In this document: in pieces, positions 1 to 42,151 of the stretch | Layout of the letters: each line of letters opens with the position of its first letter | How positions within the stretch are numbered: the stretch's first letter is position 1 | Assembly (NCBI GenBank): GCA_016873255.1 | Contig: VGXR01000017.1 | Coordinates: 1 to 42,151, forward strand | From: Planctomycetota bacterium | Lineage (GTDB): Bacteria; Planctomycetota; Phycisphaerae; Phycisphaerales; SM1A02 | Reading direction: 5' to 3' | DNA: 42,151 bases | Program-made: the position numbers and the translations under genes | Notes under the pieces: generated by a model | Told to the model about the DNA's origin: nothing | The model's input: the letters and a program-made list of their open reading frames with translations, nothing else | Database searches by the model: none

Positions 1-2190
1 GGGCGACTCGACGAGGTCCTCGGCGGCATCCTCGGGCACGTCGTCCGCGGAGGCGCGGATCTTGTTGATCTCGTCGATCTGGTCCGGCGACAGCTTCACC
101 ACGTAGTCGGGCAGCACGCCCCAGTCCGTGGCGCCGGGCTTCTTGTGGACCAGCCGGCCCTTGGCCTCGCCGGGCTTCGGCGGCAGCAGGTAGTGCTGCA
201 CCGTGTACTTGACGTTGGCGTCCGCGCTGCCGCGCTTGCCGCCGATCTCGTGGACCTCCTGCACGCTGCCCTTGCCGAAGCTGCGCTCGCCCACCACCAC
301 GGCCGCATCGTGCGCCTCGAGCGCGCCGGAGACGATCTCGCTGGCGCTCGCGCTTCCCTCGTTGATGAGCACCACCGTGGGAATGTCCGCCAGCGGCGCG
401 CGGTTGCGCTGCGCGTTGAACGCGTACTGCTCCTGCCCGTTGCGGTCCTCCACGGCCACGATGCGGCCGCTCTTGAGGAACGCGTTCACGAACGACACCG
501 CGCTCTGCAGCAGGCCGCCGGGGTTGCCGCGCAGGTCGAGCACCAGCCCGCGCAGGTCGCCGGACGACGCCATGTCGCGGACGGCCTTCAGGAAGTCGGC
601 GAATGTGTCCTCGTTGAAGCCGGTGAGGCGCACGTAGCCGATGCGCGCGTCCTGGTCCACGAACCAGTCCCACATGGGCTCGAGCCGCTCGTTGTAGCCG
701 GTCTTGCGCCAGCCCTGCACGGAGAACATCTTGATGCTCTCGCGCACCAGCGGATAGGAGAGAGGCCCCTCCTCGCCCTCGCGGACGACCGACAGCTTGA
801 CGGTGGTGCCGGCGGGACCGGTGATGGTGTCCACGGCCTTGTCGAGCGGCCAGTCGGCGGTGCTCTCGCCGTTCACGCCGACGATCTTGTCGTTCGGCTT
901 GATGCCGGCGCGCTTGGCGGGGCTGCCGTCGAGCGGGTTGATGATGACGATCTCCCGCTTCTCGTTGTGGCGGATGAGGATGCCCACGCCCACGAACTTG
1001 CCCTTGATCATCTGGTTGAACCGGCGCAGCCGGTCGGGCCACACGATCTCGGTGTACGGATCCTCGAAGTCGTGCGTCATCGTGGCGATGGCGCCGTCGC
1101 CGAACTCGCGGACGAGCACCTCGACGGGCAGCTTGAGGGTGGCGTCGTTGGCGGCGCGCAGCGCCTGCATCACCTTGCGGAAGGTGCCCGCATCGACGTC
1201 GCCGGCCTTCATCGCCGAGACCGCCGTCATCTGGTCGGCCACGGCGGCCGCGAACGCGCCGGAGAGCTTGCCGTCGCCTGCCGTCGCGAAGTTCTCCTTG
1301 AGCGCGGCGGTGGTGCCCAGCAGCTTCACCATCGAGAGCCCGCCCTCGATCAGCGGCTTCCACCCCACGTTCTCCAGGTGCTCGCCGGCGATCCGAGAGA
1401 GCGACTCCTGCAGGATGCCCTCGTTGATCCCCTCGAGCGCCTGCTTCCAGTCGTCGGCGCCCTTCTCGTTGAACGCCGGGAACGGCTCCTTGCGGTCCTT
1501 CTCGTCCAGGCGCCCGTACTGCAGCTTGCGCAGCTCGTACCACGCCCGCGGCGCGTAGTTGAGCACCAGCATCACGCGCCGGCTGGCGTCCGTCTCCAGC
1601 GCGTCGTCGTACTTCTGGTACTCGTCGCGCAGCCCCGAGCCCTCGTACAGCGAGCGCACGCGGTTGAGCAGCTCCTCCACGTACAGCCAGTCGCCGTCGG
1701 CGCGCGCCGTGTCGATGGTCCTGTCGGCAAGCGCCACCGCGGACCGGACGCCCGGGGTGCGCAGGTCGCGCTGCCAGTCCTCGGAGAGGAACTTCAGGTA
1801 CGCGGCAGCCACGAGCGCCTTCACGCCGCTGCCGGCGGCAACGGCCTCGTCGAGTTCCTTGGCCTTGGCGGCACGCTGCTCCGCGACCTTCCGCTGCGTC
1901 TCGGCCACGTGGGACTCGCGTGCGGCCACCGACTCGCGCAGGCGCCTCGAGGCATCGGCAGACACGGCATCGGGCACCTTGGCGAGCAGCGCGTCGACCT
2001 TGGCCGACTCCCCGCGCCGCGCTGCATCCCAGAGCTCCTGCCCCCAGCGCTCGGTGGGCGATGCGTCCGCGGCAGGCGCCGCAGGCGCAGGCGCCTGCGC
2101 GTGCGCGGGGCCGGACAAGGCGACGGACAACACCGCGATCGCCGCGGACGCGGCAACGCGGAACATCGGGGCAAGCTGGCTGCAGCGCAT
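1..2190 (-). CDS. S41 family C-terminal processing peptidase (partial, 3' end outside window)
   Basis: Secreted serine protease of the CtpA/Prc family; the visible part is 730 codons and runs off the left edge without a stop. The ATG at 2188-2190 opens a signal peptide (MRCSQLAPMFRVAASAAIAV, cleavage near AHAQA), and a GGAG lies 8 nt upstream (2199-2202). A long helical, Ala/Glu/Arg-rich region (about residues 45-370) precedes a PDZ domain (about 390-470, containing INPLDGSPAKRAGI) and the protease core. The motif GSASASEI holds the predicted nucleophile Ser615, and the general base Lys640 is in FGKGSVQ; their 25-residue spacing is the family norm. The large N-terminal extension is longer than in ordinary CtpA and closer to Prc-type proteins. 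It acts in the periplasm or outside on misfolded or pre-processed proteins. The family call is secure; the substrate is unknown. Confidence 0.93.
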   Translation of the reverse strand, partial: MRCSQLAPMFRVAASAAIAVLSVALSGPAHAQAPAPAAPAADASPTERWGQELWDAARRGESAKVDALLAKVPDAVSADASRRLRESVAARESHVAETQRKVAEQRAAKAKELDEAVAAGSGVKALVAAAYLKFLSEDWQRDLRTPGVRSAVALADRTIDTARADGDWLYVEELLNRVRSLYEGSGLRDEYQKYDDALETDASRRVMLVLNYAPRAWYELRKLQYGRLDEKDRKEPFPAFNEKGADDWKQALEGINEGILQESLSRIAGEHLENVGWKPLIEGGLSMVKLLGTTAALKENFATAGDGKLSGAFAAAVADQMTAVSAMKAGDVDAGTFRKVMQALRAANDATLKLPVEVLVREFGDGAIATMTHDFEDPYTEIVWPDRLRRFNQMIKGKFVGVGILIRHNEKREIVIINPLDGSPAKRAGIKPNDKIVGVNGESTADWPLDKAVDTITGPAGTTVKLSVVREGEEGPLSYPLVRESIKMFSVQGWRKTGYNERLEPMWDWFVDQDARIGYVRLTGFNEDTFADFLKAVRDMASSGDLRGLVLDLRGNPGGLLQSAVSFVNAFLKSGRIVAVEDRNGQEQYAFNAQRNRAPLADIPTVVLINEGSASASEIVSGALEAHDAAVVVGERSFGKGSVQEVHEIGGKRGSADANVKYTVQHYLLPPKPGEAKGRLVHKKPGATDWGVLPDYVVKLSPDQIDEINKIRASADDVPEDAAEDLVESP

Positions 2191-2221
2191 CGCAGGATCT
2201 CCAGGGACGGAACCCCTACGA

Positions 2222-2229
2222 CTTATACT
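2222..2229. promoter_or_regulatory. Divergent -10 region between S41 protease and zinc-ribbon gene
   Basis: The short AT-rich island CTTATACT sits in the 152-bp gap between two divergent genes. On the plus strand it reads TATACT (2224-2229); on the minus strand it reads TATAAG (2222-2227). The minus reading would start transcription near 2215, giving a leader of about 25 nt that carries the GGAG of the protease gene. The plus reading would start near 2236, about 105 nt before the TTG proposed for the downstream gene. No convincing -35 is visible on either side. Confidence 0.5.
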
Positions 2230-2342
2230 TCAGTCAGGTTCAGAGCGAGGTCGGCGGTTTCCGGCCACAACTCGGCGGAGCGTCCAGAATCGACCCAGCC
2301 CGGCCATCCCCCGACGCTTCCCGGCCCTCCGCGCGCCGGGGC

Positions 2343-3191
2343 TTGGCTTCGGACACCCCCTGCTCGGGCTGCGGGCACAACCTGCGCGGCATGTCGCTCA
2401 AGGACCGATGCCCCGAGTGCGGCAAGCCCGTCCTGGACACGGTGCAGGGCGTCGCGCTCGATTCGGGCGAACGCGACGCCGCGGCGGATGCGCTGCGCTC
2501 CTACGGCAAGTCGTTCCTGTACGGGCTGCCGCTCGGCTTCTACGCCGTGGGCTGCGTCGGCCCGCCCATCGCGCTGGTGTCGCTGATGGGCAGCCTGCAG
2601 CGCTTCATCGCGCTCCGCAACGCCGCCGCCGCGCTGCCGGAAGAGGTGGCAACGGGAAACCAGGCACTCGCGCGCGCCCGGTCGGTGGCCTCCGCGGAGA
2701 TGGCCCTCGGCCTGCCGGCGCTCGTCCTCCTCTCCACCTCCGCGGCCGGGGTGCTCGGCGCGGATGCGGGACGCTTCGTGGCGCTTGCCGTGAGCAGCCT
2801 GTGGTTCGGCACGATGGCCCTCGGCATGATGGCGGGGTGGCTCTTCATGGACGCCACCATCGCCCGGCTGGCGCTGCCGGTCGCGCGCCGCTCGCTGGTG
2901 CCGGTCACGGTGCTGGCGACCGTGCCGGTGATGCTGGTGGCGAACGTCGTGGCCGAGGCGGACCTGTCGTGGAGCACCCCGGTGTCGGCGCCCGCCCGCA
3001 TCCTGGCCGCGCTCGCCTGGGCCGCGGCCAGCGGCATGCTCGCGATCGACGGATCCTCCGCGGGCGACGAGGTGGCCGGCGGCGCACGCAGGCGGCCGCC
3101 GCTCGCCGTGCCGACGGACGAACCGACCGCGTCCCGCCCCGCCGCCCGCCGCCGGACGCAGGAGGACGATGCCCCGATTCCGCTCGAGTGA
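2343..3191 (+). CDS. Zinc-ribbon membrane protein
   Basis: A protein of 282 residues beginning with a four-cysteine zinc ribbon: Cys7 and Cys10 in PCSGCGHNLRG, Cys23 and Cys26 in CPECGKP. This N-terminal arrangement is typical of Phycisphaerae membrane proteins of unknown role. It is followed by about four or five hydrophobic segments (roughly residues 60-85, 115-135, 145-175, 190-210, 220-240) and a basic, disordered tail. The reading frame is open further upstream, into the protease gene, but TTG at 2343 is the only usual start codon between the divergent -10 island and the first cysteine pair; the next ATG (2391) would destroy the ribbon. No specific function can be assigned. It converges on trpE with only 6 bp between the stops. 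Confidence 0.65.
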   Translation: MASDTPCSGCGHNLRGMSLKDRCPECGKPVLDTVQGVALDSGERDAAADALRSYGKSFLYGLPLGFYAVGCVGPPIALVSLMGSLQRFIALRNAAAALPEEVATGNQALARARSVASAEMALGLPALVLLSTSAAGVLGADAGRFVALAVSSLWFGTMALGMMAGWLFMDATIARLALPVARRSLVPVTVLATVPVMLVANVVAEADLSWSTPVSAPARILAALAWAAASGMLAIDGSSAGDEVAGGARRRPPLAVPTDEPTASRPAARRRTQEDDAPIPLE

Positions 3192-3197
3192 GCGGCG

Positions 3198-4718
3198 TCA
3201 CCGCGCGAACGCGCACTCCGCGAGGTCAATCGCGCGGCCGAGCGCGGCGCCCTTCGCGAGCGTCTCCTCGAACTCCGCGGCGGGCACGCTGTCGAGAACG
3301 ATGCCGGCGCCCGCCTGCAGGTCGACGCGCCACGGCACGCCCGCGCGGTGCCGGGCGGTCGGGATCACCATCGTGCGCAGGGCAAGCGCGATGTCCATGT
3401 CGCCGTCCCAGCCCACGGCACCGATGCCGCCGGAGTAGGGCCCGCGGCGCACGGGCTCCAGCTCGTCGATGATCTGGATGGCACGCACCTTCGGCGCCCC
3501 GCTCACGGTGCCCACGGGGAGCGTCGCGCGCAGCGCATCCCAGCAGTCGAGGCCCGCGCGCAGCCGGCCGGTGACGGTCGAGCTGATGTGCATCACGTGG
3601 CTGTAGCGCTCCACCTCCATGCAGCGCTCGATGCGCACGGTGCCCTGCTCGCACACTCGGCCGAGGTCGTTGCGGCCGAGGTCCACGAGCATCACGTGCT
3701 CCGCGCGCTCCTTCTCGTCGGCAAGCAGCTCGTGCTCGAGCGCCTCGTCCTCGCCCGCGTCGCGGCCGCGCCGGCGCGTGCCGGCGAGCGGGCGGTTGGT
3801 CACGGTGCCGCCGCGCACCCGGCAGAGGATCTCGGGGCTCGAGGCGACGAGGATCGAGCCCTCGGCCTGCAGGTAGATCTGGTAGGGACTGGGGTTCACC
3901 ACCCGCAGCGCGCGGTAGACGTCGAACGGGTCCGCGCCCGTCGTGCGCTCCATGCGGCGGCTGAGCACCACCTGGAACGCGTCGCCGGCGCGGATGTACT
4001 CCTGCGCGCGCTGCACCGCGGCCTCGAACGCGGCGCGCGGCATCGGGCCCTCGCCGGGCGGCGTGGGCCGCTGCGAGAGGTCGAGGTCGACCGCGCCGGC
4101 CGCGAGCGCCGGCCCGGGCGCGAGCAGTCGCGCGCAGAACGCGTCGAGCATGGAGCGCCCGTGCGCGAGCGCCGCGGCATCGTCGGGGTGCTCGTCGGCC
4201 GGGACGCTCACCACCGCGTGCACCACCTTCGAGACATGGTCGAACACGGCAACCTCGCGGTACATGCCGAAGTGCATGTCCGGCAGCCCGCGGTCGTCAT
4301 GCGGCGCGGCGGCGAACGGGAGCTTGCCCGGCTCGAGCCAGCGCACCGCGTCGAAGGCGCAGTAGCCGACCCATCCGCCGTGGAACGCCGCGGGGAGCGG
4401 GCCCTGCGGGGCCGGACGGTAGCGCGAGGAGATGGCGCGCACCGCGTCGAGCGGGTTGTCGGAGCGCATGCGGTCCGAGCGGCCGCGCCGACGGTCACGG
4501 ACCTCGACATCGTGGCCGCGCGCCAGCACCTCGAGCACCGGCTGCGCGCCCAGCATCGACCAACGGCCCACCGAGGACCCGTTCTCCACGCTCTCGAAGA
4601 GGAAGCTCGGTGCCTCGCGGTCGTCGGGGGCCACCAGCCGCCGGTACGCCAGCACCGGCGTCAGCTGGTCGGCCAGCAGCCGGCGCGTCAGCACGTGCAT
4701 CGAGACGGGGCCGTTCAT
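3198..4718 (-). CDS. trpE: Anthranilate synthase component I
   Basis: TrpE, 506 residues, converts chorismate and glutamine-derived ammonia to anthranilate, the first committed step of tryptophan synthesis. The N-terminal half has the TrpE-type segment SFLFESVENGSSVGRWS, which in other TrpE proteins is part of the tryptophan feedback site. The C-terminal chorismate-binding domain shows RPLAGTRRRG, AEHVMLVDLGRNDLGRV, LPVGTVSGAPK and QAGAGIVLDS. I choose ATG 4718 because the open frame upstream is only the shadow of ruvC. A TAGCCT -10 at 4727-4732 lies 8 nt before this ATG, so trpE may be transcribed separately as a nearly leaderless mRNA although it follows ruvC by only 11 nt. No trpG is visible in the window. 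PabB is the alternative; the N-terminal motif favours TrpE. Confidence 0.92.
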   Translation of the reverse strand: MNGPVSMHVLTRRLLADQLTPVLAYRRLVAPDDREAPSFLFESVENGSSVGRWSMLGAQPVLEVLARGHDVEVRDRRRGRSDRMRSDNPLDAVRAISSRYRPAPQGPLPAAFHGGWVGYCAFDAVRWLEPGKLPFAAAPHDDRGLPDMHFGMYREVAVFDHVSKVVHAVVSVPADEHPDDAAALAHGRSMLDAFCARLLAPGPALAAGAVDLDLSQRPTPPGEGPMPRAAFEAAVQRAQEYIRAGDAFQVVLSRRMERTTGADPFDVYRALRVVNPSPYQIYLQAEGSILVASSPEILCRVRGGTVTNRPLAGTRRRGRDAGEDEALEHELLADEKERAEHVMLVDLGRNDLGRVCEQGTVRIERCMEVERYSHVMHISSTVTGRLRAGLDCWDALRATLPVGTVSGAPKVRAIQIIDELEPVRRGPYSGGIGAVGWDGDMDIALALRTMVIPTARHRAGVPWRVDLQAGAGIVLDSVPAAEFEETLAKGAALGRAIDLAECAFAR

Positions 4719-4729
4719 CGCGCGCAAGG

Positions 4730-5275
4730 CTAGCCGCGTCCCTTCCCCGACCGCCCGCGCCGCGGCGCGGGCATGTCCGGGACCAGCGACCGCAGGTCGG
4801 CGTGGCGGCGCGCGGAGCAGGCTGCGATGGCAATGGCATCGGCGACGTCGGGCGGCTCGGGCACGCAACGCAGGCCGAACTGGTGCATGACGGCGCGCTG
4901 CATCTGCGCCTTGGACGCCCGGCCCCGCCCCGTCAGAGCCTTCTTCACCTCCGCCGGCGCGAACTCGTCGAGCGGCAGGTCGCGCAGCGCCGCCGACAGC
5001 AGCACGACGCCGCGCCCGTGGCCCATCACGATGGCGGTGCGCACGTGCGCCACGTGCGCGAACACCTCCTCCACTGCAAGACGGTCGGGACGCAGCTCGT
5101 CGAGCAGCGCGCCGAGCTCCTCGTGCAGCGTGCGCAGCCGGCGCACCACCGGCTCCTGCGCCTTGAGCCGGATGACCCCCGCCTCGAGGAGCGCCGGCTC
5201 CGTCGCGCCGGGGCGAAGCTCGACGCACGCATAGCCCGTGAGCCGCAGCCCGGGATCGATGCCGACCACCTTCAT
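4730..5275 (-). CDS. ruvC: Holliday junction resolvase RuvC
   Basis: RuvC, 181 residues, the endonuclease that resolves Holliday junctions with RuvAB. The catalytic acidic residues are in place: Asp7 in VVGIDPGL, Glu69 in AVEEVF, and Asp143 and Asp146 in PPDVADAIAI. The ATG at 5275 is chosen because it gives the canonical M-K-V-V-G-I-D-P-G start. It overlaps the stop of the upstream YdjY-domain gene (ATGA), implying translational coupling. The TAG stop forms the first half of the TAGCCT -10 assigned to trpE. ruvA and ruvB are not adjacent, unlike in many bacteria. Confidence 0.95.
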   Translation of the reverse strand: MKVVGIDPGLRLTGYACVELRPGATEPALLEAGVIRLKAQEPVVRRLRTLHEELGALLDELRPDRLAVEEVFAHVAHVRTAIVMGHGRGVVLLSAALRDLPLDEFAPAEVKKALTGRGRASKAQMQRAVMHQFGLRCVPEPPDVADAIAIAACSARRHADLRSLVPDMPAPRRGRSGKGRG

Positions 5276-6027
5276 GCCGTGCCCCCCTTCGGCACCTTGA
5301 TCACCAGCTCGACCGCGGTGCCGGACGCGGGCATCGCGTCGGTGCGCGCCTGCCACTGCGGCTCGGTGACGTCCGTGCGGTCGGGCACCACCTCGCGGAA
5401 GGCGACGACCTCGTCGCCGAAGGTGACGATGCCGACGATGCTGCCCGAGCGATCCGCCGCATAGTCATGCCCCGAGCCATTGCGACGGGCGCGCATGCGC
5501 GACCCCGCGAACACCCACGGGTGCTCCTCGAACCGGCGCCCGCGACCGGGGTCTGCGATCCAGCTTGACAGCGGCACCTCGCGCCCCCCGGCCCGCACCC
5601 AGAGCTCCACGCCCGGGCCAGCCGGAAGCACGCGTTCGATGCCGCCTGGGGTGCCGGGTGCCTCGCGCCAGCTTCCGGGAGCGCCTGGCTCGAACCCGAC
5701 GAGGAGCATGGCCGCGTGGACCGACCTCGCGGGGGCATCGATCACGAGAAGCGACTCATGATCGCGCGTCCCCCGCGCGCACACCGCCTGCTCGAGCCAG
5801 CCCTGGTTGCATGCCACCTCGGCGCGGACGCGCACCTCGCCACGGGCACGGTCGGCCACCACCCCGTCGGCGACCGCCACGGGGGTCTCCGCCGCCCGGG
5901 TCGCGGCCTGGGCCTCGGCGGACGGGCGCAAGGCGGAGGGGGCGCATGCCGCGGTTGCCATCGCAAGCGCAATGATGGTGCAGGGGACACGGCACGACAA
6001 TCGGGGCATGGATCGCTCTGGCTCCAT
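5272..6027 (-). CDS. YdjY-domain lipoprotein
   Basis: 251 residues (245 if the ATG at 6009 is used). It has an N-terminal lipoprotein signal ending in MATAAC, so the mature protein probably begins at that cysteine and is membrane-anchored. The core segment ACNQGWLEQAVC, followed by THE-like GTRDHESLLVIDA, then SVHAAMLLVGFEPG, matches the YdjY domain found in many planctomycete secreted proteins; its biochemical role is not known. The gene is first in an operon with ruvC (4-bp overlap) and possibly trpE. The transcript probably starts about 200 nt upstream and passes a hairpin-terminator leader (6168-6215). The link with ruvC is most likely just co-transcription. Confidence 0.8.
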   Translation of the reverse strand: MEPERSMPRLSCRVPCTIIALAMATAACAPSALRPSAEAQAATRAAETPVAVADGVVADRARGEVRVRAEVACNQGWLEQAVCARGTRDHESLLVIDAPARSVHAAMLLVGFEPGAPGSWREAPGTPGGIERVLPAGPGVELWVRAGGREVPLSSWIADPGRGRRFEEHPWVFAGSRMRARRNGSGHDYAADRSGSIVGIVTFGDEVVAFREVVPDRTDVTEPQWQARTDAMPASGTAVELVIKVPKGGTA

Positions 6028-6167
6028 ACATCGGTGCGCATCGCCCTCGACCGCAATTCTTGATTCGTCGGAGGGACCCGCCTCGCGCCCCCTGCCTCAC
6101 TTTCAGGGGCTTCAGGGGCGCCGTAATCTGGCCTATCCCCCCGATCGATCGCCCCGTCCTGAAAATG

Positions 6168-6215
6168 AAAAAGGCCCGGCGGAGACAAGCTCACGCCGAG
6201 CCCTTCCGGGGGCTC
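6168..6215 (-). terminator. Leader hairpin plus intrinsic terminator (attenuator-like), minus strand
   Basis: Read on the minus strand, arms 6202-6194 and 6181-6173 form a 9-bp GC-rich stem (one G-U pair) followed directly by five U residues (6172-6168), a textbook intrinsic terminator. A second stem, GAGCCC (6215-6210) with GGGCTC (6203-6198) around a 6-nt loop, uses the same bases 6198-6202 as the terminator's 5' arm, so the two structures are mutually exclusive. On the plus strand the wobble becomes C-A and there is no T-tract, so the orientation is minus. It lies about 15-50 nt downstream of a candidate promoter and upstream of the YdjY-ruvC operon. It could be an attenuator or the end of a very short RNA. 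Confidence 0.6.
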
Positions 6216-6226
6216 GCTGCGACCAT

Positions 6227-6257
6227 AGTATAACAACTCCGGACGCAGTGCGGTGAA
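6227..6257 (-). promoter_or_regulatory. Candidate promoter for the YdjY-ruvC transcript or a short RNA
   Basis: On the minus strand a perfect-looking -10 TATACT (6232-6227) is preceded, 19 nt upstream, by a weak -35 TTCACC (6257-6252). Predicted initiation is near 6220, just before the two exclusive hairpins. The same AT-rich spot reads TAGTAT/TATAAC on the plus strand and could also fire toward the QueD-like gene. An 11-codon ORF (M-V-A-A-S-P-R-K-G-S-A) overlaps this point, but its ATG would lie upstream of the predicted start of the RNA. Confidence 0.45.
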
Positions 6258-6279
6258 GCCTTCTCGAAAATTTTCGCAA

Positions 6280-7110
6280 ATGTTCACTTTTCCCGCGCAT
6301 GCCGCCATCGCCCTTCGGCGGACCGTCCGCATCGCTGTTGCGATGGATGCGGGGACTTGCCCCGGTTCCCCCCGAGCGCCGACCTTCCGCGCGCAGGGTT
6401 TCGCAGCGATGCCGTGGATCGCGCACCACGAGGTTCTCGCGGAGTGCCGCGGCGTTCCGGACCCGCACACGGGCTACCTGCTGGGCATCCAGGAGATCGA
6501 CGCAGCCGTGCGCGCTGGCGCAGGCCCGCTGCTCGCCGATTGGATCAGCGCCCGCAGCGCGCGCCCCGACGCGGCAGCGGCCGCTCGCCTGCTTGCCGAG
6601 GCAACGCAGCGCCACCTCCCGGGCGGCATCCGGCTGCATTCACTCCTCTGGCTTCCGAGCCCATTCTCATCCATCGCCTGGAGCACCGACATGCCTGAGC
6701 ACGCCATCCTCGCCGAGCGCTTCGAGTTCAGCGCATCGCACCGCCTGCACTGCCCCGACCGCTCGGACGAGGAGAACCGCAGGCTGTTCGGCAAGTGCAA
6801 CCACCCCAACGGGCACGGGCACAACTACCGCATCGAGGTGGGCATCCGCGTGCCCGCCGGCGCGGGCGCGGCCGGCTTCCCGGAAGGACGTCTCGACGCC
6901 GCGGTCCGGCGCGAGGTGATCGACCGGTTCGACCACAAGCACCTGAACGTGGACTGCGCGGAATTCGCGCGCCTCAACCCGTCGGTCGAGAACATCGCCC
7001 GCGTCTGCCACGCGCTGCTCGAGCCCGCGCTCGGCGCCGACGGCGCGCAACTGCACCATGTCACCGTGTGGGAGACGGAGAAGACCTCAGCCACCTACCC
7101 GGTTCGCTGA
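6280..7110 (+). CDS. queD: Two-domain 6-carboxytetrahydropterin synthase (QueD/PTPS family)
   Basis: 276 residues from ATG 6280 (285 from GTG 6253). The C-terminal half is a complete QueD/PTPS domain: zinc ligands His154 (FEFSASHRL) and His179/His181 (NGHGHNY), catalytic Cys173 in GKCNHPNGHGH, then FDHKHLN, PSVENIA and VWETEKTSATY. QueD makes 6-carboxytetrahydropterin for 7-deazaguanine (queuosine) synthesis. The N-terminal half (residues 18-110, with RRTVRIAVA and CRGVPDPHTGYLLGI) looks like a second PTPS-like fold without zinc ligands, an arrangement I associate with planctomycete homologues. The start is uncertain: no Shine-Dalgarno precedes either codon, and an internal ATG (6691) with GGAG ahead could make the catalytic domain alone. 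It converges on the CDGSH gene. Confidence 0.8.
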   Translation: MFTFPAHAAIALRRTVRIAVAMDAGTCPGSPRAPTFRAQGFAAMPWIAHHEVLAECRGVPDPHTGYLLGIQEIDAAVRAGAGPLLADWISARSARPDAAAAARLLAEATQRHLPGGIRLHSLLWLPSPFSSIAWSTDMPEHAILAERFEFSASHRLHCPDRSDEENRRLFGKCNHPNGHGHNYRIEVGIRVPAGAGAAGFPEGRLDAAVRREVIDRFDHKHLNVDCAEFARLNPSVENIARVCHALLEPALGADGAQLHHVTVWETEKTSATYPVR

Positions 7111-7142
7111 CGGCAACGGGCGCAAGCACCGCGTTCCCGCCG

Positions 7143-7367
7143 TCACGCGCAGGTGCAGCCCTTGAAGTCGTCGGGGCCCGACGAGGCGGACTGGCGGTCG
7201 TCGCCGTAGACGTGCAGCGTGCCGGGCTCCTCGCTCCGCGCGGCCTTGTGCGCGCCGTCGCAGAACGGGAAGTTCTTCGTGAGGCCGCAGGCGCAGATGA
7301 ACGCCGGCTTGTCGGAGGGCTCGACCTTGACGGGGGCGGTGGCGACGTGACGGACCAATCTTGCCAT
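7143..7367 (-). CDS. CDGSH iron-sulfur domain protein
   Basis: A 74-residue single-domain protein with the CDGSH signature CACGLTKNFPFCDGAH, whose three Cys and one His bind a 2Fe-2S cluster as in mitoNEET-type proteins. The cluster usually takes part in redox sensing or electron transfer, but no specific partner is indicated here. The start at 7367 is favoured over the ATG two codons upstream because a GGAG lies 6 nt before it and would be too close to the other. It follows the ACT-domain gene by 13 nt and is very likely co-transcribed with it. Confidence 0.88.
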   Translation of the reverse strand: MARLVRHVATAPVKVEPSDKPAFICACGLTKNFPFCDGAHKAARSEEPGTLHVYGDDRQSASSGPDDFKGCTCA

Positions 7368-7380
7368 GGGCATCTCCGGG

Positions 7381-7857
7381 TCAGGGGGCGAGGTCCTCCT
7401 CGGCGAGCAGGCGGAACCTCTTGCGGAGGAGGATCTGCCCGGCGAGGTGGTTGTCATCGACGCAGATCGCCACCGCGGGGTACTCGCCGCGGAGGAGAAT
7501 CGGGTAGGCGAATCGGATGTTGAGCTCGGCGCCGAGGAGGTGCAGGCACGTTGCCGACAGTCCCTGGTGCTCGCCGAGCTCGACGATGATCACGTCGGTC
7601 TCCGCGAACGTGTACTGGCTGCGCCGCAGGATGTGGCGGGCGGCATCGGCGTTGGTGAAGATCATCCGCACCACCGCGTAGTCGCTCGAGTCGACGATGC
7701 TGAAGGCCGCCAGGCGCGTGGAGGGGGCCTCGTCGAAGGTGTGGAGCAGCTCCAGCAGCTTGCCCACCTTGTTGTTCAGGAACACGCTGAACTGGCGCAC
7801 CGTCGGCGGGGCGTAGCCCAGTTCCGTGTCGGCGGATGGAGGAAGCGCGGCGCTCAT
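7381..7857 (-). CDS. Tandem ACT-domain protein
   Basis: 158 residues that resolve into two ACT-like repeats: RQFSVFLNNKVGKLLELLHTF opens the first (about 20-90), and TDVIIVELGEHQGLSATCLHLL opens the second (about 95-155). ACT domains bind small ligands, usually amino acids. No catalytic domain is attached, so it is probably a free-standing sensor, resembling the regulatory subunit type seen next to amino-acid or acetolactate enzymes. A TATCCT -10 (7874-7879) between the mqnD stop and this start, with a gap of 16 nt, suggests its own promoter with a short leader. Followed 13 nt later by the CDGSH gene. Confidence 0.78.
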   Translation of the reverse strand: MSAALPPSADTELGYAPPTVRQFSVFLNNKVGKLLELLHTFDEAPSTRLAAFSIVDSSDYAVVRMIFTNADAARHILRRSQYTFAETDVIIVELGEHQGLSATCLHLLGAELNIRFAYPILLRGEYPAVAICVDDNHLAGQILLRKRFRLLAEEDLAP

Positions 7858-7892
7858 CGCGGGTGGGCCGCGCAGGATAGCCCCGCGACCGC

Positions 7893-8780
7893 CTAGGCGC
7901 CCGCCGGCACGAAGTCAGGCTCCGACACCCGGGGAAGGAGCCCCGCATCCGCGGCGCGTCCCAGCAGCGTGCGCACCGCAAGCCGCCCCGTCGGGCCGCA
8001 GTCCAGGGTCCAGTGGTTGACGTACATCGCGATGAACCTGTCGGCCAGCTCGGGCGCCATGCCGTCGGCGAAGCCGAGCGCGTATCGCACGCTCTCCTCG
8101 CGGTGGTCGAGCGCGTACTGCACGCTGCGCGCGAGGAGCGCGCCGACCTCGAGGAGGGTTCCCGCCCCATGTCGATCGTCAAGCGCCCGCAGGACGCCGT
8201 TGGCGCCGAGCGGCAGCGGCAGGCCGGTCTGCGCCCGCCACCATCGCCCGAGGTCCTCCACGAGCACCAGCCCCTGCTCGGCGAAGGTGAGCTGGCCCTC
8301 GTGGATCACGATGCCCGCATCGAACTCGCCGGCGGCCACGCGCTCCGGGATCTCCTTGAACGGCACGGCGGTGGCCCGGAACGAGCCGGCCCCGAGCATG
8401 AGGTTGGTCGCGAGGAACGCGGTGGTGCCTTCGCCGGGGATGGCCAGGTGCGCGCCGCGGAGCGACTCCGGGCTGCGCGCGGTGCGGGCGACGACCTTGG
8501 GGCCGTAGCCGTCCCCGACCGAGCTGCCGCAGGCGGTGAGCGCGTAGCTCCCGGCGATGCGCGCATACGTGGCGCAGCTGAACGCGGAGATCTCCAGGAG
8601 GTCGCTTCCCGCCGCGGCTCGCTTGTTGAGCGCCTCGATGTCCGCCGCGACGGCCTCGAAGCGGAAGCGCGGCGATGCGATCCGCGGGGCCCTGCCGTCA
8701 AGCTCGAGGAGCGGCCACCACATGAACGCGTCGTCCGGGTCCGGTGAGTGGCCGAGGCGCAGGACGGGACGCGGATCCAT
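7893..8780 (-). CDS. mqnD: 1,4-dihydroxy-6-naphthoate synthase
   Basis: MqnD, 295 residues, converts cyclic dehypoxanthinyl futalosine to 1,4-dihydroxy-6-naphthoate in the futalosine route to menaquinone. It has a periplasmic-binding-protein-like fold. Diagnostic segments are LGHSPDPDDAFMWWPLL at the start, LEISAFSCATYARIAGSYAL, IPGEGTTAFLATNLML, and DAGIVIHEGQLTF. ATG 8780 is preceded by TAGGAT (8787-8792) at a 6-nt gap, so the mRNA should begin at the start codon. mqnC lies 5 kb away on the other strand, confirming the pathway. Confidence 0.95.
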   Translation of the reverse strand: MDPRPVLRLGHSPDPDDAFMWWPLLELDGRAPRIASPRFRFEAVAADIEALNKRAAAGSDLLEISAFSCATYARIAGSYALTACGSSVGDGYGPKVVARTARSPESLRGAHLAIPGEGTTAFLATNLMLGAGSFRATAVPFKEIPERVAAGEFDAGIVIHEGQLTFAEQGLVLVEDLGRWWRAQTGLPLPLGANGVLRALDDRHGAGTLLEVGALLARSVQYALDHREESVRYALGFADGMAPELADRFIAMYVNHWTLDCGPTGRLAVRTLLGRAADAGLLPRVSEPDFVPAGA

Positions 8781-8786
8781 GGATCC

Positions 8787-8824
8787 ATCCTAGCCCGCCG
8801 GCCGCGGCGCCCGGCGCGTATGGT
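8787..8824. promoter_or_regulatory. Divergent leaderless promoters mqnD / DUF885
   Basis: Minus-strand TAGGAT (8792-8787) ends 6 nt before the mqnD ATG. Plus-strand TATGGT (8819-8824) ends 6 nt before the DUF885 ATG (8831). Only 50 bp separate the two start codons. No TTGACA-like -35 is recognisable on either strand. Both genes would be transcribed without a 5' untranslated region. Confidence 0.6.
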
Positions 8825-8830
8825 GGTTGC

Positions 8831-10648
8831 ATGCTTCGCGCACTCGCCGTTGTCGCCGTCATGGGCGCCCCCGCACCGCTTGCCCACGCGCAGGCACCGA
8901 CGGCCTCGCAGCGCTGGCGCGACGTCATCGACGGGCTGCAGCGGTGGCGCGACACGGAGTGGCCCGAGGAGGCGCTCGCGAGCGGACGCCCCACGCCCTG
9001 CCCTGACCGGATCACCGACCCGTCCATCCGCGGCATCGAGAAGCGGCATGCCGAGCAGGGTCACTTCCTCGCGGACCTCCTGGAGATCGACCCGAAGCAG
9101 CTCAAGGGCGACGAGCTGCTCGGCTGGCAGCTGCTGACGCGGCAGCTGCGCGAGTCGCAGGACGGGCACCGGTTCCGCTCGTTCCTCATGCCGGTGGGCG
9201 GGCGCGGCGGACCGCAGCAGGACATCCCGCAGATGGCCGACCGCGTGCCGTTCCGCACGCCCGAGGACTTCGACAACTACCTGAAGCGGCTCACGGCCGT
9301 GCCGCAGGCCGTGCGCGACGTCCGTGCGCTGATGGAGACGGGCATGTCGGAGGGACGCATGCCGTCGAAGGCCACCATGAAGGACCTTCCGGCGCAGTTC
9401 GACGCGGTGCTCAAGGGCAACCTCGAGCCGCTGCGCGCTCCGATGGCCGCGCTGCCCGACTCGATCCCCGCAGCGCGGCAGCAGGCCATGCGCGCGGAGC
9501 TGGACGACACGCTCGGGAAGGTGCTTGCCGAGCTCGGGCTGTTCCGCGACTGGGTCACCGGGACCTACCTGCCGGCCTGCCGCGACACGGTGGGCGCGCT
9601 GCACCTCCCCGACGGGCGCGCGTGGTACGACCACGCGCTCCGCGTGCACACGACCACGGACATGACGGCGAAGGAGATCCACGAGACGGGTCTCGCCGAG
9701 GTCCGGCGCATCCGCGCCGAGATGATGGAGGTGATCGGGCGCACCGACTGGATGCAGTCCGCCGCGCCGGCGGCGGCGGCCACGGACGACGAGCGGTTCG
9801 CGGCCTTCGTCCGCTACCTGCGCACCGACCCGCGCTTCTATGCAAGGAGCGACGAGGAGCTGCTCAGCAGGTACCGCGACACCTGCAAGCGGATCGACGC
9901 CAAGCTGCCTGCGCTCTTCGGCACGCTGCCGCGCAACCCCTACGGGGTGCGCGCCGTGCCGAAGTTCATGGCCCCGACGCAGACCACGGCCTACTACATG
10001 CCCGGGTCGCTGCGCGCGGGCAACCCCGGTTGGTTCTACGCAAACACCTACGCGCTGGAGCAGCGGCCGCTCTACGAGATGGTGCCGCTGTCGCTGCACG
10101 AGGCCGTGCCCGGCCACCACCTGCAGATCTCCATCGCGCAGGAGCTGCCCGACCAGCCCGAGTTCCGCCGCGACATGCACTTCACGGCGTACGTGGAGGG
10201 ATGGGCGCTCTACGCCGAGCGCCTGGGAATCGAGATGGGCTTCTTCAAGGACGACCCGTACGCGGACTTCGGCCGGCTGACCTACGAGATGTGGCGCTCC
10301 ACGCGCCTGGTGGTGGACACCGGCATCCACGCCATGGGCTGGGGCAAGGAGCAGGCGATGGACTTCATGAAGCGCAACACCGCGCTGAGCGAGCTGAACA
10401 TCGAGCGCGAGGTCGACCGCTACATCGACTGGCCCGGGCAGGCGTGCGGCTACAAGATCGGCGAGCTGCGCATCCGCGCGATGCGCGCCAAGGCCGAGGC
10501 CGCGCTGGGGACCGGGTTCGACGTGCGTGCCTTCCACGATGCCCTGCTGGGCGCGGGAGCGCTCCCGCTCGACGTGCTCGAGGTGCGCATCGATGCGTGG
10601 ATCGCCGCGCGGAAGGCTCAGGCCTCGTCGGCCCAGCCGTCGTCCTGA
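8831..10648 (+). CDS. Secreted DUF885 family peptidase-like protein
   Basis: 605 residues. ATG 8831 begins a clear signal peptide (LRALAVVAVMGAPAPLAHAQA). The remainder is a helical DUF885 domain: PNPYGVRAVPKF-like PYGVRAVPKFMAP, AYYMPGSLRAGNPGWFYANT, the metal motif HEAVPGHHLQ (His423, Glu424, His429, His430), then FTAYVEGWALYAERLG and YIDWPGQACGYKIGEL. These match the zinc carboxypeptidase-like DUF885 family, which includes experimentally unassigned putative peptidases. Its last 31 bp overlap the 3' end of the convergent hydrolase gene. The family call is secure; substrate unknown. Confidence 0.92.
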   Translation: MLRALAVVAVMGAPAPLAHAQAPTASQRWRDVIDGLQRWRDTEWPEEALASGRPTPCPDRITDPSIRGIEKRHAEQGHFLADLLEIDPKQLKGDELLGWQLLTRQLRESQDGHRFRSFLMPVGGRGGPQQDIPQMADRVPFRTPEDFDNYLKRLTAVPQAVRDVRALMETGMSEGRMPSKATMKDLPAQFDAVLKGNLEPLRAPMAALPDSIPAARQQAMRAELDDTLGKVLAELGLFRDWVTGTYLPACRDTVGALHLPDGRAWYDHALRVHTTTDMTAKEIHETGLAEVRRIRAEMMEVIGRTDWMQSAAPAAAATDDERFAAFVRYLRTDPRFYARSDEELLSRYRDTCKRIDAKLPALFGTLPRNPYGVRAVPKFMAPTQTTAYYMPGSLRAGNPGWFYANTYALEQRPLYEMVPLSLHEAVPGHHLQISIAQELPDQPEFRRDMHFTAYVEGWALYAERLGIEMGFFKDDPYADFGRLTYEMWRSTRLVVDTGIHAMGWGKEQAMDFMKRNTALSELNIEREVDRYIDWPGQACGYKIGELRIRAMRAKAEAALGTGFDVRAFHDALLGAGALPLDVLEVRIDAWIAARKAQASSAQPSS

Positions 10649-11298
10649 AGCCACGGGTTGGAACGCCGCTCGGCGCCGATGGTGGTCGACGGGCCGTGCC
10701 CCGGGTGCACGCGCATCCCGTCGGGGAGGCGCATCAGCACCTCGTGCAGCGATCGGTGCATCGCCGCGGGGTCGCTCGTCGGGAAGTCGACGCGGCCGAT
10801 GGAGCCCGCGAACAGCGTGTCGCCCACGATCGCCTCGCCGGCCTCGTCGCACGCCAGCGTGACGCTGCCGGGGCTGTGGCCGGGCGTGTGCAGCACCCGC
10901 CAGCGCGACCCGCCGAGCGCGAGGGCGTCGCCGTCGGCGAGCGTGCCGTCCGCGGGCCGGGTGGTGATGGGCACGCCAACGAACGCGCTCAGGTTGAGCT
11001 GCGGGTCGTCGAGGAACGCGTGCTCGGCCCGGTGGAGCAGGACGCGCGCCTGCGGGAATGCCGCGCTGGCGGCGTCGAGCCCGGCGATGTGGTCCGCGTG
11101 GGCGTGCGTCAGGAGGATGCGCGAGGGCACCAGGCCCTGCGAGCGCACGAGGTCGATCACCGGCCGCGGCCCCTCGCCCGGATCCACGATCCAGCACTCG
11201 GCCCCCTCCGCGGAGCCGCCGGGCGCGGGCACCCAGACCACGTGGCAGTTGGTCTGGAACCCGCCGAGCGGGAACGATCGGATCACGGGGCGCGACAT
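10618..11298 (-). CDS. Metallo-beta-lactamase-fold hydrolase (glyoxalase II-like)
   Basis: 226 residues with the full dinuclear metal set: THAHADH (His65, His67, Asp69, His70), His141 in HTPGHSPGS, Asp160 in VGDTLFAGSIGR, and a late His in HPGHGPSTTIG. These are the signatures of the glyoxalase II / hydroxyacylglutathione hydrolase-like branch, which cleaves thioesters or related substrates in the cytoplasm. The start at 11298 is supported by TACCCT (11305-11310) with a 6-nt gap. The frame remains open far upstream, but that is only a shadow of the divergent lipoprotein gene. The 3' end overlaps the DUF885 gene by 31 bp tail-to-tail. Confidence 0.9.
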   Translation of the reverse strand: MSRPVIRSFPLGGFQTNCHVVWVPAPGGSAEGAECWIVDPGEGPRPVIDLVRSQGLVPSRILLTHAHADHIAGLDAASAAFPQARVLLHRAEHAFLDDPQLNLSAFVGVPITTRPADGTLADGDALALGGSRWRVLHTPGHSPGSVTLACDEAGEAIVGDTLFAGSIGRVDFPTSDPAAMHRSLHEVLMRLPDGMRVHPGHGPSTTIGAERRSNPWLQDDGWADEA

Positions 11299-11304
11299 GC
11301 CCGG

Positions 11305-11322
11305 AGGGTACGCAGGTATCGT
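11305..11322. promoter_or_regulatory. Divergent leaderless promoters of hydrolase and HEAT lipoprotein
   Basis: Within a 30-bp gap, minus-strand TACCCT (11310-11305) ends 6 nt before the hydrolase ATG, and plus-strand TATCGT (11317-11322) ends 6 nt before the GTG at 11329. The two -10 elements are only 6 bp apart, so two RNA polymerases could hardly occupy them together; mutually exclusive firing is an inference. Confidence 0.55.
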
Positions 11323-11328
11323 TCCCGC

Positions 11329-12156
11329 GTGGCCCACGGAAGGACCCGCATCCCCGCCCTGCTTGCGACCGCCGCGTGCGCGCTGGCCGGCTGCGACCAG
11401 ATGTCGAGCGACTTCGGGGATGCCTCCAACGCGCTGTTCCCGCCTTCTCCGGCCGAGGCTGGCCGCTGGGCGGTGGACGACAGCGACCCGGAGAACCAGC
11501 GCCGCGGCGTGCTGCTCCTGGGCAACTCGAGCTTCGGCGGCGACACCGTCTACGTCAACCTGTACCGGCTCTACATCGAGGAGAACACGGACCCCGTGGT
11601 GAAGGCCACGGCCATCCAGGCGCTGGCGCGCCATGCCGGGGCCGACGACGCGCAGCTGATCGCCAAGCAGCTCGACAGCACGGTCGAGCAGATCCGGATC
11701 GCGGCCGCCAAGGCGCTGCAGCGCGTTCACGACCCGCGCGTCGCGGACACCATCTGGAAGAAGATGATCAACGAGGAGGAGCCCGCCGCGGTGCGGGTGG
11801 AGCTCGCGATCGCGCTCGGCCAGTACCCCTCGCGCGACGTGTTCGAGGCGCTCTGCAGCGCACTCGACGACCGCGAGCTGGCGGTCAACCTCGCGGCCGC
11901 GAACAGCCTGCGCCTCCTGACGGGCGCCGACTTCGGGCTCGAACCCGCGCTGTGGCGGAGCTGGGCCGACGCCACGGCCAGCCCCCTGCGCGCCGACGTG
12001 CCCTACTACTACCCCACCTTCGAGCGCCAGCTCGGGTTCGGCGACTACCTGATGTTCTGGGCCATCCCCACGTTCGAGGAGCCCGGCGTGCCGTCGGGCC
12101 TCCGCGAGCCCGCGGCGCCAGCCCCCGATGCCGCGCCGGCACCGGCCGCGGGCTGA
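11329..12156 (+). CDS. HEAT-repeat lipoprotein
   Basis: 275 residues. The GTG start gives a short signal ending in the lipobox LAGC (MAHGRTRIPALLATAACALAGC), so the protein is expected to be lipid-anchored. Helical HEAT-like repeats follow: VVKATAIQALARHAGADDAQL, VEQIRIAAAKALQRVHDPRV, AVRVELAIALGQYPSRDVF, and LAVNLAAANSLRLLTGADF. The C-terminus is an Ala/Pro-rich tail. HEAT repeats generally serve as protein-binding scaffolds; no enzymatic motif is seen. TATCGT lies 6 nt before the GTG. Similar small HEAT lipoproteins are common in planctomycetes; the role here is unknown. Confidence 0.8.
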   Translation: MAHGRTRIPALLATAACALAGCDQMSSDFGDASNALFPPSPAEAGRWAVDDSDPENQRRGVLLLGNSSFGGDTVYVNLYRLYIEENTDPVVKATAIQALARHAGADDAQLIAKQLDSTVEQIRIAAAKALQRVHDPRVADTIWKKMINEEEPAAVRVELAIALGQYPSRDVFEALCSALDDRELAVNLAAANSLRLLTGADFGLEPALWRSWADATASPLRADVPYYYPTFERQLGFGDYLMFWAIPTFEEPGVPSGLREPAAPAPDAAPAPAAG

Positions 12157-12197
12157 GCGGACCGTCCGCGCGAGCGGGCACGCGTAGACTCGGCCCC

Positions 12198-13772
12198 TTG
12201 GCCAGTTCCCGCCAACCCAGCGACGGGCGCGACGAGCGCGACGAGCTCCGGCGCCTTGCCGCCGAGGGCGACGTCGACGCGTTCGGCGACCCCGCGCTGT
12301 CGGTGGCCGCCGCCGAGGCGGCCGCGGACGACGAGCGCATCATCCGCAGCGGGCGGCTTGCGGGCAAGGGGCTGTGGGAGTCCATCTGGATCCTCGCGGT
12401 GCCGGTGCTCGTGCAGCAGCTGATGGCCGCGATGGTCGGCACCACCGACACCCTGCTCGCGGGCAACCTGCCCGAGGGCACGGCGGGAGCGGCGCTCGAC
12501 GGCGTCGGGTTCAGCGCGAGCTTCCTGTGGGTGGCATCGATCGTCCTCATGGGCCTCGGGATCGGCGCGCAGGCCATCATCGCCCGCGCCATGGGCAAGG
12601 GCGACCCCGACGAGGCGCGGCGCGCGGGCGGCTCGGCCATCACCGCGAGCTTCGCGGCGGGCATCGTGGGCGGCGTGGCCGTCTGGTTCACGGGGCCGCT
12701 GGCCGCGGGGTGGATGGGGCTCTCCGGCGAGGCGCTCCGGTACGCCACCGAATACGTCCGGATCGTGGCGCTGAGCCTGCCGTTCATGTCGCTGATGACC
12801 GTCGGCGGGATGGCGCTGCACGGCGCGGGCGAGACCGCCCGGCCGAGCACCATCGCGGTGGCGGTCAACGTGGTGAACGTGCTCTGCTCGTGGGCGCTGT
12901 CGGGCGTGGTGGTGCGCTTCGGCGACGCGACGGTTCCGAACCCGGTGCCGCTCGACCCGGTCGACTGGGGCGTCTGGGGCATTGCCGCAGGCACGGCCAT
13001 CAGCTACGCGGTCGGCGGGGCATGGACCTTCGTGGTGCTGCTCCGGGGCGTCAAGGACTTCCGCGTGCGAGGCGAGGACCTGCGTGCGGACGGTCCCATG
13101 CTCGCGCGGATCCTGCGCCTCGGCATTCCCAACATGCTGGAGGGCGCCACCATGTGGGCCACCACCAGCATCGGCGTGACCAAGTTCATCGGCATGGTCG
13201 CGCAGGCCGAGGGCGGACCGGCAGGACCGGTGAACGGCCTCTTCGGCGCGCACATGGTGACGGTGCGGTGGGAGGCGTTCAGCTTCCTGCCCGGGTTCGC
13301 CATGGGCACGGCGGCAGGCGCGCTGGCGGGCCAGTACCTCGGCGCGGGCTCGGTGGCGCTCGCGCGGCGCGCCATCTGGGCGTGCCTCTGGGTGGCGATG
13401 GCCATGATGGGCGTGCTCGGCATCCTGTTCATGGCGGCGGGCGAGCCGCTCGCGCGCCTGATGAGCCGCGATCCCGTCATCCTGGCCGAGGTGCCGAAGA
13501 CGCTCTTCATCTGCGGCATCGTGCAGGTCTTCTTCGCGATGGGGCTGGTGATCAGGCAGGGCCTGAAGGGCTGCGGCGACGCCAAGGGCACGCTGGTCAT
13601 CACGCTGGTGTCCACCGTGCTGGTGCGCGTGCCGCTTGCCTACCTCTGCGGCGTGGTGCTCGGCTGGGGCCTCGCCGGCATCTGGATCGGCCTCTGCGTC
13701 GAGCTCGGGGTCCGCGGCCTCCTCTTCCTCGGGCGATTCGTCCGGGGCGGATGGGAGAAGGCACGCGTCTGA
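12198..13772 (+). CDS. MATE family efflux transporter
   Basis: 524 residues. A charged N-terminal extension (about 55 residues) precedes about twelve transmembrane segments. MATE features include ILAVPVLVQQLMAAMVGTTDTLLAG near the first helix, GIGAQAIIARAMGKGDPDEARRAGG, and in the second half FLPGFAMGTAAGALAGQYLGAG, and VIRQGLKGCGDAKGTL. It exports cationic compounds in exchange for H+ or Na+. The start is TTG 12198: TAGACT (12185-12190) ends 7 nt before it, matching the leaderless pattern of neighbouring genes; the frame is open upstream but overlaps the lipoprotein gene. A downstream ATG would remove only part of the extension. Confidence 0.9.
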   Translation: MASSRQPSDGRDERDELRRLAAEGDVDAFGDPALSVAAAEAAADDERIIRSGRLAGKGLWESIWILAVPVLVQQLMAAMVGTTDTLLAGNLPEGTAGAALDGVGFSASFLWVASIVLMGLGIGAQAIIARAMGKGDPDEARRAGGSAITASFAAGIVGGVAVWFTGPLAAGWMGLSGEALRYATEYVRIVALSLPFMSLMTVGGMALHGAGETARPSTIAVAVNVVNVLCSWALSGVVVRFGDATVPNPVPLDPVDWGVWGIAAGTAISYAVGGAWTFVVLLRGVKDFRVRGEDLRADGPMLARILRLGIPNMLEGATMWATTSIGVTKFIGMVAQAEGGPAGPVNGLFGAHMVTVRWEAFSFLPGFAMGTAAGALAGQYLGAGSVALARRAIWACLWVAMAMMGVLGILFMAAGEPLARLMSRDPVILAEVPKTLFICGIVQVFFAMGLVIRQGLKGCGDAKGTLVITLVSTVLVRVPLAYLCGVVLGWGLAGIWIGLCVELGVRGLLFLGRFVRGGWEKARV

Positions 13773-13801
13773 GCCGCATGCCTTCCTAGAATGGACCCTC
13801 C

Positions 13802-15217
13802 GTGCCCGCCCCCGCCCTGCATCCCGCGATCGACCCGCTCGCCGACGACGGCTTCATGGAGGCCGTGTCCGCGGGCGCGGCGAGGCTGACGCCCGAGCAG
13901 GGCCTGCGGGTCCTGCGCGAGATGCCGCTCGAGGACCTCGGCATGTGGGCCGACCGCCGCTGCCGCGCGGTGCACGGCGACCACCTCCGCACCTACGTCA
14001 TCGACCGCAACATCAACTACACCAACGTGTGCACGGCCAAGTGCACCTTCTGCGCGTTCCGGCGGGACGCCGGCGACCACGACTCGTACACGCTCTCCTA
14101 CGACGAGCTGCTCGGCAAGGTGCAGGAGCTGGTCTCCATCGGCGGTACGCAGATCCTGATGCAGGGCGGCATGAACCCCGAGCTGCCGCTCGGCTGGTAC
14201 CTCGACCTGCTGCGCGAGATCAAGCGCCGCTTCCCGCAGGTCCACGTGCACGCCTTCAGCCCGCCCGAGTTCGTGGAGTTCGTGAACTTCTTCGACCCGC
14301 CGGGCGACGACTACCGCGCCAAGGTGCGCGGCGTGATGCTGCAGCTCAAGGCCGCGGGCCTCGACAGCGTGCCGGGCGGCGGCGGCGAGATCTTCGCGCC
14401 GGCCGTGCGCAGCAAGATCGGCCTCGGCAAGTGCACCGCCGAGGCGTGGCTCACCACCATGCACGTGGCGCACGAGCTGGGCATGAACACCTCGAGCACC
14501 ATGATGTTCGGGCACATCGAGGGGCACGCCGACCGCATCCACCACATGGACCTCACGCGCCGCTGGCAGGACCGCGCCATCGCGGACTTCGCGGCGCAGG
14601 GCGGCGGCCGCTACAAGGCCTTCATCTCGTGGCCGTTCCAGCGCGAGAACACGCCGCTCGGGCGTGCCAAGGAATGGGGCCAGGGCCAGGGGGACGACCC
14701 CTCGCAGCCCTTCCCGGGCGACGCGGTCGCCAGGCTCGACGGCACGGGAACGAAGGACGCGCACCCCGAGTTCGGCCGCCGCGTCCGCATGGCCGGCGCC
14801 ACCGAGTACCTGCGCACCCAGGCCACCAGCCGCCTCTACCTCGACAACGTCCACTCGATCGGCGCCAGCTGGGTCACCATGGGCCCGCACGTCGGCCAGG
14901 TGGGCCTGCGCTACGGCGCCAACGACATGGGCAGCGTGATGATGGAGGAGAACGTGGTCTCGAGCGCGGGCACGGTGCACTGCCTGAACGAGCCGCTCCT
15001 CTGCCGCCTGATCCGCGACGCCGGGTTCCTGCCGGCGCAGCGCGACAACTCGTACGACCTGCTGAAGGTGCACGACGGCCCGGACTCGCCGGACCTGCGC
15101 GTGACCGACTGGAGCGAGTTCCGCTCGAAGCCCATGCACCAGCAGGCACCGCGCGCGCCGAAGCCGGCGGACGCGGTGCCGCTCACGGTGACGGCGGCAC
15201 TGCCTGCGAAGGCGTGA
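13802..15217 (+). CDS. mqnC: Cyclic dehypoxanthinyl futalosine synthase
   Basis: Radical-SAM enzyme of 471 residues that cyclises dehypoxanthine futalosine in menaquinone synthesis. The 4Fe-4S cysteines are Cys77, Cys81 and Cys84 (NVCTAKCTFCAF). The MqnC-specific stretches DRNINYTNVC, GGTQILMQGG, SPPEFVEFVNFF, IGASWVTMGPHVGQV and GANDMGSVMMEENVVSSAG distinguish it from MqnE. Start GTG 13802: TAGAAT (13787-13792) lies 9 nt upstream. An insertion of about 35 residues (KEWGQGQGDDP to HPEFG) interrupts the usual NTPLGR...-helix region. Its final 35 bp overlap the convergent zinc-ribbon gene. The enzyme product feeds MqnD, encoded at 7893-8780. Confidence 0.94.
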   Translation: MPAPALHPAIDPLADDGFMEAVSAGAARLTPEQGLRVLREMPLEDLGMWADRRCRAVHGDHLRTYVIDRNINYTNVCTAKCTFCAFRRDAGDHDSYTLSYDELLGKVQELVSIGGTQILMQGGMNPELPLGWYLDLLREIKRRFPQVHVHAFSPPEFVEFVNFFDPPGDDYRAKVRGVMLQLKAAGLDSVPGGGGEIFAPAVRSKIGLGKCTAEAWLTTMHVAHELGMNTSSTMMFGHIEGHADRIHHMDLTRRWQDRAIADFAAQGGGRYKAFISWPFQRENTPLGRAKEWGQGQGDDPSQPFPGDAVARLDGTGTKDAHPEFGRRVRMAGATEYLRTQATSRLYLDNVHSIGASWVTMGPHVGQVGLRYGANDMGSVMMEENVVSSAGTVHCLNEPLLCRLIRDAGFLPAQRDNSYDLLKVHDGPDSPDLRVTDWSEFRSKPMHQQAPRAPKPADAVPLTVTAALPAKA

Positions 15218-16070
15218 CGGGCGGGCGCCAGCGCAGCGCGTCGGCGACGCCCTTGCCGCACTCCGGGCAGCCCGATCCCTCGAGCCGGTAGAGCAGGAAC
15301 CCGCACGCGCACCGCGGCTCGTCCACCACCACGCGGATCGAGAGCCGGCATCCCGGGCACAGCGCGTCCGTGTTGGCCTCGATCGCCGGCATCGCGCCGC
15401 AGCGTGGGCAGCGCACCTCCACGGCCAGGTGCCGGTCGCCGAGCCGCGGGTCGCTCGACTGCGCGGTGCGCCGCGCGAGCAGAACCAGGATCGGCTGCGC
15501 GATGGTGCCCGCAAGCGAGATGACCGCCGAGGCCCCGAGCGCACGCGCGAACCAGTCCGGGCTGACCACGAGCCCGATGAACTGCTCGGCCGTGTCGGGG
15601 TCGATGCAGGCAAGGACGGCGATCGTTGCCCAGCCGCTGATGAGCGCGAACGTCCCCCACCGCACCGGCGCGATCGCGGCGCCGGTCGCGCGCGAGAACG
15701 TCAGCACCCCGCCCCATGCGGTCCACACGGCCAGGGCAAGCGATGCCAGCCCGGCCCGGAGCGTCAGCTCGCCCACGCTGCGGCCGAGCGGCGTAGAGGC
15801 AACCCAGAGGCTGGCGATGCCGGCAGCCGTGGCGAGCGCTGCAGCGACCATGCCGACGCGCATCCACGCGCGATGGCGGCCCCGGTCGGCAACCCACGCC
15901 TGAACGAAGACCAGCAGGCAACCGCCCGCGAGGATGAACGCAGAGAAGAGCCAGTACTCCTGCCGGACGATGCCGAAGATGAACGCCAGCCCGCTGAGCA
16001 CCGCGGCCCCGATCGTCGCGAGGAACGCACGCAGCGCGATGGCGCTGCCGTCAAGGCGCGCGCTGCTCAC
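15183..16070 (-). CDS. Membrane protein with C-terminal double zinc ribbon
   Basis: 295 residues. GTG 16070 overlaps the stop of the upstream gene as GTGA, so the two are coupled. Six or so hydrophobic helices occupy residues about 12-215. Then two cysteine clusters follow: RCPRCG with CPGC, and RCACGFLLYRL with CPECG; the last resembles the N-terminal ribbons of the neighbouring proteins but placed at the C-terminus. No enzymatic motif. The ribbon may bind zinc for protein or nucleic-acid contact; function is unknown. The long open frame upstream of 16070 is a shadow of the preceding gene. It overlaps mqnC by 35 bp at the 3' ends. Confidence 0.72.
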   Translation of the reverse strand: MSSARLDGSAIALRAFLATIGAAVLSGLAFIFGIVRQEYWLFSAFILAGGCLLVFVQAWVADRGRHRAWMRVGMVAAALATAAGIASLWVASTPLGRSVGELTLRAGLASLALAVWTAWGGVLTFSRATGAAIAPVRWGTFALISGWATIAVLACIDPDTAEQFIGLVVSPDWFARALGASAVISLAGTIAQPILVLLARRTAQSSDPRLGDRHLAVEVRCPRCGAMPAIEANTDALCPGCRLSIRVVVDEPRCACGFLLYRLEGSGCPECGKGVADALRWRPPVTPSQAVPPSP

Positions 16071-17110
16071 GGAGCGATCCCGTCGGCAGGCAGACCGGGC
16101 ATGTCGCCGGTCGGTTCCGCGTCGCCATCCGCAGGTTCGTCGGCCTCCGGATCCGCCGCTCCCGAGGGCGCGCTGAGGGCCGCGGCCGCGGCCGCGGCGT
16201 TGTTGATGGCCGGCACCACCACCAACGCGAACACGCCGCCCGCCAGGAGAATCACGGTGATGGGGGGCACCAGCGTGGCGGTGACCACCTTCGCGACGTT
16301 GTTCGGGACCGCTGCGATGAGCGCGATGGTGACGGCCACGAGCACCCAGATGACGGACACCGTGCTCACGCAGTACGGGCCCAGGCACGGGATGGCGACG
16401 AAGGCCATCGGCCCGAGCGAGTACGCGTACGCGGGCCACACCACGCGCCACGGCGCCGGCGCACGCATCGCGCGCAGCGCAACCGTGGCAAGCGCCGCGG
16501 CCAGCGCCACCGCGAGCAGCACCCCCACGATGCCGCCGAGCGTGGAGAGGACGACCGTGCCCACCGTCTCCAGCACCGACGAGCGCCACGCCGAGCCCCC
16601 GGTGCGCGCGCCCGCGGTGCCGAAGCCGTCGAACGCCGCGAAGGCGATGATCACCGCCACGCCGGTGGGCACCGCCGCCACGCTCAGCATGACGATGCAG
16701 TAGCGGAACGCGGCCCACGCATCGGCACCCGCGGCCACCGCCCTGCCGACCGACACCGGGGCCACCAGTCCCTCGCGCGCCGTGGCCCAGAAGCGGCGGA
16801 ACACGCCGACGCCCGGGCGCTCCCAGGGGATCCGGGTCACCTCGGTCTGGTCGTCGGTGGCGCCCGGCGCAAGCCGCAGCACCAAGGTGTCGAGCGTGCA
16901 CGCGGCGCCGCAGCGGACGCACGCGAACTCGCGCGGCACGGGAAGCCCGTCCTTGTCGGTGCCGTAGTACTGCTGCATGCATCGAGGGCAGCAGAACTCC
17001 ACGGTGTTGGGCCGGAACTCGAACTCGCTCGGCGCGAAGCCACGGCCGCACTCCGGGCAGGTCCTGCCGGGGACGTTCCAGAGGGAGTAGCCGCAGCCCT
17101 TGCAGCGCAT
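16067..17110 (-). CDS. Zinc-ribbon membrane protein (Yip1-like organisation)
   Basis: 347 residues starting with MRCKGCGYSLW, a zinc ribbon (Cys3, Cys6, Cys18, Cys21), followed by a second ribbon (FCCPRCMQQYYG with FACVRCGAAC). A linker then leads to about five transmembrane helices (roughly 135-325) with the arrangement seen in Yip1-domain-like planctomycete proteins, and an acidic Pro/Ala tail. The ATG lies 37 nt downstream of the ilvE stop, with no TAnnnT close by, so it may be read from the ilvE transcript. Function unknown; together with the next gene it forms a coupled pair of zinc-ribbon membrane proteins. Confidence 0.75.
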   Translation of the reverse strand: MRCKGCGYSLWNVPGRTCPECGRGFAPSEFEFRPNTVEFCCPRCMQQYYGTDKDGLPVPREFACVRCGAACTLDTLVLRLAPGATDDQTEVTRIPWERPGVGVFRRFWATAREGLVAPVSVGRAVAAGADAWAAFRYCIVMLSVAAVPTGVAVIIAFAAFDGFGTAGARTGGSAWRSSVLETVGTVVLSTLGGIVGVLLAVALAAALATVALRAMRAPAPWRVVWPAYAYSLGPMAFVAIPCLGPYCVSTVSVIWVLVAVTIALIAAVPNNVAKVVTATLVPPITVILLAGGVFALVVVPAINNAAAAAAALSAPSGAADPEADEPADGDAEPTGDMPGLPADGIAP

Positions 17111-17147
17111 GCGCGTGTGCCTCGATCGGGGCGCCCCGCCCCGGGGT

Positions 17148-18068
17148 TCAGTCCTCGGGCGCGCCGGCGAGTATGCGCCGGCGGAACTCGGCCTCGAGCC
17201 GCTCGGTGAGCGGGCCCATGCGGCCGGAACCGATGGTGCGATCGCCGATGGCGCTCACCCCGATGATCTCGGCGGCGGTGCCGGTCAGGAACACCTCGTC
17301 GGCGCCGTACAGGTCGTCGAGCACCATGCGCCGCTCCTCCACCGGGATGCCGAGCGCGGGCGCGAGCGCGTCGATCACGAACTGCCGGGTGATGCCGTGC
17401 AGGATCCCCGCCGAGGTGGGCGGCGTGTGGATCCGGCCGGCCTTGATGGCGAAGATGTTGTCGCCGGTGCACTCGCTCACCTCGCCGTCCACGTTCAGCA
17501 TGATCGCCTCGAGCACCTTGGCGTCGATCGCCTCGATCTTGGCGAGGATGTTGTTGAGGTAGTTGAGGCTCTTGATGGCGGGGTCGAGGCACTGCATGGG
17601 GATGCGGGGCCGCTTGGCCACGATCACCTTCATGCCGGACCCGTACAGCTCGTGCGGGTACAGCTGGATGGTGTCCACCACGATGAACACGCACGGCCTG
17701 GGGCACGTGAACGGGTTCAGGCCGAGGGTGCCCGCGCCGCGCGTGGCCACCAGCCGGATGTAGCAGTCGTCCATCGCGCACGCCGCCATGGTGTCCTTCA
17801 TGGCGCGCGCGAGGTCGGCGCGCGAGTACGGAAGCCTCAGGCGGATGCGCTCGGCGCTCTCCTCCATGCGCCGAAGGTGGGAGTCCATCTTGAAGATGCG
17901 GCCCTTGTAGCCGCGCAGGCCCTCGAAGCAGCCGTCTCCGTAGAGCAGCCCGTGGTCGTAGACCGACACGCGCGCGTCGGCGGGATCGACGAGCGAGCCG
18001 TCCATCCAGATCTTCCGCGGGCGCGCGGGCGCGTGGGGAGCGTGGGCGGAGGCGGTCGCCGAGGTCAT
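17148..18068 (-). CDS. ilvE: Branched-chain amino acid aminotransferase
   Basis: 306 residues of PLP fold-type IV. Landmarks: KIWMDGSLVDPADARVSVYDHGLLYGDGCFEGLRGY, the PLP-binding Lys166 in AIKSLNYLNNI, the EXXXXN-like DGEVSECTGDNIFAI, and FLTGTAAEIIGV. It transfers the amino group between glutamate and branched-chain keto acids for Val, Leu and Ile synthesis. ATG 18068 follows TACACT (18075-18080) by exactly 6 nt, a leaderless arrangement. D-amino-acid or ADC-lyase relatives are possible alternatives, but length and motifs fit IlvE. Confidence 0.92.
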   Translation of the reverse strand: MTSATASAHAPHAPARPRKIWMDGSLVDPADARVSVYDHGLLYGDGCFEGLRGYKGRIFKMDSHLRRMEESAERIRLRLPYSRADLARAMKDTMAACAMDDCYIRLVATRGAGTLGLNPFTCPRPCVFIVVDTIQLYPHELYGSGMKVIVAKRPRIPMQCLDPAIKSLNYLNNILAKIEAIDAKVLEAIMLNVDGEVSECTGDNIFAIKAGRIHTPPTSAGILHGITRQFVIDALAPALGIPVEERRMVLDDLYGADEVFLTGTAAEIIGVSAIGDRTIGSGRMGPLTERLEAEFRRRILAGAPED

Positions 18069-18098
18069 CAGGGCAGTGTAGCCCCGCCCCGGGACGGC

Positions 18099-19583
18099 TC
18101 AGCCGTGGCTCTTGCGGTGCCGGGCCGAGGGGATGCCCAGCTGCTCGCGGTACTTGACCACCGTGCGGCGGGCGATGGTGACGCCCCGATCCTTGAGACG
18201 CTGCGCGATGGCCTCGTCGGAGAGCGGCGCGGCGCGGTCCTCGGCCTCGACGACGTCCTTCACCATCTGCCGTACCGCCTCGAAGCTCGCCTCGCCGCCG
18301 TCGTCGGTGCGAAGCCCGCCCGAGAAGAAGCGGCGCAGCTCCACCATGCCGCGGGGCGTCTGCATCCACTTGCCGCTCACCGCGCGGCTGACGGTGCCCG
18401 TGCTCACGCCGATGGTACGGGCCACCTCGGCCATCTCGAGCGGCCGCAGCGCCTCGGGGCCCTCGTCGAACCAGGCGCGCTGGCGGGCGATGACCTCCTC
18501 CGCCACCCGCAGCAGCGTGGTGCGGCGGTGGTGGATCGCCTCGATCAGCCACTCCGCGCTGCGCACGTTGGTGCCCACGAAGTCGCGCGTGCGCTCGTCG
18601 ACGGAGGCATCCTTCGACATGCGGCGGTACTCGGGGCTGACGCGCAGCACCGGCAGGCTGCCGTCGGCGAGCGCCGCCACGTAGCGGTCCCTGTCGGCGT
18701 CGTACTCCACGACCACGTCCGGCACGATCGGGCGCGCGCCCTCGTCCACGAGGTCCCGGCCGGGCGAGAGCCGCAGCCGCCGCAGCATGTCACGCGCGGC
18801 CTGGATGCGGGCCATGGGAAGGTGCGCCCGCTGCTCGATGCGCGGGAGGCGGTTCTCGAGGAAGTCCACCCAGTGCCCCTGGAGGATGGTCCGCGCGTCC
18901 CCGAGCGCGGCGCGCGCGGCCTCCGACGGCTCGGACCCGTCGCGGCCATCGAGCGCGGCATCGACCTGCAGCAGCAGGCTCTCGCGGACGTCCCGCGCCC
19001 CGATGCCGGGCGGATCGAGCTTCTGCTGCACCGCGCGCAGCGCGCGCTCGAGCAGCTCGTCGGGCCAGTCGGCTCCGGCCGCGGCGCGAACCTCCCCGAG
19101 GGTCGCGTCGAGCAGACCGTCGGCATCGAGCGACTCGATCACCGCCTCGCCGGGCGCGCGCAGCGCAGGATCGACCTCGGCGAGGCGCCAGTCGTGCAGC
19201 AGGCGCTCGGCGAGCGTCTCGCCGCGGCTCGGCGCATTCGCCATCGCGTCCATCTTCGCGTCGCGCTCGCCGTCGGCGCGGCGCGGTCGCGGGCCCTCGG
19301 CATCCATCAGCTCGCCGTAGGCACGCTCCATCTCGCCGAGGCGCTCGAAGCCCTCGGCGCTGGCGTCGGGCTCGCCGATCGGCCGCTCGTGCTCCGGGCG
19401 CACCAGGTCGAGGTCGAACGACGGCTCGCCCGCCTCCAGGGCGACGTTGCGCTCGAGCTCCTGCGCGATGCGCTCCTGCAGCTCCGCGGCCGGCATCTGC
19501 AGCACCTCCATCGACTGGATGAGGCGCGGCACCATCCGCATCTGCTGCCCGGCGACCGTCCGCTGCGAGTGCTCGAAGCGCAT
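18099..19583 (-). CDS. rpoN: RNA polymerase sigma-54 factor
   Basis: 494 residues. Region I is Gln/Leu-rich (AGQQMRMVPRLIQSMEVLQM), next come the acidic region II and the core-binding domain, an HTH segment (VARTIGVSTGTVSRAVSGKW), and the diagnostic RpoN box ARRTVVKYRE at about 471-480. Sigma-54 directs transcription from -24/-12 promoters and needs an ATP-dependent activator. The ATG is 1 nt after the recR stop, with AGGAG 7 nt upstream inside recR, so it is translated from the dnaX-ybaB-recR mRNA. Linkage of rpoN to recR is unusual; rpoN is more often beside lptB or hpf. I found no clear -24/-12 site within this window. Confidence 0.95.
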   Translation of the reverse strand: MRFEHSQRTVAGQQMRMVPRLIQSMEVLQMPAAELQERIAQELERNVALEAGEPSFDLDLVRPEHERPIGEPDASAEGFERLGEMERAYGELMDAEGPRPRRADGERDAKMDAMANAPSRGETLAERLLHDWRLAEVDPALRAPGEAVIESLDADGLLDATLGEVRAAAGADWPDELLERALRAVQQKLDPPGIGARDVRESLLLQVDAALDGRDGSEPSEAARAALGDARTILQGHWVDFLENRLPRIEQRAHLPMARIQAARDMLRRLRLSPGRDLVDEGARPIVPDVVVEYDADRDRYVAALADGSLPVLRVSPEYRRMSKDASVDERTRDFVGTNVRSAEWLIEAIHHRRTTLLRVAEEVIARQRAWFDEGPEALRPLEMAEVARTIGVSTGTVSRAVSGKWMQTPRGMVELRRFFSGGLRTDDGGEASFEAVRQMVKDVVEAEDRAAPLSDEAIAQRLKDRGVTIARRTVVKYREQLGIPSARHRKSHG

Positions 19584-19584
19584 G

Positions 19585-20223
19585 TCAGAGCTCCTGCCTG
19601 CACTCGATGGCGTCGGCGAGCACGGCCTTGCTCGCGTACTCGATCTGCCCGCCGGCCGGCAGGCCGCGCGCGAGGCGCGTGACCCGCACGCCGAGCCGCG
19701 CCATCTCGGCGCCGACCTGCAGGCCGGTGCTCTCCCCCTCCATGTCGGGGTTCATGCCGAGGATCACCTCGCGGACGGCGATTCCGCGCGCGTTCGCGGC
19801 AGGGTCCGACACGCGCCGCACCAGGTCCTTCAGCGTCAGGCTGTCGGCGCCGACGCCCTCGAGCGGGTCGAGGCGGCCCATCAGCACGTGGTAGACGCCG
19901 CGATACATGCCCGTCTGCTCGAGGCTGATGAGGTCCTTGGGCTGCTCGACCACCAGCACCGTCGATGCATCGCGCCCCTCGCTGCGGCAGATGGGGCACG
20001 GGTCCGCGTCGGTGAGGTTCCAGCACGTGGAGCAGTGGCGGATCCGCCGCTTGACGTCGATCACCGCCTGCGCCAGGCGCATGGCATCGAGCTCGTTGCT
20101 CTTGAGGACGAAGAATGCCAGGCGCTCGGCGCTGCGGCGGCCGATCCCCGGCAGGCGCCCGAACTCCTCGATGAGCCGGGTCACGCACTCGGGGTAGGCG
20201 GAGCTGGGGCGTTCGGGGGGCAC
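19585..20223 (-). CDS. recR: Recombination mediator RecR
   Basis: 212 residues starting at GTG 20223. It shows the HhH region (LPGIGRRSAERLAFFVL), a four-Cys zinc finger (CSTCWNLTDADPCPICRSEGRD), and the Toprim domain (VLVVEQPKDLISLEQTG ... GMNPDMEGESTGLQV). RecR acts with RecF/RecO to load RecA at gaps. It starts 3 nt after the ybaB stop, in the conserved dnaX-ybaB-recR order, and is followed 1 nt later by rpoN. Confidence 0.95.
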   Translation of the reverse strand: MPPERPSSAYPECVTRLIEEFGRLPGIGRRSAERLAFFVLKSNELDAMRLAQAVIDVKRRIRHCSTCWNLTDADPCPICRSEGRDASTVLVVEQPKDLISLEQTGMYRGVYHVLMGRLDPLEGVGADSLTLKDLVRRVSDPAANARGIAVREVILGMNPDMEGESTGLQVGAEMARLGVRVTRLARGLPAGGQIEYASKAVLADAIECRQEL

Positions 20224-20226
20224 GGC

Positions 20227-20575
20227 CTAGAGGTGCTGCAGGAGCTGCGCGGGGACCGGGATGCCCATCTCGCGGGCGGCGTCGGAGACGCGCTGCGCAG
20301 CCTCGCGCCGCGCGTGCGCGGTGGCGTCGTTCACCGCCTCGACGATGGCCCGCTGCACCACGGCGCGGTCGGGCCCGCCGGGCTCGAGCGCCTTCGGGTC
20401 GATGTCGACCGTCAGGAGCTCCAGGTGCGCGTTCATCACCGCTCGCACGTGCCGGCAGCGCGAGTGGCCGGTGCACTGGATGCGCTTGAGCTCCTCCTTG
20501 ACCTCGGCGATCCGCTCCTGGATGCGGGGGAGGTCCTTCAGGAGCCCGGCGACGCCGGCTGCGGCCTTGAGCTTG

Positions 20576-20583
<8 letters not shown>
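20227..20583 (-). CDS. ybaB: YbaB/EbfC family nucleoid-associated protein
   Basis: 118 residues. The start MFDKLKAAAGVAGLLKDLPRIQERI is the YbaB N-terminal helix, and the C-terminal half (DRAVVQRAIVEAVNDATAHARREAAQR) fits the DNA-binding dimer fold. Two cysteines (CTGHSRC) in the middle are unusual but not obviously functional. ATG 20583 has GGAG 6 nt upstream. It overlaps the 3' end of the tau reading frame of dnaX (stop at 20576) by 8 bp, so tau and ybaB would be translationally linked only when frameshifting occurs. Confidence 0.88.
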
Positions 20584-22335
<1,752 letters not shown>

Positions 22336-22357
22336 GGGCTGGTCCTGCGCGGAGCGC

Positions 22358-22499
22358 AAAAAGAGGACTCGGCGGCTGGGAGGACGGCCAGGCGGACCGG
22401 CGCTCGGCCGACGCCGCTTATGGCTGCTGCGGTCAAGCCCTGACCAGGTTCACGGGCCGACCGACGACGGGACCCGGCCGTCCTCCTCGCCGCCGAGGG
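22358..22499 (-). ncRNA. ffs: Signal recognition particle RNA (bacterial small SRP / 4.5S)
   Basis: Minus-strand RNA of about 140 nt. The conserved apical part reads GUGAACCUGGUCAGG (22453-22439) followed, ten nucleotides later, by AGCAGCCAUAAGC, which are the two sides of the SRP symmetric loop that bind Ffh. The ends pair perfectly (CUCGGCGGC, 22497-22489, with GCCGCCGAG, 22376-22368; then GAGGACGGCC with GGCCGUCCUC), forming one long rod. A U-run (22362-22358) after the closing stem is the terminator. The loop bases are GCUUGACCGC, not the usual GNAR tetraloop. The 5' end is set from the TAGCAT -10. Position just upstream of dnaX-ybaB-recR supports the call. Confidence 0.85.
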
Positions 22500-22505
22500 C
22501 CCCCA

Positions 22506-22547
22506 ATGCTAGCGGAGCGCGGGCCCCGCGGACCCCGCAGTTACACT
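22506..22547. promoter_or_regulatory. Divergent promoters of SRP RNA and PIN/TRAM gene
   Basis: Minus-strand TAGCAT (22511-22506) places the SRP RNA start near 22499. Plus-strand TACACT (22542-22547) ends 10 nt before the ATG at 22558, giving an almost leaderless mRNA. No strong -35 is visible in the GC-rich 30 bp between them. Confidence 0.55.
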
Positions 22548-22557
22548 CGGTTTCGGC

Positions 22558-23889
22558 ATGGATCCAACGGACGCAACGCCCCCACCGGACCGCACGGGCG
22601 ACCAGGCAGCCCCGGGGCGGCGCAACCGCCTCGCCGAGGCCGACGCCCGCGCGCAGCGCATCCTGATGACCGTGCTGCGCGCCATCTTCGTGGTGGTGCT
22701 CATCTCGGTGGTGGTGCTCACGGTCGCGAGCAACCGCACCGCCGCGCTCGACTTCGGCTTCAGCACCGTGGCGGGCCTGCTGGTGTCCGCCGTGGCGCTC
22801 GGGCTGCTGGTGGTCACGGTCGATGCGCTCACGCCCAACAAGCGGCTTGCCTGGGTGGTCGGCATCTTCGTCGGCACCATGCTCGGCCTCGTGGCGGCGG
22901 TGGCGCTCGGGAGCGTCATCGACCTGGTGGCCGGCGCGTGGGACCTGAAGGAATCGGCCGCCACCTACCTCGGCCTGGCGAAGGTGACGCTCGGCATCAT
23001 CCTCGTGTACCTGTCCATCAGCGTGGTGCTCACCACGCGCGACGACTTCCGCCTGGTCATCCCCTACGTCGAGTTCGCGCGCCAGGTGCGCGGCACGCGC
23101 CCGCTGCTCGTGGACACCTCGGCGCTGGTCGACGGCCGGATCGAGGAGCTCGGCCGCACCGGCATCATCGATGCGCCGGTCATCGTGGCGCAGTTCGTGA
23201 TCGACGAGCTGCAGGCGCTCGCCGACTCGGGAGACCCGTCCAAGCGCGCACGCGGCCGGCGTGGGCTGGAGGTGCTGCAGCGCCTCCGCACCAACCCGTG
23301 GATCGACCTCGAGGTGGAGGAGCTGCGTGCCGACGGGCGCGGCGTCGACCGCGCGCTCGTCGAGGTGGCCAAGGCCGACCGCTTCCGCATCGTGACGACC
23401 GACAGCGCCCTCGAGCGCGTGGCGGAGATCAACGGCGTGGCGTGCATGAACCTGAACGCCGTCGCCGGCGCGCTGCGCTCCGGGCAGTCGGCCGGCGAGG
23501 AATTCACGCTCGAGATCGTGCGCCCGGGAGAGAACCCGCACCAAGGCGTCGGGTTCCTCGAGGACGGCACGATGGTGGTGGTCGACCACGGCTCGTCGCT
23601 GGTCGGTTCATCCGCGCACGTGGTGGTCACCAACACGGTGCAGACCTCGGCCGGGCGGCTGGTGTTCGCGCGCGTGGCCAGGGATGCCGACGCACCCGAG
23701 CACGAAGCACAGGCAGACGCCGAGGCTCCCGACGAACCCGAGGCCGGCGATGCCGCGTCCGACCCCGACCCCGCCGCCGACGCGCGCCGCGCCGCGATGG
23801 CACGGGCCGCCACCACGCAGCCACGCACGCCGCCGCGCCCGGGTCACGATCCCGGCGGCCGCCGCGGCAGCCGCAACCCCCGGCGCTGA
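22558..23889 (+). CDS. Membrane-anchored PIN/TRAM domain protein (YacL family)
   Basis: 443 residues. Four transmembrane helices (about 37-57, 70-90, 98-125, 140-160) lead into a cytoplasmic PIN domain with acidic residues Asp186 (VDTSALVDGRI), Glu217 (FVIDELQAL), Asp264 (GVDRALVEVAK) and Asp282 (VTTDSALERVA). A TRAM domain follows (about 310-370, RPGENPHQGVGFLEDGTMVVV). The tail of about 80 residues is Ala/Asp/Glu/Pro-rich and probably disordered. PIN domains cleave RNA; the YacL architecture (TM4-PIN-TRAM) is widespread, with its target unknown. ATG 22558 is set by TACACT. Confidence 0.93.
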   Translation: MDPTDATPPPDRTGDQAAPGRRNRLAEADARAQRILMTVLRAIFVVVLISVVVLTVASNRTAALDFGFSTVAGLLVSAVALGLLVVTVDALTPNKRLAWVVGIFVGTMLGLVAAVALGSVIDLVAGAWDLKESAATYLGLAKVTLGIILVYLSISVVLTTRDDFRLVIPYVEFARQVRGTRPLLVDTSALVDGRIEELGRTGIIDAPVIVAQFVIDELQALADSGDPSKRARGRRGLEVLQRLRTNPWIDLEVEELRADGRGVDRALVEVAKADRFRIVTTDSALERVAEINGVACMNLNAVAGALRSGQSAGEEFTLEIVRPGENPHQGVGFLEDGTMVVVDHGSSLVGSSAHVVVTNTVQTSAGRLVFARVARDADAPEHEAQADAEAPDEPEAGDAASDPDPAADARRAAMARAATTQPRTPPRPGHDPGGRRGSRNPRR

Positions 23890-23905
23890 ACGCGCCTGAT
23901 GCCGC

Positions 23906-24262
23906 TCACGCCGCCGGCTGCAGCGATCGCGCTGGGCCGAGGCACTCGATCCGCGCGGGCTTGCACCCGTGGCGCGAGCACTCCGTCCCGATGACCTCGG
24001 CGAGCGAGCGCACCTGCGCGGCCACGCACTCGTCGTCGCATGCGATCCGGAGCTCCGCGGCCGCGCCCTGCACGCCGCACTCGATGCGCATCGACGCACC
24101 GGAGCCCCACGCGTGCAGCAGCATGACGCCGCCGCGCTGGCCGATCAGCGAGCGCATCGCGCGAAGGAGCTGCGCGCGCAGCGCACCGACGGGCGCCGGC
24201 ACGGACGCGGGGACCTTGAAGCGTGGACCGATGGCTGGGAGCGCGGGGACGTCGATGTGCAT
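23906..24262 (-). CDS. Hypothetical protein at the end of the fliE-fliF operon
   Basis: 118 residues from ATG 24262. No recognised domain. The C-terminal half (SMRIECGVQGAAAELRIACDD ... VRSLAEVIGTECSRHGCKPARI) has the alternating strand-helix rhythm, with a closing long helix, of the FliK C-terminal hook-length-control fold; this is only a shape resemblance, and FliK would normally be much longer. Several Cys residues are present. It is the last gene of the operon, 65 nt after the preceding stop, and converges on the PIN/TRAM gene with 16 bp between stops. Codon and GC use match the neighbours, so it is likely real. Confidence 0.5.
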   Translation of the reverse strand: MHIDVPALPAIGPRFKVPASVPAPVGALRAQLLRAMRSLIGQRGGVMLLHAWGSGASMRIECGVQGAAAELRIACDDECVAAQVRSLAEVIGTECSRHGCKPARIECLGPARSLQPAA

Positions 24263-24327
24263 GCGTTGAACCTCGGGGCGGCGCGCGGCCTGCCCTTCCG
24301 TTCATCGACCCGCAGGGCCGCGAAACC

Positions 24328-24558
24328 TCAATCCTTCGGCTTCTCGAGCCGCGACCGGGCAGCGTCGATCGCGGTCCGCGCGGCGTCGCGCACGGTTCGC
24401 GCGGCATCGGCCGCCGGCCCCTCGCCCTGCATGGCACGCTCGGCGGCGCGCCGGGTCACGGCCGCGAACCGGCCGATCGCCTCGAGCGCCGACGCGATCA
24501 CCTCCTCCTGCGAGGACGGCGGATGCACCGGGGGTTCGTCGCGCTTGGGTTCGGTCAC
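24328..24558 (-). CDS. Small hypothetical protein coupled to FliF-FliG
   Basis: 76 residues. GTG 24558 overlaps the stop of the FliF-FliG gene (GTGA), so it is translated by coupling. After a Pro-rich start (TEPKRDEPPVHPPSS) the rest is one or two amphipathic helices rich in Ala, Arg and Glu (EEVIASALEAIGRFAAVTRRA ...). No recognised domain. The longer open frame upstream is a shadow. Helical and adjacent to an M-ring protein, it could be a partner of the ring, but nothing specific supports that. Confidence 0.55.
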   Translation of the reverse strand: MTEPKRDEPPVHPPSSQEEVIASALEAIGRFAAVTRRAAERAMQGEGPAADAARTVRDAARTAIDAARSRLEKPKD

Positions 24559-26111
24559 GGCACCCTGCTGCCGGGACGATATCCGCCGCTGCGCGCGGGG
24601 CCGAGTTCCGCGAGGAACCCGTCGACCGCGTCGGACAGTTCCTCCCGGCTGGGCGAGTCGATCCCCCCGAGCGCGGACGTGACCTGCTGGACCTGCCCGA
24701 CCGGCAGCGCCTTCAGGACGGCCGCCGCCGCACATGCATCAAGCGCCACCACCAGCCGGGCCGCGCGCTCGGCGTCGCCGCCGTCCACCCACGCACCCAC
24801 CACCACTGCCGCATCGGCGGGCCGGGCCATCACTGCCTCGGACGCCTCCGCCCCGGGCAGGGGCTCGAGATCGAAGTCCGGCACGCCGGCATCTTCCGCG
24901 CCGACCCCCGCCAGCGCGGCGCGCGGCCGGTGCCAGGTCCACCAGGCGAACGCCGCCAGGCCGGCGGCCGCGACCATGGCCCACGCATACGGGAACCCGG
25001 GCGCGGGTGCCGAGCCGAGCGGCAGCGACCGCTCGCGTTCCGCGGCCGACTGCTCGCGCTGCCGCGCGGGCGTGCCCGCCGAGTACGGCGCCTCGGGCGC
25101 CACCACCGCCACGAACTCGCCCGCGGGCTCGGGCGCGAGCACCACGCTCACGGCCGCCGTGCAGGCGAGGTCGCCTCCCTCGAAGGGCGCGATCCGCGAC
25201 TCGACCCGCTCCCGCTCCATGCCGAGGTACGCGTCGAGGTCGCCGGACGTCTCGAGCTCCGCGCGCGAGACGGCCAGCGACCGCGGCAGTTCCACCGTGG
25301 CCACCACCGAGCCAGGGGATGCCTCGCGCACGCGCACCGAGGCGCCGGGCAGGTCGGCGAGCAGCGCGCGCAGCAGCACGGCAAAGCGGTCCTCGCGCTC
25401 GCGCGCGGTGTCGGCAAGCGCACGGGCGGACGCATCGCGCACGGCTCGCACGCGCCCCGCGCCCGCATCGATCACCGCCACCGATTCCGGGCGCATGCCG
25501 GGGCAGGCCCCGGCCACGAGCACCGCCACCGCGTCCACCAGGTCCTGCGTCATCGCACCGGCGCGCATCGACACCGTCACGCTCGCGGAGCCGCCGCCCG
25601 GCATGCCCGGCCCGGCCGTCCGCGTCGGCTCGCCCAGCACCACGCTCGCGCGCTCGACGCCGGGCTGCATGCCGATGGCTGCCTCGAGTTCGCGGATCGT
25701 CGCAGCGGTCCGGCGCGCGCGGGCGCTCTCGCCGCTCGCGAACACCGACTCGTCGGCAAGCGTGTCCGCCACCGCATTCGCGCGTGGGCGCGCAGTCGCG
25801 GCCTCGATGGCCCGCTGCGCGTCCACCTCGGACACCCACAGCGTCCCGCCGCGGAATTCATGGGAAATCCCTGCCGAGCGCAGCGCGGCGCGCGCGCCGT
25901 CGGCCGATGCCGCCGGAACCGCAAGCGCCACCGTCGGCCGCGAGCCGGCATCGCGCGCAAGCATCCACCAGCCGGCGGCGCCCGCCACCGCCAGAGCGGC
26001 AGCCGACACCGCCCACATGCGGCGCGGCGATGGCGATGCCCCGTCCGCATCGCCGGCCTCGGCAAGTTCGTGTCGGACGTCGGCGTCGTTCTGGTCCTCG
26101 AGCAGTTCCAT
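24555..26111 (-). CDS. fliF: FliF M-ring protein fused to a FliG N-terminal-like domain
   Basis: 518 residues. TM1 (33-51) is followed by ring-building motifs of the YscJ/FliF family: AALRSAGISHEFRGGTLWVS (76-94), IRELEAAIGMQPGVERASVVL (139-159) and ASVTVSMRAGAMTQDLVDAVAVLVAG (176-201). A FliF_C-like region (about 240-340) leads to TM2 (373-392). The cytoplasmic tail has the FliF C-terminal pattern PADAAVVVGAWV (431-442) that normally binds FliG, and it runs straight into a FliG-N-like domain (446-505: AARLVVALDACAAAAVLKALP, then SPSREELSDAVDGFLAEL). The torque-generating middle and C-terminal FliG domains are absent. It would form the MS-ring of a flagellar or type III export base. ATG 26111 has GGAGG 4 nt upstream. 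A type III secretion SctJ is the alternative, but SctJ is far shorter. Confidence 0.8.
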   Translation of the reverse strand: MELLEDQNDADVRHELAEAGDADGASPSPRRMWAVSAAALAVAGAAGWWMLARDAGSRPTVALAVPAASADGARAALRSAGISHEFRGGTLWVSEVDAQRAIEAATARPRANAVADTLADESVFASGESARARRTAATIRELEAAIGMQPGVERASVVLGEPTRTAGPGMPGGGSASVTVSMRAGAMTQDLVDAVAVLVAGACPGMRPESVAVIDAGAGRVRAVRDASARALADTAREREDRFAVLLRALLADLPGASVRVREASPGSVVATVELPRSLAVSRAELETSGDLDAYLGMERERVESRIAPFEGGDLACTAAVSVVLAPEPAGEFVAVVAPEAPYSAGTPARQREQSAAERERSLPLGSAPAPGFPYAWAMVAAAGLAAFAWWTWHRPRAALAGVGAEDAGVPDFDLEPLPGAEASEAVMARPADAAVVVGAWVDGGDAERAARLVVALDACAAAAVLKALPVGQVQQVTSALGGIDSPSREELSDAVDGFLAELGPARSGGYRPGSRVP

Positions 26112-26171
26112 CGATCCTCCAGCGGGTCGTCGGGGCGATTCAGGCAGTCGGTGTTCCCATGCAGGCGCGGG

Positions 26172-26480
26172 TCAGCGGATGTCGCCCATGCGCGCGTAGG
26201 CCTCGAGCATGGCGGTGCGCGCGGCCTCGAGCATCCGGAACGCGGCATCCGCCTTGCGGGTGGCGAGCATCACGCCCTCCACATCGCTGGTGGCACGGGC
26301 GTCGGAAGCGGCGCGCGCGGCCTCTGAGCCGAGGCAGCGCGCACGCTCGAGCTGCGCGGACGCACCCGCAAGCAGTGCATCGCATCCGGCATCCGTGCGG
26401 GCGGGCGCCAGTGATGCGGCACTCGACGCAGCGAGGGGCTGGCTCCCGGAGACGGCGATGGGCCCGATGGGTGAGGTCAC
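26172..26480 (-). CDS. fliE: Flagellar hook-basal body protein FliE
   Basis: 102 residues, the normal FliE length. The C-terminal half (TSDVEGVMLATRKADAAFRMLEAARTAMLEAYARMGDI) matches the FliE signature of a helix that joins the MS-ring to the rod. The N-terminal half is low-complexity and helical. GTG 26480 is chosen because GGAG lies 7 nt upstream; an upstream ATG would put extra residues from the intergenic region in front. It precedes fliF-fliG in the same orientation, 60 nt away, as in ordinary flagellar operons. The 148-nt gap to the Fis-like gene contains a 7-bp hairpin (26511-26528) with no U-tract. Confidence 0.75.
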   Translation of the reverse strand: MTSPIGPIAVSGSQPLAASSAASLAPARTDAGCDALLAGASAQLERARCLGSEAARAASDARATSDVEGVMLATRKADAAFRMLEAARTAMLEAYARMGDIR

Positions 26481-26628
26481 GCGATCGCTCCGCGCCTTGG
26501 GGCGCACGCGCCCCGCATCCGTGCGGGGCAGCATGCACCACCTGCCGACTGGATCGGCAAGGGTTGCCCGATGGCTGCAGTTTCTGCGCGGCCGGATAAC
26601 CGCTCGGCTCGGTCGTCCCGAGCGCCGC

Positions 26629-27057
26629 CTACAGGTGGTGCGGCACCAGCCCGATGTCCTTCCACGCCCGGATCTTCATGCCGAGCGTCCGGACGCCGAT
26701 CCCGAGGGCCTTGGCGGTCCGGTCCCGGTGGCCGCCGAAGCGCTGCAACGTGGCGAGGATCGCCCGTCGCTCCAGGATCTCAAGCGTGACCGTGCCGTCG
26801 CAGGCGAGGAGCCCCGCGTCGTCCGCGCGCGCCCGCGCGACCTCGAGCTCGCGCGACAGCTCCTCGACCCGCTCGATGAGCGCCCGGTGCGTGCCCTGCA
26901 CGCCCGCGGCCACCTCGTTGAATGCGGAGAGGAGCTGCGCCAACGCCGGCGCGTCGTGGTGCGCGGTGGCTCGTTCGGCAAGTGGCACGGCGCGTTCGTG
27001 CAGTCCGTGGTCCAACGCAGTTCCTCGGTGGGCGGGTCCGTCCGCCCCTCGGGTCAT
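26629..27057 (-). CDS. Fis-type helix-turn-helix regulator
   Basis: 142 residues. A central helical, probably coiled-coil region (about 45-85, VEELSRELEVARARADD) precedes a C-terminal Fis-type HTH: TVTLEILERRAILATLQRFGGHRDRTAKALGIGVRTLGMKIRAWK. This is the DNA-binding module of sigma-54 activators such as FlbD/NtrC, but the AAA+ domain and receiver are absent. So it cannot itself drive sigma-54 open-complex formation; it may be an accessory DNA-binding protein. ATG 27057 overlaps the upstream stop (ATGA). Its position directly before fliE suggests a role in regulating the operon. Confidence 0.78.
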   Translation of the reverse strand: MTRGADGPAHRGTALDHGLHERAVPLAERATAHHDAPALAQLLSAFNEVAAGVQGTHRALIERVEELSRELEVARARADDAGLLACDGTVTLEILERRAILATLQRFGGHRDRTAKALGIGVRTLGMKIRAWKDIGLVPHHL

Positions 27058-28067
27058 CGGCGTTCGGCGGAACCCGACTTGAGGCGCATGTTCCGGCGCA
27101 TGGCCACGAACACAGTCGTGGCGAGCGCCAGCATCGCAAGCGACGGCAGGCAGACCCACCGAGTGGCATCGGCGGGCTGCGGCTCGAGCACGGAGGGCGC
27201 ACCCGGGGCGCCGGTCACCGGGTCGAAGCGGCGGAACGCCGCCCCGCCCTCACCCGTCGGCAACACCAGCACCAGCCCATCGCCGATGGCCACGAGCCCC
27301 GATGCACGCTCGGGCGGGTCGTAGCGCGCCACCTCGAGCGACGCGCCCCGAACGAGCGCGCGCACCGAGCGCGCACCGCCGTCCACGCGAATCTCCGCCG
27401 TGGGACGCACCGCGCCGGGGACGAAGCCGAGCCGCCCGGCACCGGCCGCGCCGACGTCGAGCGCGGTCCACTGGCCATCCGGCGAGCGCATCCGGATGGC
27501 CCCCGCCTCATCGACGAGCGCGGGGCCTCCGGCGAACGGGACAAGCACGCATCCGGCGTCATCGGGCGCGCCCGCAAGCGGCTGCCACCGCCCGGCCGAC
27601 AGGAGTTCGAGCCCTGCACCATCTCGGAGCGCAAGCAGCCCGTCGGCAACCGGCGCGATCCCGCGCAGCGCGCCGTCACCCGGGAGGCTCGGAAGCACCG
27701 ACGGCGGTGCCGGCGCGAACCACGCGCCCGTCGCGGGGTTCCGCGCCGACGTGACCCGCAGCACGTCCCGCCGGCCCACCGAGCCCGCGGGCATCACGAG
27801 CCACACGTCCGAGCCCGTCGCGGCCATGGCCTCGGGCGCAGCGGGGAGCACCAGCGCCTCGCGGACGCAGTCGCAGCCCATGGCGGACGCATGATGGAGC
27901 AGCACGTGCTCCATGCCGGCGGCGCGCGCTCGCTCCGCGACGAACCACGCATGCCCGGCATCGGCGGCCACGGGAAGCGAACGCCCTTCCGCGCGGGCAG
28001 GCCCGTGCAGCGCCGCGGCAAGCAGCACGCCGCAGGCGGCCGAGGCCCATCCGCGCCGCGCGCTCAA
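27054..28067 (-). CDS. Secreted protein with C-terminal membrane anchor, unknown function
   Basis: 337 residues from TTG 28067 (overlap TTGA with the preceding gene's stop). A signal peptide (RRGWASAACGVLLAAALHGPARAEG) is followed by a roughly 270-residue extracytoplasmic part with many short beta segments repeating every 40-45 residues, as in a beta-propeller, and a C-terminal transmembrane helix (LPSLAMLALATTVFVAM) with a short basic tail. No enzymatic motif seen. The long frame running further upstream is a shadow. Its place in the operon before the Fis and FliE genes suggests a surface or envelope role, but this is inference from position only. Confidence 0.65.
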   Translation of the reverse strand: MSARRGWASAACGVLLAAALHGPARAEGRSLPVAADAGHAWFVAERARAAGMEHVLLHHASAMGCDCVREALVLPAAPEAMAATGSDVWLVMPAGSVGRRDVLRVTSARNPATGAWFAPAPPSVLPSLPGDGALRGIAPVADGLLALRDGAGLELLSAGRWQPLAGAPDDAGCVLVPFAGGPALVDEAGAIRMRSPDGQWTALDVGAAGAGRLGFVPGAVRPTAEIRVDGGARSVRALVRGASLEVARYDPPERASGLVAIGDGLVLVLPTGEGGAAFRRFDPVTGAPGAPSVLEPQPADATRWVCLPSLAMLALATTVFVAMRRNMRLKSGSAERR

Positions 28068-29008
28068 GGCAGCTCCTTCACGTCCTGGGGCGCAAACCGC
28101 TCGCGGAGCGCATCGAGGTCGTAGAGCAACGGCCGGTCGGCCGCGTCCGCATCGGCACGGGCAGACTCCAGCGAGAGAAGCAGCGCGATCGATGGCGCCT
28201 GCTTCACCCCCGGGGCCTCGATGCGCACCCGGCGCGGCATCCGCGGCCACGCCCCCTGCGCCGTGCCGAGGGTCTCCACCGGCAGCATCCCGTCGAAGCT
28301 CGAGAGCACCGTTGCGCCGCCCGGGACGCTCATCCGCACCCGGAGGGGAGCGAGCGACTTCGGGTCGAAGGCCGCCTCCACGCGCGCGCGTCCCTCGGGC
28401 TCGCACTCGATCCACAGGAGCTCGCCGCGCACCTCGGGCGCCGCGCCCGCGCGCGGCACGAGCGGACGGAGTCCCAGCAGCACGGGACTCGGCGTTCCGC
28501 CGGCGAGCGATCGAAGGGACTCGTCCGCACCACCGCCGCCTTCCTCGGCAGCGGGACCTCCGGCAGCGACCGCCGCCGGCGCGAGGCTCCCCCACCGGAG
28601 GGTGGAAGGCTCCGCCTTCAGGAAGAACTGCCACCAGCGCCGGCCATCGGACCCGACCCAGGCGTACCGATCGCCGAGCTTGGAGATGCTGACGGCGAAG
28701 CCGCGGCCGGCGCACCATCGCAGGTCGGCATCGCCCTGCTCGAACCGATCGCCGGACTCGTCGCGCCAGCGGAGCTCCGTGACGCCGCGCGCCACCAGCA
28801 CGCGAAGCTCTCCCGCCCGGGCACGCTCCGAGGACGCGATCGCCTCGAGAGTGGCCGCCTCGAGAGCGGCAACCCCGGGAGCGGCAACCTCGGCAGCGCG
28901 CGCCTCCGCCGCGGGGCCTGACTGCGCCACGTCGACCGCCGGACGCGGCGCGCACGCCGCGGCGGCCAGCGCACCACCCAGCGCAAGCGCACGGACACCG
29001 CGGCTCAC
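28064..29008 (-). CDS. Conserved planctomycete-type lipoprotein
   Basis: 314 residues. GTG 29008 overlaps the upstream stop (GTGA). The signal ends in a lipobox (ALAAAAC), so it is a lipid-anchored extracytoplasmic protein. The middle (WRDESGDRFEQGDADLRWCAGRGFAVSISKLGDRYAWVGSDGRRWWQFF) has a beta-rich pattern seen in planctomycete lipoproteins that resemble the LolA/LolB fold in layout. A second half contains VRGELLWIECEPEGRARVEA and further strands. A role in lipoprotein or lipid handling is a guess. It is second in the operon 29538 to 23906. Confidence 0.65.
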   Translation of the reverse strand: MSRGVRALALGGALAAAACAPRPAVDVAQSGPAAEARAAEVAAPGVAALEAATLEAIASSERARAGELRVLVARGVTELRWRDESGDRFEQGDADLRWCAGRGFAVSISKLGDRYAWVGSDGRRWWQFFLKAEPSTLRWGSLAPAAVAAGGPAAEEGGGGADESLRSLAGGTPSPVLLGLRPLVPRAGAAPEVRGELLWIECEPEGRARVEAAFDPKSLAPLRVRMSVPGGATVLSSFDGMLPVETLGTAQGAWPRMPRRVRIEAPGVKQAPSIALLLSLESARADADAADRPLLYDLDALRERFAPQDVKELP

Positions 29009-29538
29009 AGTTCGCTCTGCATCACCTCGCCGAGGTGGTCGGCGAGTTCCTGCAGGTCCTCGTCCTTGATCCGCGGGTTCGGCACGCGGATGGGCGGGGT
29101 GCCCTCCTCGGTGCCGCGCTTCTGCACCAGCCACCACTCCTCGTCGCCCTCGCGCTCGATGCGCACCTGGCGCAGCAGGCGCTTGCGGAGGAGGATCAGG
29201 CAGACCAGCCACCGGTACGCGCGCCGCTGCGGGCGGTCATCGCCGTCGAGGCGGTCGAAGAGCTCCACGAGCGTGTCATCGTCCACGAGCAGACGACGGC
29301 GCTCGTCGGGAGCGGGTGCCGTGGTGCGCCAGAAGCACACCATCGCGTCGGGGCGCGCACCGGCCTCCCAGGCATCGGCCGCGAAGTCCCTGCGCACGAA
29401 CTCGGGGCCCTCGGCACGGGCCTCGGCCGCGTCGCACAGCGTCGCCACGATGCGCTCGCCCGGCACGAGGGCACGCCCCGTGGACGCGCATGTTGCGGTG
29501 AATCGGCCGAGCTGGAACGAGCCTTGGGTGCGCGACAT
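29005..29538 (-). CDS. Conserved hypothetical protein, first gene of the fliE-fliF operon
   Basis: 177 residues. It contains a possible metal-binding start (CASTGRALVPGERIVATL), a segment with FVRRDFAADAWEAGARPDAMVCFWRTTAP, and then LLVDDDTLVELFDRL and YRWLVCLILLRKRLLRQV. I recognise this layout as a planctomycete-conserved protein without known function. ATG 29538 follows TACGAT (29546-29551) by 7 nt, so it should be leaderless and is the natural head of the operon. It is divergent from the diadenylate cyclase gene, 55 bp away. Confidence 0.7.
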   Translation of the reverse strand: MSRTQGSFQLGRFTATCASTGRALVPGERIVATLCDAAEARAEGPEFVRRDFAADAWEAGARPDAMVCFWRTTAPAPDERRRLLVDDDTLVELFDRLDGDDRPQRRAYRWLVCLILLRKRLLRQVRIEREGDEEWWLVQKRGTEEGTPPIRVPNPRIKDEDLQELADHLGEVMQSEL

Positions 29539-29545
29539 CGCGCGC

Positions 29546-29585
29546 ATCGTAGTGCGGGGCGGTGCCGATGGCCGCGGCCTATACT
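29546..29585. promoter_or_regulatory. Divergent leaderless promoters of the fliE operon and cdaA
   Basis: Minus-strand TACGAT (29551-29546) ends 7 nt before the 29538 ATG. Plus-strand TATACT (29580-29585) ends 8 nt before the ATG of the diadenylate cyclase gene (29594). No -35 resembling TTGACA is seen. Confidence 0.55.
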
Positions 29586-29593
29586 CGCCGCCG

Positions 29594-30412
29594 ATGCTGG
29601 ATCGCCTGGGACAGGTCTTCCGCGGCAACGAGCCGGTCGCGATCGCGGTCGAGCTTGCGGTGATCTGGCTGGCCGTCTTCCTGGTGCTGCGCTTCCTGCG
29701 CGGGACGCGGGGCGCCGGCGTCCTGAAGGGCGTGATCGTGCTGCTTGCCGCGGTCCTGCTCGGGCTGCGACTCGGCGGCACGGCCACCGACTCGTTCGTG
29801 CGCCTCCGCTTCGTGTCCGAGGCCGTGGTGGGCACGCTCGCCATCACGCTGGTGGTGATTTTCCAGCCCGAGCTGCGCCAGGCCCTCATCCGCATCGGGC
29901 AATCGCGCTGGCTCGGGCGCCGCGACCGGCAGCTCGCGGAGGTGGTGCCCGCCATCGACGAGGCGGTGGAGTTCCTCAGCCGCAACCAGTTCGGTGCGCT
30001 CATCGTGATCGAGCGCGGGGTTCCGCTCGCGGAGGTGATCCGTACCGGCGTGCAGATCGACTCGGTGCTCTCGGCCAGGCTCCTCGAGTCGGTCTTCTGG
30101 CCCAACAGCCCGCTCCATGACCTGGCCGTCGTGGTCAGCGGCAACCGCATCGCGGCCGCAAGCGTGCAGCTGCCCATCGCCGACGCATCGATCGTGCCGG
30201 CGCGCCTCGGCTCGCGCCACCAGGCAGCCGTGGGAGCGACCGTCGACACCGACGCGATCGTGGTGGTGGTGAGCGAGCAGACCGGTGCCATCCGCATCGC
30301 GCGCGGAGGCGAGCTGAGCGAACCGATCGCCTACGACGACTTCGCCGCCGCCCTCCGCGACGCGCTTCGCGCCAGCGAGGACGAGGACGGCACCAAGGCG
30401 GTGCACGCATGA
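29594..30412 (+). CDS. cdaA: Diadenylate cyclase (CdaA type) with altered catalytic motifs
   Basis: 272 residues with the CdaA layout: three transmembrane helices (about 15-33, 44-60, 75-90) and a DAC domain (110-240). DAC enzymes make cyclic di-AMP from two ATP. The usual DGA motif reads Asp176-Leu177-Ala178 (SPLHDLAVVV), and the usual RHR motif reads Arg208-His209-Gln210 (LGSRHQAAVG); the acidic SEETG-like site reads SEQTG (227-231). Three substitutions at or near catalytic positions raise the possibility of weak or altered activity. It overlaps the YbbR gene by 4 bp, the classic cdaA-cdaR pair. ATG 29594 is set by TATACT. Confidence 0.88.
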   Translation: MLDRLGQVFRGNEPVAIAVELAVIWLAVFLVLRFLRGTRGAGVLKGVIVLLAAVLLGLRLGGTATDSFVRLRFVSEAVVGTLAITLVVIFQPELRQALIRIGQSRWLGRRDRQLAEVVPAIDEAVEFLSRNQFGALIVIERGVPLAEVIRTGVQIDSVLSARLLESVFWPNSPLHDLAVVVSGNRIAAASVQLPIADASIVPARLGSRHQAAVGATVDTDAIVVVVSEQTGAIRIARGGELSEPIAYDDFAAALRDALRASEDEDGTKAVHA

Positions 30413-31443
30413 GCGTGCGCCACGACTGGAAGTCCACCGCGCTCAACATGCTGGCCGCGGCCATCATCGCGCTCCTGATCTGGGCATATGCCAACGACCG
30501 CACGCGTGAGTCCGCGTCGGTGTCCGGCACGGTGCGCCTCACGGCCGCCGACCCGCGCGCGGCGTTCGTCGACCCGGCCACGGCCGTGCAGCTGGCGGTC
30601 GAGGTCCGCGGATCGCGACGCGCCATCGAGCAGCTCGAGGACGCCCTGCGGAGCGGCCTGTCGCTGGCCGTCGGCGGCGAGGGACTGCCGGCGGATGCCG
30701 GCGCGCACGAGGTGCCGCTGCGCGACGTGCTGGCGGCCAACCCCACCGTCGCGGCCACCGGCGCGGAGGTTGTGCGCGTGCGCCCCGAATCGCTCCGCTA
30801 CGAGAACGGCACGCTGGTCACCGAGCAGGTGCCGGTGACCATCGGGCTGCCGAACGCCTCGCTGCGCGGCACGCCGGCCGCGGACCCCGCGGTGGTGACC
30901 GTCACGATGCCCGCCTCCGCGCGCGAGGCCGGCGGTGCGCTCGCCGTCGAGGCAGCAGTCGACACGCGGGCGCTCGCGCCGGGCCGCCACCGGCTCGACG
31001 TGGACCTGCGCCTGCCAGAGCGCCTGTCGCGCTGGCGCGAGCAGTGCCGCATCGTGCCGCCGCGCACCGTGGTGACGTTCGAGCTGGCATCGGCGACGGC
31101 GGAGCTCACGCTCGACCGCGTCGCGGTGCGCCTGGCGCTCAGCCCGCGCGCGGCGGACCGCTGGGAAGTGACGCCGGAACCCGGCGCCGACGCGCTGGAC
31201 GGGGTGGTGGTCTCCGGCCCCGCGGCGTCGATCGCGGAGCTGGCGTCGGGGCGCTTCGTGCCGGTCGCCGTCATCGACCTCGGCGAGGAACCCGCGCGCG
31301 TCGGCGTCGAGGGCTACGCGGTCTCCTACTGGCGCCTGCCCGACGGCGTGACGGTGGTCCGCACCCGCGGCAGCGAGCCAGGAATCGCCCCCTCGGTGAG
31401 GCTCCGCGTGCTGCCGCGCAACCCCGCGGTCCAGCCGAACTGA
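30409..31443 (+). CDS. cdaR: YbbR/CdaR domain protein
   Basis: 344 residues. One N-terminal transmembrane helix (about 9-27, STALNMLAAAIIALLIWAY) anchors an extracytoplasmic region with several YbbR repeats (about 35-130, 130-240 and 240-335), each with the beta-rich pattern seen around VPVTIGLPNASLRG. CdaR binds and modulates the membrane diadenylate cyclase. It starts inside the last codon of cdaA (ATGA) and so is co-translated. Convergent with tyrS, 28 bp apart. glmM, which often follows, is not here. Confidence 0.85.
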   Translation: MSVRHDWKSTALNMLAAAIIALLIWAYANDRTRESASVSGTVRLTAADPRAAFVDPATAVQLAVEVRGSRRAIEQLEDALRSGLSLAVGGEGLPADAGAHEVPLRDVLAANPTVAATGAEVVRVRPESLRYENGTLVTEQVPVTIGLPNASLRGTPAADPAVVTVTMPASAREAGGALAVEAAVDTRALAPGRHRLDVDLRLPERLSRWREQCRIVPPRTVVTFELASATAELTLDRVAVRLALSPRAADRWEVTPEPGADALDGVVVSGPAASIAELASGRFVPVAVIDLGEEPARVGVEGYAVSYWRLPDGVTVVRTRGSEPGIAPSVRLRVLPRNPAVQPN

Positions 31444-31471
31444 GTCCTCGCTGCGCGCGGCGCGGCGCGGT

Positions 31472-32764
31472 TCACGCCTTCGCGCGCACCGCGTGCCAGT
31501 TCTTCTTCCCGCGCCGCAGCAGCGCCACGCGCCCGTGCAGCAGGTCGTGCGGCGTGAGCCGTGCGTCCGCCGCGGCCTTCGCCCCGTTCACGAGCACCGC
31601 GCCGGCGGCCAGGAAGTCGCGCGCCTCGCGCTTGCTCGCCGCAAGCGTGGTGCGCGGCAGCAGGTCAAGGAGCGCAAGCCCGTCGCCGCCAAGCTCGCCG
31701 GGCTCCAGCTCGGTCACGGGCAGGTCCTCGGCCACCTCGTCCACGGTGCGCGCATCCAAGGCCCCCAGGTCGCCCGAGAAGAGCGCGCGGCCCGCCGCCT
31801 CGGCGTTGGCGCGCTCCGTCGGGCCGTGGAAGAGCTCGGTCATCTCGTCGGCAAGCACGCGCTGCGCCTCGCGCTCCTGCGGCCGCTCGGCCGCGGACCG
31901 CTCCAGCTCGGCCACGCGCTCCCGGGGCAGGAACGTGAACCACTTGATGAACCGCACCACGTCGGCGTCGGCGGTGTTGAGCCAGAACTGGTGGAAGCGG
32001 AACGCGCTGGTGCGGTCGGCCGTCAGCCACACCGCGCCCTTCTCGCTCTTGCCGAACTTGCCGCCGTCGGACTTGGTGACCAGGGGATTCGTGATGCCGT
32101 GCGCCTCGCCCTGCTCCATGCGCCGCACCAGGTCGATGCCGCTCACGATGTTGCCCCACTGGTCCGCGCCGCCGAGCTGGACCGTGCAGCCCATCGAGCG
32201 GAAGAGGTGCAGGAAGTCGTACGCCTGCAGGATCATGTAGCTGAACTCGGTGTAGCTGATGCCCTGCTCGCGGCCCTCGAGGCGCGAGCGCACCGAGTCG
32301 CGCATGATCATCTGGTTCACGCTGAAGTGCTTGCCCACCTCGCGCAGCACCTCGATGTAGCCCAGGCCCCGCAGCCAGTCCGCGTTGTTGACCACGGTCG
32401 CGGCGCGGTCGCCCTTCGCCGCGAAGTCGATCACGCGCGCGAAGATCTCGCGCTGCCGCGAGACGTTGTGCCGCACGACCTCCTCGGTCATGAGCTGGCG
32501 CTCGGCGCTCTTGCCGCTCGGGTCGCCGATCAGCCCGGTGCCGCCGCCCATCAGGACGATCGGCCGGTGGCCCGCGCGCTGCCAGTGCGCGAGCAGCTTC
32601 ATCGGCACGTAATTGCCGACCGTGAGGCTGTCGGCGGTCGGGTCGAAGCCCGCGTAGGCCACGCGCCCGGGCGTGGCCAGGTATGCGGGCAGCGCATCCG
32701 ACGTGGTCTGGTGCAGCAGCCCGCGCCAGGCGAGCTCGTCGAGGAAGCCGTGCGGGGAAGCCAT
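31472..32764 (-). CDS. tyrS: Tyrosyl-tRNA synthetase
   Basis: 430 residues, class I aminoacyl-tRNA synthetase. The Rossmann start is YAGFDPTADSLTVGNYVPM, where the usual H-x-G-H reads T-V-G-N. The tyrosine pocket (SYTEFSYMILQAYDFLHL; LGGADQWGNIVSGIDLVRR) and the KMSKS loop (KFGKSEKG) are intact. A C-terminal S4 RNA-binding domain (about 365-425, SKREARDFLAAGAVLVNGAKA) follows. ATG 32764 is preceded by TAGCCT (32774-32779) with a 9-nt gap. Confidence 0.94.
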   Translation of the reverse strand: MASPHGFLDELAWRGLLHQTTSDALPAYLATPGRVAYAGFDPTADSLTVGNYVPMKLLAHWQRAGHRPIVLMGGGTGLIGDPSGKSAERQLMTEEVVRHNVSRQREIFARVIDFAAKGDRAATVVNNADWLRGLGYIEVLREVGKHFSVNQMIMRDSVRSRLEGREQGISYTEFSYMILQAYDFLHLFRSMGCTVQLGGADQWGNIVSGIDLVRRMEQGEAHGITNPLVTKSDGGKFGKSEKGAVWLTADRTSAFRFHQFWLNTADADVVRFIKWFTFLPRERVAELERSAAERPQEREAQRVLADEMTELFHGPTERANAEAAGRALFSGDLGALDARTVDEVAEDLPVTELEPGELGGDGLALLDLLPRTTLAASKREARDFLAAGAVLVNGAKAAADARLTPHDLLHGRVALLRRGKKNWHAVRAKA

Positions 32765-32796
32765 CGCGGCGGAAGGCTACACGCGGAGGAGGCGCC

Positions 32797-34464
32797 TCAG
32801 GTGCAGGGGCCCCACTCGCCGAGAAGCAGGCCGAGGTCCGACCCGCTCACCGACCCGTTGCCGTCGAGGTCGCACCGCCCCGAGCCGCTGCCCCAGTCGC
32901 CGAGCAGGATGCCGATGTCGGCCCCGTCGACGTCGAGGTCGTCGTCGAGGTCCCCGGGGCAGTCGACGGCGGCGATGATCGCGCGGTCCAGCTGCACCAT
33001 CCCCCACCCGAACTCGGCGTCGAAGCCCGCCGGCCCGAGGTCGCGCGCCGAGTCGCGGAGGACGCTCTCGATCGCCGCGGCACCGAGCTGCGGCGCGACG
33101 GAGATCACGAGCGCGGCGACGCCCGCCGCGTATGGCGACGCGAACGAGGTGCCTTGGACCCACGTGTAGTCGGTCGAGGAATACCCCCCCGAGCCCGAGA
33201 CGTCCGCCGCGTACACAGAGGACCCCGGGGCGGTCACGAACACCTCGGGGCCGAAGCACGAGAAGGACGCCCGCTGTCCTCCCGGCGACAGCGCTCCGAC
33301 GCCGTTCACCGTCGGGAGCGACGCGGGGTAGGAGATCGCCGTGTTGCCGCTGTTCCCCGCGGAGGCGAAGTGCACCATCCCGGCCGCGCGGGTCGCGGCA
33401 TAGGAGGCCTCGATGGCGCTCGAGCTCGCGCCGTAGTAGTTGCTGTTGTTGGTGACCCGGATGCCGTTCTGCGCGGCCCAGTCGATGGCGTTCGCGGTCC
33501 AGGAGTACGTCGCGTTCCAGCTGCCAGAGCAGGACGGGGAGGTCACGAAGCACCGTGCCGAGACGGATGTGCAGCCGGGCGCCGATCCCACCGTGCCGAT
33601 CCCGTTGCCGCCGGGGCTCGAGACGCAGCTGGCCACGGGGGTGCCGTGGCGATCGCACGAGTTACCCGGCCCGCCGCCCGCGATGCCCGCGGTCGCGCCG
33701 GTCGTGAAGTCGCGCCCGGGGAGCTGCCGGATGTCCGGGTGCGCCTGGTCCACGCCGACGTCGATCACGAGCACCTTGACGTCGGGCGAGCCCTGCGTCA
33801 GCGCCCAGCCGTAGGTCGAGCGCATGTCGAAGCCGGGCTGCCAGCCCGCGGACTGCCCGGCGTTGAGGTGACCCCAGCAATTGGCGAACCCCGGGTCGTT
33901 CGGCACCCAGGTCCCCGACCCGCGCCCGGTGAACGACATGTCCGGCTCCGCGAACTCCACCGCCGGGTGGGCCGCCAGCGCGGCAACGCGCGCGAGCACC
34001 GCGTCGCCGTCCCGGGCGTCGAGCGAAGCGAGGAACAGGCCTGGCACCGCGCGGAATTCGCGCATCGAGACGGCATCCGCCAGCGAGGCGAGCGCATGCT
34101 CGCGCGCGGCGCGGTCGGCATCATCCCGCACACGCACGAGCACCGCCGGCCCGGGCCAGCAAAGGCCACCCGCGCGGTCGACGTACGCGTGCGCCACGAA
34201 CGACGAACGACCGATGGCGTCGTGGACCCGCGGATCGCGCGCGGCCGCGGAGCCGGCGCGGACCGCGATCCAGCCCTCCCGATCCGTCGGCACGAGTCCC
34301 GGGAGCGTGTCCGGCACCAGGCCTGCCTCGTCACGGAGGACCACGGCGCCCGCCGGGGGCAGCGGCCCGTCACGGTCGGCGAACGGCGGCGGAGTTCGGT
34401 CGGCGAACGGAACCGGCGGGACGGCGATCGATGCTCCGAGCAGCAGGAAGGTCGCGGTCGTCAT
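32797..34464 (-). CDS. Secreted subtilisin-like S8 serine protease with Phycisphaerae C-terminal repeat
   Basis: 555 residues. After a signal peptide (TATFLLLGASIAVPPVPFA) and a propeptide-like region to about residue 180, the S8 domain shows Asp235 (VLVIDVGVD), His273 (DRHGTPVAS), the oxyanion Asn371 (FASAGNSGN) and Ser440 (QGTSFASPYAAG). The last 55 residues hold two Asp-rich loops (CPGDLDDDLDVDGAD, CDLDGNGSVSGSD), each followed by LGDWG/LGEWG. This looks like a dockerin-type calcium-binding sorting or attachment module common in Phycisphaerae exported proteins. The enzyme is exported and probably degrades protein outside the cell. ATG 34464 has a TATGCT -10 (34486-34491) about 21 nt upstream. 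Confidence 0.92.
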   Translation of the reverse strand: MTTATFLLLGASIAVPPVPFADRTPPPFADRDGPLPPAGAVVLRDEAGLVPDTLPGLVPTDREGWIAVRAGSAAARDPRVHDAIGRSSFVAHAYVDRAGGLCWPGPAVLVRVRDDADRAAREHALASLADAVSMREFRAVPGLFLASLDARDGDAVLARVAALAAHPAVEFAEPDMSFTGRGSGTWVPNDPGFANCWGHLNAGQSAGWQPGFDMRSTYGWALTQGSPDVKVLVIDVGVDQAHPDIRQLPGRDFTTGATAGIAGGGPGNSCDRHGTPVASCVSSPGGNGIGTVGSAPGCTSVSARCFVTSPSCSGSWNATYSWTANAIDWAAQNGIRVTNNSNYYGASSSAIEASYAATRAAGMVHFASAGNSGNTAISYPASLPTVNGVGALSPGGQRASFSCFGPEVFVTAPGSSVYAADVSGSGGYSSTDYTWVQGTSFASPYAAGVAALVISVAPQLGAAAIESVLRDSARDLGPAGFDAEFGWGMVQLDRAIIAAVDCPGDLDDDLDVDGADIGILLGDWGSGSGRCDLDGNGSVSGSDLGLLLGEWGPCT

Positions 34465-34540
34465 GGGTCACCCAGAGGACTTGCGAGCATAGCCTGCGAA
34501 ACCCGCGTCACCAAGCAATTCGGACCCACGGATGGGGCGC

Positions 34541-35629
34541 TCAACCGGCCGACAGCGCGCCGGACTTCGCGCGGATGTCCTTCAGCAGGTCGTGCCAGCT
34601 CTGGACGAACGCCTTCGCACCCTGCTCCTGCAGCGCGGCGGCGGTGCCGGGCAGGTCGATCCCCGCGGCCCGCGCCTCGGCAAGCGCGGCGCGCAGCGGA
34701 CCGCCGTCGGGGGGGAGGACCGCGGTCACGCGGCCCGAGGCATGGAACGCCTGGAGCGTCGCCTCGGGCACGGTGTTCACGGTGAGCGGCGACGCCAGGC
34801 CCTCCACATAGAGCGACGCCGGGAGCTTGGGGTCCTTGGTGCCGGTGCTCGCGTAGAGGAGCCGCTGCGGACGCGCACCCTTGGCCTGGAGCGCGAGCCA
34901 CCGCGGCGAGGAGTGGAGCTCCACGTACGCCGCGTACGCGTCGGCGCCGATCGCGAGGCCCACGCGGTTCTTCAGTTCGGCGGGCAGCTTCGCGTCGAGG
35001 GTCGCATCCCAGCGCGAGATGAAGAGGCTGGCGACGCCCAAGGTGTCCGGTGCCTTGCCCGCGGCCACGCGGCGCTCAAGCCCGCGCAGGTACGCCTCGG
35101 CCGCGGCCAGGTAGTGGGCGGTGTCGAACAGGAGCGTGACGTTCACCGGGATGCCGCGGAAGGTGAGCTCCTCGATCGCGGGGATGCCCTCCTTCGTGCC
35201 GGGGACCTTGATGTAGAGGTTGGGGCGCCCCGCGCGCGCGTGCAGCTCGACCGCCTGCTGCACGGTGCTCGCCGCGTCGTAGGCAAGGAGCGGGCTCACC
35301 TCGAGCGAGCACCAGCCGTCGACGCCGCCGGTGCGCGCGTGGACGCCGGCGAACAGGTCGCAGGCGCGCGTCAGGTCGGCAAGCGCCAGCCCGAAGAACG
35401 CCTCCTCCCCGCCCAGGCCCTTCGCGGAGAGCTCCGTGATCTGCGCGTCGTAGTCCTTGCTCCCGGCGATCGCCTTCGCGAAGATCGTCGGGTTGGAGGT
35501 CAGGCCCACGACGCTCCACTCGGCGATGTACTTCTGGAGCGCGCCGCCGAGCATGGCCCGCGTGATGTTGTCGATCCAGATGGACTGGCCCGCCATGGAG
35601 AGGACGGCGGTGGGAACGGCGTTCGGCAT
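34541..35629 (-). CDS. tal: Transaldolase
   Basis: 362 residues of the long bacterial transaldolase type. The Schiff-base lysine lies in PNLYIKVPGTKEGIPAIEEL, with WSVVGLTSNPTIFAKAIAGS near the N-terminus and SLFISRWDATLD, LYASTGTKDPKL later. It exchanges the dihydroxyacetone unit between sugar phosphates in the pentose phosphate pathway. ATG 35629 is preceded by TAGGAT (35636-35641) with a 6-nt gap. It is divergent from pgi, 20 bp away, and shares its promoter spot, so sugar phosphate isomerase and transaldolase are probably co-regulated. Confidence 0.94.
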   Translation of the reverse strand: MPNAVPTAVLSMAGQSIWIDNITRAMLGGALQKYIAEWSVVGLTSNPTIFAKAIAGSKDYDAQITELSAKGLGGEEAFFGLALADLTRACDLFAGVHARTGGVDGWCSLEVSPLLAYDAASTVQQAVELHARAGRPNLYIKVPGTKEGIPAIEELTFRGIPVNVTLLFDTAHYLAAAEAYLRGLERRVAAGKAPDTLGVASLFISRWDATLDAKLPAELKNRVGLAIGADAYAAYVELHSSPRWLALQAKGARPQRLLYASTGTKDPKLPASLYVEGLASPLTVNTVPEATLQAFHASGRVTAVLPPDGGPLRAALAEARAAGIDLPGTAAALQEQGAKAFVQSWHDLLKDIRAKSGALSAG

Positions 35630-35634
35630 CGCCC

Positions 35635-35641
35635 TATCCTA
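35635..35641. promoter_or_regulatory. Overlapping bidirectional -10 of tal and pgi
   Basis: The seven bases TATCCTA provide TATCCT on the plus strand (35635-35640, 9 nt before the pgi ATG) and TAGGAT on the minus strand (35641-35636, 6 nt before the tal ATG). One symmetric -10 element therefore serves both directions, and only 20 bp separate the two start codons. No recognisable -35 occurs on either side within the coding regions. Confidence 0.65.
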
Positions 35642-35649
35642 CGCGCCCC

Positions 35650-37287
35650 ATGAACGCCTCCGCGCCGCTCGACACGCTGCCCGCACACCGCCTGCTGCAG
35701 TCGCACGCCGAGCGCCTGCGGCCCGTGCACCTTCGCGAGCTCTTCGCGAGCGACCCCGGGCGCACCGCCGCGATGGCCGCGGAGGCGCACGACGTGCACC
35801 TCGACTACAGCAAGCAGCGGATCGATGCCGCGGCCATGAAGGACCTGCTCGCCCTCCTCGGCCAGTCGGGCTTCGCCGCTCGGCGCGCCGCGATGTTCGC
35901 GGGCGAGCGCATCAACTCCACCGAGGACCGCGCCGTCCTCCACGTGGCCCTGCGCGCGCCGCGCGGCACCGTCATGCGCACCGGCGGGCGGGACGTGGTC
36001 CCCGACGTCCATGCCGTGCTCGACCGCATGGCCGCCTTCGCGGGCCTGGTGCGTTCGGGCCGCTGGAAGGGCCACACCGGAAGGCCCATCCGCACGGTCG
36101 TGAACATCGGGATCGGCGGCAGCGACCTCGGCCCCGCCATGGCCAACGACGCGCTCCGCGACTTCGCCGCGCCGGGGCTCGAGTTCCGCTTCGTGTCCAA
36201 CGTGGACCCGGGCGACTTCGCGTGGAAGACGGCGGGGCTCGACCCGGCCGAGACGCTGTTCATCGTCGCCAGCAAGACCTTCACCACGCAGGAGACCATG
36301 GCCAACGCGCGCACCGCGCGTGCGTGGAGCCTGCAGGCCTTCGGCGGCGACGAGCGCAGCGTGGCGCGGCACTTCGCGGCCGTCTCCACCGCGGCCGACC
36401 TCGTCGCGCAGTTCGGCATCGACCCGGGCAACATGTTCGGCTTCTGGGACTGGGTCGGCGGCCGCTACTCGATGGACAGCGCGATCGGCCTGTCCACCAT
36501 GATCGCCATCGGGCCCGACGCCTTCGGCGACATGCTCGCGGGCTTCCGCGAGGTGGACGCGCACTTCCTGGAGGCACCCGCCGAGCGCAACATCCCGGTG
36601 CTGATGGGCCTGCTGCAGGTGTGGAACACCGACTACCTCGGCTTCGGGGCGCATGCGGTGCTGCCCTACTGCCAGCACCTGCACCGCTTCACCGCGTACC
36701 TGCAGCAGCTCGAGATGGAGTCAAACGGCAAGCGCACGCAGCTCGACGGCCGCCCGGTCGCATGGACCACGTGCCCGGTGGTCTGGGGCGAACCCGGCAC
36801 CAACGGCCAGCACGCCTTCTTCCAGCTGCTGCACCAGGGCAACGTCACGGTGCCGGCCGACTTCATCGCCTTCGCCGAGCCGAACGCCGACTCGCTGGGC
36901 ATGCACGACATGCTCTTCGCCAACGCCGTGGCGCAGGCGCGGGTCATGGGCTTCGGGCAGACCGCGGAGGAACTGCGCGCGCTGGGCACGCCCGAGCACC
37001 TCGTCGAGCACAAGGTGATGCCGGGCAACCGGCCGACCACCTTCCTCCTCTGCCGCAAGCGCACGCCGCGCGCGCTCGGCCGGCTGGTGGCCCTCTACGA
37101 GCACGCCACCTTCACCGCCGGTGCGCTGTGGAACATCAACAGCTTCGACCAGTGGGGCGTGGAGCTCGGCAAGAAGGTGTGCAGCAGCCTGCTGCCGATG
37201 CTCGACGGGCCCCGCCGGCAGGCACCGGACGCAAGCACCGATGCGCTCATCGCGCGCTACCGCGCGTGGCGCGGGCGCGGCGCCTGA
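35650..37287 (+). CDS. pgi: Glucose-6-phosphate isomerase
   Basis: 545 residues, full length. Typical segments: VNIGIGGSDLGPAMANDALRDF, VSNVDPGDFAWKTAGLDPAETLF, ASKTFTTQETMANARTARAW, GGRYSMDSAIGLSTMIAIG, and GALWNINSFDQWGVELGKKV. It interconverts glucose-6-phosphate and fructose-6-phosphate in glycolysis. ATG 35650 follows TATCCT by 9 nt. Its own stop is followed by a convergent hairpin. Confidence 0.97.
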   Translation: MNASAPLDTLPAHRLLQSHAERLRPVHLRELFASDPGRTAAMAAEAHDVHLDYSKQRIDAAAMKDLLALLGQSGFAARRAAMFAGERINSTEDRAVLHVALRAPRGTVMRTGGRDVVPDVHAVLDRMAAFAGLVRSGRWKGHTGRPIRTVVNIGIGGSDLGPAMANDALRDFAAPGLEFRFVSNVDPGDFAWKTAGLDPAETLFIVASKTFTTQETMANARTARAWSLQAFGGDERSVARHFAAVSTAADLVAQFGIDPGNMFGFWDWVGGRYSMDSAIGLSTMIAIGPDAFGDMLAGFREVDAHFLEAPAERNIPVLMGLLQVWNTDYLGFGAHAVLPYCQHLHRFTAYLQQLEMESNGKRTQLDGRPVAWTTCPVVWGEPGTNGQHAFFQLLHQGNVTVPADFIAFAEPNADSLGMHDMLFANAVAQARVMGFGQTAEELRALGTPEHLVEHKVMPGNRPTTFLLCRKRTPRALGRLVALYEHATFTAGALWNINSFDQWGVELGKKVCSSLLPMLDGPRRQAPDASTDALIARYRAWRGRGA

Positions 37288-37341
37288 GGCCGGGGCCCGC
37301 GCCGCGAGTCACGCACCGATCGGCTTCGGGGGCGCGTCGGG

Positions 37342-37363
37342 GGGCGCGCCGGGGGGCGCGCCC
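37342..37363. repeat. GC-rich hairpin in a G-rich tandem repeat between convergent genes
   Basis: Between pgi and the convergent DUF6600 gene, GGGCGCGCC (37342-37350), a 4-nt G loop and GGCGCGCCC (37355-37363) form a perfect 9-bp stem. It lies in three near-identical units of about 12 bp with the pattern GGGGGCGCGYCG (from about 37329). No T-run follows on either strand. It could act as a roadblock or bidirectional terminator for both convergent genes, but this is weak. Otherwise the 93-bp gap holds nothing recognisable. Confidence 0.4.
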
Positions 37364-37380
37364 GCGGCACGCGCAAGGAC

Positions 37381-38550
37381 TCAGTTCTGCGGCTGCGGCG
37401 GCGCCGCGTACGGCGATCCACCGTACGCCCCGCCCGCGGTGAGCGCCTGCTCGCGCTGGTGCTGCGCCTCGAGCTCGGCCCCCTCGTTGGCATTCCACTT
37501 CGGCGCGTTGTCGAGGCTCCAGCCGCTCACCGGCGGCGAGTACGGGTCGATGCTCTGGGCCAGCGCCAGCCGCTGCGCCTCGCCGTGGCGGTAGACGGCC
37601 AGCAGCTGCTGCTGTCGCGCCTCGGCCTGCTCCTGCGTGCAGCCCTGCGACGGCGGCACGGGCCGCCACGTCGGTGGCAGCGGCGGCTGCGGCGCCGACG
37701 GCGGAGGCGGCGCCTTCGGCGGGGTGGGGATCACGTTGCGGAACTGGTTGCCCTGCCCGCCCGCGGCCTGCGCCGCGCCCGTGAGCACGGGCGCGTACGC
37801 CAGGATGGTGCCGCGCATGTCCCCTCGGGTGACGTCGAGCGGCGTCATCACGAAGGTCACCGGCTGCGCGGGATCGCCGCTTCCGGAGATGGCAAGCACC
37901 ATGTCCTTCGGGAGGCTGTAGTCGCTCACGCCGCTGTACACGGTGTGCTGCTCGAGGTGCGGGAAGATGTTCACGTTGCGCGCGCTCGGCACGGCCCACT
38001 GCCACACGTTGGACGTGAGGAGCGACGCCTGCGGCACGATGTTCCACATCCACGGCGCGCTCTTCACGGGCCCGTTCTGCACGGCCTGCGGCCCGGGGGC
38101 CGACGGCGGCATGGGGGTCCAGGCGATGTACCCCTCGCCGTAGGCCCAGTTCACCCAGCCCGGGCCCCACGTCTTGTCCGGGATCCACACCCAACCGCGG
38201 CTGTCGCCCCACCACGCCCAGCGGCCGTAGTGGTAGACGGCCCAGCCGAACGGCTCGTAGCTCTGCCAGTACATGCCGAAGCCCTCGGCCACCAGCCACT
38301 GCCCCTGCGTGTACGGGCGCCACCCCGGCAGCACGCCGCGCGGCTGCCACACCCAGCCCCACTCGCGGTCGGAGATCCAGGTGCCGTAGTTGTTGAGGTC
38401 GGTCATGAACTGCTGGACCGTGATCGACGTCGCCACGCCGATCGCGCCCTGCGCGTGCACCGCGCGCCCGAGCGCGAGCGGCAGCACCACCGCCGCCAAC
38501 GCCACCACCATGCGGAGCACACCGACCGATGCCAAGGCAACGCGCGTCAT
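37381..38550 (-). CDS. Secreted Trp-rich DUF6600-type protein
   Basis: 389 residues. A signal peptide (VVALAAVVLPLALGRAVHAQG) precedes a tryptophan-dense region (residues about 50-185) with the DUF6600 pattern: LNNYGTWISDREWGWVWQPRG, GWRPYTQGQWLVAE, EPFGWAVYHYGRWAWW, GWVWIPDKTWGPGWVNWAYGEGYIAWTPMPP. This pattern is found in exported proteins of uncertain function. Pro-rich (APPPPSAPQPPLPPTW) and Gln-rich C-terminal tails look disordered. ATG 38550 is set by TACGAT (38558-38563) with a 7-nt gap. An envelope role is likely, but nothing more specific. Confidence 0.82.
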   Translation of the reverse strand: MTRVALASVGVLRMVVALAAVVLPLALGRAVHAQGAIGVATSITVQQFMTDLNNYGTWISDREWGWVWQPRGVLPGWRPYTQGQWLVAEGFGMYWQSYEPFGWAVYHYGRWAWWGDSRGWVWIPDKTWGPGWVNWAYGEGYIAWTPMPPSAPGPQAVQNGPVKSAPWMWNIVPQASLLTSNVWQWAVPSARNVNIFPHLEQHTVYSGVSDYSLPKDMVLAISGSGDPAQPVTFVMTPLDVTRGDMRGTILAYAPVLTGAAQAAGGQGNQFRNVIPTPPKAPPPPSAPQPPLPPTWRPVPPSQGCTQEQAEARQQQLLAVYRHGEAQRLALAQSIDPYSPPVSGWSLDNAPKWNANEGAELEAQHQREQALTAGGAYGGSPYAAPPQPQN

Positions 38551-38569
38551 GCCGCGGATCGTAGCCCCG

Positions 38570-39748
38570 TCACGCAGACCTCCGCAGGCGCGCCACGCAC
38601 GCCGGGACCTCGTCGGCGGCCACGCGCATCTCCTCGTCCGTGGTCAGCCGGCTCAGGCTGAAGCGCAGGCTGCCGTGGGCCACCCGCGGCTCCACGCCCA
38701 TGGCCAGGAGCACCGGCGACGGGTCGAGCGAACCGCTCGAGCACGCCGCGCCCGCGCTCGCGGCCACGCCGCGCTCGGACAGGAGGAGGAGCAGCGCCTC
38801 CGCCTCCAGGCCCGGGAACCCGATGTTCGTGGTGTTCCAGAGCCTCGCGGCGCCGGCACCGTTCACCACCGCGTCCGGCACGGCGGCGCACACGGCCCGC
38901 TCGAACGCATCGCGCAGCGCGGCACCGCGCTCGCGCCCGGCGGCATCGGCCACCCACGCGGCTGCCGCATCGGCCGCCGCGCCCATTCCCACGATCCCCG
39001 GGACGTTCTCGGTGCCGCCGCGCTGCTCGCGCTCCTGCGGCCCGCCGACGACCTGCGCCCGCACGCGCACGCCCGCCCGAACCCACAGCGCGCCCACGCC
39101 CTTCGGGCCGTGGAACTTGTGCGACGACACCGTCGCCAGGTCGACCGGCAGGTTGGCAAGCGCCGTCGGCATCCGCCCGACCCACTGCGTCGCGTCGCAG
39201 TGGAACCGCACGCCGCGCGCACGGCACCGCTCGCCGATCGACTGCAGCGGCTGCAGGACACCGGTCTCGTTGTTGGCACCCATCACGCTGACGAGCGCCA
39301 CGGCGCCGTCGTGCTCGGCAAGGGCCGCATCCAGCGCCGCCAGGTCGATCACCCCATCGGCTGCCGGCGGCACCCAGGCCACCCGCACGCGCCCGCGCGC
39401 CTCGAGCGCCTCGCACGCCTCGCGCACCGCGCTGTGCTCGGTGCGCATGGTGACGAGCACCGGCGGCAACGCAGCCGGACGCCCCGCGCCGCCCATCGCA
39501 TCCAGCGTGCCGGCAATCGCAAGCCACGCGCTCTCCGTGCCGCCGCTCGTGAAGACCACCTCGCGCGGCTGCGCGCCCACGAGCCGCGCCACCGACTCGC
39601 GCGCCAGCTCCACCGCGTGCCGGGCGTCGATCCCCGCCCGGTGAACGCTCGACGGATTGCCCCACCCGCGCACCAGCGCGTCGGTCATGGCGGCAACCAC
39701 CTCCGGAAGCGGCTGGGTGGTGGCGTTGCTGTCGAGGTACGCCCGCAT
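38570..39748 (-). CDS. Cysteine desulfurase (NifS/IscS family)
   Basis: 392 residues, PLP fold-type I. The PLP lysine is Lys211 in SSHKFHGPKGVG, His105 (TEHSAVREA) stacks on the cofactor, and the sulfur-accepting Cys336 lies in the short loop SAGAACSSGSLDPS. It removes sulfur from cysteine for Fe-S cluster and thio-modification chemistry. ATG 39748 (M-R-A-Y-L-D-S-N-A-T-T) follows TACCGT (39756-39761) by 7 nt; the upstream ATG at 39775 is less likely. The short Cys loop fits both NifS and IscS. No iscU is adjacent. Confidence 0.92.
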   Translation of the reverse strand: MRAYLDSNATTQPLPEVVAAMTDALVRGWGNPSSVHRAGIDARHAVELARESVARLVGAQPREVVFTSGGTESAWLAIAGTLDAMGGAGRPAALPPVLVTMRTEHSAVREACEALEARGRVRVAWVPPAADGVIDLAALDAALAEHDGAVALVSVMGANNETGVLQPLQSIGERCRARGVRFHCDATQWVGRMPTALANLPVDLATVSSHKFHGPKGVGALWVRAGVRVRAQVVGGPQEREQRGGTENVPGIVGMGAAADAAAAWVADAAGRERGAALRDAFERAVCAAVPDAVVNGAGAARLWNTTNIGFPGLEAEALLLLLSERGVAASAGAACSSGSLDPSPVLLAMGVEPRVAHGSLRFSLSRLTTDEEMRVAADEVPACVARLRRSA

Positions 39749-39773
39749 CACCTTCACGGTAGCCGCGTGGCCC

Positions 39774-39807
39774 AAAAGCGGCGCGGGCCCCCGGATGCCG
39801 GGGGCCC
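39774..39807 (-). terminator. Intrinsic terminator of the tRNA-Leu gene
   Basis: On the minus strand a perfect 10-bp stem GGGCCCCCGG / CCGGGGGCCC (39807-39785) with a 3-nt CAT loop is followed by a short U-tract (39777-39774, TTTT). It lies 7 nt after the 3' end of the tRNA. The stem is also symmetric on the plus strand, but no T-tract follows there. Confidence 0.7.
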
Positions 39808-39813
39808 ACGCAG

Positions 39814-39897
39814 TGCGGATGAGAGGACTTGAACCTCCATGGGAGTTACCCCACTAGAACCTGAATCTAGCGCGTCTGCCAGTTTCGCCACATCCGC
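39814..39897 (-). tRNA. tRNA-Leu (anticodon CAG)
   Basis: 84-nt tRNA with a long variable arm, as expected for leucine. The acceptor stem GCGGATG pairs with CATCCGC (39897-39891 with 39821-39815), discriminator A at 39814. The anticodon stem CTAGA/TCTAG encloses loop TTCAGGT, giving anticodon CAG (39863-39861), which reads CUG. The D-arm (GCGAAACTGGCAGACGC) and T-arm (GG-TTCAAGT-CC) are typical. CCA is not encoded. CUG is the dominant leucine codon in this GC-rich sequence, so a dedicated CAG tRNA fits. Confidence 0.96.
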
Positions 39898-39914
39898 ATT
39901 CAGGTGAAGGGACC

Positions 39915-39920
39915 AGTATA
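39915..39920 (-). promoter_or_regulatory. -10 element of tRNA-Leu
   Basis: Minus-strand TATACT (39920-39915) lies 17 nt before the tRNA 5' end, placing the start near 39908 and giving a short 5' trailer for RNase P removal. No clear -35 is seen. Confidence 0.6.
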
Positions 39921-39973
39921 TCGCAGCCCGGCCGTGCCGAGGCGGGACGATTGGCCCGCAATACCATGACCCC

Positions 39974-40531
39974 GTGGCCTACCGCCCGCCGTTCATCGAC
40001 CCTGCGTTCCGCATGGTGGAGCCGCCGCATCCGGCCACCATCGACGAGGAGGTCCTCCTCCGCTCCTGCGAGATCCTCACCGGCCGCGTGGGCGGGCCCG
40101 GGGGGCAGCACCGCAACCGCGTGGACACGGCCGTCTGGGTGACGCACACGCCCACGGGGGTCGAGGCGCAGGCCAGCGAACGCCGCAGCCAGATCGAGAA
40201 CCGCCGCATGGCCATCCGGCGCCTGCGGCGCAAGCTTGCCTCGCACGTGCGCACCCTGGCCTCGCGCGACACCCACACCTGCAGCGAGCTCTGGATGCGC
40301 CGCCGCCAGGGCAACAAGATGGCCGTGAACCCCGACCACGAGGACTACCCCGGCCTGCTCGCCGAGGCGCTCGACCTCGTCGTCGCGCGCCGCTACGACC
40401 TTGCCGGGGCGGCCGCGCTGCTCGGCATCACCATGAGCCAGCTGAGCCGCCTGATCAACCACGACAAGGGCGCCTTCGCCAAGGTCAACAAGGGCCGCGA
40501 GGCCTGCGGCCTGCCGCCCCTGCGCAAGTAG
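39974..40531 (+). CDS. Peptide chain release factor-like protein (ArfB/RF family)
   Basis: 185 residues. It has the GGQ catalytic motif (residues 43-45, GRVGGPGGQHRNRVDTAV), which triggers peptidyl-tRNA hydrolysis in the ribosome. There is no codon-recognition domain of RF1/RF2, so it belongs to the short release-factor-like group with ArfB, which rescue stalled ribosomes. The C-terminal part (about 115-185, LDLVVARRYDLAGAAALLGITMSQLSRLINHDKGAF) differs from ArfB's basic tail and instead resembles a helix-turn-helix. GTG 39974 follows TACCAT (39962-39967) by 6 nt. Its TAG stop forms the start of the next gene's -10. Confidence 0.88.
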   Translation: MAYRPPFIDPAFRMVEPPHPATIDEEVLLRSCEILTGRVGGPGGQHRNRVDTAVWVTHTPTGVEAQASERRSQIENRRMAIRRLRRKLASHVRTLASRDTHTCSELWMRRRQGNKMAVNPDHEDYPGLLAEALDLVVARRYDLAGAAALLGITMSQLSRLINHDKGAFAKVNKGREACGLPPLRK

Positions 40532-40540
40532 GATTCCCGC

Positions 40541-41776
40541 ATGCCGAGCCCCGGACCAGCATCGCACCCGCTTGCCGCGGAGATCCGCGACCTGGTGCAG
40601 CGCGAGCTGACGGCGCTCGTGGCCATGCGCCGCGACCTGCACATGCACCCCGAGATCGGCTACGAGGAAGTCCGCACCAGCGGCATCGTCCGCGATGCCC
40701 TGCGCGATGCCGGCATCCGCCACGAGGGTGGCCTTGCCGGCGGCACCGGCGTGCTGGCGCACCTTCCCGGCACCGGCCCGCGCGCCGTGGCCTTGCGCGC
40801 CGACATGGACGCGCTGCCGATCGTGGAGCGCGGCGGCCCCGCCTGGAAGTCACGCACCGAGGGCCGCATGCACGCATGCGGCCACGACGGGCACACCACC
40901 ATCCTCGTCGGCGCGGCGCGCGTCCTTGCGGCCCTTGCCGCGCGCCACGCGCTTCCGCGCCCGGTCACGCTGGTCTTCCAGCCGGCCGAGGAAGGCGGCG
41001 GCGGCGGGCTGCGCATGGTCGAGGAAGGCGCGCTCGACGGCTCGCGCCTCGGGCCGCCCGTGGAGGAGGCCTACGCGCTCCACGGCTGGCCGGAGCTTGC
41101 GCTCGGCACCGTCGCCACGCGCACCGGCGCCATCATGGCCGCGAGCGACCGCTTCGAGGTGCTCGTCGAGGGCCGCGGCTCGCACGCCGCGTGGCCGCAT
41201 CGCTCCGCCGACCCCGTGGTGTGCGCAGCCGCGATCGTCACGGCGCTGCAGTCGATCGTCGCGCGCAACATCGACCCGCTCGACGCAGCGGTCGTCAGCG
41301 TCACCGCCATCGAGGGCGGCGCCGCGTTCAACGTCATCCCCGACCGCGTCACGCTCCGCGGAACGTACCGATCGCTGAGCGAGGCAACCCGCTCGCTCGT
41401 GGAGCGCCGCATCGCCGACGTGGCGGCGGGCATCGCCGCCGCGCACGGCTGCACCGCGCGGGCGCAGCTGCAGCGCAACTACCCCGTCACCGTCAACGAC
41501 GCCGACGCGGTGCGCCGCTTCGAGTCGGTCGCTCGGGCCACGCTCGGCGACGCGCGCGTCGCGCACCTCGACGCCCCCGTGATGGGCGGCGAGGACTTCG
41601 CCTTCTACGGCCCGCACGCCCGCTGCTGCTACTGGGCGCTCGGGCTTGCCGCGCCGGGAACAAACTGCCCCCCGCTTCACGCCCCGGACTTCGACTTCAA
41701 CGACGACGCCATCGCCACGGGCGTGGAGCTGATGTGCGCGCTTGCGGCGCGCGAGGCGCACCCAGAGCATGGCTGA
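40541..41776 (+). CDS. M20 family N-acyl amino acid amidohydrolase
   Basis: 411 residues. It has the M20D dinuclear metal set: HMHPEIGYEE, Cys113-x-His115 (MHACGHDGH), Glu151/Glu152 (FQPAEEGGGGGLRM), His in the dimerisation-domain region (GRGSHAAWPH), and a late His in PPLHAPDFDFND. It hydrolyses N-acylated amino acids such as hippurate or N-acetyl compounds in the cytoplasm. ATG 40541 follows TAGGAT (40529-40534) by 6 nt, the TAG being the stop of the release-factor-like gene. The exact substrate is undetermined. Confidence 0.92.
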   Translation: MPSPGPASHPLAAEIRDLVQRELTALVAMRRDLHMHPEIGYEEVRTSGIVRDALRDAGIRHEGGLAGGTGVLAHLPGTGPRAVALRADMDALPIVERGGPAWKSRTEGRMHACGHDGHTTILVGAARVLAALAARHALPRPVTLVFQPAEEGGGGGLRMVEEGALDGSRLGPPVEEAYALHGWPELALGTVATRTGAIMAASDRFEVLVEGRGSHAAWPHRSADPVVCAAAIVTALQSIVARNIDPLDAAVVSVTAIEGGAAFNVIPDRVTLRGTYRSLSEATRSLVERRIADVAAGIAAAHGCTARAQLQRNYPVTVNDADAVRRFESVARATLGDARVAHLDAPVMGGEDFAFYGPHARCCYWALGLAAPGTNCPPLHAPDFDFNDDAIATGVELMCALAAREAHPEHG

Positions 41777-41861
41777 CCGCATCGCAGGTCCCGGCGGCGC
41801 GCGCCGTCGTCGCTGACCGTCACTTCGCGCATCCCCGCCGACTTCGGCCGGCGGCCACACT

Positions 41862-41902
41862 CCTCGCCGTGTCGCCTTCGGGCGGCGCGGCGAGGTCTCT
41901 TT
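41862..41902 (+). terminator. Intrinsic terminator downstream of the M20 gene
   Basis: A 15-bp stem (41862-41876 with 41881-41895) closed by a UUCG tetraloop is followed by UCUCUUU. The two U-G pairs make it plus-strand oriented; on the minus strand they would be mismatches. It lies about 85 nt after the amidohydrolase stop and should end that transcript. Confidence 0.75.
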
Positions 41903-41911
41903 CGAGGGGCA

Positions 41912-42151
41912 CTGGCCCCGTGGATACGCTCCCGGACGCTCACGCTCCCTCCACGCGCTGACCTCGGCTCGCCCAACGCACGCTCGTCCGCGCGCCATCA
42001 CCTCCACGAGCGCGTCCAGGCACTCGCGGCGTCCGGCCAGTTCGCCGAGGCGTTCGCGCTGCTCGAGGAACCGCTGCGGCAGCACCCGTGCGATGCGGGG
42101 ATCCTGCGGCTGGCCGCCGAGGTGCTGTACCGCGCAGGCAACGCCGGGCAG
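41912..42151 (+). CDS. TPR-like protein, N-terminal fragment with unclear start
   Basis: A frame that runs off the right edge encodes HHLHERVQALAASGQFAEAF, then ALLEEPLRQHPCDAGILRLA and AEVLYRAGNAGQ, a good match to tetratricopeptide-repeat helices. In this frame no ATG, GTG or TTG exists between the M20 stop (41776) and the repeat; only CTG codons occur, the nearest being 41912, just after the terminator. The start listed is therefore nominal. A TACGCT at 41925-41930 might be its -10. A frameshift error or a non-standard start would explain this. Confidence 0.4.
   Translation, partial: MAPWIRSRTLTLPPRADLGSPNARSSARHHLHERVQALAASGQFAEAFALLEEPLRQHPCDAGILRLAAEVLYRAGNAGQ

Follow-up and report, generated by a model that had tools for sequence, protein, structure and literature searches.

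A planctomycete FliF ring protein fused to the N-terminal domain of FliG in a genus that retains a flagellar-type export gate

Background

What could a flagellar ring protein be for when it carries a single domain of its rotor partner and nothing more? This question is raised by an open reading frame in the window, by which we mean the whole stretch of DNA analysed (42,151 nucleotides), the entire contig C17 of a 2.78-Mb planctomycete genome that is 97.5% complete. The original prediction held that the ring protein FliF runs here, without a stop, from its FliG-binding tail into the FliG N-terminal domain (FliG_N) and that the middle and C-terminal FliG domains are missing. It offered two explanations, namely, a separate partial FliG elsewhere in the genome, or a machine for export or anchoring that has ceased to rotate. 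A natural FliF-FliG fusion has been reported from the Chlamydiaceae (Bergeron 2016, PMC4768692), and FliG_N together with the FliF tail is described as forming a domain of similar architecture to the middle domain of FliG, FliG_M (PMC7355467).

Results

The fusion gene (fliF::fliG_N, P0002) occupies 24555..26111 on the reverse strand, as do all window features given below, and reads from an ATG at 26111 to a stop at 24555 with no internal stop codon. As predicted, one 518-aa open reading frame joins the two families, and both exceed their Pfam cut-offs: YscJ_FliF with 52.3 bits (cut-off 24.4) and FliG_N with 27.4 bits (E 5.4e-6, cut-off 25). The protein is laid out as FliF ring domains, a membrane helix, the FliG-binding tail, FliG_N, and then the stop. 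The ring-building region matched by YscJ_FliF, residues 71-216 (25464..25901), was also matched to FliF, EscJ, and PrgK by Foldseek. The second transmembrane helix, residues 375-394 (24930..24989), is a helix in the structural model and was assigned to the membrane from its position and sequence. A hydropathy rule tried for this helix was set aside in favor of the model, as it picked the first FliG_N helices in 8 of 11 members and another place in G007; the pick shows these first helices to be markedly hydrophobic. The FliG-binding tail comprises helices 421-429 and 431-443 (24783..24851), placed by the model and profile comparison. The FliG_N part, residues 447-503 (24603..24773), agrees with the predicted limits of 446-505 and with helices 447-506 of the model, and its Pfam match covers 57 profile positions (5-61 of 104).

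No FliG middle or C domain was found by Pfam in the fusion protein, as had been claimed, and FliG_C had no match in this genome at E ≤ 10; with FliG_N present and these absent, the protein is not a FliG. It also falls far below two NCBIfam cut-offs (best match, the model TIGR02544 of the injectisome ring protein SctJ, 23.6 bits vs. 161.95; the fliF equivalog TIGR00206, 17.1 bits vs. 129.75), and we therefore regard it as a divergent member of the superfamily and not a standard FliF. A profile comparison of 11 fusion tails with FliG_N of 14 relatives gave a probability of 96% (E 4.4e-9), using 14 of 20 FliG loci after rows in which the script found no full FliG were dropped. The sequence just upstream of FliG_N matched the FliF C-tails of 15 relatives at E 2.3e-4 with a probability of only 44%. 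In the whole genome, the fusion protein was the sole FliG_N match over the cut-off, with one other match at E ≤ 10 (12.7 bits). The suggestion of a separate partial FliG was thus not upheld, as FliG_C was missing from this genome and, at E ≤ 0.01, from all 14 genomes sampled in the genus, and this genome held no further FliG_N over the cut-off; a separate, complete fliG with its own N domain was likewise not found in the genome. A candidate second FliF on C19 (E 6.4e-4, 18.9 bits) was rejected, as the open reading frame looked by eye like a sensor kinase and the match was taken as chance.

The fusion protein was sought in 61 genomes. The genus is represented by 14 genomes (this one and 13 others), and 11 of these carry it uninterrupted in a single frame, the ten other fusions being 48-56% identical to the window protein, and all 11 matched both YscJ_FliF and FliG_N at E ≤ 1. 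The three genomes in which it was not found (G009, G011, and G012) are 67, 64, and 88% complete, respectively. One genome, G007, has a second partial copy (G007:C103:4-831, 47% identity to that of the window); this genome is listed with 7% contamination, and the copy perhaps represents a second strain. A scan of public genomes, with patterns that reach near relatives, found no group beyond the genus with the fusion. Across the class, FliG_N was matched in 310 of 397 genomes among the matches listed, a count in which weak FliG_N fusions elsewhere are invisible and from which we draw nothing.

This recurrence bears on two simpler explanations. Ten of the genomes with the fusion are MAGs, which speaks for an assembly or annotation artifact in which a frameshift or chimeric contig merges two separate genes, but the same fusion lies on separate contigs of 11 genomes, no stop codon falls within the frame, and the remainder of fliG is absent both downstream in the loci read and elsewhere. 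Recurrence in 11 genomes refutes the artifact, and we give it virtually no credence. It is also very improbable that a second start inside the frame yields FliG_N as a protein of its own, which then binds FliF as usual. Start-like codons do occur near the joint, including a GTG at residue 455 in 10 of the 11 rows, but this GTG sits inside the first FliG_N helix, and the stretch from residue 410 to residue 446 holds no ATG, GTG, or TTG shared by all 11 rows.

The full-length AlphaFold model had low overall confidence (pLDDT 71, pTM 0.39), while residues 421-506 were predicted as six helices, mostly at ~ 90, with pLDDT of 84-92 per ten-residue block over 421-500. The 97-residue tail modelled alone gave the same six helices (mean pLDDT 86, pTM 0.73). 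Both the profile check and the structure prediction of the C-terminus came out in favor of the original prediction. When the tail was compared with known structures by VIA-align, the ten best rows had Z of 10.4-12.2 over 82-87 residues, all spanning the whole model, at 6-12% identity; for helical bundles, a Z near 12 may mean merely a common arrangement. Nine of these rows fell on the C domain of FliG and the tenth, 3hjl, on the middle domain. By comparison, the FliG_N chains taken from FliF:FliG complexes (5tdy_D and 5wuj_B) covered only model residues 23-91 or 23-87, with Z 7.5. Such whole-length alignment to the C and middle domains would be expected if two FliF helices complete a domain otherwise made by two proteins. 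Foldseek with the 97-aa tail alone returned no match at E ≤ 0.001, and its top rows were mostly FliG or FliF:FliG entries. The identification of the FliG_N part is thus carried by the sequence matches and not by the fold Z. In the model, the FliF:FliG 'split domain', which co-folds from the FliF tail and FliG_N as two chains in PDB entries 5tdy and 5wuj, appears here unsplit, as a predicted six-helix domain of a single chain.

The ring part of the protein differs from that of flagellated relatives as well. The insert bounded by two anchor positions in the third ring domain is 9 residues long in all 11 genus members (residues 263-271 of the window protein, 25299..25325), compared with 91-97 residues in all 17 flagellated relatives examined (flagellin present), 30 in G016, and 80 in G017. 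Relative to the flagellated relatives, the FliF of the genus is shortened by about 84 residues at a position that we take, from known FliF architecture, to be the beta-collar, and we infer from the alignment and from how helices and strands follow one another in the model that the collar is what is missing. The model helices and strands, as read, run on without a collar. In the flagellum, the rod is encircled by the collar.

Just upstream of the fusion lies a degenerate fliE of 120 aa (26172..26534), which scored below the cut-offs of Pfam FliE (20.4 bits vs. 22.4, E 5.8e-4) and TIGR00205 (19.7 bits vs. 30); the FliE proteins of G016, G017, and G028 scored 67-75 bits. Its state could reflect decay. 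Next comes a Fis-type HTH_8 protein (26629..27159, 43.8 bits), 176 aa as an open reading frame and 104 aa by codon use, which we read as the remnant of an NtrC-type regulator carried there by relatives, since complete response regulators, in which HTH_8 is accompanied by receiver and sigma-54 domains, stand at the matching place in G016, G017, G028, and G035. The operon of G028 and G035 runs from an NtrC-type regulator through a small unmatched gene, a rod-protein gene, fliE, fliF, fliG, fliH, and fliI and on, where the small gene (no match at E ≤ 0.001) is flgB by position and the fliE of G035 was identified by eye. In the window, 94 bases separate fliE from the HTH frame, leaving no room for the two genes that precede fliE in G028 and G035. 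Two further open reading frames upstream of the regulator remnant (27054-29212) had no Pfam match at E ≤ 0.01 in the shorter forms scanned, and similar frames occupy the same place in several genus members.

Directly downstream of the fusion is a 76-aa open reading frame (24328..24558) whose longer 135-aa form had no Pfam match; small frames occupy the same place in several relatives. A 118-aa frame (23906..24262) is tentatively considered a minimal FliK-like protein, a weak assignment that draws on the one of five aligned homologues that matches Flg_hook (E 0.0019), the window copy itself having no Flg_hook match. Elsewhere in the window, 32797-34464 encodes a subtilase (Peptidase_S8, 121 bits) whose C-terminal repeat looks dockerin-like by eye, for which no dockerin match was found in Pfam at E ≤ 0.01; freshwater Nemodlikiaceae have been reported with cohesin and dockerin modules (PMC6461901).

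The genus lacks matches to the families of a working flagellum. No match to FliG_C, FliMN_C, Flagellin_N, or MotB_plug at E ≤ 0.01, and no FliI over the cut-off (379.5 bits), was found in any of the 14 genomes. Among all 61 genomes, these families were found in 41, 41, 40, 40, and 39 (FliI over the cut-off), respectively, with one FliMN_C genome and one MotB_plug genome counted below the cut-off. The genus genomes are incomplete (64-97%), and chance absence of five families from all 14 is nevertheless unlikely. FliI-type matches in the genus reached 164-232 bits, and five of the 14 genomes had none at E ≤ 1e-40. The two in this genome (230.7 and 168.6 bits) were rejected as FliI because they fall below the cut-off, at a level seen in nearly all relatives, and such matches are taken to be F1-type subunits. 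A search of this genome for rod proteins gave none over the cut-off and one match at 11.9 bits to a short model. The C-ring, stator, and filament that a functional flagellum has are each absent from all 14 genomes.

The export gate, meanwhile, is present. On C18, positions 30791-39265 hold, in one direction, FliO, FliP, FliQ, FliR, FlhB, FlhA, an FlhF-like GTPase, a MinD/FlhG-like ATPase, and a FliA/WhiG sigma factor (sigma-28) that exceeds the FliA_WhiG cut-off. FliP scored 226.1 bits against a flagellar cut-off of 217.45; FliO, FliQ, FliR, FlhA, and FlhB fell below their equivalog cut-offs, yet were matched best by flagellar models, the preference for FlhB being slight (43.9 vs. 42.6 bits). 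On these scores, the FliP/FliQ/FliR/FlhA gate classes as flagellar. FlhA was found in 13 of the 14 genus genomes (not in G004) and in 56 of the 61 overall, with partial matches only in G001, G005, G007, and G009. Its cytoplasmic domain is gap-free in the four genus members compared and agrees with that of a flagellated relative at 161-173 of 344 residues. The FlhB on C18 (L035:12890-13633) stops just before the self-cleaving domain, and all seven genus members examined lack the C-terminal domain with its NPTH motif, at lengths of 217-260 residues that include one row cut by a contig end and one with a later start. In G016, G017, and G031, the length of FlhB is kept and NPTH is absent; two flagellated relatives were inspected, and the motif reads NPTH in G035 and NPEH in G028. 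C18 also retains FliW and CsrA genes (16701-17517, L034), though the genome gave no match to flagellin, the usual binding partner of FliW.

We estimated dN/dS by the Nei-Gojobori method on pairs that share genomes. Values were 0.043-0.153 for the tail plus FliG_N part (seven pairs), 0.051-0.174 for the whole fusion protein (seven pairs), and 0.031-0.043 for FlhA (four pairs); the FliG_N part alone, which is short (57 codons), gave 0 to 0.128. The second membrane helix and linker were the least constrained, at up to 0.585. Selection on the fused domain and on FlhA is purifying. Together with the absence of FliG_C, FliM/N, MotB, and flagellin from all 14 genomes and the presence of the gate, this supports, as far as gene content can, the predicted non-rotating machine for export or anchoring.

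These values also weigh on the possibility that the genes are the remains of a flagellum on its way out and the fusion a by-product of deletions. Signs of decay are not lacking: FliE is below its cut-off, the regulator is reduced to its HTH, FlhB is truncated, and FlhA went unmatched at E ≤ 1e-5 in three members of the family (G014, G018, and G030). Against this, the frames are open in all 11 fusions, dN/dS is far below 1 for the fused domain and for FlhA, and FlhA is kept in 13 of 14 small genomes. Since low dN/dS means that the fusion and FlhA genes are not old pseudogenes, decay of this kind would have to be recent, and we consider a mere relict quite unlikely.

Other members of the family show related arrangements. 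The G016 locus has the regulator, fliE, fliF, and a short fliG, followed by genes on the opposite strand; the 284-aa product of this fliG has the N and C domains and a portion of M. In G017, the regulator and fliE are followed by a single open reading frame with YscJ_FliF and FliG_C (L098:10106-11986), in which FliG_C scored 72.6 bits and no FliG_N or middle domain was found at E ≤ 0.1. G016, G017, and G031 all have FlhA, with no FliMN_C, flagellin, MotB, or FliI over the cut-off. In G031, FlhA lies on C118 (L120), where FliPQR and FlhB without NPTH were assigned by gene order; the fusion query found no FliF relative in that genome at E ≤ 0.001.

In an FlhA tree of 32 proteins, which includes seven of the 13 FlhA proteins of the genus, the genus forms one clade (100/100) adjoining the flagellated G028 (85/90). 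G017 adjoins the flagellated G020 (99/96), G016 adjoins the flagellated G023 (83/86), and G016, G017, and G031 were grouped together in 4% of bootstrap trees. This is a tree of a single gene and not a species tree; G031 and G035 have long branches, several supports are moderate, and firm support among these placements is limited to the G017-G020 pair. The scattered placements indicate that the motor was probably lost on more than one occasion, so that its loss seems repeated within the family, and that the joining of fliF to one or another part of fliG was probably likewise no single event.

Discussion

The reading we favor, with reasonable though far from full confidence, is that the genus still uses a static flagellar ring and export gate without an ATPase. 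The fusion gene would encode the ring protein of what was formerly a flagellum and is one no longer. The FliF tail and FliG_N halves would fold into one six-helix domain, such that each ring subunit bears its own finished cytoplasmic cap, and the role that best accounts for FliG_N is that of supplying the half of the structure that the FliF tail requires for folding. The collar would have been lost because no rod is held there, leaving the ring as a fixed housing around a gate that may be driven by the proton motive force, with neither ATPase nor substrate switch, and that would export what is probably a small set of proteins. The most likely history is that motility was lost, that deletions in the fliF-fliG operon then joined the adjacent genes, and that selection kept the part of FliG that completes the FliF tail.

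Export of this kind has some precedent. A Salmonella bypass mutant is reported to carry out flagellar export on the proton motive force without FliI, and the FlhB C domain is described as governing the substrate switch (PMC7911332) and as docking early substrates (PMC8983047). Loss of the FlhB C-terminal domain argues against normal export; given ATPase-free export and the switch role of that domain, the gate could still pass a few unswitched substrates with the aid of FlhA, or could instead be a platform.

As a platform, the complex would be structural and pass nothing through, serving as the seed of a nanotube in the manner of the CORE complex (FlhA, FlhB, FliP, FliQ, and FliR), which has been proposed as a nanotube platform (PMC7176660), or marking the cell pole together with FlhF and FlhG. 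The retained set equals the CORE set plus FliO and FliF, genes for an FlhF-like GTPase and an FlhG/MinD-like ATPase lie downstream of flhA in this genome, and the absent ATPase and FlhB C-domain fit a platform better than an exporter. Against it, the part played by the CORE in membrane tubes is not general, as tubes of Helicobacter pylori are described as CORE-independent and nanotubes as rising in stressed or dying cells (PMC8455137), and the cytoplasmic domain of FlhA, which handles substrates, is still gap-free and conserved. We consider a pure platform unlikely. The resemblance to CORE lies in the same membrane proteins being retained, while here FliF is kept and FlhB is without its C-terminal domain.

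The favored static ring and gate can be set beside other known systems. Like the present protein, the Chlamydiaceae fusion has FliG material at the cytoplasmic end of FliF, in hosts that are not thought to be flagellated and have few flagellar genes, FlhA among them. As described in that report, however, it is a protein of ~ 330 aa whose SctJ-like region covers only RBM2, an injectisome is also present, and the fused part is homologous to the middle region of FliG; going by this description, the two differ in that ours carries FliG_N behind the binding tail and has a longer ring part without the collar insert. The FliF-FliG fusions described in Salmonella are also in-frame, but they are engineered (PMC7355467, PMC4768692), and the present system lacks both the motor and the M and C domains of FliG. 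The Myxo-type non-flagellar T3SS, described as having neither needle protein nor outer-membrane channel, is likewise flagellum-derived type III machinery that has lost flagellum-specific genes (PMC3459982); in the present genome, flagellar models outscore injectisome models for both FliP and FlhA, and there is no FliI over the cut-off. Among the literature matches listed, the Chlamydiaceae fusion was the only natural one, the others being engineered, and none combined FliG_N fused behind the binding tail, a FliF without the collar insert, and an FlhB lacking the self-cleaving domain.

Conclusions

The FliF tail and FliG_N occurring as one chain in a motorless ring suggests that the domain they form has a role apart from torque. 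Partial flagellar gene sets do not show motility, which calls for caution, as a study of freshwater planctomycetes inferred swimming from the flagellar apparatus in the lake family Nemodlikiaceae of the class Phycisphaerae (PMC6461901). More broadly, we tentatively propose, at somewhat less than even confidence, that a minimal static type III machine, made of a ring and a proton-driven gate with no ATPase, rotor, rod, or substrate switch, arose several times in one planctomycete family by stripping of the flagellum, with fliF-fliG fusions (to FliG_N in the genus, to FliG_C in G017) as steps. The gate is under selection after the rotor, stator, filament, and ATPase have gone, seemingly more than once in the family, and this would offer intermediates for the exaptation of flagella. 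If this is true, the fliF-fliG fusions would form a present-day series of intermediates from flagella to other devices.
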